Source of the DNA: Ruminococcus flavefaciens ATCC 19208
GTDB taxonomy: Bacteria > Bacillota > Clostridia > Oscillospirales > Ruminococcaceae
DNA length: 64,000 nucleotides
Direction: 5' to 3'
NCBI RefSeq assembly: GCF_000518765.1
Contig: NZ_JAEF01000024.1
Span: 1-64,000 of the forward strand
Shown: piece after piece, positions 1-64,000 of the stretch
Position numbering within the stretch: the stretch's first letter is position 1
Layout of the letters: each line of letters begins with the position of its first letter
Program-made: the position numbers and the translations under genes
Notes under the pieces: generated by a model
Seen by the model: only the letters and a program-made list of their open reading frames with translations
Database searches by the model: none
What the model was told of the DNA's origin: nothing

Positions 1-3000
1 GAATTACAGCCGCTGAATATATATCCACCTATACCGTCAGCGCCACCGTAGATAACAACAGTTTTTAGTGCAGAACAATTGTTGAAAGTATACTCGCCGA
101 TAGTCTTTACAGACTTAGGTATGGTGATGTTAGTTAGTCCCCTGCACTCTGTGAATACATAGCTTCCTATGGATGTAAGTGTAGACGGGAGTTTTAAAGT
201 TTTTAAAGCTGAGCTGCTGCAATTGCTGAATGCGTAATTTCCGATACTTATAACACCCTCAGGAATATTAGCATTTTCAAGAGATCCACAGTCAGCATAG
301 GAGTAAACTCCGAAAGATTTAATTGTACCCGGTACAGTGATATTTTTGACACCCGGCATACGATAGAATGCATAATTCGGGATTCTTGATCCGCCTGTTA
401 CTGTGATTGATTTCAGAGACTTAGGAATAAATCTTCTATTGCCCACAGAGTTATGTATAGAGTAATAATCCTTATCGTTCCCGTTGAGGAAGAAGTCAGA
501 GAACTGCTGTGAGCTTCCTTCCTCGTTTGCTTCTGCGAGAGAATGTCCGATGTACGGTACAGTTATATCTTCAATAGCCGAGCAGCCGCTGAATATATGA
601 TATCCTATACTTTCAGTACCTTCACTGATAACGATTTTTTTAAGTGAAGTACAATCGCTGAATACATAATCCTTTATCTTGGTTATGGTATCAGGAACGG
701 TCAGCTCTGAAATGCCAGTGCCTGAGAACACATATGAACTGAGTTCACTGATAGTTGCAGGTATAACGATATCCGTGATAGAAGCACAGTTAGCAAATGC
801 ATATTCATCTACAGATGTAACAGCCTCAGGCATTACAAGCTGACCTTCGGGATATTTTACTTCTATTATTTTTTCATTTTCATAATCATATTCGTCATAT
901 GATACAGTTGAAAACGAAGAGCAGTTTCCGAATGCATTTTTGCCGATGCGCTTTATCGTCTGCGGCAGATTTATGGATTCCATATTGCTGCAGTTTATAA
1001 ACACATTGTTGCCAATGCTTGTGATCACTCCGCCGCTTTTTTCATCACCTGCGTTTTCAATAACCGCATATTTGATAATAGAAGGATCTCTGAATGGTGA
1101 TGAGCCGAAATCATACATATCGCCATATCCGCAGACATAGAGATATCCGTCTGGATAGAGCATATATGAAATATGTTCGCCAAGAGAACCTGTTTCGGAG
1201 ATAATCTCATCCTTTGTAAATGAAGGAGCCGGAAGAGTCTGCGTTACAAACGGCTGCTTTGTTGTTACAAGCTGTGTAACTGCCGTGCCTGTTACTGTAT
1301 GTGATCTCCCCGGTTTGTAACCACCGTCAGGATTGCCTTCCGGATCAAGTGTAACATCAGCTTCGATGGTCTTTTCTGTATGACAATTATCTATTTTTAA
1401 ATTTCCGCTTTCGAGGCTGCTTCCGTTATATGTTACAGAGTAGCTATACGTACCGGGCAGGCAATAGAATACAGCATTACCGCTTCCGTCAACAGCCTGT
1501 TCTGTACCATCTAACTTAACTACTGCTCCGGGAATACAGCCTTTGTCTTTACTGCTTATAACGCTGAATGTGGTCCTGAATCTGTTATAATAACAGTCTC
1601 CCCAACCAAAACCTTTTTCCGACGAGAAATATGCATTAAAGAAAGGAAGATTTATTGAGAGATCAAAAAGATTCCAGCTTTTCTTCTTCTTGCAAATAAT
1701 GATTTCAAGATTTACCTTTATTTCAAAGTCTGTTTTAGCTTGTATACAGAATTTGCAGGCATGATAATACGATGCGGTTTCATTTTTATTTATAATAACA
1801 TTATCAGGAGGATCTTTCTCGTTTTTATCATATTGTACCATCATTTCGCCAATGTCCGCTTCGGCTTTGATTTTAAAACCTGCTTTTATGTCGAAGCCGA
1901 CAGACGCAATATTTTCACTTGCAATTGCCAGGGATAACTTTAACTCAAGTCCAAAGTAGATCTCGCCCGTAAGTTTCATACTTACATCAATATTTTTTTC
2001 ATCAAATAGTTCTGCTATTGGCTCAACTTCTCCGTCTTCATATTTAAATCCTCTGACATTGTCCCATTTTACTGAAAATGTGAATTTACCTGAAAATTCA
2101 AGGAAAATACGCGGAGAAATATCTATTAAAGTGCCCGGAATGGAAGTAGGTATCACGATTTTTGCAATTTCTAATCCTATAGATTGAGCCTTTGACGATG
2201 TTAATATATAAGGAACGTATCCGGATAAACCGTAAGTAACTTTAATTTCAGGTGTTACTTTTACGGAAAGTTCAATTTTGGTTTTTCCGAATTTCTTGAA
2301 AAAATTGAAGTTAACAGAGAGTGTTACTGAACCTGTGAGCTTATTTTCATCTTTAATCCCCTCTTCCTTTTCAGGTGTTGAGGAATCTTCATCTTTAAGA
2401 GCGAGAGGTTCCTCAAGACTGAAGGTATTTTTTACTGAATACTCAAATTTGGTATTATGTTGAGGGGCAACATACTCAAAATCGAATGTGCCGTCGTCGT
2501 CTACGATAACGTCACCGTTTTCATCTACATTCGGGAAGGATACACCTTCATCAGCGGCAGAAGTGTCGATCTGAGCCTTGCCCATATTGCCGTCACTTTC
2601 TATCTTGATGAAATCAAACATATCCTCGATATCATCATTGCCCGATACTGTTACGGTATCGCCGTCCTTTTCGATCTTTTCAACGCTTACAGCTATGATA
2701 TTATCTTCATCAGGCTGTATGTAAAGGTATTCACCCTTTTCGAGAGAAGCAACGCTCTCATCAGCATTGTCAAATACGAAAACATTGTTTTCATAGTCGG
2801 CAGAAACAAGAGTATTCTGCTCTTCCGAGCTTTCTGCTATGACTGTGTCTTCATTCAGAACGAGGAAGTTTGTTGTTTCATCTTCATCGAGATTAACTAC
2901 CTGTTCCTGATCGAAGTCGTTGATGTCCGTGGCAAGTATTTCCTGATATTCCTTTGTGTATCTGCTAAGGGTATAAGGTTTGCCGACGGGGCGGTTCAGC

Positions 3001-3467
3001 GTATCAAAAAGCTGAGCCTTTACAAGATAATACTGCGGAAGCTTTGATGCATCAGCTTTGAGCTCACTGTTGACAAGTTCGCCTTCTGAAACAGTTGTTT
3101 CAACACTGAGGACATTTTCCGAAGTCTCATCATTTATGAAAGAGACTACGATCTTTGCTTCCGTCTGCTGGGTAGATGCTATACGTACTGTTCCCGTTTC
3201 AATGTCAAATTCCAGAGATGTGATCTGGAACTGAGAGTTGCAGGCATTTTCAGCAAGTGGATTCTGTACTTCTTCTTCGGCAGCCGCGTGTTTGAAAAAG
3301 GTTCCAAGCGAATTAGTCGATCTGATATCGTAATCACCTGAGATATTGCTTGCTTCTTTTGTAGCTGCTTTCGCTTCGCGACCTACATAGTTTGATAAAT
3401 GATTAGGTAGAACAGCTGTCGTACAGATTATTGCACTGAGTGTTCCTGCGATGAGTCGTTTAAACAT
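1..3467 (-). CDS. BspA-like leucine-rich-repeat secreted protein (C-terminus off the left edge)
   Basis: The frame is open from ATG at 3467 to base 1, at least 1155 codons, with no stop inside the window. The N-terminus is a Sec signal peptide starting MFKRLIAGTLSA, with probable cleavage after an AKA motif near residue 42. About 700 residues of beta-rich, unassigned secreted domains follow, including a carboxypeptidase-regulatory-like segment near NAVFYCLPGTYSY. From about residue 780 onward the protein consists of LRR_5/BspA-type repeats of about 23 residues, recognisable by recurring I..YAF..C.SL/..I.IP patterns. BspA-like LRRs are known surface and adhesion modules in gut and rumen anaerobes. 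A consensus promoter lies upstream. The N-terminal 250 residues are nearly the same as those of the rightward gene starting at 61749. Whether a dockerin or cell-wall anchor ends the protein cannot be seen. Confidence is high for the LRR and secretion calls and low for a specific ligand. Confidence 0.85.
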   Translation of the reverse strand, partial: MFKRLIAGTLSAIICTTAVLPNHLSNYVGREAKAATKEASNISGDYDIRSTNSLGTFFKHAAAEEEVQNPLAENACNSQFQITSLEFDIETGTVRIASTQQTEAKIVVSFINDETSENVLSVETTVSEGELVNSELKADASKLPQYYLVKAQLFDTLNRPVGKPYTLSRYTKEYQEILATDINDFDQEQVVNLDEDETTNFLVLNEDTVIAESSEEQNTLVSADYENNVFVFDNADESVASLEKGEYLYIQPDEDNIIAVSVEKIEKDGDTVTVSGNDDIEDMFDFIKIESDGNMGKAQIDTSAADEGVSFPNVDENGDVIVDDDGTFDFEYVAPQHNTKFEYSVKNTFSLEEPLALKDEDSSTPEKEEGIKDENKLTGSVTLSVNFNFFKKFGKTKIELSVKVTPEIKVTYGLSGYVPYILTSSKAQSIGLEIAKIVIPTSIPGTLIDISPRIFLEFSGKFTFSVKWDNVRGFKYEDGEVEPIAELFDEKNIDVSMKLTGEIYFGLELKLSLAIASENIASVGFDIKAGFKIKAEADIGEMMVQYDKNEKDPPDNVIINKNETASYYHACKFCIQAKTDFEIKVNLEIIICKKKKSWNLFDLSINLPFFNAYFSSEKGFGWGDCYYNRFRTTFSVISSKDKGCIPGAVVKLDGTEQAVDGSGNAVFYCLPGTYSYSVTYNGSSLESGNLKIDNCHTEKTIEADVTLDPEGNPDGGYKPGRSHTVTGTAVTQLVTTKQPFVTQTLPAPSFTKDEIISETGSLGEHISYMLYPDGYLYVCGYGDMYDFGSSPFRDPSIIKYAVIENAGDEKSGGVITSIGNNVFINCSNMESINLPQTIKRIGKNAFGNCSSFSTVSYDEYDYENEKIIEVKYPEGQLVMPEAVTSVDEYAFANCASITDIVIPATISELSSYVFSGTGISELTVPDTITKIKDYVFSDCTSLKKIVISEGTESIGYHIFSGCSAIEDITVPYIGHSLAEANEEGSSQQFSDFFLNGNDKDYYSIHNSVGNRRFIPKSLKSITVTGGSRIPNYAFYRMPGVKNITVPGTIKSFGVYSYADCGSLENANIPEGVISIGNYAFSNCSSSALKTLKLPSTLTSIGSYVFTECRGLTNITIPKSVKTIGEYTFNNCSALKTVVIYGGADGIGGYIFSGCN

Positions 3468-3518
3468 TATACTGTTTTCCTCCTTTATATTTATTTGGCA
3501 TAGTATACCTAATAAAAT

Positions 3519-3547
3519 ATTATAAGAAAAAATGCATTTCTTGTCAA
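3519..3547 (-). promoter_or_regulatory. Consensus sigma-A promoter for the LRR gene
   Basis: On the minus strand TTGACA (3547-3542) and TATAAT (3524-3519) are separated by exactly 17 bases. They lie about 50 bases upstream of the ATG at 3467, with an AAAGGAGG-like ribosome site between. Confidence 0.85.
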
Positions 3548-3590
3548 TATAATTTTGGGATTAATTATGTGCTTATTGAACCGTAGGTTG

Positions 3591-4334
3591 CTATAATGAT
3601 TGAAAGTAAGCGCCTTTTATTACCCAATTAGCCAGTGATGTTCGGTTCAGATAAATACCTCTCAGCTTCCAATACTGCTCCTGACGATAAAGCGGTTCTC
3701 CAAGCTGATATTTTCTCTGCATAATATCTGCAACAAGGCTTGCGTCAGGGAGCCCTTTTTTGATAATACAGACAGGAGTTTTGTTTTCAGCTGTGATGAT
3801 ATTAGCCTTTGTACCGTTTTTATCACAGTTTATGCATTTGTAGACCTTGCGGTAATACTCGATTTTATACACCTTTTCTGGTATTACAGCAAGTCTTGTA
3901 GTAATGTATTCCTCTGCATATTCGGTCAGAGATCCTCCGCACACTTCGCACATCTGCTTTTCTTGCGGCAGTTCATATACTATTTTTTTAGTTTCAAGGT
4001 CTGCTCTTATCTCTTTTCTGCCACGGTGCTGTCCTGTTTTCTTCGATTTCGGTACAATAGTTTCAACTGTAGGCTCAGGAGCAGCTGTATCAGCTTCTGC
4101 TTCGGCTTCATTGAAAACACCCTAAAAAGCAAGCTGACCGTCATTGATAAACTTAGCTTTTTCACTTTTCTGTCCAAACAGCATTTTATTCCGCTTCACA
4201 ACAAGTTCGGTCAGATGTTCGATACGGAGGTCTTTATCCTCATTGGATTTCTTTAATTCATCAACTTCTTTTTCAAGGGCGGAGCATTTCTGTATTACCA
4301 GATCATATGCTTTTTTCAGCTCAGCATAATTCAT
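3591..4334 (-). pseudogene. IS66-family transposase (TnpC), truncated and interrupted by a stop
   Basis: Reading leftward from ATG 4334, the first 70 codons encode the coiled-coil/leucine-zipper start of an IS66 transposase (heptad-like ALEKEVDELKKSNEDKD, then RNKMLFGQKSEKAKF). An in-frame TAG at about 4121-4119 breaks the frame. The same frame then continues through NEAEAEADTAA, the HRGRKEIRADL region and the zf-IS66 zinc-binding domain (CEVCGG, then CINCDKNG) into the start of the catalytic region (LPDASLVADIMQRKY, LGEPLYRQEQYW). It ends after only about 248 codons, against roughly 500 in intact IS66 transposases, so the DDE core is gone. A GTAAGCG motif like an IS66 end sits at about 3606, where the frame runs out, suggesting an internal deletion joined mid-gene to the element end. 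The gene cannot encode an active transposase. Confidence 0.85.
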
Positions 4335-4373
4335 AACGAAAAGCTCCTTTCCTTAGTATCAGATGATTTATGA

Positions 4374-4446
4374 TAGGGCTGAGTATAAGAAATGACGCAA
4401 AGGAGAACTGACTGCGGTTACTATCAACAACAAAAGAAGAAATCAT
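4374..4446. repeat. 73-bp direct repeat, copy 1
   Basis: This block begins TAGGGCTGAGTATAAGAAAT and ends AAGAAGAAATCAT. It recurs at 6267-6339 in the same orientation with a single mismatch (AAAGGAG against AACGGAG). It lies 40 bases upstream of the dead IS66 transposase. The two copies bracket the small membrane protein, the Spo0A-C-like gene and the serine recombinase. Confidence 0.9.
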
Positions 4447-4534
4447 CCCTTTAGATGATTATGTCAATAAAAAATGAATTTCATAAACAGGAAGCTCATC
4501 TTTTAAAAGGGGAGCTTTCCTAATAATTATTTCA

Positions 4535-4563
4535 TTGACTTTCACATTATAGTGTGATATAAT
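4535..4563 (+). promoter_or_regulatory. Promoter with palindromic spacer upstream of the small membrane protein
   Basis: TTGACT (4535-4540) and TATAAT (4558-4563) are 17 bases apart. The spacer contains TCACA-TTATAG-TGTGA, a perfect interrupted palindrome that could be an operator overlapping the promoter. The gene start is about 70 bases downstream. Confidence 0.65.
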
Positions 4564-4634
4564 CGTAAGCGAAAACGCGATAAAAAAATTGAATACTATT
4601 AATCAAATATATTTTTCATAGAAAGGAAATGTTT

Positions 4635-4907
4635 ATGGACTATGATATAATAATAGCTGTATTAATAATAATTATTTCAGTATATTTTTTGGTTAAGCGT
4701 ATAATAAATGATTATAAAAAATCGCAAATTAAGAGAAAAAGGTTTTTTTATTATAAAGAAGAAGGTCATTTGGCGAGAATGTATGAAAACAGAGTAGTTT
4801 ATGGAGGTTTGACAACCTTAATTGTAGGTTGCATAATATATATTTATTATAGATTAAGCGGAAAACTAGAAAATATTATCCCTTTTATGCTCAGGTATTA
4901 TTTTTAA
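4635..4907 (+). CDS. Small two-TM membrane protein, unrecognised
   Basis: The product is about 90 residues. ATG 4635 is preferred over the in-frame ATG at 4629 because AAAGGA (4622-4627) is 7 bases from it and almost touches the earlier one. The protein has an N-terminal hydrophobic helix (IIIAVLIIIISVYFLV), a strongly basic loop (KKSQIKRKRFFYY) and a second hydrophobic helix (GGLTTLIVGCIIYIYY). I do not recognise a family. It has its own promoter and lies inside the repeat-bracketed segment with a recombinase gene. Possible roles include a small membrane effector or a passenger gene; nothing in the sequence decides between them. Confidence 0.6.
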   Translation: MDYDIIIAVLIIIISVYFLVKRIINDYKKSQIKRKRFFYYKEEGHLARMYENRVVYGGLTTLIVGCIIYIYYRLSGKLENIIPFMLRYYF

Positions 4908-5042
4908 TGCATATAAAAGAGTAATTGTATATGATGCCGTAGTAATAAATCCATTACACTTGATCTATCACACCATTGAAAAATAAAGTTTTACTGTTGT
5001 AGAGAAGCATATAAAACACAACATCAATTTATCCTTCTATGC

Positions 5043-5081
5043 AAAAAAAGAGCTTGCTATCATGCAGGCTCTTTTTGTTTT
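5043..5081 (+). terminator. Rho-independent terminator-like hairpin
   Basis: AAAAAGAGC and GCTCTTTTT arms flank a short loop and are followed by a T-rich tail. It sits between the small membrane protein gene and the next ribosome site at 5098. Confidence 0.65.
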
Positions 5082-5110
5082 GTATCATCTTAATTATGGA
5101 GGTATCTTCA

Positions 5111-5398
5111 ATGAACACAATCAAAAAAGCATTAAAAAGAACAGCGTATGAGTTCGATGTCCCCTTATCCGAGGTACAAACTGAAATACAAGATCTAATC
5201 GACAAATGCTACAACAGTAACGAGAAGGAAATCAATGACAACTGGCGGCAGATTTGCCCCAACGGTGAAAAGCCAACTCCTGAGCAGTTGATTGCCTATG
5301 TAACTGATATGATTAACAACGAACAAAATGATACATTACAAACGTCCAATAGAAGGTTTAATCTCATACACCTTTTACTTGGGCGTTTTTGCATCTGA
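5111..5398 (+). CDS. Small Spo0A C-terminal-domain-like protein
   Basis: The product is 95 residues. The start is ATG 5111, served by GGAGGT at 5098-5103; a longer frame from 5039 would run through the terminator hairpin and is unlikely. The sequence starts MNTIKKALKRTAYEF and holds the pattern IDKCYNSNEKEINDNW, then GEKPTPEQLIAYV. This resembles small stand-alone proteins of Clostridia annotated as sporulation initiation factor Spo0A C-terminal-like, often found near mobile elements. No receiver domain is present, so it is not Spo0A itself. A DNA-binding regulatory role is inferred only. The family assignment is tentative. Confidence 0.5.
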   Translation: MNTIKKALKRTAYEFDVPLSEVQTEIQDLIDKCYNSNEKEINDNWRQICPNGEKPTPEQLIAYVTDMINNEQNDTLQTSNRRFNLIHLLLGRFCI

Positions 5399-5412
5399 CA
5401 AGTGAATTGGTG

Positions 5413-5515
5413 TACCAAATTAGAGGCTCACCGAAATTGTATTAAAATTCTGTTGACACAGCTCTAAAAAAGAAGTATAATTTAGTAGTAAAATAAACGC
5501 TCGTTTAATTTGGTA
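5413..5515 (+). promoter_or_regulatory. Promoter of the recombinase gene enclosed by a 10-bp inverted repeat
   Basis: TTGACA (5453-5458) and TATAAT (5476-5481) are 17 bases apart. The decamer TACCAAATTA (5413-5422) is exactly inverted as TAATTTGGTA (5506-5515), enclosing the promoter. Such paired sites just upstream of a serine recombinase gene could be recombinase binding sites (res-like) or an autoregulatory operator. Confidence 0.7.
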
Positions 5516-5533
5516 TGATTAGAGGTGTTTTAT

Positions 5534-6223
5534 ATGGTTTATGGATATTGTCGCATATCAAAGCCAACACAAAATATTGAACGACAAGAGAGAAATATTT
5601 TATCTCACTTTCCAACTGCAACTATTTATAAAGAAGTTTATACTGGTGTGGTTATAAATCGTGCTTCTTGGTTGAAACTCTGCAAAGTGGTAAGAAAGGG
5701 AGACACAATTATATTTGATAGCGTTTCCAGAATGAGCCGTAACGCCAAAGAGGGCGTAGAGCAGTACATGGAGTTGCTCGATAAAGGTATTGAGCTTGTT
5801 TTCCTGAAAGAGCCTTATGTTAATACCGAAAATTATAAGCAAGCTCTAAGTGGTGGCGTTGAACTTGTTGGTAACGATATAGCCGATGTTTATATTGAAG
5901 CAACCAATAAGGTTTTAAAGATACTCGCTGCTAAACAGATAGAGTTGGCTTTTGAGCAATCTGAAAAAGAAGTAATGGACATTCGACAGCGTACAAAAGA
6001 AGGTATCGAAACAGCACGTTTGAACGGTAAGCAGATTGGGAATGTTACCGGCAGAAAGATGGTGATAAAAAAAGAAGCTCCTGCAAAAGAACTGATAAAG
6101 AAACACTGTAAAACCTTTGGTGGAACACTTAATGATGACGAGTGCATTCAATTGGCTAAGATTAGCAGAAATACTTATTATAAATATAAACGGGAAATCA
6201 AAGATTTAATTAAGAATAGTTAA
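5534..6223 (+). CDS. Serine recombinase (resolvase/invertase family)
   Basis: The product is 229 residues from ATG 5534, which has AGAGGTG six bases upstream; a GTG at 5525 is part of that site. The catalytic domain opens with YGYCRIS, the Y-x-R-x-S active-site signature in which the serine attacks DNA. It continues with the RQERNIL, GDTIIFDSVSRMSRNAKEG and ELLDKGIELVFLKEP blocks, then the long helix E. The C-terminus has an arginine/lysine-rich helix-turn-helix (ISRNTYYKYKREI). Resolvases and invertases of this class are 180-230 residues, so it looks full length and of the small type rather than a large phage integrase. It probably recombines sites close to its own promoter. It may be the agent that moved or rearranged the surrounding repeat-bracketed segment. 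Confidence 0.85.
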   Translation: MVYGYCRISKPTQNIERQERNILSHFPTATIYKEVYTGVVINRASWLKLCKVVRKGDTIIFDSVSRMSRNAKEGVEQYMELLDKGIELVFLKEPYVNTENYKQALSGGVELVGNDIADVYIEATNKVLKILAAKQIELAFEQSEKEVMDIRQRTKEGIETARLNGKQIGNVTGRKMVIKKEAPAKELIKKHCKTFGGTLNDDECIQLAKISRNTYYKYKREIKDLIKNS

Positions 6224-6266
6224 AGAATTACTGTACCAATCCTATTCCTTTCAATTAAGATAGATT

Positions 6267-6385
6267 TAGGGCTGAGTATAAGAAATGACGCAACGGAGAA
6301 CTGACTGCGGTTACTATCAACAACAAAAGAAGAAATCATGAAAAAAAAACAGGTTCTATCAGATAGTAAAGAAGTTCGGAATATA
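6267..6385. repeat. Direct repeat, copy 2, with a 3' extension shared with a third diverged copy
   Basis: 6267-6339 matches 4374-4446 with one mismatch. The next 34 bases of similarity (6352-6385, GGTTCTATCAGATAGTAAAG and on) match 8967-9000 at 28 of 34 positions. The repeat therefore lies both before and after the MBL/seven-TM gene pair. Confidence 0.7.
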
Positions 6386-6436
6386 AAAGTCAGTTAAAAT
6401 AATAATCGAAATGCAGTATAAATAGGGAGTGTAAAA

Positions 6437-8053
6437 ATGGAAAAGAAGAGTCGTAAAGAGATGTCAGAAGAAGAGGAAAAGGTAATAAGGGAAAAAATAA
6501 TCAATAAATCTGCTAAATCCAGATTAATAGGCACAGATAAAAATGGAATCATGGATTTAATCCTTAGTAATACTAAGATTGATTATACCAATGGTGATAA
6601 TAACAATACTGAAAGTGGTCATCATAAAATATGTTCAGAATTATTTAAAGAAATAGAATCTGATGAGTTTTTCGTTTATATTGATAATTGTGAAACATAT
6701 ATGGGTTACAATAATAATGAAAAACCATATTTTGAGCCATTTATAAATCAAACTGTTAATAAAGACTCAGAGGCTTTATACTATTTACATTGCTCCATTG
6801 TTACTTATAAGATGTTGGATTATGATTATACTATTAAGCATTTACGTGAGAAACGTATACTTGAATATATAGGTTACAAGCCTTATTTTATTGAATTTGT
6901 AATACCGGTTTATGAAGACGGAAAAACTGAGTGCAATATAGAAATAGGCGAGAATACTAAACAAGAGCTATTAGATTTCAGGAAGCCGCATTGGTTCAAG
7001 GCAAGGTATATAAATGAAGCAGAAAAGGAAAATTCAAAAGCACCATATGTAAATGGTAAGCTTGTAGAATGTGCAAGTCCGATTAATTTCAAAGAAGGTT
7101 GTTTAGAAATTGTTGATGCAAATCCTAACGAAAAAGATATTGAAAAGGAGATCAATGAAATCTATGCAGCATCATCTTTTGCTTCGTCAAATGAAGTGAA
7201 CACTGTTTTGGCAAATAGAATTAAGCAAAAATTAGATATTGCAAGAGCATATAATGTTGGACATGGTAATTTTCTGTATTTAAAAAGTAATGATGATAAA
7301 ACTAATATGATCTACGATATAGGCTATATTACTGAACTTCAAAATATGCAAAAACGACAGGCAAATAAAGCTGCTATTTTAATAAAACCGTCGATAGTTA
7401 TTATTTCACATTGGGATTGTGATCATTATTACGGAGCATATGCCAATAAAGAATTAATGGAAGTCCCATGGATAGCACCAGATTGTGCTGAAAATGGGTA
7501 TATTGCAGCTAAACGCCTTATAAGATTTTTAAAATACAGTAATGAAATGTATCTTGTAGAGAGACTTCATTCAACTAAGCCGTCTGTAGCCAATAATCAA
7601 CCATTTGCAGAATTGATACTTCAGAATAAAAAGACAAATGCAATTTTCAAACTTGAAATTTATCGTGGTTCAGGGAAAGAAACTAATATTACTTCTAAGA
7701 ACTGTGAGGGGCTCGTGGTAAAAATAACTAATGGAGACATAATAACATTGATGTGCGGAGATGTGCCATATTCATGCCTTCCTGATACCCTTACAAACAA
7801 AAAGTGTTACAATTATCTTATAGTTCCACATCATTGCCGTGAAATGAGCGTAACAAAATTAAAGTCTATTTATTCAGTTGAGAATGCTATCATCTGCGAA
7901 GGGGATAAAGTTGCTAATAATCATTATGATACCCTTTCAAATGATTTGAAAAGTGATATCCATTTTACATATGAAGCAAAACTATCTATAGATTTTAGAC
8001 TTGATGAAAGCAAACCTATTGTAATAGTTAACTGTGGTGGAGATCATATATAA
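6437..8053 (+). CDS. Metallo-beta-lactamase-fold hydrolase of a two-gene cassette
   Basis: The product is 538 residues. The C-terminal half (from about residue 270) is an MBL fold of the ComEC/DNA-processing type. It has VGHGNFLYL at the first strand, IISHWDCDHYYGAY carrying the metal-binding H-x-D-x-D-H motif, MCGDVPYS supplying the later aspartate and VPHHC supplying a further histidine, so the dinuclear metal site looks intact. The first 260 residues are charged, contain no recognised domain, and may be a sensor or partner-binding region. There is no signal peptide, so it should be cytoplasmic. The gene starts in GGGAGTGTAAAAATG. It is 18 bases from a seven-TM membrane protein and probably co-transcribed with it. 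MBL enzymes in defence islands act as nucleases or cyclic-nucleotide/phosphodiester hydrolases; which applies here is unknown. Confidence 0.75.
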   Translation: MEKKSRKEMSEEEEKVIREKIINKSAKSRLIGTDKNGIMDLILSNTKIDYTNGDNNNTESGHHKICSELFKEIESDEFFVYIDNCETYMGYNNNEKPYFEPFINQTVNKDSEALYYLHCSIVTYKMLDYDYTIKHLREKRILEYIGYKPYFIEFVIPVYEDGKTECNIEIGENTKQELLDFRKPHWFKARYINEAEKENSKAPYVNGKLVECASPINFKEGCLEIVDANPNEKDIEKEINEIYAASSFASSNEVNTVLANRIKQKLDIARAYNVGHGNFLYLKSNDDKTNMIYDIGYITELQNMQKRQANKAAILIKPSIVIISHWDCDHYYGAYANKELMEVPWIAPDCAENGYIAAKRLIRFLKYSNEMYLVERLHSTKPSVANNQPFAELILQNKKTNAIFKLEIYRGSGKETNITSKNCEGLVVKITNGDIITLMCGDVPYSCLPDTLTNKKCYNYLIVPHHCREMSVTKLKSIYSVENAIICEGDKVANNHYDTLSNDLKSDIHFTYEAKLSIDFRLDESKPIVIVNCGGDHI

Positions 8054-8071
8054 TAGTAAAAGAGGTTTTTT

Positions 8072-8845
8072 ATGTCATTAATTGTTTTTGTATTGTCTGT
8101 AGTTATTTCACTTTTTTGTATTATGCTTTTTGCTGCTATTGCTGCACCATTTCGATACAATAGTAAAAAAGCAAGGAAAGACGCTAAAAAAAATAAGATC
8201 TGCCCAAACAGAAAATGGCTGATTTTTCATTTCTCGTGTATTTGTATTTTTATAGTTTATTATTTGCCAATTTTGTTTTACTGTTTATACAGCCGTACTG
8301 ACGAAGCCTGGCTTAAGATAATATTATTGCTTTTCAATATTGTTTCTATTTATTTAGCAATGATAATAATGGATTCTCGACTTTTTAAGCCTAAAGAAAA
8401 ATCATTAGATAATAATATTAAAAATTACATATATTTATTAACGCTTATAGCTGCGTCTATCATACTTGTCATATTTGCTCTTTTAAATATTGATACTTTA
8501 AAAAAGAACTCAAGTGATGCTGATGATTTTTTGGAATATATGCTCGCTCCTTTAGCAGCTTTAATCGGAAATATTGTACCTTTAAAAAGTATGTACTCTA
8601 TGAATGGCGTTAAGGCAGAAGTAAATACTAACAAAAAAAGCGAATACTTCATAGAAAATAAAAAAGATAAACATAATATCTGGCTAATTACGGGAGTCAT
8701 TAATTGTATAATAGCTTTATTTTTCTTCCTTGGTTTTTATTTTGAGAAAATCAGTGCTGTTTTAGATAATATCCATATTGTTTCAATTGTTTTAGGGATT
8801 GCTGTTTCCTCTATATTAGTTAGAATGTTTAGATTAATGGAATAA
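8072..8845 (+). CDS. Seven-TM membrane protein paired with the MBL protein
   Basis: The product is 257 residues. Hydrophobic segments lie near residues 2-25, 48-70, 78-98, 122-145, 158-175, 206-225 and 233-253, separated by short basic loops (KKARKDAKKNK after the first). The third to fifth segments surround an acidic loop (NSSDADDFLEY). I recognise no family and see no catalytic motif. The gene follows the MBL gene by 18 bases with an AGAGG ribosome site and no terminator between, so the pair forms an operon. In two-gene defence cassettes, a cytoplasmic enzyme plus a multi-TM protein often means sensor plus membrane-disrupting effector. That reading is inference. Confidence 0.65.
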   Translation: MSLIVFVLSVVISLFCIMLFAAIAAPFRYNSKKARKDAKKNKICPNRKWLIFHFSCICIFIVYYLPILFYCLYSRTDEAWLKIILLLFNIVSIYLAMIIMDSRLFKPKEKSLDNNIKNYIYLLTLIAASIILVIFALLNIDTLKKNSSDADDFLEYMLAPLAALIGNIVPLKSMYSMNGVKAEVNTNKKSEYFIENKKDKHNIWLITGVINCIIALFFFLGFYFEKISAVLDNIHIVSIVLGIAVSSILVRMFRLME

Positions 8846-9232
8846 TTAGAGTCTTACAATGATAAGGAATACAAATGAAAAAAGTGCGGATATGAATGCC
8901 CAAAATGGCATAATGGTGAGCAAACCGCAGTTTCTACTATGAAAATGCTCAATATAAAGCGTAATCGTTTCTATTAGATAGTAAATAAGCTCAGTATATA
9001 TAGGTTTTACATATTGGATTAATACGTTTATTACAAACGCTTTGTAATTATGCTATATTCAAAGCATATAACATCGGTTATCTCTGGTTGTTGCATTTGC
9101 CGAAAATTATTACTAAAATATAAATTGTTGCAGATTGATTTGAAGAATATGTGTAAATGTGATAAAATAATAATATAAACAATAGTTTCTGTGTTGATCT
9201 ATAAACTATTACTTTTTAAAGGAGGTAACGTT
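8846..9232. other. Intergenic region with a third diverged repeat copy and a weak promoter
   Basis: No credible gene is present. 8923-9000 resembles 6305-6385: ACCGCAGTTTCTACTATGAA parallels ACTGCGGTTACTATCAA, and 8967-9000 matches 6352-6385 at 28 of 34 bases. A plausible promoter for the lipoprotein gene is TTGAAG (9140-9145), 17 bases, TAAAAT (9163-9168). Confidence 0.5.
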
Positions 9233-9982
9233 ATGAAAAAAAGGATATCTATTCTATTATTAGTATCTCTAATTTGCTGTACAACTTTTAATAGTTGTGG
9301 TTCTACTATTACGAAAGAAGAATATCAAGCGGTTGTCTCTGAAAAAGATCAAATTGAATCCCAAAATGCCAAAACAAAAAAAGATTATGATAAACTACAA
9401 GATGAATTTGATAAACTAAATAATGATCAAGAAAAGCTAAAGCAGGAATACGAATCATTAAAAAAAGATTATGAAGACTATCGTGAGAAAATGAAACCTT
9501 TTGAAGAACTCGACGCAGCTGAAGCCGAAGCAAGAAAGATTGAAGCAGATGCAAAGAAAAAGCAAGCTGAAGAAGAAGAAAAAGCTCGAAAGCAAGCTGA
9601 AGAAGAAGAAAAAGCTCGAAAAGCTGAAGAAGAACGCCGTATAGCAGAAGAAAAAGCAAGAATCGGATATGAAACTGGAATAACTTATGAACAGCTCGCA
9701 AGAAATCCTGAAGATTACAAAGGTGAAAAAGTTAAATTTTATGGTAAGGTTATTCAGGTCATAGAAGGAACAGACGAAATTCAAATTCGTTTGGCAATTG
9801 ATAGTAACTATGATACTGTTGCTTACTGTGGATACAATCCCTCTATTGTTAGTTCAAGAGTATTAAATGACGATTTAATAACAATATATGGTATTTCTGT
9901 TGGTACAATATCTTATGAGTCAACGTTAGGCGGAAAAATTACAATTCCAGGAATAGCTGTTGAAAAAATAGAATTTTCATAA
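9233..9982 (+). CDS. Coiled-coil lipoprotein with a C-terminal OB-like domain
   Basis: The product is 249 residues. ATG 9233 follows AAAGGAGGT and gives a clean lipoprotein signal: MKKRISILLLVSLICC, then FNSCGS, with the cysteine near residue 22 as the lipidation site. Residues about 30-145 form a long charged coiled coil ending in two perfect copies of QAEEEEKARK and further AEEERR repeats. The C-terminal 95 residues start TGITYEQLARNPEDYKGEKVKFYGKV, the pattern of small OB-fold (tRNA_anti-like) domains found in Firmicutes lipoproteins. It should be anchored outside the membrane, with the coil projecting into the wall. It is followed by a terminator and stands alone. The function is unknown. 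Confidence 0.75.
   Translation: MKKRISILLLVSLICCTTFNSCGSTITKEEYQAVVSEKDQIESQNAKTKKDYDKLQDEFDKLNNDQEKLKQEYESLKKDYEDYREKMKPFEELDAAEAEARKIEADAKKKQAEEEEKARKQAEEEEKARKAEEERRIAEEKARIGYETGITYEQLARNPEDYKGEKVKFYGKVIQVIEGTDEIQIRLAIDSNYDTVAYCGYNPSIVSSRVLNDDLITIYGISVGTISYESTLGGKITIPGIAVEKIEFS
9561..9620 (+). repeat. Perfect 30-bp tandem duplication in the lipoprotein coiled coil
   Basis: 9561-9590 and 9591-9620 are identical 30-mers starting AGCAAGCTGAAGAAG. Each encodes ten residues of the coiled coil in phase. This is a slippage-prone site that can vary in copy number. Confidence 0.9.
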
Positions 9983-10002
9983 TTGATTGACTCTGATTAT
10001 CA

Positions 10003-10031
10003 AAGCTCTCCTTTCGGGAGAGCTTTTTTAT
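10003..10031 (+). terminator. Terminator of the lipoprotein gene
   Basis: AAGCTCTCC and its complement GGGAGAGCTT pair around a short TTTC loop and are followed by a T-run ending at 10031. Confidence 0.85.
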
Positions 10032-10110
10032 TCTCTCACATTACGTTGTGAGTTTGACAATATTAATACACAGCGATCCTCAAAAACAAAGAATATTTGC
10101 ACCTATAACA

Positions 10111-10140
10111 AAGAGCTTTGCTATTTGCAAAGCTCTTTTT
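10111..10140. terminator. Terminator hairpin between convergent genes
   Basis: AAGAGCTTTGC and GCAAAGCTCTT pair around TATTT and are followed by TTTTT on the plus strand. It probably also stops the leftward restriction-modification operon whose last gene ends at 10178. Confidence 0.75.
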
Positions 10141-10177
10141 AAAATAAATACAACTCACAACCTTGTAGTTAATACAC

Positions 10178-10852
10178 TCAGCTTCTTCGCTTATTATTAA
10201 CCATGTTTTCACCATCATATTCTTCAATCTGCTGAATAATACGATCAAGAAATTCTTTGAGTTTAGGATTGTTTTCAGCTCCTGGCGCAAACCATACATT
10301 AGATTGACCAAATCCAAAAGACATTCCTTTTCTTTTTCGCGGAACTCTCCATTTTTGATTTCTTCTTGCATTTACGGGCAAAAGTACACAATCTCTACTT
10401 TTCGCAAGAGCATTATAAGATTGGGTATAAATAACTTCATCATTATCATCATAGAACTCACATTTTTCATATTCGCGGTAAACTATAGCATGTTGATACC
10501 AACCTACTACATAAGTTTCATATGTACTTGAAAAAGGATACTTAGCACAGTAAACAACAATAACATCATCTACGGCTATTTCTTTTTTCTTATGTTCGCA
10601 TCCGTAAATCTTTTCAATATTCAGTTTATTAACAGTAACTCCATTGGTAGATTTTGTTTCAACAAAGCCAAGGCAGTATTCATCAACCTCTGAACTACCA
10701 TCTAATAATAATTCAACCGGAGTAAAATTATACTTTTCGTGAGCATCGCCAGTAAGTTCAACATATTCCCCACCGCCACGTGGCTGATCAGTACCATCCT
10801 CATTTCCGTCATATCTTTCCATCCATGCTATATTACAAAAAAGTATCCTCAT
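10178..10852 (-). CDS. Unrecognised 224-residue protein ending the restriction-modification operon
   Basis: The product starts MRILFCNIAWMERYDG after a GGGGGAT ribosome site. It is rich in tyrosine and tryptophan, with a central region of alternating strands (DDVIVVYCAKYPF, YVVGWYQHAIVYREYE) and a basic tail (WRVPRKRKG, NNKRRS). I do not recognise a catalytic motif. The GWY..A.VYR pattern and the context hint at a small beta-barrel, possibly a PUA/EVE-like reader of modified bases, but I cannot support that beyond resemblance. It is the last gene of the leftward operon, 33 bases after the Vsr gene, which suggests a role in target recognition or restriction by the same system. Confidence 0.6.
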   Translation of the reverse strand: MRILFCNIAWMERYDGNEDGTDQPRGGGEYVELTGDAHEKYNFTPVELLLDGSSEVDEYCLGFVETKSTNGVTVNKLNIEKIYGCEHKKKEIAVDDVIVVYCAKYPFSSTYETYVVGWYQHAIVYREYEKCEFYDDNDEVIYTQSYNALAKSRDCVLLPVNARRNQKWRVPRKRKGMSFGFGQSNVWFAPGAENNPKLKEFLDRIIQQIEEYDGENMVNNKRRS

Positions 10853-10885
10853 AAAGTTATCCCCCTAGATATAAAATTATTCTGG

Positions 10886-11293
10886 TTAAGAATCACCTTT
10901 GATTTCTTCTATCAGTTTAATAAGCCTTTTTTCATTAATCTCACATTCCCACAAAACTATTACATTCCAGCCTTTTTCTTTCATTAACTCGTGATTCTTT
11001 TGGTCTCGTTTCTTATTATTTATAAGTTTATTAGACCAATAATCAGTGTTAGATTTAGGCCATACAAAATTTTCACAATCATGCAAATGCCAAAAGCATC
11101 CATTAATATAAATAGCTATTCTGTATTTGGGCATAATTATATCCGGTTTTCCAGGATAACGTTTATCATTTTTCCTGAACCTAAGACCGTTTCGGTGAAG
11201 AAAGCTTCTGACAAAAATCTCAGGTTTCGTATCTTTACTTCGAATATGAGACATATTCATACTTCGAACTTCTTTGCTATGATTGTCAGCCAT
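10886..11293 (-). CDS. vsr: Very-short-patch-repair (Vsr) DNA mismatch endonuclease
   Basis: The product is 135 residues. Vsr nicks DNA 5' of the T in T:G mismatches formed when 5-methylcytosine deaminates. Visible motifs are MSHIRSKDTKPE at the N-terminus, KPDIIMP with the catalytic aspartate at residue 51, NGCFWH with the aromatic wedge residues 67-68 and a histidine at residue 69, and LWECEI near the C-terminus. The numbering coincides with the E. coli enzyme (D51, F67, W68, H69). The residue matching E. coli H64 is asparagine here. It lies directly downstream of the C5 methyltransferase (22-base gap), the usual pairing, since the methylase creates the lesions that Vsr repairs. Confidence 0.95.
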   Translation of the reverse strand: MADNHSKEVRSMNMSHIRSKDTKPEIFVRSFLHRNGLRFRKNDKRYPGKPDIIMPKYRIAIYINGCFWHLHDCENFVWPKSNTDYWSNKLINNKKRDQKNHELMKEKGWNVIVLWECEINEKRLIKLIEEIKGDS

Positions 11294-11315
11294 TATTACT
11301 CCTGTTTTTAATAAA

Positions 11316-12917
11316 TTATTTTTTCTTCAATAGTTTTGCTAATTTCTTTGCAATTGCATATGCCATTATTGGAGGGACAGCATTACCAACCTGTTGATAT
11401 TGTTTGTCTTTCGTACCGCTAAAAACAAAGCTGTCTGGAAATGTTTGAAGGCGTGCAGCCTCTCTTACACTGACTGCTCTATTTTTAGTAGGATGTATCC
11501 ACATTGATTTTCTGACATTTACAACTGTTCCACTAGGTTCATCATATTGCAAGCGCATATAAATAGTAGTTTGTGTTCTTTTAGGATCAGTGTAAGTATT
11601 CGATTTCATATCGTCAGATAGAGAATGGAAATTTTGACCTTGTGCTAATGCTTCAAATCGTTTCATTGCTGTCTCAGTTGTATCAGTAATAATATGATTC
11701 ATAATCAAGTCAGTATCATGAAGTTCTTTTGCAAGATCTGATAAATTTTGAGTACCTAAAGTAGTTATACCAGTATCATCAATTATTGATTTGAAAGGCT
11801 CAATGTTTTCTAAATCCTCTATGGCATCTCTTACAGTTCTATATTCATCCTCATCATATTTAGGCTTTGGTAATACGGCTTTATTTGAAATATTCTTTTT
11901 TATTCCCATTATAACGAATCGCATACGACGCTGAGGAGCACCATAATCCGCTGCACATAAAACATTGCTTTTTATGACATATCCATTTTCTTCAGATTCC
12001 AAGACTGATTTTATATAATCGAATACCGCAAAAGAACGTATAACAGCATATAATCCATTTTCAATTTTGTATTCATCCACAAGCAGATTATTATCAAAGA
12101 TTTCAAGTGCTTTGCTTAACATTCTTTGAATCATTATTGCCGGTTCAATAGCTTCCTTAATTGTATCTATTAGTAATTTATTATTATAGTAGTTAAGCAT
12201 CGCACTAAATGCATTACATGATACTTTTTTTGTATAATCATTTATACCTGAATTTTCTTCGATATATGCTTTGGATACTTTTATTATCTTTTTTTCGTGA
12301 TTAGATAATACTTTTCTCAATTTATCAATATTCTTTGTAGCTTTATAAATAATGTTTAATTCTGAATATAATTCATTCGGCCAAATTCGTTCAACTACAG
12401 CAAATCTATCCTCAATAATATCAATTGCACCTTTGAATATATACTTATCATCGAGCAACTTTAGAGGTGTTGTTTTAACCTTAATATTATATTTCTTAAT
12501 AAGATTTTCATCATTCTTTTCCAAGTAAAACCTATGTACATCCGATTTCAACATACTTACATTTTCCATAACAAAAGCTTTGGGTTGAAGTTCTGATATT
12601 GCTCGAACATACTGTTTTACAAGCATATTATTTTGGCTAATAGCTGTATTTTTTTGCCTATTGGCATTAGAGAAACCTTGACATGGAGGTCCGCCTATAA
12701 CTACATCTATATTACCATATTTTTTCTTAATTTCGTTGTAATCTGCAGCACACACGTCACCTCTAACATCCACTTTCGGATGATTACGACGATATGTTTC
12801 TTGCATATTTGGGTTATTTTCAAATGCCACCTTAATCTCGTATTTTCCAGTTTTTACAAAACCAAGACTAAGCCCACCTGCACCTGCAAATAAATCAACT
12901 ACTTTATATTTACTCAT
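11316..12917 (-). CDS. DNA (cytosine-5)-methyltransferase, Dcm/type II-like
   Basis: The product is 533 residues from ATG 12917, which has AGGTGA eight bases upstream; the GTG at 12929 belongs to that ribosome site. The conserved C5-methylase motifs are in order: motif I DLFAGAGGLSLGF (SAM binding), motif IV GGPPCQGFS with the catalytic cysteine at residue 79, motif VI MENV, motif VIII APQRRMRF, the target-recognition stretch, and motif X QVGNAVPP near the C-terminus. It is longer than typical enzymes (about 330-430 residues) because of an insert of about 150 residues between motifs VI and VIII. It should methylate a specific cytosine site, protecting host DNA. It is sixth in the leftward operon and followed by Vsr. 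Confidence 0.95.
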   Translation of the reverse strand: MSKYKVVDLFAGAGGLSLGFVKTGKYEIKVAFENNPNMQETYRRNHPKVDVRGDVCAADYNEIKKKYGNIDVVIGGPPCQGFSNANRQKNTAISQNNMLVKQYVRAISELQPKAFVMENVSMLKSDVHRFYLEKNDENLIKKYNIKVKTTPLKLLDDKYIFKGAIDIIEDRFAVVERIWPNELYSELNIIYKATKNIDKLRKVLSNHEKKIIKVSKAYIEENSGINDYTKKVSCNAFSAMLNYYNNKLLIDTIKEAIEPAIMIQRMLSKALEIFDNNLLVDEYKIENGLYAVIRSFAVFDYIKSVLESEENGYVIKSNVLCAADYGAPQRRMRFVIMGIKKNISNKAVLPKPKYDEDEYRTVRDAIEDLENIEPFKSIIDDTGITTLGTQNLSDLAKELHDTDLIMNHIITDTTETAMKRFEALAQGQNFHSLSDDMKSNTYTDPKRTQTTIYMRLQYDEPSGTVVNVRKSMWIHPTKNRAVSVREAARLQTFPDSFVFSGTKDKQYQQVGNAVPPIMAYAIAKKLAKLLKKK

Positions 12918-12936
12918 TTTGTTTATCACCTAGAAT

Positions 12937-15057
12937 TTACTTTAATTTTGGAGGGAATCCTTCTCCTATAGCCTTTTCGCGTAAAGCCAATAAATTTTTA
13001 CATTGCCAATCATCCGGGAAATATCCCATTGACATTTTAATTGCTATTTTTAGCGCTTTGGCTTCTGTTATTGTTGCCAAGTTATGTTTTTGAATCCAAA
13101 GACTCAACTGTTTCCAATATTCTTCGCCCAATTCAAGCACTTGTTTTTGTGAATCAATTGTATTTTCAATTTTACGAAGTTCTCTGGCTTCTCGTTTGGT
13201 ATTATTTTCCTCTTCATATCCTTGAAGAATTGAGTTTAAACCATGAACAGGAGTTATTGTCATAGATTTAATCTTTTCCCAGCAAGCAGCTTGTTTACAC
13301 CATTGCGTAACATTTTCTACAGGTCTATCGTCCGATGTAATTGAATAATAAACCTTCTCAGCTATAATCATCATTTGCGTTATTAATACATCCGGACATT
13401 TTTGTTTTTGCCAGATTTTTTGTAAATCAATGGTTTTATCTGGGAACCATTTACGGATTAAATGATGTAATAGTGCAGTGGAATATGCAACTATATTGGC
13501 TTTATAACCGCCCTCATACCATTCCTGTTTAGGTATCAATTTATCGGTAGTTCGGTAAATAATAACTAAAGATATAGCGTTCATAAAATAATTATCATTA
13601 AAATCATCTTTTTTTGTTTCCCACTGTGCTTCGGTTCTTTTGGCAAACTCTGAGAAGTTTGATTCAGCTCCTTTGCTTACAATATGTGGATACTCATCCC
13701 ATGCACTTAGAACTTTTGCTAAATCAGTTTTTGTAACAACTTGATCTTTAGGATTTTGCGTTGCAAATTTTCTTTCTTCAGACTTTGTCATATTCATCGT
13801 TGCTTGTATGTACTGACCTCTTGCACGTTCATAGAACCAGTGTGTTTCATGCTGTGCGCCGTCTTTAGCAGGAGCAAATTTGCGCCTTGAAATCTGTTCC
13901 AACCTAATATGATATTCATGGGTGGAAAAGAAATCTGCTGCTTTTATTTGATTTTGGCTATTTGCACTTTTTGAAATTACTGGTACCATAGTTGCGGCCA
14001 ATTCAGGTTTAACTTGTGTCAGTTTCATTAAAACATACACTTTAGATAAGTCAGCTCCACTGCCTCTTCTGACAGATGAAAGAGTTGCTGTTGTTTGACC
14101 TCCATTTACTATCTGAAGATCTTTTGCAAAAATTAATTTTCCGTTTTTTACTACAGTATCAATTGCAGTAGCTGCCAAACCGTTATTGTACACAAAAAAT
14201 CTCTCAGGTTCATTTAGGACGGTATTTCTTATATCTTTATTTACACCTCGTTTTCCTAAAAATGAACGAACATTTCCTTCAAGCATTCTGCTTCCGTATT
14301 CATCGTATAAATCAGCAATAACATTTCCCGGAACAGTGCACAAATAACTTATGCATTCATCGTTGCTGTCACCTGAGTTTGCAAGAAGGCACGGAACACC
14401 GCCTTCAATGTAATCATTAAAATCGATTTCTATTTCCTCGTGACTATTTCCGTTGCCAAATATTCTAAAAAAACGCGGCATATCCCATATTCGGTACTCA
14501 ACATCGATATCGAGTATAGGTTCAGCATCTAGCACTCCTGTTCTTTTGCTCTTTTTTCTTTTTGATGATGTATTATCAGTTATATTTGCTCTTTCACTAA
14601 GAGACATATCTGTTAAGAGTATAATCACAAATTTTGAAATATACTTTGCTTGATCAGCAATGTAAGATGCAAGATCATAAGCGGCTGTACTGATTTCTAT
14701 TCTGGATGCAAGCTCATGTTCAATAGCATTGGAGGCAAAAGCCCTGCATCTATCCAATGCAGTTTTGGCTTCGCTTCCTATTAAGGTTTCACTTTCACTG
14801 CTTCCAGAAAATGTTGCAACAAGTAAATAGAATGATCCATCATGTTCATCAAAAGCATAACCATTAACATTCAATGCTGCATTTCTATATCCATTGCCCT
14901 GATAGTAGCAAGGAGTATATTCAGGAAGAACGTCTCCTTCGAAGAGTTTTAGCGCACATATTTTAACAAAACTGGCAACCGTTCCATTAGCTTCACTTTC
15001 TTCTGTTGCAAGAGCATCTTCAAGAAAATCTTTTCTGTATTCCTCAAAACTTTGCAT
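12937..15057 (-). CDS. AIPR-family protein (abortive infection phage resistance)
   Basis: The product is 706 residues, the usual size of AIPR (Pfam AIPR) proteins. The family signature is clear around residues 285-330: FFVYNNGLAATA, then LQIVNGGQTTATL, followed by VLMKLTQV and ISKSANSQNQIKAADFF. No signal peptide or TM segment is seen. AIPR proteins were first linked to plasmid-borne abortive infection in lactococci and recur in operons with Z1, GHKL and PD-(D/E)XK genes, as here. The biochemical activity is not settled for the family. It lies 21 bases downstream of the PD-(D/E)XK gene and 19 upstream of the methylase. Confidence 0.9.
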   Translation of the reverse strand: MQSFEEYRKDFLEDALATEESEANGTVASFVKICALKLFEGDVLPEYTPCYYQGNGYRNAALNVNGYAFDEHDGSFYLLVATFSGSSESETLIGSEAKTALDRCRAFASNAIEHELASRIEISTAAYDLASYIADQAKYISKFVIILLTDMSLSERANITDNTSSKRKKSKRTGVLDAEPILDIDVEYRIWDMPRFFRIFGNGNSHEEIEIDFNDYIEGGVPCLLANSGDSNDECISYLCTVPGNVIADLYDEYGSRMLEGNVRSFLGKRGVNKDIRNTVLNEPERFFVYNNGLAATAIDTVVKNGKLIFAKDLQIVNGGQTTATLSSVRRGSGADLSKVYVLMKLTQVKPELAATMVPVISKSANSQNQIKAADFFSTHEYHIRLEQISRRKFAPAKDGAQHETHWFYERARGQYIQATMNMTKSEERKFATQNPKDQVVTKTDLAKVLSAWDEYPHIVSKGAESNFSEFAKRTEAQWETKKDDFNDNYFMNAISLVIIYRTTDKLIPKQEWYEGGYKANIVAYSTALLHHLIRKWFPDKTIDLQKIWQKQKCPDVLITQMMIIAEKVYYSITSDDRPVENVTQWCKQAACWEKIKSMTITPVHGLNSILQGYEEENNTKREARELRKIENTIDSQKQVLELGEEYWKQLSLWIQKHNLATITEAKALKIAIKMSMGYFPDDWQCKNLLALREKAIGEGFPPKLK

Positions 15058-15078
15058 ATTATACCCCCTTTTTATTTA

Positions 15079-16014
15079 TTAATCTGCTTCCCAGTCGTAA
15101 ATTGCAGGAATGCTGAGTTCGTAACTGCCTTGAATTATTGCATTTTGAAGTTGACTGCGTCTCAACCGAGGAAAAGAATCATTGACAGAGTATTTCTCTA
15201 ATTTGCAAAACTTATAATACTCTTCAGAAACTTCATCGTCTCTTTTATAGCCGCAAAATGATAATCTGTTTTCCCAAATTGTTATAGTACGTTGATCAGA
15301 ACCGATAATTTGTTCAATCTCTTCTACAAGTTTGTTCAGTGTGAAAGAATCTTCAGATTCTGCTGCTCTTTCAACTCTACAAATAATGATAAAACCATCG
15401 TCAGAAATATCAAGTTGATCGAGAGATGTTATATTAATTGTACTCTTGCTTAGAGATATTGTTTTGACCTCATACCATAAGTCTGAGAACGTAAAATCTC
15501 TATCCGAGTATAATGGTCCCATCCATCCTTCAACTGATTTAGATATGCCATATTTAGGAATACAAATATCTTTAAGAACTAATAATTCGCCTATAAGTCC
15601 TTTGACCTGATTCTGACTCATTCCTTCACTACGGTCTTTTTCAAATAGCCTTTGCCATTTTTTGAATCTGTTAATTACTTTTTTTACTCCCGTTGTTTCA
15701 TCAGAAGAATTATATGAGCAATCAACTAGATCCCAACATAATGAAATAAACATTTCTTTCAAAGTTGAATCTGTCAAAGAAAAGCAAATTGCATATTTAT
15801 GATCAGCTCTTTCGTTAGCTCTAACTTTTATTTGTTTGCTTGATAATGGCATTTTAGGCAGATAACTTGATATAAGCATGATTTGCATATTTTCATCTTC
15901 ATCATATGACACGAAAAAGCTTAATGGATGAGCCGGATCAATTCTGCGACCAACGTTATTCTGTCCTTGAGGGTTAATAGAATTCCATAGGGAAAGAAGT
16001 TCAATCTTCGTCAT
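15079..16014 (-). CDS. PD-(D/E)XK motif protein (DUF4420-type putative restriction nuclease)
   Basis: The product is 311 residues. ATG 16014 is preferred, with GGAGG about ten bases upstream; an in-frame TTG precedes it. The centre holds the nuclease core: GLIGELLVLKDI (helix with the conserved glutamate), WMGPLYSDRDFTF with the metal-binding aspartate, and WYEVKTIS giving the E-x-K pair. The length and order match DUF4420 proteins, which are always found in this type of operon. It should cut DNA or position the cut for the complex. Its start overlaps the end of the Z1 gene by 14 bases, indicating translational coupling. Confidence 0.88.
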   Translation of the reverse strand: MTKIELLSLWNSINPQGQNNVGRRIDPAHPLSFFVSYDEDENMQIMLISSYLPKMPLSSKQIKVRANERADHKYAICFSLTDSTLKEMFISLCWDLVDCSYNSSDETTGVKKVINRFKKWQRLFEKDRSEGMSQNQVKGLIGELLVLKDICIPKYGISKSVEGWMGPLYSDRDFTFSDLWYEVKTISLSKSTINITSLDQLDISDDGFIIICRVERAAESEDSFTLNKLVEEIEQIIGSDQRTITIWENRLSFCGYKRDDEVSEEYYKFCKLEKYSVNDSFPRLRRSQLQNAIIQGSYELSIPAIYDWEAD

Positions 16015-18760
16015 CAAGCTGATCCTCCTCTATTTCATCATCCATGTATTCTCTTTGCTCAACAAGATTAAGATAATAAACCGCATATATTGGCTCTGAA
16101 CCAGCAGATCTTGGGAATCCCATGCCATAACCTACTATCAAATCATTATTCATATCAAAATCATCAATAGCATTTTCTGAGTCAGGTAATAAGTAATGTA
16201 TTATTATAATTGGGTTTCTTCCCTTAATGAGATATGCTCTGTCAGGGAAGCTCATTTTGCTGAGTTTATCTTCAGCTGCATTTCCGTATTTTTTCTCGTA
16301 TTCACTTCTTTTATATTCGCGGAAATCGTTTTCTGCTTCAGCTTTTTGTTTATCCGTAAGTCCATACTTGGTTAATCCCATAGTACCAATTCTTAGCTTG
16401 CTACCATATACGCTATATGGTACAGGCTTTCTTGAAAAAGGTCTTTTAGTCGGACGAATTGGTATGCCGCAGATTCTATGGGAAATTTCAGAGGATTTAC
16501 TTGAATATACAAGGACATCCCAAGTCTCAAATTCATTATTATTCTTTATATATTTGATTAGTGTGTCGGAATTGGCTTCCATATTCATAGGGTGATTGTT
16601 ATACTTGCTTAAATAATCACAAATTATATCACTCGGGACATTTGTCCAAAACAGAGGTTGCTTACCGCTTCCGACAGGATTGCCACATTGCGTTATAATA
16701 TCTTTCAAGAAACTGTCAGTTCTATTTCGATTGCCTCTAATTATATCTATATTTGGGCGGAAACGAGGAGTTTCAAAGAAAGATCCATCCAGAGTTATCC
16801 AGCGTTCAACTCGTTCGGAGTGTTTCATTTTGTTTTTGGCAGTTATAATAAGAGTTGTTGGATGTGCACGTACCTTTAATCCAAATTCCTTTGGAGTTGC
16901 TCCGAGACGATTCATTCTGGAAATCTCTTCACGTAGTTCGTTAGCTGCCTGTGTGATATGAGCATACCAGCCTATGGCATCGTCCGGCATCCAAATTCTG
17001 AACAAATCCTCATAGCCGCTTCTATAACCAAACCATCTGCCCATCTGCATTAATGTATCATACATTTGAGTGTTTCTATGGAAATAGCTTACCATCAAAC
17101 CTTCAAGAGTAAGTCCTCTTGATAGGCTTAAACCACCAACGGCAATAACTCTAAGGCCAGTATCATTATACATAGCATAATCCAGCATTTTTGTACTGCT
17201 TTTTTGGTTGATTGTTCTAACTTCAATAGGTGAAACAGCATTATAAAGGTATTCTTTTTGAATTATTTCCCACGGAATAGCATATTTTTCAAAAAATGGA
17301 TAATTTGTTTTATACCAGTCTTCTCTTAAAGCATTAAGAAATGGATTTTTGCAAGCTTCTTCTTCGTCAAGCATACAATAGTGCTTAATATCCTGAATGC
17401 TCTCGAATAGCCATTCATTTATTTTTTGACTTATCTTGTTTTGAACTAAGACAAATCGACTTACATTTACTAACATCGATCTATGTGCGGTTTTATCGCC
17501 ATTAATATCACGTGCTACATTTGCTAATATAAAGTACCTTAATGCCGAATATAAACTATCGGGCAATGAATTAATTGGTATATCTTGTTTATGCTTATAT
17601 GGGAAATAATCACCTGCATCGTCAAGTGTTGCTAATGATTTCGAATAAGAAGCATCATCACCAAAAAGCTCGTTACTGCCAATATAGTTTGTTGGAGCAT
17701 CGAGTGAATATATATAGTCTGATGGAAATAAGTCATCATTTTCCATTTCTTCTGTTTTTTCAGGAAGAATGAAAATATTGGCAAAAGGAGTAGCTGTAAC
17801 AGCTATATAAGAGCTTGAATTAAAAAGACTTAATAATTTCCGTATATGACGATTAATAGTAGTAGGGTTATTATCTTCTTTTGTGTTTATAGAAGCATTA
17901 TCTGCTTCATCATCAATAAGAAGCAGTGGGTAATTAATCTTTCCATTGCCTTTTTTGTTATCCTCAAGCCAACCTATTAAGTTTTCCAGCGTCCTTGCGT
18001 TTTTCTTTAATACAAAAACAACAGGTTCTTTTGTCATATTATCAAGATTGACATTCATGCTATTTAGAGTTGCTTTTTTGAAATCACTTGCCTCAGTAGT
18101 GAATCCGGTAGCAAATCTGTTAGCATCCTTTAATCCAACACCTTTACGAAGTGTTTGACTGTTGCGTTGCAAGTAAGCCTTACTGCTTCGACCAATAAAT
18201 CCTTCATCGACACGTTCTTGTGTTTGTCGTCTTAAGCTTTCAACTGTTCCAGTAAGAAGAATTATTACTCTATAACCGACATCAGCAGCTTTGTTCATAA
18301 TAGCAATATAGTTAGCCGTTTTACCTGACTGAACATCACCTATAAGTAAACCTCGCCTGTGAAGTATTCCGCCTGATTGAGGATTTCCCGCAAGATCTAC
18401 AATTTTATCTGATACATTATCTATTGTTGCAATAATATTTGAAGGACGTTGCATATCTTCTTCCAGATATAAAACATATCTATTCCAATAATACCAATAA
18501 TCACTGCTTTCTTTAGCTTTCAAAGCATTAAGCCATGGTGTGTATGGTGTTTCAATTGAAATACCTACATCCATTTCAACATCTAACGCTGACTGCAACT
18601 TTTTTATTACAAAATCAATTTCATTTTCTGTAATATCTGGGAGCATAGGCTTTACCATATCACTTGCTTGCTGAAGTTCATCTTCTTTAGGCACTCTATT
18701 GGGAGCAATGTTTTTTAAACAAGCTCGAACAAGATCTTCAAAAAGTTTTAAATTAGCCAT
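16001..18760 (-). CDS. Z1-domain helicase-like ATPase
   Basis: The product is 919 residues. The Z1 domain is a superfamily II helicase-like module known from these restriction-type operons. Walker A is GDVQSGKTAN at about residues 141-150. LLTGTVESLRRQTQERV follows as motif Ia. Walker B is LLIDDEADNASIN near residue 280, and VTATPFANIF is a motif III-like block. GLSLSRGLTLEGL and QMGRWFGYRSGYEDLFRIW near residues 545-600 are the C-terminal helicase motifs. There is no TM segment. It probably translocates or remodels DNA for the partner nuclease. It overlaps both neighbours (8 bases with the GHKL gene, 14 with the PD-(D/E)XK gene), a tightly coupled operon. Confidence 0.92.
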   Translation of the reverse strand: MANLKLFEDLVRACLKNIAPNRVPKEDELQQASDMVKPMLPDITENEIDFVIKKLQSALDVEMDVGISIETPYTPWLNALKAKESSDYWYYWNRYVLYLEEDMQRPSNIIATIDNVSDKIVDLAGNPQSGGILHRRGLLIGDVQSGKTANYIAIMNKAADVGYRVIILLTGTVESLRRQTQERVDEGFIGRSSKAYLQRNSQTLRKGVGLKDANRFATGFTTEASDFKKATLNSMNVNLDNMTKEPVVFVLKKNARTLENLIGWLEDNKKGNGKINYPLLLIDDEADNASINTKEDNNPTTINRHIRKLLSLFNSSSYIAVTATPFANIFILPEKTEEMENDDLFPSDYIYSLDAPTNYIGSNELFGDDASYSKSLATLDDAGDYFPYKHKQDIPINSLPDSLYSALRYFILANVARDINGDKTAHRSMLVNVSRFVLVQNKISQKINEWLFESIQDIKHYCMLDEEEACKNPFLNALREDWYKTNYPFFEKYAIPWEIIQKEYLYNAVSPIEVRTINQKSSTKMLDYAMYNDTGLRVIAVGGLSLSRGLTLEGLMVSYFHRNTQMYDTLMQMGRWFGYRSGYEDLFRIWMPDDAIGWYAHITQAANELREEISRMNRLGATPKEFGLKVRAHPTTLIITAKNKMKHSERVERWITLDGSFFETPRFRPNIDIIRGNRNRTDSFLKDIITQCGNPVGSGKQPLFWTNVPSDIICDYLSKYNNHPMNMEANSDTLIKYIKNNNEFETWDVLVYSSKSSEISHRICGIPIRPTKRPFSRKPVPYSVYGSKLRIGTMGLTKYGLTDKQKAEAENDFREYKRSEYEKKYGNAAEDKLSKMSFPDRAYLIKGRNPIIIIHYLLPDSENAIDDFDMNNDLIVGYGMGFPRSAGSEPIYAVYYLNLVEQREYMDDEIEEDQLDDED

Positions 18761-20228
18761 CGTTATTCAACTCCTCTGTAAGATATTCAACTATTTTTTT
18801 ATAATTGCAAAACGGATCGGTTTGAATCATTATTTGTATTTGCTCACTGCGCATTGGGTTGTCTTTAATATTATTAAGTATGATTTTTGCGAATTCCCAA
18901 GCCTCTGCTTCGGCATCTTTTTCTTTTCTGACATTAACTTGTTCTTCATTATTCAAATCAACATATAACTGATTTAAAGGAAGATTACCCTCAACAAGTT
19001 TGAGGTAATTTTCAAGCAATGACTTCTGTGCTGAATCTAAGGATTCACATAAAGTGTTTAGAAAAATGTGATCGCGATTAAGATTATAAACCACACCTTC
19101 TCTTATATGTGTCTTATTCCAAAGATGATTGCCTTTATCGCTTATTTCACGTTTTCCGCGAAAAGTCCATGCACGCTTGCTACCTTCTGAAATTCGTTCT
19201 ACAATTCGTTCCAAATTCTTTTTAATTACATCAGGCGGAATTGCAGAGGATTTTCTTATATCTAGTGTCCATAAATGATCGAGTGCATTAGGAATGTCCA
19301 CTCGTATTCTTGCTAATTTGGACAATTCATCTTTCCTGTGGAATCTAAACCAGGTTCCCCACACTAATAAACGCTTATTTCTGTATATGTAAAATCCTTG
19401 ATTCTTTGTTAGTCCTTCACTACCGCCAAGTTCATCCTTTTCTTGACGTGTCAACTTGCTGATATGCGGAAGCATATAACAAGATACATTAACAATATGC
19501 TTTTCAATAATAAATTTTTCATCTGCCTGAAAATTTGTACTTTTACCGATAAGAAACGGATCCTTAGGTGTTAACGGTAGCTTATTGATATTTATACTTA
19601 TTTTTTTAATTCCCGTTTCTCCAGATAAATACCTATGAAAGACCAATGAAAGGTGATTTCGTACATAGTCCATTTGCTTATTCATGATTTTATCTGTAGC
19701 AGTAGCACCTTCGAGCATCCTGTCTAAGTTTTCCCATATTACTAATGTTCCATGTTCAAGCTCTTTTAATTGAATATTGTATTGAGGGATTTTATCTATA
19801 TCAGCTTTATCTAGCTTAATCAATGACCAAGAACCAGTACGATAAACTTCGTCCAAGTCCCACCTTCGCCCTTCAAGAACAGCACCTTGTTTAGAAATTA
19901 CGGTAAGGCAACGACATTGTGAAAGAGAAGCTGTTTTTAAGCCCAAGCCAAATCTTCCTAAATCATTTTCAGCTCGATCTTTTAAAGAACTCTGGCTGCC
20001 ATATCGCATAGCATTATTAATTTGCGTTTCGTCCATTCCTACACCATTATCTAAAATTGAAACATATGGAACAGCATCATATGGGGAGAAGAAAATATTG
20101 ATCTCATTAGCTGATGCAGCAACACTATTATCGACAATATCAGCAATTGCAGCTTCTAAATTATATCCTATTGCTCTTGTGGATTCCATAAGAACTGGTG
20201 CAAAAGGCGGCATATCAATTATTTTCAT
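18753..20228 (-). CDS. GHKL ATPase of the MutL/MORC type
   Basis: The product is 491 residues. The N-terminus is a histidine-kinase-like (Bergerat-fold) ATP-binding domain: N-box EAAIADIVDNSVAA, G1 DNGVGMD, then GRFGLGLKTASLSQC. A transducer-like segment follows that keeps the S5-type fold of MutL/MORC (KNQGFYIYRNKRLLVWGTW, then ARIRVDIP). There is no histidine phospho-acceptor or TM segment, so it is not a sensor kinase. Iyer, Abhiman and Aravind described such ATPases next to Z1, DUF4420, AIPR, Dcm and Vsr as restriction-modification systems related to the origin of eukaryotic MORC proteins. ATP-driven clamping on DNA is the likely role. Confidence 0.9.
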   Translation of the reverse strand: MKIIDMPPFAPVLMESTRAIGYNLEAAIADIVDNSVAASANEINIFFSPYDAVPYVSILDNGVGMDETQINNAMRYGSQSSLKDRAENDLGRFGLGLKTASLSQCRCLTVISKQGAVLEGRRWDLDEVYRTGSWSLIKLDKADIDKIPQYNIQLKELEHGTLVIWENLDRMLEGATATDKIMNKQMDYVRNHLSLVFHRYLSGETGIKKISININKLPLTPKDPFLIGKSTNFQADEKFIIEKHIVNVSCYMLPHISKLTRQEKDELGGSEGLTKNQGFYIYRNKRLLVWGTWFRFHRKDELSKLARIRVDIPNALDHLWTLDIRKSSAIPPDVIKKNLERIVERISEGSKRAWTFRGKREISDKGNHLWNKTHIREGVVYNLNRDHIFLNTLCESLDSAQKSLLENYLKLVEGNLPLNQLYVDLNNEEQVNVRKEKDAEAEAWEFAKIILNNIKDNPMRSEQIQIMIQTDPFCNYKKIVEYLTEELNNDG

Positions 20229-20248
20229 ACTTTTACCCTCATTAAAAT

Positions 20249-20485
20249 TTATAAATCAAGCTCTTTACCAATAAGTTCAATTAGATATTTGGCAGTATCT
20301 TTGTCTAATTGCAATGATTGGCTAATTTTACCTGGATTTTCACGATCAGATCTACCATAAGTGTCAATCTGAATATATTTTTCGCCATACATTTCAAAAG
20401 TCGTATAAGTAGTATATACCTTTTCATGTACAGAATTTCTCTGTTTTTCTATTTTCTCAATGTTATTTATATCTAATTGAGCCAT
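20249..20485 (-). CDS. Small conserved first protein of the restriction-modification operon
   Basis: The product is 78 residues, starting MAQLDINNIEKIEKQRNS and continuing with a YTTFEMYGEKYIQIDTYG strand pair and GKISQSLQLDKDTAKYLIELI. It has a strong GGAGGG ribosome site and is the first gene after the operon promoter, 20 bases before the GHKL gene. The compact pattern (charged helix, beta hairpin with QIDTYGR, C-terminal helix) is familiar from other operons of this type, where it is often misnamed. No enzymatic motif is present. A regulator or small subunit of the complex is the most that can be inferred. Confidence 0.65.
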   Translation of the reverse strand: MAQLDINNIEKIEKQRNSVHEKVYTTYTTFEMYGEKYIQIDTYGRSDRENPGKISQSLQLDKDTAKYLIELIGKELDL

Positions 20486-20570
20486 GATCTTATCCCTCCT
20501 GTAATATTATAAAATTGTTTTAACCAGAAAAATGGTGAATTTCTTCTGATTGTACATTATCTCAAAATAT

Positions 20571-20599
20571 ATTATAACACAAATGCGCTTTTATGTCAA
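20571..20599 (-). promoter_or_regulatory. Consensus promoter of the eight-gene restriction-modification operon
   Basis: On the minus strand TTGACA (20599-20594), 17 bases, TATAAT (20576-20571). It reads into the small gene starting at 20485, leaving a leader of about 80 bases. Confidence 0.88.
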
Positions 20600-20817
20600 C
20601 GATGTCGAAATTATAGTTAATGTTATTATCTTTAAAATTTAAATAATTAAAACCAGGAAAGTATACGATTATATTTGTTTATATGTAACTGCTATTAAGA
20701 ACGATGATTGGTTTAAATTCTCTTTTTTTTATTGTGCCTTTGTGATAAATAAATCTTTTCTGCTTTGTATATTTTAACATTATTTATTAAGAAAATGTTA
20801 TGTTTCAACATATGCAA

Positions 20818-20846
20818 TTGACTATACGCAGCTTAATTTGTATAAT
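20818..20846 (+). promoter_or_regulatory. Promoter of the dynamin/HerA/HNH/SUKH operon
   Basis: TTGACT (20818-20823), 17 bases, TATAAT (20841-20846), about 40 bases before the GTPase start, which has an AAGGAGGG ribosome site. Between this and the divergent promoter at 20599 lies about 220 bases of AT-rich DNA with no gene visible. Confidence 0.85.
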
Positions 20847-20890
20847 TATTATATAAGAATTCCTTTTAAGGATTTATAAGGAGGGTAACT

Positions 20891-23446
20891 ATGTCCAACA
20901 TTATTAAATTCAAAATTGTAAGTAATCCATATAAAGAGGATATAAAATTTGGCACTATAGATGAAAACTCTAATCAAATGATAGAAGTATCAAAAGATGA
21001 AAACAGTGATTTGAATAGCGATGAAATAAGAAAAGGTTTCTTTCCTTATAATGTAAAGAAAATAATTAACGAAATAATAGCTATGAAATCTAAACAAGGA
21101 AATGTTATTCAGATAGAATTTGAAGGAACTGATGATGAATTTTCTGAGTTAGAAGAGCTATGCCAAGAAAAAGAATACCAGAACAGAATCGAGCTTTTGC
21201 CTCAAACAAGATACCTAAATAATGCAAAAGATATACTTCCAAAGATTGCCGAAATTTTTCAGGAGATGCAGCCTCTAATTGCTGACAGCATTAATTCTAA
21301 TCCAGAAATAGCTTTGATGAGAAAAAAATTCGATGAAGCTGTTGATAATAAAAAAATCCCCATATGTGTTATTGGTAATTACAGTTCGGGTAAGTCAACA
21401 TTTATAAATGCGCTTATTGGCAAGGAGATATTACCAAGTGGAGATGATCCAATAACTGATTGTGTGTATCAGCTTAATCGTTCACACAGTTCAGAATCAG
21501 GTTATGTTGAATTTGATTATTTTAATTTACCATTAAAAATATCAATAGAAAAACATAACAGCAGAGGAAAAGGATGTGTTATTTCTGGTCCGGGCAAACG
21601 TGATGATGAATTTATGTGTGAAATACAAGATGAGATGGATAAACTTACAGCGAGTTCTATCCATGTAAGAATTCATTTTTTACTTGTTTTAATTGAAAAA
21701 CACAAAAAGAAATTAAAAAGGAATAATATTGAGAAAGATATTAGTTCATTAATAAAAATCAATCTTCCTTTCAGTAAAGAAGGCGTTCTTTCTCAATCAC
21801 AGTATAATTATGTAATATTTGATACTCCTGGAGAAGGTTCTGCAACGAATATTGATCACTCTAAAATTCTTGAACAGCAAATGCAACTTTTATCTAATGG
21901 CCTTATAATGTTTATTACTGATAATAAATCACTTGATAAAGTTGAAGGAAGGGATTTGTGTGAGAAAATAATATCAATGAATTGTTTTGACAAAAGATTT
22001 ACCATGGTTATTGCTAATCGTGCAGATAGTGCACGATTACCTAAAGATGGCTATTTTGAACCTGAAGAAATAGAGGATAAGCTTAGTCAAACTGTATGTA
22101 GGACATTACAATCAAATCGAATTTTTTATGTTTCATCTATTGTTGGATTAGGTTCAAAACAGGAAGATGACTTTATCGATGAAGATTATCAAGATGTGTA
22201 TGACAAAGAAATCGAGTCATATCTTAATCCAAATTCAAAACATCCTAAAGCTTTATATAAATCAAATATTATTCCAGTGCAAATAAAGAATAAATGTGTT
22301 AAGTGGTCGGAGGAAGAACCCAATAAAGCATTTGCTAATAGCGGACTATTTTGGATTGAACAGGAAATTAGATTATTTGCTGAAGTACATTCACCCTATA
22401 ATAAGTGCACTTTGTCAAAGAAATTCCTTGATGAAATAATCTCTGAAACGACAAATCGCATTGTTAAAAATGTTAAGCAGTGTGAAGTAACAAAAAAAGA
22501 GTTGAATGAAAAACTCATAAATGACAAAAACGAATTTATTATTTCACTTGATAAAAAAGTAAAGGAAGTTGGAGATGAAATTGCTGCTAATTATCCAACC
22601 AAAGAGATGAAAGACATTACAGTAAAAGCATATAATTCTATAACGCGCGAATACTTAGATGAAAGACAAACAGCAATTGAAAAGGAAATCGGTGAAAAGC
22701 ATAACTATAATGAACTAAAAAGCGCACCTGTTTTGACTCAAAAAGATGCCGCTGACGCCCCCCCTGAAAATTCTAAATCGTTTACTGCGTATAAGCAGAA
22801 AAAAGAGTATAAAAAGAATCTTCATGATCTTGAAAAACAAATTGAAAAAGAAGTATCCGAATCTCTTCTCAAAGAAATAAAAGAACAATTTACCCAAGAC
22901 ATTCACGGTAACCAAACTAAACTAGAGATGGCTTCACAAAATTATTGGTTACAAGCTTCAGAATCATTTAAAAATACAATGATAGATTATGTAACTAAGT
23001 CAGAGGGCATAAGTGATGAGAAAAAAATAGAACTTGAAAAGATAATTGCGGATTATAAGACTTTAACATTCGAAAAAAATGCGGATATGGTTTTTGTTTT
23101 TTCAGAATTGACAAAGCATTGGCTCAAAATAGGTAGTTTTGTTATTGGAGCTTCCAACTCTCTAAATCTTAATAAATTAAAGACAAGATATAACTCTTCA
23201 ATGCGTGATAATACCAGTGAAATGCTAAATAAGCTTAAAACGAGCCATGAAGGCAGTTTTAAGACATGGAAAAGCAACTTAATCAATGATCTTAAAGACA
23301 ACATCATAAAATTAAACCCTGATCTAAGAGATCTTAATAATAGTATTATTCAGCAAGAAGAAAACATTGCAAAATCAGAGAATACCAAAAATCGTTTAAA
23401 TGACTATAAGGTACAGATTGAAAATTTAATGAACTGGATTCAATAA
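20891..23446 (+). CDS. Dynamin-like GTPase
   Basis: The product is 851 residues. An N-terminal region of about 155 residues has no recognised domain. The large GTPase domain follows: G1 GNYSSGKST (about 162-170), a threonine in the DPIT segment as G2, G3 FDTPGEG (about 311-317) and a G4-like NRAD (about 375). The long spacing between G1 and G3 is typical of bacterial dynamin-like proteins. The C-terminal 350 residues are lysine/glutamate-rich helices and coiled coil (KKEYKKNLHDLEKQIEKEV). No strong TM hairpin is apparent except a weakly hydrophobic stretch near HWLKIGSFVIGAS. Bacterial dynamins bind and remodel membranes, and some protect against phage lysis. It starts a four-gene operon, 16 bases before the HerA-like gene. 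Confidence 0.88.
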   Translation: MSNIIKFKIVSNPYKEDIKFGTIDENSNQMIEVSKDENSDLNSDEIRKGFFPYNVKKIINEIIAMKSKQGNVIQIEFEGTDDEFSELEELCQEKEYQNRIELLPQTRYLNNAKDILPKIAEIFQEMQPLIADSINSNPEIALMRKKFDEAVDNKKIPICVIGNYSSGKSTFINALIGKEILPSGDDPITDCVYQLNRSHSSESGYVEFDYFNLPLKISIEKHNSRGKGCVISGPGKRDDEFMCEIQDEMDKLTASSIHVRIHFLLVLIEKHKKKLKRNNIEKDISSLIKINLPFSKEGVLSQSQYNYVIFDTPGEGSATNIDHSKILEQQMQLLSNGLIMFITDNKSLDKVEGRDLCEKIISMNCFDKRFTMVIANRADSARLPKDGYFEPEEIEDKLSQTVCRTLQSNRIFYVSSIVGLGSKQEDDFIDEDYQDVYDKEIESYLNPNSKHPKALYKSNIIPVQIKNKCVKWSEEEPNKAFANSGLFWIEQEIRLFAEVHSPYNKCTLSKKFLDEIISETTNRIVKNVKQCEVTKKELNEKLINDKNEFIISLDKKVKEVGDEIAANYPTKEMKDITVKAYNSITREYLDERQTAIEKEIGEKHNYNELKSAPVLTQKDAADAPPENSKSFTAYKQKKEYKKNLHDLEKQIEKEVSESLLKEIKEQFTQDIHGNQTKLEMASQNYWLQASESFKNTMIDYVTKSEGISDEKKIELEKIIADYKTLTFEKNADMVFVFSELTKHWLKIGSFVIGASNSLNLNKLKTRYNSSMRDNTSEMLNKLKTSHEGSFKTWKSNLINDLKDNIIKLNPDLRDLNNSIIQQEENIAKSENTKNRLNDYKVQIENLMNWIQ

Positions 23447-23462
23447 TCATGGAGGTGTTTAA

Positions 23463-26400
23463 ATGGGATTAATGAAGATAATTTCAGGAGCCACATCAAA
23501 GGTTAATGATAAAATTTCCAAAGCAGCAGCTCTAAGCCCTAAACAACTAAGTGATATAGCTGATAAAAGAGAAAATTACCTTCTCGAAATGCCTAAACCT
23601 AATGATGTGATTGCTCAGGCTACAACGGAAAAATTAATTGCTGCTAATAGTATTGAAGTATTTAATGCTTATCTGCCGCAAATATCAAAAATATATTCTC
23701 CAATTGAAAAGGATTTTTTCGATAGTGAGTATAATATACGATATTTTAATATTACAAAATGGGTTACTGACAAAAAGGAAAATAGCCTTGAAAAACTTGT
23801 AAATGTATATGCTGTTTTATCTGATGAAACATGTAATATTGCCCTTGTTTTTCATAGAAAATGTCAAGAAACACAAGTGTATCTAGCTGTAACCAATACT
23901 AAAAACGCTAACAATAATAATGATGCTGATACGTACAAAAAGCGCCTTCAGGAAGCTATAAAAGGGAATTTTCCTGGTACTGAATTTGGTATTGACTCTG
24001 GAAGCGGTATTCCGCCTTTTCTAAATAATGATATTCCTTATTCTGTTGCATCAGCCTCAAATATTCCAACGGAAAAATCAGAAAAATTTATTAGTCAAAC
24101 TATTGAAAAACTATTGGACGGTATTGTCCCTAGTAAAAATAAGGAAGAATATACCTTGATTTTACTAGCTTCACCAATAAATGATGTCGAAGATAGAAAA
24201 CTTCGACTTGCAGAGATATACACTGGTTTAAAGCCATATGAATCATGGCAAACAAATTTTACTTTTACTGAACTACACACAGAAGGTTCAACAGCTACGG
24301 TTGGTGTGAATGTTGGTGCAAGTGCTGGTATTCAGAATGGGCAGACATCATCTGCTACGAATTCTGACGCTGTTGCTAATAGTGAAAGTGATACAGAGAC
24401 AGACACAACGAATGATGGAACTTCAGATACAAATAGTGAAATGAACTCTGATATGACTTCAGACACTGACACGACGGCAAATTCACATACTGATAATAAA
24501 TCATCTTCAAATACAGATACAAATACTATATCAAACACTGATAATACATATGAGGCTACAAGTGATAATAAAAATGTTAATGCTTCTTTGATTCTCGTTG
24601 GCGGCGGAAGTAGTTGGGGAACAACATCTGGCTCTGGTAAAGCAAGTACAACTGCTAAAGGAACAGCCAAAACACTAATGGAAGGCTCGGCTGATACTGT
24701 AACTAATACAGCGGCTAAAACCGTTGCCAAGACTCTTGCTAATACTGTTTCTAAAACGACTTCAAGTCAAGTTGGGCATGCTGTTGCCAAAACACTTGGA
24801 AAAACAGTTACTAATACCCTATCAAAAACAGCTGGAGTATTTAGCAGCACTAGCTTAGGTGTGAATTTTGGAATGAATTTTGCTCGTTCATCAAATGTAA
24901 GTGCATCAGTTGGAAAAAACGAAGGTATTGTACAGTCGTTTGAAAACTACAATATAAAGCATGCTTTAGAATTGCTTGAAGATCAAATGAAACGCTTAGA
25001 ACAAAGTACCGCTCTTGGTATGTGGGATTTTGCAGCATATGTTCTTTCTGAAGATAGAAATGTTGCAAATAATGTTGCTCATACTTATTTGTCATTAACT
25101 CAAGGTGAATCGTCATATATGTCAAGTTCAGCTGTCAATCTTTGGAGAGGTGACATAGAAAGTACTGACATTTATGCAAAAACGATATGCAGTTACTTAA
25201 GAGAATTACGACATCCAATATTTGCTTTAAATCCTGACATAGTTAATTCAAAAGAAGGAAAAGACTTTCAAGTTTATCCAACAGTTGTAACAGCAACAAC
25301 AAGTCTTTCCGGTAAGGAACTTGCATATTCATTGAATTTTCCGCAAAAATCCATTTCTGGACTGCCTGTTATTCAATGTGCAGATTTTGGAAGAAGTGTA
25401 TCTTCTTTTGAGATTTCTCCTGCTGAAGAGGAAAAATATTATTTGGGAAACATTTTTCATATGCTTCATGAGGAGAAGCTTCATGTAGAATTGTCACCAA
25501 ACGCTATGACATCCCATACGTTTATTACCGGAAGTACCGGTTCCGGTAAATCAAATACTGTTTATCAATTACTAAGTGAAGCGATAAATGATGGGAAACA
25601 TTTTCTTGTAATTGAACCTGCAAAAGGCGAGTATAAAAACGTATTCGGCAATGAAGAAAATGTAAGCGTATTTGGAACGAATCCATATTTGATGCCTTTG
25701 TTAAAGATCAATCCGTTTAGTTTTCCGAAAAAAATACATATTTTAGAACACCTTGATGGATTGATTGAAATATTTAATGTATGTTGGCCAATGTATGCTG
25801 CAATGCCGGCAGTATTAAAAAACGCCATTGAAAGCGCATATGAAGATTGCGGTTGGGATTTAAAAACTTCTAAAAATGCTTTTTCAGATGACTTGTATCC
25901 CAATTTCGATGATGTTGTTCGCAATATAAAAAAGATAATTGATTCAAGTGAATATGACACCGAAAACAAAGGTGCTTATAAAGGCTCGCTTATTACAAGG
26001 CTTAAATCATTAACAAATGGTATTAATGGAATGATTTTTACAAATGATGAAATATCAAGTGAAGCTTTATTTGAAAACAATGTTATATGCGATTTGAGCA
26101 GGGTGCGTTCCAACGAAACCAAATCATTAATAATGGGACTTCTAATTTTGAAACTTCAAGAATATCGCTTAGAAAGTTCTAAAATGAATGCTGATTTACA
26201 ACATATAACTGTAATTGAGGAAGCTCACAACCTTTTGAAGCGTACTTCAACAGAGCAGCCTGTTGAAGGAGGTAATCTGCTTGGCAAAAGTGTCGAAATG
26301 CTTTCGAACTCAATAGCCGAAATGCGAACATACGGTGAAGGATTTATTATTGTGGATCAATCACCTGGATTGTTGGATATGTCTGTAATTCGTAATACAA

Positions 26401-27053
26401 ATATCAAGATTATAATGCGCCTTCCAGATGAAAATGACCGTATTCTTGTAGGAAAAGCTGCAAATCTCAATGATGATCAAATTATTGAAATCGCCAGATT
26501 TCCAAGAGGTGTTGCTGCTGTATACCAAAACGAATGGGTTCAGCCAGTATTATGTAAAGTTAAACATGTTGAATATGAGGAGACTCCTTATAACTATACA
26601 CCATGTAAGTCAGAAATAACAGAACTAAACTTTAATGATAAAATACAAATAGCTAAACTATTATGTAATGGTATTCGGATTGATAAAGAACAATTTATAA
26701 GGGAAATAAAACCAAAGTTAACCAATGCCAATCTTTCCTCATATATTCAAGTTCTTATTCAAAAAACTCTAAATAATCCTCCTAATCAAGCTAATATGGA
26801 ACAAATCGGAGAGATTGTACGAAGTTTATTCCCTGATCTTTACTCCGAAACCAAGAAGATTTGTTCGGATACTTCTGACAAGAAAGCATGGACAAATCAT
26901 ATTGAAACATTGCTTTTACAGAAATATAATCAAGATATTGATGATATTACTAGACGGTATATTATTCATGGCTTAGTTCTTGCATATGTATACTTGCATC
27001 TCAATGATGTAAATACATTAAAAGATTGGACGGAAATGGGGGGGTTAAAATGA
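23463..27053 (+). CDS. HerA/FtsK-type ATPase with a long low-complexity insert
   Basis: The product is 1196 residues. Residues 1-275 form an N-terminal domain found before the motor in VirB4/HerA-like proteins. Residues about 280-480 are extremely rich in S, T, N, D, A and G: first an acidic repetitive tract (TSDTDTTANSHTDNKSS), then alanine/threonine repeats of the form AKT(L/V)..T. The motor has Walker A TGSTGSGKSNT (about 690-700), VIEPAKGEYKNVFG, and Walker B VIEEAHNLL (about 915), followed by the HerA block with NSIAEMRTYGEGFIIVDQSPG and IKIIMRLPDENDR. HerA motors pump DNA or work with nucleases such as NurA; VirB4-type motors drive secretion. The next gene, an HNH nuclease, overlaps by four bases (ATGA), so coupling is tight. 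Confidence 0.88.
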   Translation: MGLMKIISGATSKVNDKISKAAALSPKQLSDIADKRENYLLEMPKPNDVIAQATTEKLIAANSIEVFNAYLPQISKIYSPIEKDFFDSEYNIRYFNITKWVTDKKENSLEKLVNVYAVLSDETCNIALVFHRKCQETQVYLAVTNTKNANNNNDADTYKKRLQEAIKGNFPGTEFGIDSGSGIPPFLNNDIPYSVASASNIPTEKSEKFISQTIEKLLDGIVPSKNKEEYTLILLASPINDVEDRKLRLAEIYTGLKPYESWQTNFTFTELHTEGSTATVGVNVGASAGIQNGQTSSATNSDAVANSESDTETDTTNDGTSDTNSEMNSDMTSDTDTTANSHTDNKSSSNTDTNTISNTDNTYEATSDNKNVNASLILVGGGSSWGTTSGSGKASTTAKGTAKTLMEGSADTVTNTAAKTVAKTLANTVSKTTSSQVGHAVAKTLGKTVTNTLSKTAGVFSSTSLGVNFGMNFARSSNVSASVGKNEGIVQSFENYNIKHALELLEDQMKRLEQSTALGMWDFAAYVLSEDRNVANNVAHTYLSLTQGESSYMSSSAVNLWRGDIESTDIYAKTICSYLRELRHPIFALNPDIVNSKEGKDFQVYPTVVTATTSLSGKELAYSLNFPQKSISGLPVIQCADFGRSVSSFEISPAEEEKYYLGNIFHMLHEEKLHVELSPNAMTSHTFITGSTGSGKSNTVYQLLSEAINDGKHFLVIEPAKGEYKNVFGNEENVSVFGTNPYLMPLLKINPFSFPKKIHILEHLDGLIEIFNVCWPMYAAMPAVLKNAIESAYEDCGWDLKTSKNAFSDDLYPNFDDVVRNIKKIIDSSEYDTENKGAYKGSLITRLKSLTNGINGMIFTNDEISSEALFENNVICDLSRVRSNETKSLIMGLLILKLQEYRLESSKMNADLQHITVIEEAHNLLKRTSTEQPVEGGNLLGKSVEMLSNSIAEMRTYGEGFIIVDQSPGLLDMSVIRNTNIKIIMRLPDENDRILVGKAANLNDDQIIEIARFPRGVAAVYQNEWVQPVLCKVKHVEYEETPYNYTPCKSEITELNFNDKIQIAKLLCNGIRIDKEQFIREIKPKLTNANLSSYIQVLIQKTLNNPPNQANMEQIGEIVRSLFPDLYSETKKICSDTSDKKAWTNHIETLLLQKYNQDIDDITRRYIIHGLVLAYVYLHLNDVNTLKDWTEMGGLK

Positions 27054-27685
27054 TTGAAGCATTGGCAAAGGCAGCTGAAACAGCTGCAAAAGCAGAAAAA
27101 ATTGCAGAAGTCAAAAATATTGGTTCAAAAGCATTTGATCCACGAAAACCGATTGATATCATTAATAAAGAATTCAAGATAAACGATAAGCCTAATTTTG
27201 ATCCTCAAAAGCCATTAGATATCAAAACAGATAAGTCTTTGGTTCAAAATGAAGTTCGAGGTAATAAAGAAGTAAGTGAATTGATAAAAGACTATTTAAA
27301 TGATTTAAAAAGCAAATCTGAATGTCCTGACACGCTTAATGAAACACCTTTTAAGGAATCTGATTTAAGAAAAATTAGTCCCGAAGAAAACGTTTCAGCT
27401 CGTAAAGATTTTGATAACAAAAAAGCAGATCTAAGAAAACAATGGGAAGAGAAAACTGGAAAGGAGTGGCCTGTTTACAAAGAAGATGTTTATTCAGATT
27501 CAAGGGCTTTAATAAGGCAAGCCGGAACCCCATATGATGCACATCATATTCAACCACTAGAGCTTGGCGGAAAGAATGAAGTTGATAACATTACTCCAAT
27601 TCATGCCAAAGATCATTATGATAAGCAAGGAGTGCATGCGCCAAACAGCCCATATAGCAACTTGGTGAAGAAAATAGGAGGATAA
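27050..27685 (+). CDS. HNH-family nuclease, toxin-like
   Basis: The product is 211 residues from ATG 27050, which overlaps the stop of the HerA gene. The C-terminal 60 residues carry an HNH/ENDO VII-type nuclease: SRALIRQAGTPYDAHHIQPL, then LGGKNEVDNITPIHAKDHY, with paired histidines, the central asparagine and a final histidine. This form is common as the C-terminal tip of polymorphic toxins. The N-terminal part has alanine/lysine helices followed by the twice-repeated motifs FDPRKPIDI and FDPQKPLDI, which may be a docking signal for the HerA protein. There is no signal peptide. A SUKH-like gene starts three bases after its stop, the classical toxin-immunity layout. Confidence 0.82.
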   Translation: MIEALAKAAETAAKAEKIAEVKNIGSKAFDPRKPIDIINKEFKINDKPNFDPQKPLDIKTDKSLVQNEVRGNKEVSELIKDYLNDLKSKSECPDTLNETPFKESDLRKISPEENVSARKDFDNKKADLRKQWEEKTGKEWPVYKEDVYSDSRALIRQAGTPYDAHHIQPLELGGKNEVDNITPIHAKDHYDKQGVHAPNSPYSNLVKKIGG

Positions 27686-27687
27686 AA

Positions 27688-28050
27688 ATGACTATTAAAG
27701 AATACTTAGGCAAAATAAAAGAGCTTAAAATTGATGAGATAAAAGTTAATCATATTGAAAAACAATATTCAGAAGGAATACCCAAAAATGTAAAGCGGTT
27801 AATATCTAATTGTGACAAGACTATCTTTTTTGATAACGATAACATTCTTAGACTTCTTTCCTTTTCTGAAATAATGAACGCCGAAAAAGATTTACACGTT
27901 GATTTTAAGTCGAGAAATATGATTCCTCTTTTTGATTGTGGTGATAACGACTTTATAGTTTACAATTATAAAGATGCTAATTGGGCAAAATTCAATATAA
28001 TTGATGAAGTCATTTTCAAAACTGAAAACAATTTAGAAGAAGTGTTTTGA
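27688..28050 (+). CDS. SMI1/KNR4 (SUKH)-like immunity protein
   Basis: The product is 120 residues, acidic overall. The C-terminal half MIPLFDCGDNDFIVYNY, followed by a WAKFNIIDEVIF strand, matches the SUKH pattern in which a strand ends in F...G.ND.../Y. The family is an immunity group for nuclease toxins. The position two bases after the HNH nuclease gene, preceded by GGAGG, and the strong terminator that follows suggest it is the dedicated inhibitor. The N-terminal 40 residues are more divergent, so the assignment rests on the C-terminal pattern and context. Confidence 0.72.
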   Translation: MTIKEYLGKIKELKIDEIKVNHIEKQYSEGIPKNVKRLISNCDKTIFFDNDNILRLLSFSEIMNAEKDLHVDFKSRNMIPLFDCGDNDFIVYNYKDANWAKFNIIDEVIFKTENNLEEVF

Positions 28051-28056
28051 AAACAA

Positions 28057-28100
28057 TATCCCTCTATTTCATAAGAAATAGAGGGATAAATTTTTTATAT
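28057..28100 (+). terminator. Terminator of the dynamin/HerA/HNH/SUKH operon
   Basis: TATCCCTCTATTTC and GAAATAGAGGGATA form a 14-bp stem with a loop of about 4 bases, followed by TTTTTT. Confidence 0.9.
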
Positions 28101-28107
28101 AAACCTA

Positions 28108-28136
28108 TTGACATCCCCATTGTGATGTGATATAAT
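28108..28136 (+). promoter_or_regulatory. Consensus promoter of the structured RNA
   Basis: TTGACA (28108-28113), 17 bases, TATAAT (28131-28136), with an extended TG just before the -10. No open reading frame follows, only structured sequence up to the tRNA gene. Confidence 0.85.
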
Positions 28137-28142
28137 AAATTC

Positions 28143-28640
28143 TGTAATATAAAAAAGCACCTCGCAAGGAGCATCAGAGCTGGTAACTCTGACACTCCTG
28201 ATAATCAGACAGATGCAGCAACATCTGAATGACTTAGCAAGATGGCTATTTTGCGTGTATTATTATATCACGTTGAATATAGTATTGTCAAGCCTTTCAG
28301 TGTATGTTTTGCGGCATCAGACTGAAAGGTTTGTTTTTATATATTACCGTGAACAATGGTAACTTGACAATTAAATATATAGATTTGAAGCGAAGGTAAG
28401 CATATAGTAAATAGCGGTTTAATATGCTTTTCACACTTTACATTAATGAGCCATGACGTGAGCCTGTTTAGTAGAACTAAATCAACTCTTGGGTTTGTCA
28501 AGACAAGGCAGTATTCTGTATTGCCGTTGTTACAAGTAACAACGTAAAAAGTATCACGAGCCATATAAAGTGTAGAAAGCGAATAGGTGGACAGTACCAT
28601 ACCAGCTCGGTGACACCTATTCGAGAACAAACAACAGCTG
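28143..28640 (+). ncRNA. Candidate large structured non-coding RNA
   Basis: This stretch has a perfect promoter, no credible coding frame, and nested complementarity. In the 5' part, AGGAG/CTCCT encloses CAGAG/CTCTG, then come CAGATG/CATCTG and GCAAGAT/ATTTTGC hairpins. A stem CCTTTCAGT (28293-28301)/ACTGAAAGG (28321-28329) with a T-rich tail could end a first transcript. In the 3' part, AAGCATAT (28398-28405)/ATATGCTT (28422-28429) precedes a long-range stem ACACTTTA (28433-28440)/TAAAGTGT (28566-28573). Inside it CGTGA (28457-28461)/TCACG (28554-28558) closes a junction holding four hairpins at 28467-28481, 28487-28503, 28507-28525 and 28526-28543. A final 10-bp stem is CGAATAGGTG/CACCTATTCG (28580-28623). 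G-U pairs in two stems fit only the plus strand. No Rfam family is assigned; size and tRNA-proximal position recall ROOL/GOLLD RNAs. Confidence 0.6.
28293..28338 (+). terminator. Terminator-like hairpin inside the structured RNA region
   Basis: CCTTTCAGT and ACTGAAAGG pair across a loop of about 19 bases and are followed by TTTGTTTTT. It would give a first RNA of about 195 nt, or it may be part of a longer folded RNA. Confidence 0.55.
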
Positions 28641-28664
28641 TCAAATCAAACTATAGTTCAGTAA

Positions 28665-28696
28665 GTAAAAAACGGTTCACTGAACAGTGAACCGTT
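28665..28696 (-). terminator. Terminator of tRNA-Gln
   Basis: AACGGTTCACTG and its perfect complement (28671-28696) are followed on the minus strand by a run of T. It ends the leftward tRNA transcript and meets the structured RNA from the other side. Confidence 0.8.
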
Positions 28697-28709
28697 CTCA
28701 CTGATATAT

Positions 28710-28785
28710 TGGTTGGGGTGGAAGGATTTGAACCCTCGAAATAACGGAGTCAGAGTCCGCTGCCTTACCACTTGGCGACACCCCA
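28710..28785 (-). tRNA. tRNA-Gln (anticodon CTG)
   Basis: The seven-base acceptor stem TGGGGTG/CACCCCA, a D-arm with AGTGGTAAGGC, the anticodon stem GCGGA/TCCGT around the loop CTCTGAC (anticodon CTG, reading CAG) and a T-arm with GGTTCAAATCC all fit. The discriminator is A, and CCA is encoded (28712-28710). It lies at the right edge of the AT-rich island, a usual insertion point for integrative elements, although no second copy of its 3' end was found on the left. Confidence 0.95.
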
Positions 28786-28986
28786 GTGTATGTACTGATT
28801 TATTCAGCTTTATTATTATATCACCTATGTAAGTGTTTGTCAATAGGGAATTATATATTTTTATGTTTTAACTTTAGTTCGTCACAAAGCAGCAGCTCCC
28901 GGGCTAAAATGACCGAACCCGGGAGCTGTGCTCCGCATATAAATACATTCTTCTTTCTTTTGGACTACTCTATATAAACTCCTATT

Positions 28987-30621
28987 TCAGCGATATAATC
29001 TTTCAGCGAGCATTGCAAGCTCCGAAAGCTCTACCGTTTTCTCATTTTCCTCCAACTCTCCAACTGTGTCGATCACATGATCATAACTCGAATTGCCCTT
29101 ATACTCGGAATCTTTAAGAAGCATTGCAAATTCTGCTGCCGCTGAAGCGAGTTTTATAGACGCTGATGGTTCTTTGTTATATTTCTCCATTCCGAAAAGC
29201 TGACTTTCGTATACGTCCTTATCGTTGTCTACAGGCTTATATGTTACGGAAAGCTTGCAAAGCTCGCTTCTTCCATTATCTTCAACGGGCTGTGTTTCGT
29301 GCTCGGAAGCGAATTCGAGCTGTACTCCGCGGTAAGTCTCCCCTGTTTCAGCAAGCTCTACTTCGTAAAGTGCAGTTACACTATGACCTGCTCCGACCTC
29401 ACCTGCGTCCTTAGTATTGTCGTAGAAGTCCTCTGCATTCATAAGTCTGTTATCGTAACCGATAAGTCTATAGCTCTTTATCCTTGAAGGATTGAACTCT
29501 ACCTGTATCTTTACGTCCTTAGCTATTGTATATATAGTGCCTGCCATTTCCTGAACGAGAACTCTGTACGCCTCGTCTACAGAGTCTATATAGCTGTAGT
29601 TGCCGTTTCCGTTATCAGCAACTGCTTCAAGTCTGTCGTCCTTATAGTTGCCTGTGCCGAAGCCTAAAACCGAAAGATATATACCCTTATCGCGCTTTGT
29701 TTTTATGAGCTTCACAAGCTCGTCCTCAGAGCTTGCGCCTATGTTCAGATCACCGTCTGTAGCAAGGATAACTCTGTTGTTTCCACCCTCGATGAAGTAT
29801 TTCTCAGCAAGCTCGTAAGCCTTGTTTATTCCGCCCTCACCGTTAGTTCCGCCCGATGCGGTGATATCATAAAGTGCCTCAAGGATAGCGTCTTTGTCCT
29901 TTCCGCTTGCGCCTTTCAAGCGTGTAGAGGCATCACCTGCATATGTAACAATAGAGATGCGGTCATTCTCACCAAGTTTTTCAGCCAGCATTGAAAACGC
30001 GCTCTGTACCAGCGGGAGCTTGTTATAATCAGACATTGAGCCTGATGAGTCGATAAGGAATACCAGATTTGAAGGCGGAGTCTCCTTCTGTTCAAGACGC
30101 TTGCCCTGTATGCCTATCATCATAAGCTTGTTTGCCGGATTCCACGGGCAGTCTGCGATCTCAACATAATCACCGAAAACTCTTCCCGCTTCTGGATCGG
30201 GATACTCATAGTCGAAGTAATTGATGAATTCCTCTGCGCGTACGGCGTCCTCGGGAACTATATTTCCGTTCTCAAGCATTCTTCTTACATTTGAATATGA
30301 AGCAGTATCCACATCTACCGAGAAAGTTGAGAGGGGCTCGGCTTTAGGATCCTTGAAGCCTGCTTCGATAAAGCCCTTATAATCCTCATTGGGCGAAACG
30401 CTTTCCGCAGGCTTCCATGTCTCGCAGGCTGCTTCAGCAGGGGCTTCGTCACAATAATCGTCTGTGTCAGGAGTTACTATCACATTATTATTGCTGTGTC
30501 CGCTGTTTGGAGCATAGTCTCCCGAAATATCATTCTGACCTTCTGCGCAGCTGCACATTGCTGTCATCATCACTGCACAGGCAGCGGCTAATGCTGTAGT
30601 TCTTGATAGCTTGGTACTCAT
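28987..30621 (-). CDS. VWA-domain lipoprotein (YfbK-like)
   Basis: The product is 544 residues. The signal peptide TALAAACAVMMTAMCSCAEG contains a lipobox with the acceptor cysteine near residue 25. A linker follows, then a YfbK-type N-terminal region (DPKAEPLSTFSVDVDTASYSNVRR) and a von Willebrand A domain opening FLIDSSGSMSDYNK, an intact MIDAS D-x-S-x-S. The metal-coordinating threonine (SGGTNGEGG) and aspartate (ATDGDLNIG) are also present. The C-terminal DUF3520 region runs to the end. It is surface anchored and probably binds protein ligands in a metal-dependent way. It is a single-gene unit with a promoter at 30679-30707. Confidence 0.9.
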   Translation of the reverse strand: MSTKLSRTTALAAACAVMMTAMCSCAEGQNDISGDYAPNSGHSNNNVIVTPDTDDYCDEAPAEAACETWKPAESVSPNEDYKGFIEAGFKDPKAEPLSTFSVDVDTASYSNVRRMLENGNIVPEDAVRAEEFINYFDYEYPDPEAGRVFGDYVEIADCPWNPANKLMMIGIQGKRLEQKETPPSNLVFLIDSSGSMSDYNKLPLVQSAFSMLAEKLGENDRISIVTYAGDASTRLKGASGKDKDAILEALYDITASGGTNGEGGINKAYELAEKYFIEGGNNRVILATDGDLNIGASSEDELVKLIKTKRDKGIYLSVLGFGTGNYKDDRLEAVADNGNGNYSYIDSVDEAYRVLVQEMAGTIYTIAKDVKIQVEFNPSRIKSYRLIGYDNRLMNAEDFYDNTKDAGEVGAGHSVTALYEVELAETGETYRGVQLEFASEHETQPVEDNGRSELCKLSVTYKPVDNDKDVYESQLFGMEKYNKEPSASIKLASAAAEFAMLLKDSEYKGNSSYDHVIDTVGELEENEKTVELSELAMLAERLYR

Positions 30622-30678
30622 ATAATTTCCTCCTTTATTGTCCTTGCGGACAAATTTTATTTCGTATTCTATGCTTTA

Positions 30679-30707
30679 ATTATACCCCTGTATCAACTCA
30701 TTTACAA
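30679..30707 (-). promoter_or_regulatory. Promoter of the VWA lipoprotein gene
   Basis: On the minus strand TTGTAA (30707-30702), 17 bases, TATAAT (30684-30679), about 58 bases before the ATG at 30621. Confidence 0.65.
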
Positions 30708-30888
30708 CAACAGAAAAATGCCATTTTAAAGACGATTTAAAGTATATTCCCTTAATATAAAGTTTCATTTTCTTACAATTTATTGAAAATATTACAGCTT
30801 TCTTGCAGAAGTGTATCTCCGCAATACGATGCAAAACGACAAGTCTCGCCTTATACTTCAAGAAAAGCAAAAATCTTTTCCTCGAATG

Positions 30889-30917
30889 TTGCTTTATAGT
30901 AAATAATGTGATATAAT
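30889..30917 (+). promoter_or_regulatory. Promoter of the pcrA-like gene
   Basis: TTGCTT (30889-30894), 17 bases, TATAAT (30912-30917) with an extended TG. An upstream in-frame ATG at 30916 lies inside the -10 box, so translation must begin further down, at 31024. Confidence 0.75.
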
Positions 30918-31023
30918 GGAATTATCAGTTTTGAGAGCGTGGGGTAAAATAGTACCTCACTTTAATAGTACATCGGGATATACTATTAAAACAGATAAAT
31001 CAGTGTTTAATGGAGATCATTTT

Positions 31024-33381
31024 ATGGACATTAATTCTTACATTTCAGCAAAACAGAATGCACTGAAAAAGTATTTCAGTCGTATGAACGATATGCAGCA
31101 GGAAGCCGTTTTCACAGTAAACGGTCCTGTTCTTGTGCTTGCAGGCGCAGGAAGCGGAAAGACCACTGTTATCGTTAACCGTATTGCTAATATGATAAAT
31201 TTCGGAAATGCTTATTTCGACACAACACGCGAAGGAAGTGACGGGGATATCACTTTCCTAAAGGACTACGCAGAGGGAAAGACTGACGATTTCGACACTC
31301 TCAGGGATATCGTCGCAGTTGATCCTGTGCGTCCGTGGAATATCCTTGCCATAACCTTTACCAATAAAGCAGCAGGCGAGCTCAAAGAAAGACTTTCCGC
31401 TATGATGGGTGAAGAGGCTCTCAATATCAATGCTTCCACATTCCACTCTGCCTGTGTAAGGATACTCAGAAGCGAGATTGAAGCTCTCGGATACGGCAGA
31501 GACTTCACTATATATGACTCCGACGACAGTCAGAGAATGATAAAAAATGTAATGACAGAGCTTGATGTTTCCGAAAAGCAGCTTGCTCCCAAGGCTGTCC
31601 TCAGCGAGATAAGCTTTGCAAAGGACAAGATGTTATCTCCTGCGGATATGCTTGCCGATGCAGGTCAGGACTACCGCAAGAAGATGATAGCCAAGCTCTA
31701 TACTATATATCAGGAGCGCATGAAAGCAGCAAATGCTCTTGACTTTGACGATATACTTGTACGCACTGTCGAGCTTTTCGAGCAGTTCCCCGAAGTTCTC
31801 GAAAAATACAGGAACCGCTATAAATACATAATGGTGGACGAGTATCAGGACACCAACCATGTACAGTTCAGACTTGTATCTCTCCTCTCGGAAGGTCACA
31901 AAAACCTCTGCGTCGTAGGTGACGACGACCAGAGCATATATAAGTTCCGCGGTGCCAATATTGAAAATATACTCGGATTTGAGGAGCAGTTCGCAGGTGC
32001 TAAGGTAGTACGTCTCGAACAGAATTACCGTTCCACACAGACTATACTTGATGCGGCTAACTCAGTCATAAGCAACAACACAAGCCGTAAGCCCAAGACT
32101 CTCTGGACATCAGGTGATAAGGGTGACAAGGTCTACTGGTACAAGGCTGTTGACGAAACAGACGAGGCTAAATTCGTTGCAGATACTATCCTTGAAAGAT
32201 ACAAGGAAACAGGAAAGTATTCCGATAATGCAGTTCTCTACCGCATGAACGCACAGTCAAACTCTATCGAGCGTATGCTTGTAAAATGCGGTATCCCCTA
32301 CCGTGTTTACGGCGGTATGCGATTCTACGACCGCAAGGAAATAAAGGACGTTACCTCATACCTTGCATTCATCAACAACCATAACGATATGCTTCGTTTC
32401 AGACGTATAATAAACGAACCAAAGCGCGGCATCGGTGACTCAACACTTGCTATCATCGAGGATATCAGCCGTGACCTTAAAATATCGCCTTTCGAGGTAA
32501 TGAAAAACTGTGAGGAGTACGCTCCCCTTTCAAAGAAAACATCAGCACTGAAAAGTGCGTACACTCTTTTCGAGCTGCTTACAGAAAAGTCAGAGGAGCT
32601 CCCTCTCGATGAATTTCTCGATTTCCTTCTTGATAAGACAGGCTACCTCGACAGCCTTAAAGCTCTCGAAAATGCAGATGTAAAAATAGAGAACGTACAG
32701 GAGCTCCGTACATCTATGGTGCAGTACATGGAACAGGCTGAGGAGCCTACTCTCAGCGGTTTCCTTGAAGAAGTTGCACTCTATACCGAAGCTGACCGCG
32801 ATGACGGAAGCGACGACAAGGTAACTCTTATGACTGTACATTCCGCAAAGGGACTTGAATACGAAAACGTTTTCGTTGTAGGTCTTGATGATGGTATCTT
32901 CCCAAGCGCACGTTCCTTCGACAGTGAGGACGATATGGAAGAGGAAAGACGACTTGCCTACGTTGCCATAACCCGTGCAAAGAAGCGTCTTTACCTTGCA
33001 AATGCAAGACAGCGTATGCTTTTCGGTCAGACTCAGCACAATATCACTTCACGCTTTATGAAAGAGATAGGCAGTGAGCTCGTTGAAAAGCACGACAATG
33101 CAGCCGCTATGAAGCAGCAGCTTGAGTCAGAGAGCAATGCTGTTACGGAAGTTCGCTCGGCTACTTTACAGCAGCAGCTTGCAAGAAATAAAAAGAGCAC
33201 AGGCGCTCCCAAGGAAGCTGTTACATATACCGCAGGCGAAAAGGTATCACACAGCATATTCGGCGAAGGCGTTATAGTTTCCGTAAAGCCCATGGCTAAC
33301 GATTCCATGCTGGAAATAGCTTTCGATAAAGTGGGCACTAAAAAGATAATGGCAAACTATGCAAAGCTTAAAAAGCTCTGA
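31024..33381 (+). CDS. pcrA: UvrD/PcrA/Rep-type superfamily I DNA helicase
   Basis: The product is 785 residues from ATG 31024 (GGAG about nine bases upstream). The 3'-5' helicase motifs are intact and in order: Q motif MNDMQQEAV, motif I AGAGSGKTT, motif Ia ITFTNKAAGEL, motif II VDEYQDTN, motif III VVGDDDQSIYKFRGA, motif IV LEQNYRST, motif V MTVHSAKGLEYENVFV and motif VI YVAITRAKKRLYL. The tail ends with a Tudor-like PcrA domain (GEKVSHSIFGEGVIVSV), which binds RNA polymerase in PcrA. It acts in nucleotide-excision repair and in clearing replication obstacles. An insert of about 30 residues after motif I is unusual. It is followed within 40 bases by pyk. Confidence 0.95.
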   Translation: MDINSYISAKQNALKKYFSRMNDMQQEAVFTVNGPVLVLAGAGSGKTTVIVNRIANMINFGNAYFDTTREGSDGDITFLKDYAEGKTDDFDTLRDIVAVDPVRPWNILAITFTNKAAGELKERLSAMMGEEALNINASTFHSACVRILRSEIEALGYGRDFTIYDSDDSQRMIKNVMTELDVSEKQLAPKAVLSEISFAKDKMLSPADMLADAGQDYRKKMIAKLYTIYQERMKAANALDFDDILVRTVELFEQFPEVLEKYRNRYKYIMVDEYQDTNHVQFRLVSLLSEGHKNLCVVGDDDQSIYKFRGANIENILGFEEQFAGAKVVRLEQNYRSTQTILDAANSVISNNTSRKPKTLWTSGDKGDKVYWYKAVDETDEAKFVADTILERYKETGKYSDNAVLYRMNAQSNSIERMLVKCGIPYRVYGGMRFYDRKEIKDVTSYLAFINNHNDMLRFRRIINEPKRGIGDSTLAIIEDISRDLKISPFEVMKNCEEYAPLSKKTSALKSAYTLFELLTEKSEELPLDEFLDFLLDKTGYLDSLKALENADVKIENVQELRTSMVQYMEQAEEPTLSGFLEEVALYTEADRDDGSDDKVTLMTVHSAKGLEYENVFVVGLDDGIFPSARSFDSEDDMEEERRLAYVAITRAKKRLYLANARQRMLFGQTQHNITSRFMKEIGSELVEKHDNAAAMKQQLESESNAVTEVRSATLQQQLARNKKSTGAPKEAVTYTAGEKVSHSIFGEGVIVSVKPMANDSMLEIAFDKVGTKKIMANYAKLKKL

Positions 33382-33418
33382 TGCTAAACTATATTATAAT
33401 GATATAAGGTGATTCCAT

Positions 33419-34846
33419 ATGAGAAAAACAAAAATTGTATGTACTATTGGTCCTGCAACTGATGATGAAAATATCATGCGTGAGCTTATGCTGGCAGGCA
33501 TGAACGTTGCACGTTTCAACTTCTCTCACGGAGATTACGAGACACACGAAAAGCGTTTCCACGTTATAGAAAAGCTCCGCAAGGAACTTGACCTGCCTAT
33601 TGCAACTCTCCTTGACACAAAGGGGCCTGAGATACGTCTTGGCAAATTCGTTGACGACAAGCCTGTAGAGATACACGACGGTGACACCTACACCCTTACT
33701 ACAGACGATGTTCTCTGTACGGATAAAGTCGGAAGCATAAGCTTCAAGAAGCTGCCACGTGACGTGAGCATGGGTACAAGAATACTCATTAACGATGGTG
33801 TTATCGAGCTTCTTGCAGAAAAAGTAACTACCAACGAGATAGTATGCAAAGTAATTCACGGCGGAACACTTTCCAACAACAAGGGAATAAATGTACCCGG
33901 TGTAAAGCTCTCAATGCCATACCTCAGCGAAAGAGATATGGACGACCTTGAATTTGGTTCAAAAATGGGCTTTGATTTCATCGCCGCAAGCTTCGTGCGC
34001 ACAGCCGCAGATATCAATTACCTGAGAAAATTCACACAGAGCCTCGGCTGGTTCGATGTAAGAATAATCGCTAAGATAGAGAATACAGACGGCGTTGAGA
34101 ATATCGACGAGATACTCGAAGCCGCTGACGGTATCATGGTAGCCCGTGGAGATATGGGCGTTGAGATACCATTCGAGCAGATACCTGCAATACAGAAATC
34201 CCTTATCAAGAAGGGCTACAATGCAGGCAAGCAGGTCATCACAGCTACACAGATGCTGGAGTCTATGATAACAAATCCGCGGCCTACCCGTGCTGAGATA
34301 ACTGACGTTGCAAACGCTCTCTATGACGGCACAAGTGCTATCATGCTCTCGGGCGAGACAGCCGCAGGTGCTTACCCTGTCGAAGCTGTAAAGACTATGG
34401 CTCTTATTGCTGAGACTACCGAAAACAATATCAATTACAAAGCTCGCTTCTCGTCACGTCGCGCAGATCAGAACGGTACAGTTGCTGAGGCTATCGCTCA
34501 CGCTACCGTTACTACTGCTCACGACCTTAATGCAAGAGCTATTATCACTGTATCTCTCGGCGGACAGACTGCAAGACTTATTTCCAAATACCGTCCCAGC
34601 TGTCCTATCATAAGCTGTACTATGAGCGAAGTGGTATGCCGTCAGATGAATATGAGCTGGGGCGTTATACCGTTCATTATAGACGAAAAGACCAATACCG
34701 ACGACCTCTTCGCAGCAGCCGTTGAAGCAGCAGAGTCCCACAGACTTGTTGAGGACGGCGACCTTGTGGCTATCACCGCAGGCGTGCCTCTCGGTGTATC
34801 GGGTACTACTAACCTTATGAAAGTTGAGAAAATAGGCGGTAAATAA
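33419..34846 (+). CDS. pyk: Pyruvate kinase
   Basis: The product is 475 residues, typical for the form without the extra C-terminal PEP-utiliser domain. It converts phosphoenolpyruvate and ADP to pyruvate and ATP, the last step of glycolysis. Signature stretches are NFSHGDYETHEKR, LLDTKGPEIRLGKF, IIAKIENTDGVENIDEIL with the catalytic lysine, VARGDMGVEIPFEQIP and TATQMLESMI. The C-terminal domain (NGTVAEAIAHATV to GTTNLMKVEKIG) is complete. The ribosome site is AAGGTGA. It lies between the helicase gene and a membrane protein gene that starts two bases after its stop. Confidence 0.97.
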   Translation: MRKTKIVCTIGPATDDENIMRELMLAGMNVARFNFSHGDYETHEKRFHVIEKLRKELDLPIATLLDTKGPEIRLGKFVDDKPVEIHDGDTYTLTTDDVLCTDKVGSISFKKLPRDVSMGTRILINDGVIELLAEKVTTNEIVCKVIHGGTLSNNKGINVPGVKLSMPYLSERDMDDLEFGSKMGFDFIAASFVRTAADINYLRKFTQSLGWFDVRIIAKIENTDGVENIDEILEAADGIMVARGDMGVEIPFEQIPAIQKSLIKKGYNAGKQVITATQMLESMITNPRPTRAEITDVANALYDGTSAIMLSGETAAGAYPVEAVKTMALIAETTENNINYKARFSSRRADQNGTVAEAIAHATVTTAHDLNARAIITVSLGGQTARLISKYRPSCPIISCTMSEVVCRQMNMSWGVIPFIIDEKTNTDDLFAAAVEAAESHRLVEDGDLVAITAGVPLGVSGTTNLMKVEKIGGK

Positions 34847-34848
34847 TA

Positions 34849-35847
34849 ATGACTACCCAGAAACAAAACAGAATATTTGAAATAATCTTAGGTGTGATCT
34901 TAATTGTACTTTCAATAATATCATTTAAATCATTCATAAGATCATATTTCCCGTATTCAAGACATATTTCATGGGATGATATCAAAGATTTTTTCAGCAT
35001 GGGAAAATACGCAGTGCTGGCAACGATCAATCTTATTGCCGTACTATTTCAGGCAGTATTTGGTTTAATGCTGATAACGGGAAAATACACTAAATCTTGG
35101 CTTCAGATACCGTTAGCCATAACAACTGCGGCACGTATAATCTCTACGTATATCGTATGGCTTATCATCGAACTAATAACAGGTGACATCGAATACAGTG
35201 ACTTTTCACGATACTTTGCAACAAAGCAATTTATTTGCCTCATCATTGCGCCATTGATCGAAACAATAGGCATTATTGTGGCTTTTATGACTATAAACAA
35301 AAAAATAATCTGGAAATCAAGGAAAAGTCTCCTCATATACTCTTTAGCAGGAACAGCTGCAAGTATCATCTTATCAGCCGTAACAAATCTGGCTGCTGTT
35401 TCAGCGCTCATTTTCCTGATACCGTGCTTCGTTCAGCCATATGCAAGCAAACGCAGCATCAAAGGCATTATAGGTGAGATAGCAGCTATATTATGTTCAC
35501 TGTCATATTACATAGTATGCTGGCTTGTCAACAAGATCTATGACTCTGAAAATGAGGCGTTATATAATTTCTTCTTTGGCACTAACCATGCCATCGACCT
35601 TCGCCACTTTGATGTTCGCTCCTTCTTAGAGTGGGCTCTAAGATTAACATCTCTCCTCATACCTCTTATCCTGTTTGAGAGACAGGTGGGAGAACTTAAA
35701 GAGGAAGAAGCTTCCGAGCATATAAGTGTGATAAAAAAGCTTGACGCTGTATTATTCAAGAATAATGACGAAGAAGCTGACGACGAGTACAGCGAGGAAG
35801 ACGACGAGTACTCAGACGAGGAAGAAAGCGATGACGATAACGACTGA
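34849..35847 (+). CDS. Polytopic membrane protein with acidic C-terminal tail
   Basis: The product is 332 residues. Seven or so hydrophobic segments are visible, beginning IFEIILGVILIVLSIISF and including VLATINLIAVLFQAVFGLMLI, ICLIIAPLIETIGIIVAFM and a final LLIPLILF. The last 30 residues are almost entirely D and E (DEYSEEDDEYSDEEE). No transporter signature is recognised. It starts two bases after pyk and overlaps the following GNAT gene by 17 bases, so it is probably transcribed with them. The acidic tail may bind cations or a basic partner. Confidence 0.75.
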   Translation: MTTQKQNRIFEIILGVILIVLSIISFKSFIRSYFPYSRHISWDDIKDFFSMGKYAVLATINLIAVLFQAVFGLMLITGKYTKSWLQIPLAITTAARIISTYIVWLIIELITGDIEYSDFSRYFATKQFICLIIAPLIETIGIIVAFMTINKKIIWKSRKSLLIYSLAGTAASIILSAVTNLAAVSALIFLIPCFVQPYASKRSIKGIIGEIAAILCSLSYYIVCWLVNKIYDSENEALYNFFFGTNHAIDLRHFDVRSFLEWALRLTSLLIPLILFERQVGELKEEEASEHISVIKKLDAVLFKNNDEEADDEYSEEDDEYSDEEESDDDND

Positions 35848-36328
35848 GCGACTTCTCCTTCGTCCCCTCACACTTGACGATGCGGAAGCTGCCTTTGAAT
35901 GGACAGGCGATGAAAGAGTTGCAAAGTATATGATATACTCCACTCACGAGAGCATTGAAACTACAAAAGAGTGGCTGCGAACAGTAAAGTCCACGGATAC
36001 ACAGTTCGAGTTTGGCTTTGTGCGCAAAAGCGACGGTAAGCTAATCGGCTCAGGCGGCATAAGGCTGTACGATGACGGCTTCTGGGAATTCGGCTATAAC
36101 TTCCGCTATGACTGCTGGGGCATGGGCTACGCTACGGAAGCTTCAAAGGCTATGATAGACAATGTACGGAGCAGGTACGGCGATATAAGGCTGAAAGCAG
36201 AATGTGCTGCGGAGAATACAGCCTCCGCACACGTAATAGAAAAGTGCGGACTGCACTTTGTGAGCTTCGGCGAATACCAGAGCTATGACGGCTTAAAGAC
36301 ATTCAGATCAAAAAAGTTTGAGTTATAA
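35831..36328 (+). CDS. GNAT-family N-acetyltransferase (RimJ/RimL type)
   Basis: The product is 165 residues from ATG 35831, with GAGGAAG upstream; a longer frame from 35741 overlaps the acidic tail of the previous gene and is a shadow. The sequence TERLLLRPLTLDDAEAAFEW, the substrate-side GSGGIRLYD and the acetyl-CoA loop GMGYATEASKAM, with ENTASAHVIEKCGL, are those of acetyltransf_3 proteins that acetylate protein N-termini or small amines. The substrate is not predictable. Confidence 0.9.
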   Translation: MTITTERLLLRPLTLDDAEAAFEWTGDERVAKYMIYSTHESIETTKEWLRTVKSTDTQFEFGFVRKSDGKLIGSGGIRLYDDGFWEFGYNFRYDCWGMGYATEASKAMIDNVRSRYGDIRLKAECAAENTASAHVIEKCGLHFVSFGEYQSYDGLKTFRSKKFEL

Positions 36329-36379
36329 AGCCAAACTAAGCACTAATAAATAACAACTTACAGGAAAGCAGGTCATTTT

Positions 36380-36682
36380 ATGATAAAGCATATCGTAATG
36401 TTCAAATTAAAGGAAGCTGACGGCAGAAGCGAGTACGAAAACGCTCTCGAAGCACAGAAGCGTTTCGACAATGTTATTGCTAATGTCAAGGAATTGAAAA
36501 AAGGCGAGGTAGTTATCAACTCCAAGGACGCTCCCGAGAGCAACTACACTATCTCTCTTCTCTGCGATTTTGACAGCATCGATGACCTGAACGCATATCA
36601 GGTACATCCTGCTCACCTTGAATTCGGTAAATTCATCGGCAGCGTGAAAACTGACAGAGCCTGCATCGACTACGAATACTGA
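36380..36682 (+). CDS. Dabb (stress-responsive alpha/beta barrel) domain protein
   Basis: The product is 100 residues, starting MIKHIVMFKLKE, with VKELKKGEVVINS and YTISLLCDFDSIDDLNAYQVHPAHLEF. The central HxxH (HPAH) and the strand order match the Dabb family. Dabb proteins form dimeric ferredoxin-like barrels; the small stand-alone bacterial ones have no defined reaction. The ribosome site is AGGAAAGCAGG. A perfect 9-bp hairpin (36690-36712) follows the gene. Confidence 0.9.
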   Translation: MIKHIVMFKLKEADGRSEYENALEAQKRFDNVIANVKELKKGEVVINSKDAPESNYTISLLCDFDSIDDLNAYQVHPAHLEFGKFIGSVKTDRACIDYEY

Positions 36683-36689
36683 TAACTTT

Positions 36690-36712
36690 TCTCACGTCCA
36701 AAAGACGTGAGA
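36690..36712. terminator. Intergenic hairpin after the Dabb gene
   Basis: TCTCACGTC and GACGTGAGA pair around CAAAA. There is no strong T-run on the plus strand, so termination may be partial. Confidence 0.5.
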
Positions 36713-36744
36713 ATTGTATATATACACAAACGGAGGTAGAAAAC

Positions 36745-37488
36745 ATGGTAAACGTGAAAGGCAGATGGGCACTTATAACAGGTGCCAGCAGAGGTCTCGG
36801 CTATCTTGCAGCTATATATATGGCTAAGCTCGGCTGCAACCTCGTACTTCACAGCAGGACAGAAGAGCACTGTAAAAAAGTCCTCGATGAAGTAAAAGCT
36901 CTTGGCGTTGACGCTTACATTGTGACAGCAGAGTTATCAGACATGGATCAGGTAGAAGCTATGTGCAGAAAAATAGACGAAAACGGCACAAAGCTGGACA
37001 TAATTCTCAACAATGCAGGTCTTCAGATCGCATACAGAACCGAATACCTCACCACCCCCGCTTCAGACTATGACATAAGCTTCAAGATCAATACCACTGC
37101 ACCGATGATGATATGCTACCACTTCCTTCCTCAGATGAAGGAGCGCGGCTTCGGACGTATCGTAAATACTACAAGCGGTATCGACCTTGAACCCGAGCAG
37201 GCAGGCTACTCCGCAGCTAAAGCTGCCCTCAACAAGGTAACACGCGACCTCGGCAAGAATTATGAGGGTACAGATGTTACGCTCAGCCTTACAGATCCGG
37301 GCTGGTGCAGAACAGACCTGGGCGGTCCTAAAGCACCTAATTCGCCCGAAAGCGCACTCCCAGGCATACTGGTAGGAGCTTTTGTAGACGATAAGAAAAA
37401 CGGACGTATATTCTCGGCACAGGAGTTCACGGGTATGACTCTTGAGGACGCTGTTGCCAAGGCTGAAAAGCAGGCGGGAGTATACTAA
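36745..37488 (+). CDS. Short-chain dehydrogenase/reductase
   Basis: The product is 247 residues, a classical SDR. The NAD(P)-binding motif is TGASRGLG. NNAG is at residues about 91-94. The catalytic serine lies in NTTSG, and the Y-x-x-x-K is in AGYSAAKAAL. The arginine in LHSRT after the second strand favours NADP. It catalyses an alcohol/carbonyl oxidoreduction on an unknown substrate. The ribosome site is GGAGG. A GC-rich hairpin (37497-37516) separates it from folC. Confidence 0.92.
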   Translation: MVNVKGRWALITGASRGLGYLAAIYMAKLGCNLVLHSRTEEHCKKVLDEVKALGVDAYIVTAELSDMDQVEAMCRKIDENGTKLDIILNNAGLQIAYRTEYLTTPASDYDISFKINTTAPMMICYHFLPQMKERGFGRIVNTTSGIDLEPEQAGYSAAKAALNKVTRDLGKNYEGTDVTLSLTDPGWCRTDLGGPKAPNSPESALPGILVGAFVDDKKNGRIFSAQEFTGMTLEDAVAKAEKQAGVY

Positions 37489-37496
37489 AAAACACA

Positions 37497-37516
37497 GGGG
37501 GCGGCACTGCCGCCCC
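37497..37516 (+). terminator. GC-rich hairpin between the SDR gene and folC
   Basis: GGGGCGGC and GCCGCCCC arms surround a very short loop. It lacks a T-run, so it may be a processing site or a weak terminator. Confidence 0.45.
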
Positions 37517-37544
37517 GTTAACATTACTAATATAAGGAGACACC

Positions 37545-38798
37545 ATGAACATTGAAGAATGCATGAGCTTCATAAATTCCTACACAAAATCAGGCGGCAG
37601 GATAACCGATCTTTCCCGTGCAGCCGATCTTATGGAGCGTATAGGAGATCCGCAGAAAAGGCTCAGATTCGTACACATTGCAGGTACTAACGGCAAGGGC
37701 TCTACCCTTGAATATATCGCAAATGCCTTGCAGCTTTCGGGCTACAAGACGGGCAAATTCACCTCGCCTTTTATCCTCAGATACAACGACAGGATACGCA
37801 TAAACGATGACGAGATAGACGAGGAGTCCCTATGCAGCATCGCCGAATTCGTCAAGGAGCGCGTTGGCGATATGGCTTATTCGCAGTTCGAGATAACTAT
37901 GGCTATAGCTCTGCTCTGGTATGAGCGTGAGAAGTGCGATATCGTTGTTCTCGAAACAGGTATAGGCGGACTCCTTGACTGCACAAACGTTATACCTCCG
38001 CCGCTCATCTCCGTTATTACCTCTATTTCTCTCGACCATACCGCGCTTCTCGGTGAAACTGTGGAGGAGATAGCTGTACACAAGGCAGGCATCATCAAAA
38101 GCGGCTCTGCTGTTGTGCTGTCCGAGGACAATCCAGACAGTGTACGCGAGATAGTACGTAATACCGCAGAAAAAGTCGGTGCGGAGCTTATCCCCTGCGA
38201 GCCCTGTCCTCCCGATGCTGACGGCGGACTATTCTCCCCTTTCATGTACAGAGGTATCAAGCTCACACCTGCAATGGCTGGCATACACCAGAAGTACAAC
38301 GCGCAAACTGCCATAACTGCCTGCATTTACCTCAGAAGCAAGGGCTTTGAGATAAGTGACAGTGCTATAATCAAATCAGTTGAGACTACACAGGTACGCG
38401 CCCGTGTGCAGTACATAGACGGTGAGCCGCCTGTTATCGTTGACGGCGGACACAACCCCGCAGGAGTTGCCATGCTGTCGCTTATGCTCATGTATCTCAG
38501 CACACGCGGTAAGAAGATATACACTGTTATGGGCATGGTGGACTCAAAGGACTACATAGAATGTGTAAAGAAGATATCGTCACTTTCGGACAAGCTTTTT
38601 GCAGTAGACGGCTTTGCTCCCAATGCAGTACCCTCGGAAACTATCGCAGATATAGCAAGCTTCCGCACGGAAGTAGAGGCAGGTACACTTGAGGAATGTG
38701 CAGAAAAGGCAAAGGCTCTTGCCCTTGAAAACAACGGCATCGCTGTTATATGCGGCTCTCTTTACCTTGCAAGTCAGTACCTCAATGAGAACAGGTGA
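37545..38798 (+). CDS. folC: Folylpolyglutamate synthase / dihydrofolate synthase
   Basis: The product is 417 residues, the usual size. It adds glutamate to folates, and often also to dihydropteroate, using ATP. The Mur-ligase-type P-loop is GTNGKGST, followed by GKFTSPFILRYNDRIRIN, which binds folate, the metal-binding ETGIGGLLDCTN and SLDHTALLGET. The C-terminal domain begins after RVQYIDGEPPVIVDGGHNPAG. It overlaps the next gene's ribosome site by a few bases, so the two are coupled. Confidence 0.95.
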   Translation: MNIEECMSFINSYTKSGGRITDLSRAADLMERIGDPQKRLRFVHIAGTNGKGSTLEYIANALQLSGYKTGKFTSPFILRYNDRIRINDDEIDEESLCSIAEFVKERVGDMAYSQFEITMAIALLWYEREKCDIVVLETGIGGLLDCTNVIPPPLISVITSISLDHTALLGETVEEIAVHKAGIIKSGSAVVLSEDNPDSVREIVRNTAEKVGAELIPCEPCPPDADGGLFSPFMYRGIKLTPAMAGIHQKYNAQTAITACIYLRSKGFEISDSAIIKSVETTQVRARVQYIDGEPPVIVDGGHNPAGVAMLSLMLMYLSTRGKKIYTVMGMVDSKDYIECVKKISSLSDKLFAVDGFAPNAVPSETIADIASFRTEVEAGTLEECAEKAKALALENNGIAVICGSLYLASQYLNENR

Positions 38799-38803
38799 TG
38801 ATA

Positions 38804-39205
38804 ATGAAAAGGATAATAGCTGCCTGCGGAAATGACTGTTCAGTCTGTCCACGGTATAATGCGCCGCCATACAAAAAGACAAAAGCCGAGCTGCATCACA
38901 CTGCCGAGCTTTGGTACAAAATAGGCTACCGCGACCATGTGGTATCAAATGACGAGATATCCTGCAATGGCTGTAGTCCCGAAAACTGGTGCAGATACCA
39001 TGTTATCAACTGCTGCAGCGAGAAAAACATCGAGAACTGTTCACAGTGCGCAGAATATCCCTGCGACAATATGAGAGAATGCTTTACGGTAACAAGCTCC
39101 TTTGAGCCGAAATGTCGTCAAGTCTGCACATATGATGAATACGCAGTCATGAGCAGAGCGTTCTTTGAAAAAGAGAAAAACCTCAACGAACTACGCAAAA
39201 AATGA
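38804..39205 (+). CDS. DUF3795 cysteine-rich protein
   Basis: The product is 133 residues. ATG 38804 is chosen because AGGTGA at 38792-38797 is well spaced for it; a GTG at 38795 is inside that site. The start IIAACGNDCSVCPRY and the later ISCNGCSPENWC, INCCSEKNIENCSQCAEYPC give about twelve cysteines in C-x2-C pairs, the DUF3795 pattern, probably binding zinc or an iron-sulfur centre. The function is unknown. It is the last gene of the folC unit, ended by a strong terminator. Confidence 0.88.
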   Translation: MKRIIAACGNDCSVCPRYNAPPYKKTKAELHHTAELWYKIGYRDHVVSNDEISCNGCSPENWCRYHVINCCSEKNIENCSQCAEYPCDNMRECFTVTSSFEPKCRQVCTYDEYAVMSRAFFEKEKNLNELRKK

Positions 39206-39206
39206 A

Positions 39207-39237
39207 AAAAGTCCGTGAATATTCACGGACTTTTTAT
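39207..39237. terminator. Bidirectional terminator
   Basis: AAAAAGTCCGTGAA and TTCACGGACTTTTT form a long perfect stem between convergent genes, with A and T runs serving both directions. Confidence 0.92.
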
Positions 39238-39238
39238 T

Positions 39239-40891
39239 TTAACTGTAATTCTTTGCTATTCTGTAATCTATAGAGCCTGTGAACGGGTCATAGATTATAT
39301 CCTCATTGGTATCTTTTGCTACAAGATATGTGCTCTTATAGAACAGCGGCACAAAACCGAACTTATCAAGTATGCCTTTTTCGGCAGCTGTGTAGCTGTT
39401 TACAAGCTCGGTAACAGATGAACTCTTCAGTACGTCATCGGTATTGAAGCCGTCTACTGCTGCGTGTTTAAGGCAATCTGTAGTTCTGAACTTATCAAGC
39501 ACAGCAAGTCCGCTGTTGAAATCGCCCTTGACAGGATAAAGCGCGATACTGTAATCGCCGCTCTCTATCCTCTCGTTGAATTCCTTTGAGGTAAGGTCCT
39601 CGATACCTATATAAATACCGAGGCTGTCCTGCCAGTGCTGAGAAAGCACATGGAGATAACGGGAATCAACTGTGCTCGAATCAACGATTATCTTTACGCT
39701 CTCCACAGAGCTCACTTTAAGCTCGCTCTTTGCCTTTGCAAGCGCGTCCGCAGCCGCTTTTGTATCGTAAATATCAAACTGTTTCTCAGATGAAAGCTCA
39801 CGGTAGCTTCTTCCCACAATGTCAACAGCAGGCGGTATGATTCCGTAAGCAGGCTGTATATCACTGCCTGTCTCGCCTTTAAGAGCTTCTCTGTCTGCGG
39901 CAAGTGCAACTGCCCTGCGAAGATTTTCATTTGAGTAGAGCTTATCCGACGGATTGAAAATAAGTCCGAGAGTCATTGCCTTATAGCCTGAGATGTGATA
40001 CTTTTTCGGATTGTATCCCCCCACCTTGACAGACGAAAAGCACTCAGCCGTATCGTCCTTAAAGCACTGCTTCACAGCAGCCTCGCTTTTTTCAATGGAA
40101 AAGCTTACAAAAGTCGGGTATATATCATAGCTTTCGTTTTCATTTACCTCGTTCTTGCGCATATAAAGTATATTTGCATTTCCATAGGGGTCGTAATACC
40201 ACTGACGCACATAGAACGGTCCGTTAGACATTACCGATCTGTCGTCCAGTCCGTATCGACCTTTCGTGGACAGGAAGAACTCCTCATTGCAGGGATAAGC
40301 CGCAGGTGTTGCAAGCAGGCTAAGGAACTCCGCACAAGGATAATCAAGGGATATCTCAAGTGTATAGTCGTCCTTTGCCACGACCTCAAGAGCTTCCATA
40401 GAATGAGCATTATCCCTTGCAAGTCTGCTGCCGCTCAGACACATGAATTCGCTTGCGAAGGGTGAATGCATATTCGGGTCAAGTATTCTCCTGAGAGCAA
40501 AAACGTAATCGTCTGCCGTAACAGGAAAATACTCATCATCGTCTATTATATCATCATTGTTTTCATCAAAGAACCAGTAATTGTCCTCACGCAGATGAAA
40601 TGTGTAGACGCAGCCGTCCGCGGAAACACTGTAATCCTTAGCGTTGCAGCAGGATATACTGCCGTTTTCGTCCTTCATAACAAGTCCGCTGTAAAGGTTT
40701 TTGATGACCGTAGCGGAGGAAGGGTCTGTAGCGTACTGCGGGTCAAGGCTTTTCGGATTGTACGCAAGAGCGGCGCGGTACATATGACCTGAACCGTCAC
40801 CCTTTTTATTGCCGCTGCCGCAGCCCGTAACACCTGTAATGCACATGACCGCACAAGCTGCGATGCTGAATATCTTTCTCTTTTCTTTCAC
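39239..40891 (-). CDS. Oligopeptide-type ABC transporter substrate-binding lipoprotein
   Basis: The product is 550 residues from GTG 40891, which has GGAG six bases upstream; ATG codons at 40903 and 40930 are alternatives. The signal is IFSIAACAVMCITGVTGCGSG, with the lipidation cysteine near residue 24. The SBP_bac_5 fold follows: YNPKSLDPQYATDPSSATVIKN at the start of the ligand lobe, YTFHLREDNYWFF, the ADDYVFALRRILDP block, then LGLIFNPSDKLYSNENLRRAVALAADREAL. It should bind peptides outside the membrane for an Opp-type importer. No permease genes are adjacent, so it is an orphan binding protein. The convergent stop abuts the terminator at 39207. Confidence 0.9.
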   Translation of the reverse strand: MKEKRKIFSIAACAVMCITGVTGCGSGNKKGDGSGHMYRAALAYNPKSLDPQYATDPSSATVIKNLYSGLVMKDENGSISCCNAKDYSVSADGCVYTFHLREDNYWFFDENNDDIIDDDEYFPVTADDYVFALRRILDPNMHSPFASEFMCLSGSRLARDNAHSMEALEVVAKDDYTLEISLDYPCAEFLSLLATPAAYPCNEEFFLSTKGRYGLDDRSVMSNGPFYVRQWYYDPYGNANILYMRKNEVNENESYDIYPTFVSFSIEKSEAAVKQCFKDDTAECFSSVKVGGYNPKKYHISGYKAMTLGLIFNPSDKLYSNENLRRAVALAADREALKGETGSDIQPAYGIIPPAVDIVGRSYRELSSEKQFDIYDTKAAADALAKAKSELKVSSVESVKIIVDSSTVDSRYLHVLSQHWQDSLGIYIGIEDLTSKEFNERIESGDYSIALYPVKGDFNSGLAVLDKFRTTDCLKHAAVDGFNTDDVLKSSSVTELVNSYTAAEKGILDKFGFVPLFYKSTYLVAKDTNEDIIYDPFTGSIDYRIAKNYS

Positions 40892-40929
40892 ATTTATCTC
40901 CATTCTTTTTTCAAATGCTCTGACAACCA

Positions 40930-40960
40930 AAATAGTCCCCCTGAGTCGGGGGACATTTTT
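40930..40960 (-). terminator. Terminator of the VanY-like gene
   Basis: GTCCCCC and GGGGGAC pair around a six-base loop, with A-rich flank on the plus strand giving the T-run on the minus strand. Confidence 0.8.
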
Positions 40961-40963
40961 GCT

Positions 40964-42019
40964 TTAATTCATGCTTACAGTTACAATAAATCCGTCAACA
41001 TTATTTCCCGAAACAGTATATGTCTTGTTTGCGGGTACAGGAACATCTGTATTTCCTGTTGGATTTGCGGGAGCATAGTATATCTGATAAAGCTTATTTC
41101 CGACTGTTACCTCAATAGGTTCGTCCTTAGTATGTGCTTTAAGCTCGTTTATATACTCCTCCAGCGAGTAATTGTTCTGCTTCATATATACAGCATGAGG
41201 AGCACCTACATATCTGTATGTATAATCTCTTGCGCGCTCACTTGTCGAGCCTTCCTTTCCCTCAGGAAAGCGCACTACAAAGCCGTAATCTGCGGCATTT
41301 TCATATATCCAGCTGTAAACGCCTGTAGGCGAATAGTATCCCGATGTTGAATCCTTCGGAACTATAGCCATATCAAAGCTTCTGCCAGTATGATAATCGG
41401 AATAGCCGCCCTGGAACTGAGAATTACCGTTGTAATACTTGTCATTCTGTTCCTCAAGTGTACGATAGCCGCCGATAACATAGATATCGGAATTATTCTC
41501 AGCCTCATAGAAAGCCTGCATGAGTGCCTGAACCTGTGCAAGTGCTTCCTTGTCAAGCTTTGTTACCATATCGCTTACGTGGAATGCTACGCCGTCTATA
41601 GTATCATAAATTGATACAAGCTCGATATCGTCCTCAGGGAATTTATACTCATGGTCTGAATTAACGAGAATGAGATTTCCTCGGTTGATATCAGCTGCGT
41701 TATGTACTTCTGTTGTATACAGCGACTCTGACGGCTTCTGTCCGTCGGGAGTGCCTGTTATAAGAGAACTTGTCTCATTACTTGTAATAAGACCGTCAAT
41801 AATTGAAGACTGCTGTGTATTATCAGTATTTGATGCCTGAGTCGTCGATGCGGAGGTGGGTTTCTTTTCCTTGTCCGAACAGCTCTTACAGCATGATGCA
41901 AGCACCACCACAAGAACTACGAGAACAAGGACTACCGCAACGAGTCTGTCATATCTTACCTTATAGCGCTTTGATACTTTATCTCTTTTGCGGTTTCTTC
42001 GTTTATCTCCGTTAGTCAT
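40964..42019 (-). CDS. Membrane-anchored D-alanyl-D-alanine carboxypeptidase (VanY-like)
   Basis: The product is 351 residues. A basic N-terminus precedes a single TM helix (LVAVVLVLVVLVVVLASCC). An S/T-rich linker follows, and then the VanY/peptidase M15B domain: IYVIGGYRTLEEQNDKYY, and SDYHTGRSFDMAI with the zinc-binding H-x6-D pair, then the second histidine in VGAPHAVYM. It should trim the terminal D-alanine of peptidoglycan stems outside the membrane. The last 60 residues form an additional beta domain. There are no van resistance genes nearby, so a role in wall metabolism is more likely than glycopeptide resistance. Confidence 0.9.
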   Translation of the reverse strand: MTNGDKRRNRKRDKVSKRYKVRYDRLVAVVLVLVVLVVVLASCCKSCSDKEKKPTSASTTQASNTDNTQQSSIIDGLITSNETSSLITGTPDGQKPSESLYTTEVHNAADINRGNLILVNSDHEYKFPEDDIELVSIYDTIDGVAFHVSDMVTKLDKEALAQVQALMQAFYEAENNSDIYVIGGYRTLEEQNDKYYNGNSQFQGGYSDYHTGRSFDMAIVPKDSTSGYYSPTGVYSWIYENAADYGFVVRFPEGKEGSTSERARDYTYRYVGAPHAVYMKQNNYSLEEYINELKAHTKDEPIEVTVGNKLYQIYYAPANPTGNTDVPVPANKTYTVSGNNVDGFIVTVSMN

Positions 42020-42183
42020 AAAACGAAATCGCTCCTTAAAGAATATTCGGTTATAATCAGACAGCCGCTATGCTTTCAGAGGGTTATATGCGTACTGCCT
42101 GTCCATTGACCGCATACAAATGCGGTATTCTCCAAAAATTGCTCCCCAATATGATTTTCACGCAAAAATTGCTCATACTCAGT

Positions 42184-42212
42184 ATTATATCACAAATCTT
42201 TGTACTTGTAAA
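42184..42212 (-). promoter_or_regulatory. Promoter and long leader of the VanY-like gene
   Basis: On the minus strand TTTACA (42212-42207), 17 bases, TATAAT (42189-42184) with extended TG. The leader is about 160 bases. It contains GAGCAATTTTTG twice within 50 bases, and a hairpin ACCGCAT/ATGCGGT (about 42109-42126). Confidence 0.7.
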
Positions 42213-42296
42213 GTGTTTTTTTGATTTTTTGCACTAAAAGGCTATATAAATTCCCACATAATTCAAAGCTCGGTATACAAAATAGACAAATAAGCC

Positions 42297-43088
42297 CTAT
42301 TCTTCTGAATTTTCCTTCCTTCTTCTGTACTCCGACGGGGTACAGCCCTTATGCATTTTGAACTGCCGCATAAAGTATGATTCACTGTCATAGCCGCAGG
42401 TCTCTGCAATAGCCGTAACTGACATGGCTGTATTTTTCAGCAGCTCGGCTGCTCTTACCAGTCTGCTCTCGATGACGTCCTGACGGAAAGTAACTCCGAA
42501 AGCCATGAGATAAAGGCGGTGAAAATAGGAACGGCTTATCTGCATCTCATCGCATATATCATCAACAGACCACATATTCATAGGGTCATCATATATAAGT
42601 TCACGGTACTTTTTCAGCTCGCTGTACCTCGGTATCTTCTCTTCGGGCGAAGCTTCGGGACAATCGGCTGCATCACTGAGAGCTATGAAGATAAGGCGCA
42701 TGGAAAGCTCCATAAACTCACTGAAATGCCTGCCTCTGTGCATTGACTGTGACTGCATAGCCCTCAGAGTGCCTGCTACAGAAAAGCCGTCGCTCAGCTC
42801 TATGGGAATATCCTGCGGCAGATTCATAGAAGAGATGTACTGCCTGTCAGCAGCAGAGGTTTTGAAGCTCACTATGTCATATCGCATATTCTTTCCCTTT
42901 ATTGGGCGGAATGTGGACTTATAGCCGCTTGTGAGCAGAGCTGCACAGCTGCCAGATGTGTGAAGAGCCTTTCCCCCGTCCATATACATAACAGGAGTCC
43001 TGAAAAAAAGCAGAACAGGGTCTGCTCCCAGTTCACCGCCGAAAGCAGTTTCGCGGCGGCAATTCAGCTGTATACGGTTTATTTTCAT
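42297..43088 (-). CDS. AraC-family transcriptional regulator
   Basis: The product is 263 residues. The C-terminal 100 residues hold two helix-turn-helix motifs: WSVDDICDEMQISRSYFHRLYLMAFG, and AMSVTAIAETCGYDSESYFMRQFKMHKGCTPSEYRR, the AraC signature. The N-terminal 150 residues resemble a cupin-type ligand domain (HTSGSCAALLTSGY). It probably controls a sugar or stress gene, but no adjacent target is evident; the neighbours are the VanY-like gene and the SCIFF maturase. Confidence 0.92.
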   Translation of the reverse strand: MKINRIQLNCRRETAFGGELGADPVLLFFRTPVMYMDGGKALHTSGSCAALLTSGYKSTFRPIKGKNMRYDIVSFKTSAADRQYISSMNLPQDIPIELSDGFSVAGTLRAMQSQSMHRGRHFSEFMELSMRLIFIALSDAADCPEASPEEKIPRYSELKKYRELIYDDPMNMWSVDDICDEMQISRSYFHRLYLMAFGVTFRQDVIESRLVRAAELLKNTAMSVTAIAETCGYDSESYFMRQFKMHKGCTPSEYRRRKENSEE

Positions 43089-43167
43089 GGCTCTCCCCCC
43101 CTGTTGTTATTATAATATGATTATAACATATAAGCTACGCAAAAGCAAGAGACACCTGCACAGCAAA

Positions 43168-43192
43168 TACAAAGGGCGGATAAAATCCGCCC
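43168..43192 (-). terminator. Terminator of the SCIFF maturase gene
   Basis: GGGCGGAT and ATCCGCCC pair around three bases. On the minus strand TTTGTATTT follows. Confidence 0.8.
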
Positions 43193-43219
43193 CTTCTGAA
43201 CACTATTCACCACAACTGA

Positions 43220-44587
43220 TCACTCAGCCGTATCAGCCATTTTGACAGCTTTCATCATTATAGCGCACTCAAGACGCTTCTTTTCAAGCTGACATGATAT
43301 CTTATGAGCAGTTCTGATATCGCCCATATACTGGTAATTATTAGCGTTACAGCCGCCGCTGCAATAGAATTTAGCCCAGCACTCGCGGCAGTCGGGCTTT
43401 GAATAAACGTGAGCCTTTGCGAAATCAGCTTTCATTTCCTGATCAAAAGTGCCCTCGTCGATATTGCCCATTTTGTACTCGTCAATACCTACGAACTGAT
43501 GACAGGGGAAGATATCGCCGTCAGGAGTGATTGCTACATAGTCGTTTCCGCAGCCGCAGCCCCTGAGACGCTTGATAGCGCACGGTCCCTGATCCAGATC
43601 CAGCATAAAGTGGAAGAAATTGAACTTCTTGCCGTTCTTCTCATTTTCGAGGAGCTTCAGTGCAAGCTTTTCGTACTCTGCAAATACAGCAGGAAGATCC
43701 TTTTCTGTAAGTGCATAGATATCGTCATCGCCCACAACAGGCTCTACGGATATCTGGTCGAAGCCTGCTTCGTTAAGGGCAAAAACGTCGTTGGAAAAGT
43801 CGAGGTTCTTGTTTGTGAAAGTACCTCTTACATAATACTCCTTATCGCCTCTGCCTGCAACGAGCTTCTGGTACTTAGGCAGTATCATGTCATAGCAGCC
43901 CTGTCCGTTTGGCAGTACGCGGAAATAATCGTTAACTTCCTTACGTCCGTCAATAGAAAGAACAACGTTTGACATCTCACGGTTGATGAAGTCTATCTTC
44001 TCATCGTCAAGAAGAAGACCGTTTGTAGTGATAGTAAAGCGGAACTTCTTGTTGTACTCCTTTTCGCGGCTTCTTGCGTATTCAACTACCTGCTTCACAA
44101 CATTGAAGTTCATGAGCGGCTCACCGCCGAAGAAGTCCAGCTCAAGATTTGGACGGTCGCCCGAATTCTCAAGAAGGAAGTCGATAGCGTGTTTGCCTGT
44201 CTCAAATGACATGAGCTTTCTGCCCTTGCCGAAATCGCCTGTGGAAGCAAAACAGTACTTGCATCTTAGCTGGCAGTCATGTGCGATATTAAGGCACATA
44301 GCCTTTACGGGAGAAGCTACGGAATACTTAGCGTACTTCTCATAATCGTCCTCTGAGAAGAGTATCTTGTCGTTGTAAAGCTCCACTATCTCGTCATAGC
44401 AGTCGCGGATATCCTGCTCGCTGTATGACTTTGAAAGCTTGTCCACAACCTTCTGAGGACATTCTGCTTCAAAAGGCGGCTCAACATTGTCAAGGAGATC
44501 ATATGTAAGCTCGTCCACAAGATGAACTCCGCCGCTGTTTACATCGAGAACTATATTCAAGCCGTTAAGCTTATACTTATGTATCAT
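43220..44587 (-). CDS. scfB: Radical SAM/SPASM thioether maturase of the SCIFF peptide
   Basis: The product is 455 residues, the standard size of SCIFF maturases (CteB/ScfB). An N-terminal RRE-like peptide-binding region (MIHKYKLNGLNIVLDVNSGGVHLVD) precedes the radical SAM cluster motif CQLRCKYCFAS (C-x3-C-x2-C). DFFGGEPLMNF follows. The C-terminal SPASM domain supplies cysteines at GPCAIKRLRGCGCG, PCHQFVG, and CRECWAKFYCSGGC for auxiliary iron-sulfur clusters. It forms thioether links from cysteines of the adjacent 45-residue peptide to alpha carbons. It lies 69 bases downstream of that gene, with a hairpin between. Confidence 0.96.
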   Translation of the reverse strand: MIHKYKLNGLNIVLDVNSGGVHLVDELTYDLLDNVEPPFEAECPQKVVDKLSKSYSEQDIRDCYDEIVELYNDKILFSEDDYEKYAKYSVASPVKAMCLNIAHDCQLRCKYCFASTGDFGKGRKLMSFETGKHAIDFLLENSGDRPNLELDFFGGEPLMNFNVVKQVVEYARSREKEYNKKFRFTITTNGLLLDDEKIDFINREMSNVVLSIDGRKEVNDYFRVLPNGQGCYDMILPKYQKLVAGRGDKEYYVRGTFTNKNLDFSNDVFALNEAGFDQISVEPVVGDDDIYALTEKDLPAVFAEYEKLALKLLENEKNGKKFNFFHFMLDLDQGPCAIKRLRGCGCGNDYVAITPDGDIFPCHQFVGIDEYKMGNIDEGTFDQEMKADFAKAHVYSKPDCRECWAKFYCSGGCNANNYQYMGDIRTAHKISCQLEKKRLECAIMMKAVKMADTAE

Positions 44588-44603
44588 TTATTTACCCTCT
44601 ATT

Positions 44604-44637
44604 CAAAAAATATGAGGCAGCATTTTCATACTGCCTC
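44604..44637 (-). terminator. Attenuator-like hairpin between SCIFF and its maturase
   Basis: GAGGCAG and CTGCCTC pair around ten bases and are followed on the minus strand by ATATTTTTTG. Partial termination here would make more of the peptide mRNA than of the enzyme mRNA. Confidence 0.8.
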
Positions 44638-44656
44638 GACCGATCATAGCGTTAGC

Positions 44657-44794
44657 TTATCTCTCGCACTTCTGGTTTGCAACTGTGCATGAGGTCTTGC
44701 AAGCAGACTGACATGAAGCCTGACACTTGCCGCAGCCGCCCTTCTGAGCAGACTCTTTGAGATTTGCCTTATTGATAGTCTTAATGTGTTTCAT
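44657..44794 (-). CDS. scfA: SCIFF (six-cysteine) ribosomal peptide precursor
   Basis: The product is 45 residues, too small for usual gene lists. It starts MKHIKTINKANLKESAQ, and the C-terminal part has six cysteines at about residues 21, 24, 28, 32, 36 and 43 (GGCGKCQASC, then SACKTSC). This is the near-universal 'six cysteines in forty-five' peptide of Clostridia. Its ribosome site is GGAGG. The cysteines are substrates for thioether formation by the downstream radical SAM enzyme. The mature peptide's function is not known. Confidence 0.95.
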   Translation of the reverse strand: MKHIKTINKANLKESAQKGGCGKCQASCQSACKTSCTVANQKCER

Positions 44795-44845
44795 TTTTAA
44801 ACCTCCATAAGATCATGCGGTTTTAGCCGCAAAATACTTTATAAT

Positions 44846-44874
44846 ATTATATCATAAATCAATTGCTATTGCAA
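44846..44874 (-). promoter_or_regulatory. Promoter of the SCIFF operon
   Basis: On the minus strand TTGCAA (44874-44869), 17 bases, TATAAT (44851-44846). A small GCGGTTTTAGCCGC hairpin lies in the leader. Confidence 0.75.
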
Positions 44875-44904
44875 TAGCTATTTTAATAATTTCATATTTT
44901 TTAT

Positions 44905-45852
44905 TTATTCGCCGCCCATAAGGCTGTCGAATACAAAGTTGTAGATATCAGCATAGGTAGCATCGGTATAATGCAGACCATCAGTTGTTCTGAAGCCGTA
45001 ATACTTCAGATACGCATTACTGTCAAGGAACTGTATCCTGCTGTCAAGACCGTCACGCATAGCGTTATTGAAAGCATCTATCCTGCTGTTGAGGTAAGCG
45101 TAATTGCCTTCACATGGATTTACGGACATAAATATAACAGTATTATTATCAAGGAACTCATCGGGCATACTGTTGTAAAGTCTGAGGTAAGCGCCGCTGT
45201 CAAGGTCGTTTACGCCGAGATTGATGATGACCGTCTTATCGCGTATCTGGTATATCTGCTGAGCATTGTCCCTGAACAGCTTGATTCCCGCACCGACCTT
45301 AGCTATATAGTCGATAGCTATACTTCTTGCCATACCTACTGTACGTGAATCGCCTACCCAGAACCACTCCTCATACTCGCTGTCTATTCTCGGAGGAACA
45401 TATTCCGCAACAGGAGTCTCCGCAACAGGTGCAGGTGCAGCAGGAGCTTCACCGCCGCCGTTATCGGTCTGCTCGGCAGGCTTTTCCTCTTCATCGGCTT
45501 TCTGCTTGAAGCCATTCTTTTCGAGGAAGTCGGTCATTATCGGGTTTTCATCATCACTTACAGAAGCCCATGCATAGTAAGAAAGTATGAGCGAAGCATC
45601 AACTGCGTCCACCTGACTGTCGCCGTTCAGATCGGCAGCCGATTCCTGATAGGTAAATAACGGGCTTTCCTTGCCCGAAGAAGTACACGCATATGCAGCA
45701 AGTACAGAACAAGCGTCTGCCGAGTCAACCATACCGTCGCCGTTTATATCGCCGATAAGATACAGACCTGCTTCGCCGTGTGCGGTAATACCTACAGATG
45801 AAGCAGCAAGCGCAGCCGTAGCGGCTATGCTCATAAGCGTTTTGATCTTCAT
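44905..45852 (-). CDS. Dockerin-bearing SGNH/GDSL hydrolase (putative cellulosomal esterase)
   Basis: The product is 315 residues. It has a signal peptide (LMSIAATAALAASSVGITAHG), then an N-terminal type I-like dockerin with two calcium loops (GDINGDGMVDSADACSVL and DLNGDSQVDAVDASLIL). A proline/alanine linker follows (APAAPAPVAETP). The SGNH domain has WVGDSRTVGM with the nucleophile serine, LGVNDL (block III) and DGLHYT with the final Asp-His. SGNH esterases in cellulosomes deacetylate hemicellulose or pectin, and this is the likely role. The dockerin attaches it to a scaffoldin cohesin. Placing the dockerin before the enzyme is less common than after it. Confidence 0.9.
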   Translation of the reverse strand: MKIKTLMSIAATAALAASSVGITAHGEAGLYLIGDINGDGMVDSADACSVLAAYACTSSGKESPLFTYQESAADLNGDSQVDAVDASLILSYYAWASVSDDENPIMTDFLEKNGFKQKADEEEKPAEQTDNGGGEAPAAPAPVAETPVAEYVPPRIDSEYEEWFWVGDSRTVGMARSIAIDYIAKVGAGIKLFRDNAQQIYQIRDKTVIINLGVNDLDSGAYLRLYNSMPDEFLDNNTVIFMSVNPCEGNYAYLNSRIDAFNNAMRDGLDSRIQFLDSNAYLKYYGFRTTDGLHYTDATYADIYNFVFDSLMGGE

Positions 45853-45864
45853 AATAATACTCCT

Positions 45865-47790
45865 TTACTGTTCAAGCTCGATCAGAAGCTCGAAATTCTC
45901 GTCGATCCTCTGTTTGAGCTCTTCGATCTCGGCACATTTACGGTTCATAAGCTCGTAATCACTGTAGACCTCCTCCTTGCCGATCTCCTCGGTAAGAGCG
46001 TCTATCTGTGCCTGTAGGTCGTCGATTTCCTTTTCAAGGCGTCTCATTTCGTTTTTTCTCGCAGCGTCGGCACTTCTCTGCTGCTTGCTGCGATAATTCT
46101 TAGCAGACTTTTCCTTGGCTGCTTCCGCAGCTTTCTGCTGTTTTTCAGCTTCAACAGCTTTTCTTTCGGCAGCCTGCTCATCTCTGAGTACATCGAGGTA
46201 TTTCTCGAAGCCATAGTTATGAAGCCTGTACTGTCCGTCAGTAAGCTCGATAAGCCTGTCAGCGATCTTGCTCAGGAGATATCGGTCATGGCTGACAAAT
46301 ATGACCGTTCCCGTATATTCAGCCAATGCCTCCTCGATAGCCTCTTTTGAGCTGAGGTCAAGGTGGTTGGTAGGCTCGTCAAGTATAAGTACGTTTCCGT
46401 GCTCCTGCATCATTATAGCAAAGCAGAGCTTAGCACGTTCGCCGCCGCTGATGACTCCTGTTTCCTTGAAAACATTCTCTCCCACAAGTCTCACCTGTGC
46501 AAGGAGACTGCGGACTTCAAGGTCTGAAAGCAAAGGATAGCGGCTGTGGAGTTCTTCCATTACGGTAAGCTCCTTATTAAGGTTGGTACTTTCCTGCTCA
46601 AAGTAGGATATCTTTATATTGCTGTTCCAGCGGACAACGCCCTTATGAGGGAGCTGTTCCTGTATGATACGCAGAAGAGTTGATTTGCCGATACCGTTAT
46701 CTCCTATAATTCCGACTTTTTCGCCTCTTCGGACTTCAAAATCGAGAGTATCGACAAGAGTTTTTCTTCCGCTTCCCTCACCCACCGAAATGTCGATGCC
46801 TTTGACCTTTAATACGTCTATAGGCGGCTCGACAGCGTAGGTAAAGCGTATCTTTGCGTGTTTTGTATCATGTACGGGACGCTCTATGCGTTCCATTTTT
46901 TCAAGCTGTTTTCTGCGGCTCTGCGCCATTTTCGTAGTAGAAGCACGGACGAGATTTTTTGCAACATATTCCTCCATATGAGCTATCTGCTTCTGCTGCA
47001 TCTCGTATTCCTTTTCGCGGCGCGCATCATTTTCCTCGCGCTGACGCACAAAGGCTGTATAATTCCCTCTGTATCGTGTAAGAACGCCTCTTTCTATCTC
47101 GCATATCGAGGTACAAAGCCTGTCAAGGAAGTATCTGTCATGTGATACTATCAGCACCGCACCCTTGTAAGTACGGAGATAGTCCTCAAGCCACATGATT
47201 GTCTTGAAGTCAAGGTGGTTTGTAGGCTCGTCGAGAATAAGCAGATTAGGCTCTTCAAGGAGAAGCCTTGCAATGCAAAGGCGAGTCTTTTCGCCGCCGC
47301 TGAAGCCCGAAACGGTACGCTCAAGCTCTTCGCCCGAAAATCCCATACCGTTGAGCACCATGCGTATCTTCACATCGGTGTTATAGCCATCATTGGCTTC
47401 TATCCACGATGAAAGCTGCTGATACTCGTCTGCGGCGGAATCATCGCCCATTTCTATTTCCAGCTCTATCTCGCGCAATCTGTCGATAGCACGATGTATT
47501 GGTTCAAAAACGCTCCGCATCTCCTCGATAACGGTATTCTCGGTATTGAGACCGCCCATCTGTTCGAGATATCCTACGGTAGTCTTTGCCGCCATAGATA
47601 CGATGCCGTCCTTTTCGGTAAAGCGGTCAGGCTCAACTGAGCCTGTAAGTATCTTCAGCAGTGTTGACTTTCCGCAGCCGTTGTTTCCCACAAGACCTAT
47701 CTTGTCGTTTTCGTCGATAGTAAGGGAAACATTGCACAGCACCTGATTGCCGTTATAAAACTTATTTATATTTGTTAGGCTTGCAAGCAT
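45865..47790 (-). CDS. ABC-F family ATPase
   Basis: The product is 641 residues from ATG 47790 (AAAGGA upstream); a longer frame to 47856 is not supported by a ribosome site. Two ABC modules are present without TM segments: GNNGCGKST, LSGGEKTR-type signature (FSGGEKTRLCIARLL) and LILDEPTNHLD; then GDNGIGKST, ISGGERAKLCFAIMM and LILDEPTNHLD. The P-site linker between them is rich in charged helix (RREKEYEMQQKQIAHMEEY). A C-terminal coiled coil (KNEMRRLEKEIDDLQAQIDALTEEI) follows. ABC-F proteins act on the ribosome E site, in translation quality control or antibiotic protection. Which applies is not decided by sequence. Confidence 0.95.
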   Translation of the reverse strand: MLASLTNINKFYNGNQVLCNVSLTIDENDKIGLVGNNGCGKSTLLKILTGSVEPDRFTEKDGIVSMAAKTTVGYLEQMGGLNTENTVIEEMRSVFEPIHRAIDRLREIELEIEMGDDSAADEYQQLSSWIEANDGYNTDVKIRMVLNGMGFSGEELERTVSGFSGGEKTRLCIARLLLEEPNLLILDEPTNHLDFKTIMWLEDYLRTYKGAVLIVSHDRYFLDRLCTSICEIERGVLTRYRGNYTAFVRQREENDARREKEYEMQQKQIAHMEEYVAKNLVRASTTKMAQSRRKQLEKMERIERPVHDTKHAKIRFTYAVEPPIDVLKVKGIDISVGEGSGRKTLVDTLDFEVRRGEKVGIIGDNGIGKSTLLRIIQEQLPHKGVVRWNSNIKISYFEQESTNLNKELTVMEELHSRYPLLSDLEVRSLLAQVRLVGENVFKETGVISGGERAKLCFAIMMQEHGNVLILDEPTNHLDLSSKEAIEEALAEYTGTVIFVSHDRYLLSKIADRLIELTDGQYRLHNYGFEKYLDVLRDEQAAERKAVEAEKQQKAAEAAKEKSAKNYRSKQQRSADAARKNEMRRLEKEIDDLQAQIDALTEEIGKEEVYSDYELMNRKCAEIEELKQRIDENFELLIELEQ

Positions 47791-47995
47791 ATTGATTTTC
47801 CTTTGTTTTCTGCCAGTGTGCACAAATGAAATTGAGCATTTTTGTGCAGACTGCAACTAATACCTACATCATAACACATTTATAGGTAAAAAGTCAATGG
47901 TCACGGTAAATATAAATAAGCAGCGATTTTTGTGCTATTTTATACATTCTACATCAAAAAACGCCTATTTTCCGCACCTTTTGCCGTTTAAATGA

Positions 47996-48216
47996 AGAAA
48001 GTCTCCGCAAGGAGACTTTCTTCTGAGGGAATATTAGAATTATTGATCAGAGAGGGTACTCTGAAAAATTGTCCTGCACTAAAGCTCCGCGAGCTTAATC
48101 TGCGCACACTGTACAAAAGGCTGCCTACTGCCCGATGTCAGACCTGCGCTGATCCCCTGGAAGGCATAATTGCGAAAGATAACCCCTTATCTTCTTTAGC
48201 TCTGAATTACGCCTAC
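47996..48216 (-). ncRNA. ssrS: 6S RNA (RNA polymerase regulator)
   Basis: A minus-strand promoter (TTGCAA 48250-48245, 16 bases, TATAAT 48228-48223) precedes about 215 bases with no coding gene, ending in a 13-bp hairpin GAAGAAAGTCTCC/GGAGACTTTCTTC. The 3' arm contains GCGGAGCTTTAGTGC followed by TTTTTCAG, closely resembling the 3' arm of the B. subtilis 6S RNA as I recall it, and CTAAAG in the 5' arm can pair with CTTTAG in the 3' arm. 6S RNA mimics an open promoter and sequesters housekeeping RNA polymerase. The assignment is by motif and layout and has not been checked with a covariance model. Confidence 0.65.
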
Positions 48217-48222
48217 AAGTAT

Positions 48223-48250
48223 ATTATACACTTTTTATTATCATTTGCAA
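48223..48250 (-). promoter_or_regulatory. Promoter of the 6S RNA
   Basis: TTGCAA, 16 bases, TATAAT on the minus strand. Confidence 0.7.
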
Positions 48251-48313
48251 TGAAAAATACTATCTTTTTAAGAAGATTTTTTGAAATTACAACATTAAAT
48301 ATATAAAATCATC

Positions 48314-48342
48314 TTGCAATCATCACTTTTATATGATACAAT
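48314..48342 (+). promoter_or_regulatory. Promoter of the fusion regulator gene
   Basis: TTGCAA (48314-48319), 17 bases, TACAAT (48337-48342), about 90 bases before the ATG at 48433. It is divergent from the 6S promoter, about 65 bases away. Confidence 0.65.
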
Positions 48343-48432
48343 AGTACATATAGAAATGGTCGTTTTTTAGTTATCAGTGAACAGAATTATTACTCTTCAC
48401 AGCCTTAGAGCTAAACGAACGGAGGGATATTA

Positions 48433-50673
48433 ATGAGCAAACGAATACTTATCGGCGTTATCATAGCCGATTGTCATATAGCTTTCCAGAGTGAGATACT
48501 CCGCGGCATCATAACTCAGGCTTTCAAGAGCAACTGCGATGTGGCTGTTATCTCTCCCCTGCATAATTTCTCTCTTTCCTCCGTACACAAGGACGCGGAA
48601 AAAACTATATTCGACCTTATAATGTCCGAAAAAATCGACGGCATAATCTATGACAGAAATTCCCTGCAAAACGAGGATATCTGCCGACACATGGACGAGC
48701 TGTGCAAACGCTCGGAAAAGCCCGTAATGCTCCTTGATTACAACGATCACAAAAGCTTTGAGACCACCTCTGTAGATGACCGTGACGCTTTCGAGACTAT
48801 CACAGACCACCTTATAAATGTTCACGGCTACAGAAGGATATACTGCCTTACGGGTCCGAAAAACACCTTCAGCGGCGAGGAACGCCTTGCAGGCTACAGG
48901 ACTTCAATGAAAAGGCACGGCATTAATGTAGAGAAAAGCTGGTATGAATACGGAGACTTCTGGACGGAAGCTCCAAAAAGATTTGCCAAGCGCATACTCA
49001 GCGGCGAGCTTGAACGCCCCGAGGCTATAGTCTGCGGAAACGATGTAATGGCTATAACACTTTCAAAGCTGTTCATCGACGCAGGTGTAAGAGTCCCCGA
49101 GGATATAGCTATAACAGGCTATGATGCGTCTATCGAGGGATATCAGGCAAGTCCGTCCATAACGAGCTACAGCCGTCCGAACTTTCAGCTGGGCGCTGAG
49201 GCGATACGAAGGCTTTACCGCATCATAACAGGAAAGATATGCGGCAAAGTCCCCAACGAGAACGGTGAGCTCCGTCTCGGAGAGAGCTGCGGCTGCACCG
49301 AAAATCCGAGCCTCAGGCACAGTATACTCCGTAATATCAGCATAAACGCCAGATTTGAGTCAGAGCTGCTCTACGGCGATATGCTTTTCGATATCACAAA
49401 TGCAGATAATATTTCGACTTTTGCCGACAGGCTGGATAATTACACCTACTTCCTGCATAAAATGAGAAGGGTGCGCATCTGCCTTACCCAGAGCTATGTC
49501 GATGCTACCGTTGACAAGAATGCCGAAGAGCTTAACTTCAATATCGGTGACAATATGAAGGTGGTCCTTGCAAAGTCCGCAATATGGCGTGAAGCCGAAA
49601 CAAATCTCATATTCAGTTCATCTGAGATACTCCCCGATTATAATGAGGACCGCAGCTATCCCTCCGCGTTTTTCATCTCGCCCTTACATTATAATAATAA
49701 CTTCTTCGGATACTGTGCAGTCTCATTCGGAAAAGAGCCCCGTTCCTTCAGTTCGCTGTACATGAAATGGATAAACTACGTCAACGTTGCCCTTGAGCAG
49801 GTACGTATCAAGGCTATAATGAACCGCACTATCCTCAACACCAGCAAAGCCCTGCTTTACGATCACCTTACAGGACTGCTCAACAGAAGCGGCATAGAAC
49901 AGGAATTCAGTAAAAAATTCCCGAATGCAGCGGGAAACAGATCCGTGGAATGTATCATATTCGAGCTGCACGGACTTAAAAAAGCCTACTATCAGAGCGG
50001 CGAGGAGAAATCCAACAGCATTATGGCGGCTTTCGCAAAGAAGCTCCGCTCATGTATACACAACAAGGAAATATGCGGTGCATGGGCTTCACAGACCCTT
50101 TGCGTCATAAGTCCGGACAGTGCCCGCGCCGAAGCTATATACAACGAGCTTTGCGGCAAAATAAAGGAAACACAGTTCAGCACCGGCGAGGAAAACTGCA
50201 ATATCGACTTTTCAGTGGGTGTGTGCAGCTGTGAGATCACGGAAACTGCCGAGCTTTCCGACGCGATGTATAAGGCTACCATGAACAGGGTATTCTCATA
50301 TGCAATATCCGAGACTACATCAAATCCGCAGTTTGAAAAGCTGTGTCTCCTGCGCAACAGGATAATGAAAAATCCCGAGCTGCCGTGGAATATCAGTGAG
50401 ATAGCCGAAAGCCTGTATCTCAGCAAGAGCTATCTGCAAAAGATATATAAAGCCTATTTCGGCAAGAGCATAATAGAGGAAATGATACAGTTCCGCATAG
50501 ACAGTGCAAAGACCCTGCTGGCTCAGACGGATATGACAGTTACCGAAATATCCCGCGAGTGCGGCTATTCATCGTATAATTACTTCGTGCGCCAGTTCAG
50601 AATGTGCGAGGGACACTCGCCGTCAGAATACCGCGATGAACAAAGAAGAAAGGCTGAGGAAAATGAAAGCTGA
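48433..50673 (+). CDS. Periplasmic-binding-protein/GGDEF/AraC fusion transcription regulator
   Basis: The product is 746 residues. Residues 1-300 form a LacI-type periplasmic-binding-like sensor (KRILIGVIIADCHIAFQSEILRGI, KIDGIIYDR, VCGNDVMAITLSKLF, ITGYDASIEG) without a DNA-binding head. A middle region of about 160 residues follows. Residues about 480-620 resemble a GGDEF domain: YDHLTGLLNRSGIEQEF is the typical start, but the GGDEF catalytic loop is not evident, so it is probably inactive or regulatory. The C-terminal 110 residues are an AraC helix-turn-helix pair (WNISEIAESLYLSKSYLQKIYKAYFG, MTVTEISRECGYSSYNYFVRQFR). There is no TM segment. A sugar-responsive cytoplasmic regulator is likely. 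Confidence 0.88.
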   Translation: MSKRILIGVIIADCHIAFQSEILRGIITQAFKSNCDVAVISPLHNFSLSSVHKDAEKTIFDLIMSEKIDGIIYDRNSLQNEDICRHMDELCKRSEKPVMLLDYNDHKSFETTSVDDRDAFETITDHLINVHGYRRIYCLTGPKNTFSGEERLAGYRTSMKRHGINVEKSWYEYGDFWTEAPKRFAKRILSGELERPEAIVCGNDVMAITLSKLFIDAGVRVPEDIAITGYDASIEGYQASPSITSYSRPNFQLGAEAIRRLYRIITGKICGKVPNENGELRLGESCGCTENPSLRHSILRNISINARFESELLYGDMLFDITNADNISTFADRLDNYTYFLHKMRRVRICLTQSYVDATVDKNAEELNFNIGDNMKVVLAKSAIWREAETNLIFSSSEILPDYNEDRSYPSAFFISPLHYNNNFFGYCAVSFGKEPRSFSSLYMKWINYVNVALEQVRIKAIMNRTILNTSKALLYDHLTGLLNRSGIEQEFSKKFPNAAGNRSVECIIFELHGLKKAYYQSGEEKSNSIMAAFAKKLRSCIHNKEICGAWASQTLCVISPDSARAEAIYNELCGKIKETQFSTGEENCNIDFSVGVCSCEITETAELSDAMYKATMNRVFSYAISETTSNPQFEKLCLLRNRIMKNPELPWNISEIAESLYLSKSYLQKIYKAYFGKSIIEEMIQFRIDSAKTLLAQTDMTVTEISRECGYSSYNYFVRQFRMCEGHSPSEYRDEQRRKAEENES

Positions 50674-51010
50674 AGTCATACTTATGAAATGCCCCGAAGC
50701 TCGCCGCATTTACGGCGTAAGAGTCGAGGAATGGGAAGGCGACTGGTTCAGGACATGGGCATTCCCTATCGACGAAAAAAGAGCTTCCCATGAGGGATTC
50801 GACAAAGTCAAAATAAAGGGAAATCTTTACCCCGCAGATGAATTCAACGGCTGTCCTTACTGTAAGACCATAAAATTCGTGCAGTGCGACAGATGCGGCA
50901 AGCTCAGCTGCTGGAACAACGAGGAGCGCGTCACCTGCGGCTGGTGCGGACGCTCGGGAAATGTTACCGCTACAGAGGAACAGATAAACGTCAAGGGCGG
51001 CGGCTATTAA
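50663..51010 (+). CDS. Zinc-ribbon protein (TerY-C-like)
   Basis: The product is 115 residues from ATG 50663, overlapping the previous stop by 11 bases; a start at 50636 lacks a ribosome site. The C-terminal half has NGCPYCKTIKFVQCDRCGKL, then CWNNEERVTCGWCGRSG, four C-x2-C pairs that should bind two zinc ions as in the TerY-C ribbon. The N-terminal half (AEVILMKCPEARRIYGVRVEEW) has no recognised motif. TerY-C ribbons are associated with tellurite-resistance/VWA signalling clusters; no such genes are nearby. It is translationally coupled to the regulator gene. Confidence 0.75.
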   Translation: MKAEVILMKCPEARRIYGVRVEEWEGDWFRTWAFPIDEKRASHEGFDKVKIKGNLYPADEFNGCPYCKTIKFVQCDRCGKLSCWNNEERVTCGWCGRSGNVTATEEQINVKGGGY

Positions 51011-51109
51011 ACAGCGCGGCAGCATAAACAAAAGGCATATCTCATCGCATGACAGCGTGACGCTGCACCCTTTCCATAAACAATAAAATAAAATGAGGTG
51101 AACTTCTCC

Positions 51110-52216
51110 GTGAACAGAGATAAAGTCATCATAAAAACAAGTATCATCGGCATACTCGCCAATGTATTGCTTGCATCATTCAAGGCAATAGTCGGAATTC
51201 TGAGCTCCTCGATCGCTATCGTGCTTGATGCAGTAAACAACCTGAGTGACGTAATGTCCTCGGTCATAACTATTATAGGCACCAAGCTTGCAAAAAAGCG
51301 TCCCGACAAGAACCACCCCTATGGCTACGGACGCATAGAAAACCTGAGCACCACCCTTATCGCGGTAATCGTACTCTACGCAGGTGTAACTGCTCTTGTG
51401 GAGTCCATAAAAAAGATAATACACCCTGTTGTACCTGATTACTCGGCAGCTGCACTAATAATAGTTGCATCGGCAGTAGTGGTAAAGATAATTCTGGGTA
51501 CTTACGTAAAAAATGCCGGTATAAAGGTCAATTCCGACTCACTGATTGCTTCGGGAAGCGATGCTCTGCTGGACTCGGTTATCTCCGCATCAACGCTCCT
51601 TGCTGCCTTTATCTATATCCTTTTTGATATACGCACAGAAGCATGGCTGGGCGCAGTCATTGCCATTGTCATCATAAAATCAGGACTCGGTATGCTTGGT
51701 GACAGTCTGTCAAATATTATCGGCAAGCGCATAAGCAGCGAACTTTCTAAGGAAATAAAGCAGACAGTCTGTTCATTCCCCGAGGTTCAGGGCGCATACG
51801 ACCTTGTACTCCATAACTATGGTCCCAATCTGCTTATAGGCTCTGTGCATATAGAAGTCCCCGATACGCTCACAGTTGCAGAGCTTGATAAGCTTGAACA
51901 CCGCATCACCGAAAAGGTGCTGACAGAACACAGGGTAATTCTCGCAGGCATAAGCGTTTATGCTGCAAATACCGCAAACGATAAGGCTACACAGATGTAT
52001 TCGGAGATACGCAGGAACGTAATGTCCCACGAGCATCTTCTCCAGATACACGGCTTCTACCTTGACGAGGAGCATAAGACTATTCACTTCGATATCATCA
52101 TCGACTTTGCAGCTCCCGATATCGACGAGATATATCAGCATATCCTTAACGAGACTCAGGAGATGTACCCCGATTATCATGTAAGTATAACTCTCGATAC
52201 AGACGTAAGTGACTGA
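51110..52216 (+). CDS. Cation diffusion facilitator transporter
   Basis: The product is 368 residues from GTG 51110 (AGGTGA eight bases upstream). Six TM segments are expected. Conserved features are DAVNNLSDVMSSV in TM2 with metal-binding aspartates, HPYGYGRIENLS after it, and SDALLDSVISASTLLA in TM5 with further aspartates. The C-terminal cytoplasmic domain (about 100 residues, HNYGPNLLIGSVHIEV and DIIIDFAAPD) is the metal-sensing ferredoxin-like fold. It should export zinc, iron or manganese in exchange for protons. It is followed by a perfect 15-bp hairpin overlapping its stop codon. Confidence 0.94.
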   Translation: MNRDKVIIKTSIIGILANVLLASFKAIVGILSSSIAIVLDAVNNLSDVMSSVITIIGTKLAKKRPDKNHPYGYGRIENLSTTLIAVIVLYAGVTALVESIKKIIHPVVPDYSAAALIIVASAVVVKIILGTYVKNAGIKVNSDSLIASGSDALLDSVISASTLLAAFIYILFDIRTEAWLGAVIAIVIIKSGLGMLGDSLSNIIGKRISSELSKEIKQTVCSFPEVQGAYDLVLHNYGPNLLIGSVHIEVPDTLTVAELDKLEHRITEKVLTEHRVILAGISVYAANTANDKATQMYSEIRRNVMSHEHLLQIHGFYLDEEHKTIHFDIIIDFAAPDIDEIYQHILNETQEMYPDYHVSITLDTDVSD

Positions 52217-52246
52217 TCCTGATTTAGCTTTGCTAAATCAGGATCA
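52214..52246 (+). terminator. Terminator-like palindrome overlapping the CDF stop codon
   Basis: TGATCCTGATTTAGC and its perfect complement surround a TTT loop, starting with the TGA stop. No T-run follows. Confidence 0.6.
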
Positions 52247-52350
52247 GAGCCGTTAGCCGTTAGCCCATTGTAGGGGGTGGCGTTCCGCCGCCCGATAATA
52301 AAGCGGCAAAGCCGCTTCCTGATGGCTAAGAGCTAAAGACTAAAGGCTCA
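52246..52350. repeat. Intergenic palindromic repeat, copy R
   Basis: It begins AGAGCCGTTAGCCGTTAGCC and ends GGCTAAGAGCT and CTAAAGGCTCAT, with GC-rich hairpins GGGTGGCG.../AAGCGGC.../GCCGCTT inside. A related element lies upstream of the GH9 gene at 54821-54930. Confidence 0.5.
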
Positions 52351-52357
52351 TATCGAA

Positions 52358-52388
52358 AAATCCCCCGAGGCACTGCCTCGGGGGATTT
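52358..52388. terminator. Bidirectional terminator between the CDF and GH9 genes
   Basis: AAATCCCCCGAGGCA and TGCCTCGGGGGATTT form a long perfect stem with A/T flanks for both directions. Confidence 0.92.
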
Positions 52389-52394
52389 GGTTTT

Positions 52395-54749
52395 TTATGC
52401 GTTTTGGGCGATAAGGAGCTTTCTCAGCTCGACCTCGTCGTGGATATCAACTTCTCCGTCACCGTTGAAGTCAAACTGTTTAGCTGCATCTTCCGAGCTG
52501 AATGCTTCAAGACCGAGCAGCATCCTGCGAAGTCTTACAAGCTGTGCTACTTTATACACCTTTGCAGGCTTTGTGCCGTCAGGCTCTGTACCTCCGATAA
52601 GCTTTCCGTCAGCGTATACGCATACGTTTTCACAGCGTTTAGCGAACTCAACTCCGCTTACGATATTATCGTAGTCCTCACCCTCTTCGGTAAGGTCTAT
52701 CATGCCCTTTTTGCTCCAGTCGTTGGAAGAATCCCACTTCTCACCGTAATAGTTGCCGATAATGAGCTGGTACTTCTTGTTGGAGTTTGCAATAGCATAA
52801 TCAGGCCATGATATCTCGATGTAATAGATATCGTCCTTGTACTGCTTGGGCTGAGAAAGTACAGCCGCCTTGCCTGTTACCTCTGTCTCGACCTGATCGT
52901 AGGTCTTTTGCAATACGAAACTGCCGGGAATAGTCTTGTTCTCGAATTCCTCTATGCTGAAATAATAACGTATGGATATATCATCGTGTGGTTCGAGAGA
53001 GTCGGTATTTACAAAGAATGTGAGCTTTGTAACGCCTGAGCCTGTCTTTTCGGGAGCGTCCGAGCAATAGCCTGCTGCCCAGAAATCATCACCCGAGAAA
53101 AGCTGTGTATCGTCAGTCTTTTCAGCAGGAGGGAAATTCTCCTCGGGCTTCATGGTCTTATCGCCTTTATAAAGGTAAAGTCCTGCCGCTGCACCGACTA
53201 TAGCCGCATTGTAGTCTATAGTTACCTCGTTGTATACCCAGTCCTTTGTCACATCGTTATGCTCATCGTTTTCATCAGGACCGCCTGCAAGAGCACCGTA
53301 AAGTACGTGCTTGTGCTCGGCAGGATCTTCAGCCATTGTAAGTCCCGAAGCCGCACGGTGATGAGGGTATTTTACGGAATTCTCACCGTAGCCTACTACA
53401 TAGCTTCTGCCGAGAGGATTATCGCCGATGATGTATTCCATCTGTCCCAGTGACCATTCTGTAAAGGTGTAATCGGGATTTTTCTCGTTATACTTATCCT
53501 TGCCCTTGTTGTACTTATCATACACCAGAGCCGTGAACTGTACAGCTGTATTGTATCTTGCACTTCCCCATGTATCAAGGTGGAAATAACCTGCGGGAGT
53601 CAGCTTCTTGTTCATGACCGTATTCAAAGCCTTTGCTTCCATTTCCCAGAAATCAAGGACTTCATACTGACCTCTGCCTATAGCAACACGGGTCTCCTCG
53701 CAGACCTCGGGGTAGATATCCTGTATGCGTCCGAAGATAAGTCCCACGCCGTTCCACATATCGTTCCAGCAGAGAACATAACCCGGAGGCGCATAGTAGT
53801 CGATGTACTTCTCGCATGCTTCAAGATAATCATGATCCAGTGTTATGAGATAGAGCCAGCCTGCTGCGAAGCAGAAATCGTCCTCCCACTTGCTCGATGT
53901 GTAGAAACTTGCAGGGCCGTCCTTGCCTTGTCCCACTTTTTTCTCGTTCTTATTGGCAAAGTCGAACAGTGCCTTTGAATAGTCAAGGCACTTCTCCGCA
54001 TACTCGGGGTCTGTGTCCTTAAAGTTGTAATAGTTTATTGCAAGAGCTGCTGCACTTTCCGAAACATCGTCCGTCGTAGGAATATCCGATGTGGCAAAGA
54101 ATGCAGGTCTGCCCATAGCGTCTATCTCGGGAGCCTGCCAGTAGCTGTGGTCAACAGCTCCGTCGCCCACCTGATAGCAGAAAGCAATAACGTCGCCGTT
54201 CTTGTCGCGGAAGGTGCTGCGCATGAAATAGTCGCAGAAATAACGGCATATAGTCTCTGCGTGGGCTGCCTGTCCCGTTTCCTCATAAGCCTCACGGAAC
54301 TCATAATAGCCCCATGATACCACAGAAGCCGCATAAGCCTCGGGAAGTCCGAATTTTACGTGATCGCCTGCGTCATGGAAGCCGCCAGAAACATCAATAA
54401 ATCCGTCACCATCGGGGTCAAGGATATCCTTGTACTTTTCCATGAAGCTCGCAGACATATTCGTTCCCGTATGGTCGTCATCAATGGGGTGCATCGGTAC
54501 CTTTGAATCGTATACATGACAGTTTCCTCGCCATGAAAGGCGGTTGTTATCGGATACTCCCGTACCGCACATATTTGCGTCATAGAAATAAAGCGTGTAC
54601 TGCAAAAGCTTTGCCCAGTTGTTCTCGGTCTCTGCATAATCAACAACATCGGGAGTAGTCGCCGCCATAGCCGTACTGCCTGCCGCAGAAGCTGTCAGTG
54701 CCATAACAGCCGCAGAAGCAAAAGCAGATACTCTTTTTACTATTTTCAT
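52395..54749 (-). CDS. GH9 cellulase with CBM3-like module and degenerate dockerin
   Basis: The product is 784 residues. The signal peptide is ASAAVMALTASAAGSTAMAA. The GH9 catalytic domain (about 35-500) has FHDAGDHVKFGLP with the catalytic aspartates, YPHHRAASG, and NEVTIDYNAAIVGAAAGLY with the terminal glutamate-aspartate active-site block. A CBM3c-like module follows (about 540-690; GVTKLTFFVNTDSLEPHDDI, YYIEISWPDYAI), usual for processive endoglucanases. The C-terminus is a dockerin in which only the second repeat keeps a calcium loop (DFNGDGEVDIHDEVELRKLL); the first repeat retains only its helix (KVAQLVRLRRMLLG). It hydrolyses cellulose and should be cellulosome-borne. The ribosome site is AAAGGA. 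Confidence 0.94.
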   Translation of the reverse strand: MKIVKRVSAFASAAVMALTASAAGSTAMAATTPDVVDYAETENNWAKLLQYTLYFYDANMCGTGVSDNNRLSWRGNCHVYDSKVPMHPIDDDHTGTNMSASFMEKYKDILDPDGDGFIDVSGGFHDAGDHVKFGLPEAYAASVVSWGYYEFREAYEETGQAAHAETICRYFCDYFMRSTFRDKNGDVIAFCYQVGDGAVDHSYWQAPEIDAMGRPAFFATSDIPTTDDVSESAAALAINYYNFKDTDPEYAEKCLDYSKALFDFANKNEKKVGQGKDGPASFYTSSKWEDDFCFAAGWLYLITLDHDYLEACEKYIDYYAPPGYVLCWNDMWNGVGLIFGRIQDIYPEVCEETRVAIGRGQYEVLDFWEMEAKALNTVMNKKLTPAGYFHLDTWGSARYNTAVQFTALVYDKYNKGKDKYNEKNPDYTFTEWSLGQMEYIIGDNPLGRSYVVGYGENSVKYPHHRAASGLTMAEDPAEHKHVLYGALAGGPDENDEHNDVTKDWVYNEVTIDYNAAIVGAAAGLYLYKGDKTMKPEENFPPAEKTDDTQLFSGDDFWAAGYCSDAPEKTGSGVTKLTFFVNTDSLEPHDDISIRYYFSIEEFENKTIPGSFVLQKTYDQVETEVTGKAAVLSQPKQYKDDIYYIEISWPDYAIANSNKKYQLIIGNYYGEKWDSSNDWSKKGMIDLTEEGEDYDNIVSGVEFAKRCENVCVYADGKLIGGTEPDGTKPAKVYKVAQLVRLRRMLLGLEAFSSEDAAKQFDFNGDGEVDIHDEVELRKLLIAQNA

Positions 54750-54820
54750 AAACTCATTCCTTTCCGATAATACTGATTGAATCAGGGAAGTATTATCTTA
54801 ATTCTTACTTATCATGTAAC

Positions 54821-54930
54821 TCAGCCCTTAGCTATTAGCCAATGTGTCGCCTTCGGCGAATAATTTATAAATAATGTGAGCGTAAGCAAACACTTTCGGC
54901 TAATGGCTCATGCCTGACGGCTCACGGCTG
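54821..54930. repeat. Intergenic palindromic repeat, copy L, in the GH9 leader
   Basis: It begins TTAGCTATTAGCC and ends GGCTAATGGCT, so the ends pair, with CGCCTTCGGCG and a GTGAGCGTAAGCAAACAC motif inside. It resembles the element at 52246-52350 on the other side of the GH9 gene. Confidence 0.5.
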
Positions 54931-54996
54931 TATTACACAGTTTTTCTTACCTATTTCAATTTACAGCAGTCTTAGACATATTCTTTTTATAGTTCC

Positions 54997-55025
54997 ATTT
55001 TAGCCTATATCAGCCAATATGTCAA
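54997..55025 (-). promoter_or_regulatory. Promoter of the GH9 gene
   Basis: On the minus strand TTGACA (55025-55020), 17 bases, TAAAAT (55002-54997). It lies about 245 bases upstream of the ATG, giving an unusually long leader that includes the repeat at 54821-54930. Confidence 0.8.
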
Positions 55026-55072
55026 CACATATCCCGAAGATTTTTTACTTGCAGCAGCAACAGGCATCAGCC

Positions 55073-55101
55073 TTGACACATTTGCAGTTATGGTTTATAA
55101 T
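55073..55101 (+). promoter_or_regulatory. Promoter of the sugar phosphotransferase gene
   Basis: TTGACA (55073-55078), 17 bases, TATAAT (55096-55101). It is divergent from the GH9 promoter. Confidence 0.85.
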
Positions 55102-55157
55102 TATTATAAATTAAATGTCCCGAACATAGCAGGACAAAAAAATCACGGAGGTGCTTC

Positions 55158-56618
55158 GTGGGAAATAAAGGTTTAAAGGAAGGGCTGAAGCACGGCGATT
55201 TCATCATACTCGACATGATATGCCTGCAATTTTGCTTTACTATAAGCTACTGGATGCATATAAGCTTCACCAACCCATACCGTACCGATGACTACCAGTA
55301 TCAGGCGGTCATCCTTACAATGTGCCAGCTCCTTCTCATAGTTTTTTCAAATAATTACCGAGGTATACTCAGGCGAGGACGGCTTGAAGAGTTTTTTTCC
55401 ATAATAAAATACATATCAGGAATAATCCTTATCGCGCTGGTATACCTTTTTGCCGTAAAACATTCTGTTACCGCATCACGTCTTCAGTTAGGTCTTACGT
55501 CGGTAACATTCACCTTTGTTGACTATCTCGTCAGACAGCTCAATAAAATCAGGGTGTTCAATTCAAGCAAATACAAAGAGAACCGCAAATCTATAGTCCT
55601 CATAACTTCAGGAAGTATAGCAAAAAAGTCGCTTATGGCTCTTATAAGTGAGCAGGAACACCGCAGCTACTTTATTTCAGGTGTTGTAGTCACGGACAGA
55701 GAGTGCACTGAGGGTGAAAAGGAAGGCGAAGTTCCCTTTTATTCTCTAAATGATGAGACAATATCAAAGCTGACTCACGGCTGGGTGGACGAAGTATTCC
55801 TGCTGCAAACAGAAAATATGGAGCTTCCATCAATGCTTATGGAAAGTCTTTTCCGTATGGGTATAACTGTAAATTACTCCATAACTTCTATCTCTGACGG
55901 CAGATGGCCTATAACGGAGATGAAAAACTTAGGTCCGTACAGAGTCCTTTCGAGCAGTGTCTCTCCTGCTTCCGCAGGTGAAATGGCTGTCAAGCGCCTT
56001 GCAGATATCATAGGCGGACTTATAGGCTGTGTCATAACAATAATAGTATTTCTATTCCTTGCACCTGTTATATACGCAAAATCTCCCGGACCTATATTCT
56101 TCACTCAAAACAGAGTAGGTCAGAACGGCAAAACATTCCGTATGTACAAGTTCAGAAGTATGTACATGGACGCTGAAAAGCGCAAGCAGGAGCTTATGGC
56201 TAAGAACAAGATAGACAGTGATATGATGTTCAAAATGGACGACGACCCGCGTATAATCGGCAGCGAGAAAAAGGACAGGCACGGCAGGCCAAAGGGTATC
56301 GGAAACTTTATCCGCAAATACTCCATTGATGAGCTTCCGCAGTTCTATAATATACTGAAAGGCAATATGAGCCTTGTGGGCACTCGTCCGCCTACAATTG
56401 ACGAATGGGAAAAGTACGATCTTGGTCACAGAATAAGAATGAGCATAAAGCCCGGGCTTACAGGTCTGTGGCAGGTCAGCGGCAGGAGCGGCATCACAGA
56501 CTTTGAGGAAGTTGTCCGCCTTGACCGCGAATATATCGAAAAATGGAGCCTGCTCCTTGATATAAAGATAATCCTGAAAACTATCGTCGTTGTATTCAAG
56601 GGCAACGGTGCTTCGTAA
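55158..56618 (+). CDS. Undecaprenyl-phosphate sugar phosphotransferase (polyprenyl glycosylphosphotransferase)
   Basis: The product is 486 residues from GTG 55158, with GGAGGTG upstream. The N-terminal half has four to five hydrophobic segments and a CoA-binding-like region (VLITSGSIAKKSLMAL). The C-terminal half is the catalytic sugar transferase: a membrane-embedded helix (LADIIGGLIGCVITIIVFLF), FTQNRVGQNGKTFRMYKFRSM, RKYSIDELPQFYNILKGNMS, LVGTRPP, and PGLTGLWQVSGR. It transfers the first sugar-phosphate to undecaprenyl phosphate to start a capsule or exopolysaccharide repeat. No other polysaccharide genes are adjacent. A terminator follows at 56633. Confidence 0.94.
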   Translation: MGNKGLKEGLKHGDFIILDMICLQFCFTISYWMHISFTNPYRTDDYQYQAVILTMCQLLLIVFSNNYRGILRRGRLEEFFSIIKYISGIILIALVYLFAVKHSVTASRLQLGLTSVTFTFVDYLVRQLNKIRVFNSSKYKENRKSIVLITSGSIAKKSLMALISEQEHRSYFISGVVVTDRECTEGEKEGEVPFYSLNDETISKLTHGWVDEVFLLQTENMELPSMLMESLFRMGITVNYSITSISDGRWPITEMKNLGPYRVLSSSVSPASAGEMAVKRLADIIGGLIGCVITIIVFLFLAPVIYAKSPGPIFFTQNRVGQNGKTFRMYKFRSMYMDAEKRKQELMAKNKIDSDMMFKMDDDPRIIGSEKKDRHGRPKGIGNFIRKYSIDELPQFYNILKGNMSLVGTRPPTIDEWEKYDLGHRIRMSIKPGLTGLWQVSGRSGITDFEEVVRLDREYIEKWSLLLDIKIILKTIVVVFKGNGAS

Positions 56619-56632
56619 TAATGATAAAAAAT

Positions 56633-56662
56633 GAGCCTTCAGACTTGGTCTGAAGGCTCTTA
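56633..56662. terminator. Terminator after the sugar phosphotransferase gene
   Basis: GAGCCTTCAGAC and GTCTGAAGGCTC pair around TTG, then TTAATATTATT. It sits between convergent genes. Confidence 0.85.
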
Positions 56663-56669
56663 ATATTAT

Positions 56670-59600
56670 TTAGTGGAAATCATCTGCAAAAATATGCTTT
56701 GTAAGAACATAATAGCTCTGTAAGTAATGTGGGTGTTCCATTCCACCGAGATTTGTCTCTATCAATTGCAACTTCGCATTTCCAAACCTTGAAGCCATTG
56801 CGAAATCTATCAAGAATCCTTTAGTATTTGTTGCATCGCCTGATTTTGCAGCTAAAATCTGCATAAAAAACGCAGGGCATTGACAAATATGCTGATACTC
56901 TTTAAATTCAGGTTCTCCACTTATATTCTGTTCTAGTCTCTTAATTTTTTCACCCTTCAAGCAAAACGGCAAAGCATTTTTGGGGATTTTATTCGCTATA
57001 TCAATAGAATAATATTCGGAAGTAATATTTTCAAAATTATATTCGTTTTTTTCAGGATCATAAACGAAATCGAAGAAAGGATCATAAGTAAATTTGTAAC
57101 AATTATTTCTGAAATAATCAGCATCTTTTTCTCTCATATATTTCTTGAGTTCATCAAGAGCGTCTTTTTTATGATAGCATGACTCAAATCTGTCTTTATA
57201 TATATCATCAATGTCATTCAAAGCTACAAAAGACAATGCATCTATGGTTTCCTGCAATCCATCACCTAACGAATCCCAATTATAGCTTCCTATGCTATTA
57301 CCTACTACACTCAAATCAGTTGTATAACTCAGTTCTTTAGACAGATATTGCCAATCTTTTTGATAACCAGAAGAAATACCTTTTTCGTCTGCTGTTCTAC
57401 CGTATCTTGTAAAATGCCATGTATCCATAGGTATCTTTGGAACAAAATCATCTGAATTATTAATATTGAAAATTGAATTATACTTGGCATCGTGTGCAGT
57501 GCTCTTTGTTGTAGTACTTGGGCATGCAACATTATAAGAAAAAGTCTCATAATGATGTTCATCCTCAATCAGATAATATGACAACAGATTAGAAACAGCA
57601 GCAGCACGGGAATGTCCTGTAACAAAGAATGAAATGTTTTCTTTGCTCACATTAGCACATCGAACTTCAACATATTCTTTAATAAAATCATAGAACCTAT
57701 TTGCAACGATGTCAAAACCTTTATGATGTTCAGCTGTTCTCCAGTATTCATATGCATCTAATTCACATTCGTTATTTTTAAGCCAATACTTCAATGGTTC
57801 ATCAAATTTGGAAGCCGCATCTTCACTTTTATCAGAGTCTAGCCAATCTAATACCAATTTTCTTTCCTCTGTACTGCCCAGATCAAAATTACTTGTCCAT
57901 TCTTTAACTGAAGTTTCAGTTCCTTCCAAGGCAACAGCGATTATAGTTTTCTTCTTGCCTTTGTATTCAAGTTCTTTCTGACCTATAACCATTCTTACTA
58001 CATGAGAATCAGGATAATGCTCTCTGTAAGTATGTATTGACCTGTTTTCATCGTCAAGCAGTTCCTGTGCTTTAGTATCACTTGCAGCATCCGGATCATT
58101 TTCATCATCTGCTCTTAAATCATAGATTTCTATTTTTGTAAAGCCATGCATTTTAAGAACATCATTTGCATACATACAATTGTTTTTATCAATATCTGCA
58201 AATTCAGGTGAATTAAAAAAATAATTTGTTAACTCATAAATACCTTCGTTCCTTTTTTCAACTTTATTATCTGCATTATCAAGGTCATAAGGTATCAGCG
58301 ATCTTTTATCATTTGATGTATAAACAACTGTCGAAAGAACAGCTCCGAAATTTGCCAATCTTCTGCTATACGTAGATGAAGGATTAAAGAAGTCTCTTAT
58401 ATCAATTGCATATGATATTCCACCATAGTATATATCATTTCCATACTCTGTTTTCAGAATACCCTGCGTTACATTATCTAACTTTTTGTCATCCTCATTA
58501 TCAACAATACCGTCAAAGTCAGAATCCTTTTCTGTAGGATCAGATTTTATAGGCAAAATCCTGATCGGCAGATCTTTATCCTTAATACCGCCATATTGTT
58601 CAAGAGCTTTTTCAATGTATTCTTTATTTCCCTTAGATGCTACCTCCATAACTTTTCTAAGCGTTGGCAGGTTCACCGCACCGTTACTATCAAAAGTTAC
58701 AAGATCCGCATCGGTTGTATTATCTTTATAAAGCACCTCGCTTATATCAATAATACCGTCTTTATCTGTATCTGCAAATCTCGTTCTGTCTGTAAAATCA
58801 TATTCACCCATTGATGCATTACCGTCTAATAATTCTCTGTATTCAGAAGTAAGAGGTTTATCCAGAACTATTTTTTTCCAGCCTGTCGGTACTATTACAT
58901 CAAATTTTTGCTGTCCGTGCTTCTTAATTATAAATTCTGAAACAGGATCTGCATAATTAACTAATTTGTTAATGTAACAGCCCTCTGTGCTTTCAGCAAG
59001 ATTTTTGTAATCGTCAACGCTTCCTAACGCAATTACTGTACACGGGAATTTAGAATAAAAAGTCTCAAATTTAAGAGGAAAAGCAATTGTATCTGGTTCG
59101 ATAATTTCTCTTTCAACAAGAACATAGTAACTATCTGCTTCTTCTCTGTGTATAGGAGAGTAGTTGTCTTTCAAATTAATTAAGTAAGATAGCAGATAAT
59201 CAGACATATCACTATTTTTATAAGCAGTAGGAATACCGGGTAAATGTTCCATCATTTTTTCAAGTTCTTCCATATTGCTTGCATATGTCTTTTCTCCATC
59301 AACTGTTGCAAGTGCACCAGAATATGCGGATACAATTATATGAACCTGATTTTTATTTTTATATTCTTCAAAAAGCTTCTCTGCTGTCTCAAGTATATCT
59401 GAACGGCTCTTCTCAATATGTAATCCTTCTTTTGAAAAGACATGGAACACAACATCGATCGGAGCAGAATTGGTCTGTGCGGGAGCATTTTTACGAGCTC
59501 TGCCCGGCATACTCTTGATATCGGGCTGTTTGTCAGCAGATTCTTCGCTCTTTACGGTTTCAGGATCGACCTCGAGGTTCTCAAGCCACTTCTCCATATC

Positions 59601-61046
59601 AATAAGGCAGTATGTACCGAGTTCGTCAACATGAGTTATAACTCTGTTATTCTCAACATCATAAGTTGTCTCGATAGGAAGAAGCATATTTGTATCTTCA
59701 AAATACTTGAATACATTAAATCTCTTTATGCCCTCAAAATTATTTGATACTGCTGCATACTTGCCGTTTGTGTTTGCAACATATCCGCTTTCAATATCAA
59801 AATTCAGAACAACATCTTCAACTGTCATTCCATCTTCGTAATCAAATTCAGGAACTATTCCAAGTACCATATCACTTGAAATAACATTTGCATATCCGCT
59901 CTCATCTGCACTCATGGCTGTTTCTGCATAGCCTGAAGCTGTTATATCAATAGAGACCTTGAACGGATTATCTTTTGTATTTATTAATGCAAGTGTTTCT
60001 GAATCCTTGCCGATATGCTGAGCAAACTTTCTGTCCTTATCAGAAGTCTTGCCGTCAGAAGATGCCTTTGTAGGATCAGTTTTAAGTTTTACTTCGTCAC
60101 CGTCTGAAATTGTATCACCGTCCGTATCATATTTCAGAGGATCAGTCTTATAAGTCTTTACTTCGTCACCGTCTTTAAGTCCGTCGTTGTCGGTATCAAT
60201 TTTTTTCGGGTCTGTTTCAAGCTTTATCTCTTCTGCATTTGTAAGACCGTCTTCATCACTGTCAGCATCAGAATCCGAAACGTCCTTAGTTACTGAGTCA
60301 CGTACAAGAGGGTCTGTTCCTGTAACATAAATCTCCTGATAGTCTGTGAGACCGTCTCCGTCAGTATCAACTTTATTTACATCTGTACCGAACAAATTCT
60401 CATAAATATCTGTAAGACCGTCCTTATCACTGTCAAGATCAGCCGGAATAGAAGTTGTTACAGTTGTAGTTACAGCCGAAATCGTTGTAGTTGTAGGCTT
60501 TGACGTTGCAGTCGAAGTCTTTGTCGTTGTGGTTGTTGACTTTGAAGTCGTAGTTGCAGCCTTAGTCGTTGTAGCTGTTGACTTTGAAGTCGTAGTTGCA
60601 GCTTTGGTGGTTGTAGTTGGCGTACTTGTAGTTGTAGTAGACGAAGCATTAGGATCCACATGTGGATCCTTCAAAAAGTCAGCCAGATCTAAAGTTCCGC
60701 CAACTGAAGAATAGGCATAATACGCTAAAACAGCTGATGCATCTACAGCATCAATTTTAGCATCGCCATTCAGATCACACACAGCAAAGTCATCTTCACC
60801 CGGTTCATCACCGGTTGTTGAATACCTTGCATAATTTGAAAGTATCATAGAAGCATCTACAGCATCTATCATACCGTCACCGTTTGGATCACCAAGTTTT
60901 TTATCATTCGTTGCAGTTGTTTCTGTCGGAACAGTTTCCGCAGCATTTGCTTGGATCGGTCCGTAATCAGACGATTTATCCGCACCGATCGGCATACTTA
61001 AAACCATAGAGGTCGCAAGTAGCGCAGATAATAATCTCTTAAACAT
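56670..61046 (-). CDS. Giant secreted dockerin / TSP3-repeat / class 3 lipase-like protein
   Basis: The product is 1458 residues. A signal peptide (to ANA near residue 35) is followed by a dockerin (about 51-120) with loops DPNGDGMIDAVDASMIL and DLNGDAKIDAVDASAVL. A threonine-rich linker (about 136-200) contains two 14-residue copies of KAATTTSKST..TT. Thrombospondin type 3 calcium repeats (about 203-330) follow, with DSDKDGLTD, DTDGDGLTDYQE and DTDNDGLKDGDE loops. A beta-rich region and a VWA-like segment (PIDVVFHVFSKEG) come next, with further TSP3 loops (DTDKDGIID, DSDFDGIVD). The C-terminal lipase-like domain has the nucleophile elbow FFVTGHSRAAA at about residue 1146. Extracellular, calcium-rich and cellulosome-attached, it may be an esterase or lipase. 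Its substrate is unknown. Confidence 0.88.
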   Translation of the reverse strand: MFKRLLSALLATSMVLSMPIGADKSSDYGPIQANAAETVPTETTATNDKKLGDPNGDGMIDAVDASMILSNYARYSTTGDEPGEDDFAVCDLNGDAKIDAVDASAVLAYYAYSSVGGTLDLADFLKDPHVDPNASSTTTTSTPTTTTKAATTTSKSTATTTKAATTTSKSTTTTTKTSTATSKPTTTTISAVTTTVTTSIPADLDSDKDGLTDIYENLFGTDVNKVDTDGDGLTDYQEIYVTGTDPLVRDSVTKDVSDSDADSDEDGLTNAEEIKLETDPKKIDTDNDGLKDGDEVKTYKTDPLKYDTDGDTISDGDEVKLKTDPTKASSDGKTSDKDRKFAQHIGKDSETLALINTKDNPFKVSIDITASGYAETAMSADESGYANVISSDMVLGIVPEFDYEDGMTVEDVVLNFDIESGYVANTNGKYAAVSNNFEGIKRFNVFKYFEDTNMLLPIETTYDVENNRVITHVDELGTYCLIDMEKWLENLEVDPETVKSEESADKQPDIKSMPGRARKNAPAQTNSAPIDVVFHVFSKEGLHIEKSRSDILETAEKLFEEYKNKNQVHIIVSAYSGALATVDGEKTYASNMEELEKMMEHLPGIPTAYKNSDMSDYLLSYLINLKDNYSPIHREEADSYYVLVEREIIEPDTIAFPLKFETFYSKFPCTVIALGSVDDYKNLAESTEGCYINKLVNYADPVSEFIIKKHGQQKFDVIVPTGWKKIVLDKPLTSEYRELLDGNASMGEYDFTDRTRFADTDKDGIIDISEVLYKDNTTDADLVTFDSNGAVNLPTLRKVMEVASKGNKEYIEKALEQYGGIKDKDLPIRILPIKSDPTEKDSDFDGIVDNEDDKKLDNVTQGILKTEYGNDIYYGGISYAIDIRDFFNPSSTYSRRLANFGAVLSTVVYTSNDKRSLIPYDLDNADNKVEKRNEGIYELTNYFFNSPEFADIDKNNCMYANDVLKMHGFTKIEIYDLRADDENDPDAASDTKAQELLDDENRSIHTYREHYPDSHVVRMVIGQKELEYKGKKKTIIAVALEGTETSVKEWTSNFDLGSTEERKLVLDWLDSDKSEDAASKFDEPLKYWLKNNECELDAYEYWRTAEHHKGFDIVANRFYDFIKEYVEVRCANVSKENISFFVTGHSRAAAVSNLLSYYLIEDEHHYETFSYNVACPSTTTKSTAHDAKYNSIFNINNSDDFVPKIPMDTWHFTRYGRTADEKGISSGYQKDWQYLSKELSYTTDLSVVGNSIGSYNWDSLGDGLQETIDALSFVALNDIDDIYKDRFESCYHKKDALDELKKYMREKDADYFRNNCYKFTYDPFFDFVYDPEKNEYNFENITSEYYSIDIANKIPKNALPFCLKGEKIKRLEQNISGEPEFKEYQHICQCPAFFMQILAAKSGDATNTKGFLIDFAMASRFGNAKLQLIETNLGGMEHPHYLQSYYVLTKHIFADDFH
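60520..60620 (-). repeat. 42-bp tandem repeat encoding the threonine-rich linker
   Basis: GTTGACTTTGAAGTCGTAGT recurs with 42-base spacing (near 60534 and 60576), encoding two 14-residue linker units. Homopolymeric threonine codons make it likely to vary in copy number. Confidence 0.75.
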
Positions 61047-61748
61047 AAAATATCTCCCTTATAAATTTAATGTATGATATATGTATTTCAGCGTGATCTG
61101 TCAGCTTTGCTCCTCGGAAAGCCTGCTCCGCATCAGTAATGAACTTGTATAAAATACCAATACAGCCACACTTTCACATAACCTTCATTCGATTATGAAT
61201 ACTCTGTCAATATCTTGAATGCAACAGCCATTTGCGCCGAAATGTTAAAAGCCGACTGCTCATGTCAGCCTTTAACGAAATGTGTGTTCATTCACCCCCT
61301 CCTAACCGTTTTAAGTCTCAGCACTGATAATAAACCACAACATCAAAAATGTTTTATACAATGCCGCAATAATTTAAAAAGCGGTTATTATTATAACATA
61401 TTTTCAAAAAAAATACAATCCATTTATTGCGATACAAGATACAAAAAGCTGCGGCTATCATTTGCACAAATAATCACTTTATACAAAAAATCTGTGTTTC
61501 TTTTTTTCTCATCATTTTACATGCTATATGATTATCCATATATCATAAAGCAGGAAAAATATTCTCAAACATCGCTGCTGCTCATTTTTGCCTGTTTCAT
61601 CATATTTAACGATTATCACAACGTTAGCAATTTATGATAATACAAGCCTAAAACCGCTAAATAAACATTGACATTTTGTACATTGAGTAATATAATATAT
61701 AAATGGTATATACTACCAAGAGATGATTTTGAGGAGGAATGTTGAAAC
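61047..61748. other. Intergenic region between divergent surface-protein genes
   Basis: This is 700 bases of AT-rich DNA. No credible gene is present; a 140-codon open frame at 61215-61637 has no ribosome site and an unnatural composition. The only clear signal is the promoter at 61668-61696. Confidence 0.6.
61668..61696 (+). promoter_or_regulatory. Consensus promoter of the right-hand BspA-like gene
   Basis: TTGACA (61668-61673), 17 bases, TATAAT (61691-61696), about 50 bases before the ATG at 61749. It matches the arrangement of the paralogue's promoter at 3519-3547. Confidence 0.9.
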
Positions 61749-64000
61749 ATGCTTAGAAACCGACTAATAGCAGGTGTGCTGAGTGCAGTAATGTGTACCT
61801 CTGCTGTCCTGCCAAATCAGGCATTGAATAATGCAGGTCAAGAAGCAAATGCAGCCACTACGAAGGGAAAACCAGCAGCGGCCGATTATGAAGTTAAGTC
61901 TACCAATTCGCTCGGAAACTTTTTCCAGAACGCGGCAGCGAAAGAAGACGTACAAAATCCGCTCACTGAAAATGCTTGTAATTCTCAGTTCCAGATCACT
62001 TCTCTGGAATTTGACAGTGAAACGGGAACAGTACGTGTGGCATCTACCCAGCAGACAGAAGCAAAGATCGTTGTCTCTTTCGTAAATGATGAGACTTCCG
62101 AAAATGTTTTCAGTGTTGAGACAACTGTTGAAGCCGGCAAGCTTATCAACAGTGAGCTTAAAGCTGATGCATCAAAGCTTCCGCAGTATTACCTTGTAAA
62201 GGCTCAGCTTTTCGATCCGCTGAACCGCCCCGCTGGCAAACCTTATACACTTAGCAGGTACACAAAGGAATATCAGGAGATACTTGCCACAGACATACAT
62301 GACTTTGATCAGGAACAGGTAGTTAATCTCGATGAAGATGAGACAACAAACTTCCTCGTTCTCAACGAAGACACAGTAAAGGCAGAAAGCTCTGAGGAAC
62401 AGAATAATCTTGTTTCTGCTGACTATGACAACAATGTTTTCGTATTTGACAATGCTGATGACAGCATTTCTTCCCTTCAGGAAGGTGAATATCTCTATAT
62501 ACAGCCTGATGAGGAAAACATCATCGCAGTAAATGTTGAAAAGATTGAAAAAGACGGTGATACGGTAACTGTATCGGGCAATGATGATATTGAAGATATG
62601 TTTGATTTCATCAAGATCGAGAGTGAAGGAAATATGAGCAAGGCTCAGGTCGACGCTTCTTATGCTGATGAAGGTATGTCATTCCCGAATATTGATGAAA
62701 ACGGAATTCCTGTAATCAGTGATGACGGAACAATTGATTTCCATTATGAAATGCCTAAGAATGATATTAAATTTAATTATTCGGCAAGCAAGACATTCAG
62801 CCTTAATTCAATATTGGAGCCTCAGACTGAGGATATCCGGCCGAATGATCCATACTGGGATGCTAAAGTAGAACACAAAGAAGAGGTGGATGGTTCAGTT
62901 ACTGTTTCTGTTAACTTTAATTTCGTAAAGAAGTTCATGACAACGAAGCTGGAGCTTACATTAAAGATAACTCCTTCATTTACGATCAGCAACGGCTTCT
63001 CAGGCAGTGCATTTTATGAGTCTTCAGATCCTAAAGCTAAGTCCATTGCAGCAACTATTGCCAAAATAAGTATCCCGACTTCTATCCCTGCTGTTGATGT
63101 CGTGCTTTCTCCGCGAGTATTCCTTGATTTCTCAGGAAATATAGAGCTCTCGTTGGAATGGGACAATGTTATCGGATTTGCCTATGATGACGGCGATTTT
63201 CAAAACAAAACAGAGCTCTTCAAAAAAGAGAATATTAATGCAGATTTTAAGATCTCAGGTGAGATATATGCAGGTCTTGAATTAAAAGTCTACCTAAAAG
63301 TTAAAAGTGAAAAGATCGCTGCTGTAGGTTTTGACTTTAAAGCAGGCTTAAAAGTAAGCGCGGAAGCGTCTCTTGCAGACATATATAATCAAATCGAAGA
63401 AAATATTAAGGAACCGCCTGATAAGGTTATTATCAATAATGAAAAAGATGATAAATGGTATCATGCCTGCAAATTCTGTATCAAAGCAACTACAGATTTC
63501 GTTATAAAGGTTAATGTTGATGTTAGTATTTTAAGAAGAACCAAGTCATGGAAACTTCTTGAGCTCTCAATTAATATACCTTTCTTAGGCGCGTATCTCT
63601 CATCTGAAAACGGTTTCGGTTTCGGTGAATGTGACTATAACAGATTCAGAACAACATTCAATGTTATAAGCAATGCTGACGGTGGATATATACCGGCTGA
63701 TGTCAAGCTCGATAACAAGGAAGCAACTGTCGGACCATACGGTGCAGCTTTTTACTGCTTGCCCGGTACATATAATTACACCGTTTCTTATGAAGGAAAA
63801 ACGTTGGAATCAGGTACAGTTACAGTAAAAAATTCCGCAGTGGATATGGAATTCAAAGAAGATGTAACAGTTGACGATAGTGGAAATTTCAAAGGCTATA
63901 CTCACGGAGATACCAAATCTGCAACAGGTGCAAATGTTACAAAAGCTACAACAACAAAAAGAGTAATTGTTACAGGAACACTTCCTGCACTTTCATTTGA
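61749..64000 (+). CDS. Secreted BspA-like LRR protein paralogue (C-terminus off the right edge)
   Basis: The frame is open from ATG 61749 (GAGGAGG upstream) to the end of the window, 750 codons. The signal peptide starts MLRNRLIAGVLSAVMCTSAV. The first 250 residues are nearly the same as those of the leftward gene starting at 3467 (for example NPLTENACNSQFQITSLEF and QVVNLDEDETTNFLVLNEDTV). The middle beta-rich region is more diverged. The carboxypeptidase-regulatory-like segment (AAFYCLPGTYNYTVSYEGKTL) and a TK-rich linker (ATGANVTKATTTKR) are conserved in position. The sequence ends at TGTLPALSF, where the left paralogue enters its last non-repeat stretch before the LRR array, so an LRR array is expected beyond the edge. 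Confidence 0.85.
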   Translation, partial: MLRNRLIAGVLSAVMCTSAVLPNQALNNAGQEANAATTKGKPAAADYEVKSTNSLGNFFQNAAAKEDVQNPLTENACNSQFQITSLEFDSETGTVRVASTQQTEAKIVVSFVNDETSENVFSVETTVEAGKLINSELKADASKLPQYYLVKAQLFDPLNRPAGKPYTLSRYTKEYQEILATDIHDFDQEQVVNLDEDETTNFLVLNEDTVKAESSEEQNNLVSADYDNNVFVFDNADDSISSLQEGEYLYIQPDEENIIAVNVEKIEKDGDTVTVSGNDDIEDMFDFIKIESEGNMSKAQVDASYADEGMSFPNIDENGIPVISDDGTIDFHYEMPKNDIKFNYSASKTFSLNSILEPQTEDIRPNDPYWDAKVEHKEEVDGSVTVSVNFNFVKKFMTTKLELTLKITPSFTISNGFSGSAFYESSDPKAKSIAATIAKISIPTSIPAVDVVLSPRVFLDFSGNIELSLEWDNVIGFAYDDGDFQNKTELFKKENINADFKISGEIYAGLELKVYLKVKSEKIAAVGFDFKAGLKVSAEASLADIYNQIEENIKEPPDKVIINNEKDDKWYHACKFCIKATTDFVIKVNVDVSILRRTKSWKLLELSINIPFLGAYLSSENGFGFGECDYNRFRTTFNVISNADGGYIPADVKLDNKEATVGPYGAAFYCLPGTYNYTVSYEGKTLESGTVTVKNSAVDMEFKEDVTVDDSGNFKGYTHGDTKSATGANVTKATTTKRVIVTGTLPALSF

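Follow-up and report, generated by a model that had tools for sequence, protein, structure and literature searches.

The closest counterparts in design to the locus reported here are controls of plasmid replication. The two RNAs of ColE1 measure 108 and 555 nt. The shorter one, RNAI, lies antisense over the 5' end of the untranslated RNAII and its loop sets specificity. Altered RNAI loops can yield compatible origins, a difference in sequence alone being no guarantee of this (PMC9458437). In pT181, an 87-nt antisense RNA brings about termination within the rep leader, and in staphylococcal plasmids of the pIP501 type a leader of ~320 nt has an antisense promoter halfway along and a terminator ahead of rep (PMC5703833). 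Two other kinds of system bear comparison, namely ROOL and GOLLD, large structured RNAs that are often near tRNA islands (PMC12286853), and the integrative elements and islands that target tRNA genes.

In Ruminococcus flavefaciens ATCC 19208 we analysed a contiguous stretch of 64,000 nucleotides, hereafter the window, in which a region beside a tRNA-Gln gene is a conserved RNA organized as two convergent genes and not as one RNA. Both promoters, structure on both strands, a terminator, conservation, placement at tRNA genes and divergence of the loops are all evident from the sequences compared. Like pT181 RNAI and pIP501 RNAIII, this unit has an antisense promoter inside a long leader (57/63 copies, judged by sequence), a short antisense RNA complementary to that leader and, just past the antisense stretch, an intrinsic terminator recognizable from its sequence (hairpin P4 with its T-tract). 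Unlike them, it has no rep gene that could be seen after the terminator, it is chromosomal and located at tRNA 3' ends, its leftward RNA is a closed three-way junction, and many of its copies continue into a structured RNA with a motif resembling one from rrn operons. As in ColE1, a short antisense RNA covers the 5' end of an untranslated RNA of ~500 nt, and we propose that here too a loop sets specificity; however, the plasmids searched do not carry the unit, which possesses a terminator of attenuator type and offers no evidence of an origin or a primer. Membership in a plasmid replication family was considered and rejected, as no rep gene or replicon was found.

With ROOL and GOLLD the unit shares being a large structured RNA near tRNA genes, whereas it has no Rfam match, consists of two opposed RNAs and lies beside one or a few tRNA genes of cells, not in phage tRNA islands. 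It resembles tRNA-targeted integrative elements and islands in occupying tRNA 3' ends next to variable cargo and in having integrases near some copies; in contrast to them, its conserved part is noncoding, one family serves 21 anticodons, cargo is optional and no att repeat was found for it in the stretches searched, mostly at most ~40 kb. Each ingredient is known, but we found no kind of system that joins opposed RNAs, the lack of a protein and a position at the tRNA 3' ends of 21 anticodons. No description of this RNA family was found in listings and abstracts of the open-access literature; it may correspond to an unnamed candidate in a set of 3,161 motifs (PMC8040213).

Two predicted convergent RNA genes beside tRNA-Gln

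The initial annotation had described this region as one structured RNA of about 500 nt read rightward from its own promoter. A structured RNA that covaries in its homologues does lie by the tRNA, yet it is not a single rightward RNA, its best conserved part being leftward; the minus-strand promoter at 28291-28262 and the leftward structured RNA were absent from that description. The conserved unit extends from ~28096 to ~28647 and, together with its immediate flanks, comprises the following features (plus, rightward; minus, leftward).

28057..28088, no strand assigned: terminator-like hairpin of 14 pairs, on both strands, between the upstream operon and the unit
28108..28136, plus: rightward promoter TTGACA-17-TATAAT, 12/12 matches, TG before the -10 box, visible in aligned relatives
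28143..28647, plus: predicted rightward RNA, its start placed from the promoter, its conserved domain ending at ~28647
28149..28255, minus: predicted leftward antisense RNA of ~105 nt, ends approximate; P0 encloses P2 and P1 and is followed by a U-tract at 28156-28151
28157..28165, minus: 3' strand of P0 of the leftward RNA, partner 28237-28246
28237..28246, minus: 5' strand of P0 of the leftward RNA
28167..28199, minus: hairpin P1, 28167-28179 with 28187-28199, apical loop 28180-28186
28205..28232, minus: hairpin P2, 28210-28215 with 28222-28227, outer TCA/TGA, copy-specific loop 28216-28221
28225..28236, plus: candidate antiterminator that may pair, weakly, with the P4 5' arm
28262..28291, minus: leftward promoter TTGACA-18-TATAAT, a second perfect promoter, TG before the -10 box
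28289..28338, plus: P4, putative terminator/attenuator, 28289-28301 with 28321-28333, then TTTTT
28363..28377, plus: motif resembling the rrn 16S-23S spacer (CTTGACAATTAAATA)
28382..28647, plus: 3' domain closed by 28382-28391 with 28637-28647, with an inner long-range helix and hairpins
28671..28696, minus: inverted repeat between the unit and the tRNA, presumably the tRNA terminator hairpin
28710..28785, minus: tRNA-Gln(CTG), convergent to the unit

The rightward promoter had been noted before as lacking a gene downstream, and this stands: no plausible gene lies between it and tRNA-Gln, the overlapping ORFs being short and unsupported. Relative to shuffled sequences the region is the more stably folded, with z -4.1 (plus strand) and z -6.6 (minus strand). 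The genome of the window contains the unit once; a second match there proved to be merely the upstream hairpin read backwards.

Over its whole length the leftward RNA is complementary to the opening ~105 nt of the rightward transcript; in the window it is predicted to fold at -46.6 kcal/mol (MFE; z -6.5) into a closing helix, P0, and two hairpins, P2 and P1. Over 63 aligned copies (62 distinct), 25 of its 28 pairs have changed on both sides with 93.8% of cells paired, and the covariation score is 0.671 vs 0.234 for shuffled and at most 0.161 for slid alignments; both-side changes occur in all 13 of the P1 pairs examined. The non-Watson-Crick cells comprise 225 G.U vs 19 A.C when read on the leftward strand. 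At least 10 of 12 positions of the leftward promoter are retained in 57/63 copies, where shuffles predict 3.3, and in the first 21 copies, inspected by eye, the -35 and -10 boxes are conserved at 17-18 nt spacing. The promoter and covariation counts are in part circular, as 34 of the 63 copies were fetched with R1, a covariance model of the 5' part of the unit that was built from 29 copies and includes the P1, P2, P4 and promoter columns; further copies in the P0 test and in the tRNA-placement count were likewise fetched with it. Independent of R1 are the placement at tRNA genes, P0, which lies outside the structure of the search model, and the 29 copies obtained by DNA similarity or pattern. 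Two rows were dropped, L042 being masked and L141 representing the same place as L048.

P0 was followed in a set from which five reverse-strand self-matches had been removed, leaving 78 of 83 rows. Its G.U pairs number 178 on the minus strand vs 2 on the plus strand, its duplex is more stable as minus strand in 72/78 copies, and its own partner is better than the mean of other copies' partners in 76/78. The GCAAGAT stem, whose G.U pairs had been taken to favour rightward transcription, belongs to this very helix and speaks for the opposite strand. For the first 105 nt of the match as a whole, the minus-strand fold is the more stable one in 79/80 copies, and the leftward RNA is retained also in copies without the 3' domain.

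Past the antisense stretch, P4 seems to have been retained as a terminator of rightward transcription, since its 5' arm hardly varies and its 3' arm changes mostly through U-A/U-G and G-C/G-U steps. In 29 copies, 95.2% of its cells are paired, and it accounts for every one of the 34 G.U cells that the 5' structure has on the plus strand, vs 3 A.C cells within it. Beyond P4, a strict pattern finds a CTTGANAANT-type motif in 34/65 rows, and a similar motif is present in the 16S-23S spacer before 23S in two genomes (G457 and G350); we take it to be part of the rrn boxA antitermination region. A pattern of the motif run against the genome of the window has no match there, and the window's own copy of the motif itself lies outside that pattern.

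The 3' domain was assessed in the 12 more similar of 21 aligned copies, nine that were too divergent or incomplete being left out. There, 15/50 predicted pairs covary, and the plus strand holds 30 G.U vs 7 A.C cells, 12 of those 30 belonging to one invariant pair. We regard the strand evidence for this domain as moderate, because the consensus folding energies are nearly equal on both strands (-64.1 plus, -60.2 minus). Of the structures described initially, several hairpins and an inner helix of long range show both conservation and covariation in these 12 copies. The 8-bp long-range stem is indeed present in the sequence (arms 28426-28443 and 28563-28580); among aligned relatives, its ACACTTTA/TAAAGTGT pairing is intact in the window and in L033 only. 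A hairpin at ~28507-28525 had also been adduced for rightward transcription; its 3' partner is lost even in L033. The 3' domain is missing from five copies (L155, L159, L164, L168 and L143), in which the tRNA lies at most 240 nt from the model start.

Relatives and placement at tRNA 3' ends

A DNA search of the genus returned relatives including one with 90% identity over 556 nt. The prevalence from this search, 33/125 genomes, was set aside in favour of the model figure of 19/125, since several of its matches span just ~40 nt of promoter and it overstates prevalence. R1 further matched 37/396 genomes of the family, in 24/126 sampled genera, 14/394 of the order, ten of them inside the family, and 4/391 of the class, two inside the family and the other two being L220 and L221. 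Outside the family, the order-level matches in G698 and G723 (E 6e-8 and 3e-6) stand beside convergent tRNA clusters; the weaker L182 and L184 have no tRNA nearby and may be chance matches. Scanning GTDB contigs with a pattern yielded 26 stretches, of which 21 came from Ruminococcus (many from R. flavefaciens) and five from MAGs labelled Oscillospiraceae, Clostridia or Lachnospiraceae. Some genomes are multi-copy; G457 (one contig) carries five.

Phages yielded one weak 38-nt match over the promoter region (E 0.06), a plasmid collection no match to the window's unit, and viral contigs no match with two patterns. With Rfam 15, the tRNA alone reached gathering level in the window and nothing relevant appeared at E<=5, and the gathering-level matches in 20 relatives were limited to tRNA, rRNA and pemK. 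The suggested membership in ROOL or GOLLD is thus not supported, unlike the other option offered with it, a new family, given a structured RNA with covariation that matches no known one; the homologues do covary, and the region is unlikely to be merely a decayed element end. The pemK RNA matches lie near two copies, at 1905-1956 (plus) in L142 and 1268-1327 (minus) in L152.

A convergent tRNA gene was found within 1.5 kb downstream in 73 of 76 assessable copies (four more of the 80 being too short to assess), on the opposite strand in 73/73 and with 21 anticodons altogether; L043, L165 and L190 are the copies without one. An upstream tRNA occurs in 0/73 copies with enough sequence, and in L222, which is outside the 80. 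In many genomes, homology at the tRNA-Gln locus starts at the tRNA 3' end (query 45/46, equal to 28709/28710), and at the Gln sites of four genomes (G013, G009, G010, G020) other sequence stands in place of the unit. Two copies in one genome (G012), at tRNA-Gln and tRNA-Met, are 92% identical over a stretch that opens 12 nt ahead of the -35 box and extends to ~+575; within it they differ at the promoter and start, in the P2 loop, in one short indel region and at the 3' end, and nowhere else. As these copies are alike across the unit while their flanks differ, transposition or gene conversion has thus copied just the RNA unit. Elsewhere, different tRNAs share the upstream cargo and the 5' half, and identity stops at ~+245 to +261; L044, L049, L050, L051 and L052 have cargo and the RNA 5' half in common at Leu, His and Trp tRNAs, with a breakpoint near the rrn-like motif.

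L222 (in G1253) is a cargo-free unit between tRNA-Met and tRNA-Leu. In G1248, a 46-nt spacer bearing a terminator-like hairpin lies between the same neighbours, and in G449 they are 44 nt apart. In L243 (G1249:C181), a P4-like hairpin alone lies between tRNA-Met and tRNA-Leu, and it could be either a remnant of the unit or a tRNA terminator ancestral to P4.

Ten upstream proteins, nine of them neighbours of other copies and one from the window, were submitted to Pfam, where 3/10 matched Phage_integrase and the rest were zeta toxin, Fic, ParE, MmeI, NERD-domain or unmatched. Repeats of the tRNA 3' end were absent from the window at 14-mer resolution and for L207, L205 and G012:C28 with 12-mers; 13-mers gave only tRNA-tRNA matches in G457, G240, G255, G287, G350, L034 and the window. 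The stretches searched for such att repeats were mostly at most ~40 kb, many contigs ending early. By eye, one of the copies without a downstream tRNA (L043, G102:C21) is followed by an ORF that begins much like the translation of a tRNA end and, further on, by ParA-like, MobC-like and relaxase-like ORFs; perhaps an element was inserted here between the tRNA and the RNA.

Proposed antisense-controlled attenuation and competing explanations

We propose that the unit consists of two convergent RNA genes at a tRNA 3' end, with no protein, in which the leftward RNA would control the rightward one by antisense attenuation in the manner of pT181 and pIP501, a reading to which we assign a probability of roughly 0.55. 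Transcription, the RNA ends, attenuation and the antiterminator are what we infer here from sequence features. The antisense RNA would meet the nascent rightward RNA by loop-loop contact at P2 and P1 before pairing with it in full, and this pairing would occupy a stretch able to hold the P4 5' arm open, such that P4 could form and transcription would stop near 28338. If the antisense RNA were scarce, RNA polymerase would continue past the rrn-like motif and transcribe the structured 3' domain. Owing to its variable P2 loop, each copy would respond chiefly to the antisense RNA that it encodes itself; the antisense RNA would limit a mobile unit, and a change in the loop would free co-resident copies. 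As to the purpose of such an arrangement, our guess is that it controls the copy number, or ensures the mutual tolerance, of a unit spreading from one tRNA gene to another, which would often mark the border of cargo and defence islands on the side of the tRNA.

The best average partner of the P4 5' arm is 28221-28240, with means of -6.5 and -6.3 kcal/mol vs -2.1 to -5.4 elsewhere. Changes in this pairing look compensatory in L175, L163 and L169 and contrary in L143 and L159, and the alignment shortened the P4 arms of L165 and L168. Because the best pairings are no better than those of shuffles (42/78, mean z -0.29), and because the candidate antiterminator fits its own P4 arm above other arms in 49/78, we consider attenuation likely rather than established. 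The attenuator is followed by no gene, the convergent tRNA gene being there in 73/76. In the four tRNA-Met copies L155, L159, L164 and L168, P4 almost abuts the tRNA, so that there would be little to attenuate in the integrated state. Since some copies have no 3' domain, this domain cannot be the whole purpose of read-through, and the tRNA end that is common to copies suggests control of a mobile unit.

Divergence between copies of one genome bears on the proposed specificity of the P2 loop, an antisense loop of 6-7 nt. In L039 and L040, 6 of 7 positions of this loop have changed, vs 0/17 in the P4 loop and 0/155 in the rest of the module; in L171 and L208 the counts are 4/7, 0/10 and 5/155. 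Over 13 hand-chosen same-genome pairs, changes amount to 45/91 in the P2 loop, 92/229 in the P4 loop and 336/2100 in the rest (P2 vs rest, p 6e-13; P4 vs rest, p 3e-16), the P2 loop being more divergent than the rest in 11/13 pairs and not in 2/13. P2 is thus singled out only in the two youngest pairs, and in older ones the P4 loop drifts as a free loop would; as the P4 loop is also variable over the 13 pairs, loop variation by itself is no proof of selection. That the P2 loops of a genome differ in 13/13 pairs is uninformative, because identity by chance is rare anyway: with loop bounds shifted by 2 nt, 78 copies hold 73 different strings. By eye, the loop sequence does not track tRNA type. 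The tip of P1 is variable too and occurs in reverse-complement forms (L044 vs L050 and L050 vs L052).

The same observations can be arranged differently. The leftward three-way-junction RNA could itself be the effector, as a trans-acting or protein-bound small RNA with the rightward RNA as its sponge or regulator. It is under the strongest structural constraint and persists where the 3' domain is missing; however, P4, with its plus-strand G.U pairs, and the 3' domain are constrained too, and the variable loop speaks against a single common target. We consider this explanation unlikely. We think it quite improbable that the unit is a ColE1-like replication control of an excisable island, in which the rightward RNA would prime or permit replication of a circle or drive genes across its joined ends. 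The layout, in which a short antisense RNA overlaps the start of a ~500-nt RNA, would fit such a control, as would the incompatibility-like variation of the loop and the integrase genes directly upstream of some copies (three of them Pfam-confirmed); yet the plasmid collection holds no match to the window's unit, phages offer just the weak 38-nt match and viral contigs none (two patterns), L222 is free of cargo, and neither a rep gene nor, in the stretches searched, an att repeat was found.

Little can be said for a large ornate RNA acting like ROOL or GOLLD, by RNA assembly, with antisense control added: although its size, its rumen hosts and the tRNA neighbourhood are as expected, the lack of an Rfam match, the several copies without a 3' domain and its absence from viral contigs (two patterns) render this idea highly doubtful. 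Even less credible is a recombination site or decayed mobile-element end whose hairpins act as DNA and whose promoters are incidental. Location at tRNA 3' ends and travel with cargo in some genomes speak for such a site, but neighbouring helices show opposite strand-specific G.U bias, which fits RNA and not DNA; moreover, the leftward promoter is kept in 57/63 copies and the structure is intact in other genera. Antisense attenuation remains our preferred reading. An extension of it, possible if on balance doubtful, is that the unit is a mobile element of ~0.3-0.7 kb without any protein that inserts precisely at many tRNA 3' ends and gives the tRNA a new terminator, its self-limiting sense/antisense pair sparing co-resident copies by means of copy-specific loops, while cargo and defence islands accrue on the far side.

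Neighbouring genes and significance

In the window, an island to the left of the RNA contains a Mza-type defence set (10886-20228, minus) with MzaB, MzaC, MzaD and MzaE (PADLOC), a C5 methylase and Vsr. The operon directly upstream of the unit (20891-28050, plus) encodes a dynamin-like GTPase, a HerA/DUF87-like ATPase with a long Ser/Thr/Asn-rich stretch, an HNH protein and a small protein without a Pfam match, and it is possibly an undescribed defence or toxin-immunity operon. A small serine resolvase is encoded at 5525-6223 (plus), and proteins with very similar starts are found upstream of the RNA in L049, L051 and L052. A functional tie between the RNA and the adjacent defence operon, which had been thought possible, is not borne out by the homologues, most of which keep the RNA and the tRNA with other upstream genes, one unit being cargo-free between tRNAs.

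Taken together, the unit combines antisense copy control with the insertion hotspots of tRNA ends without any protein, if our preferred reading of antisense attenuation is correct. It may help to explain why tRNA 3' ends accumulate islands of cargo and defence genes. In addition, its near-identical paired copies with different loops would be natural candidates for orthogonal antisense switches.
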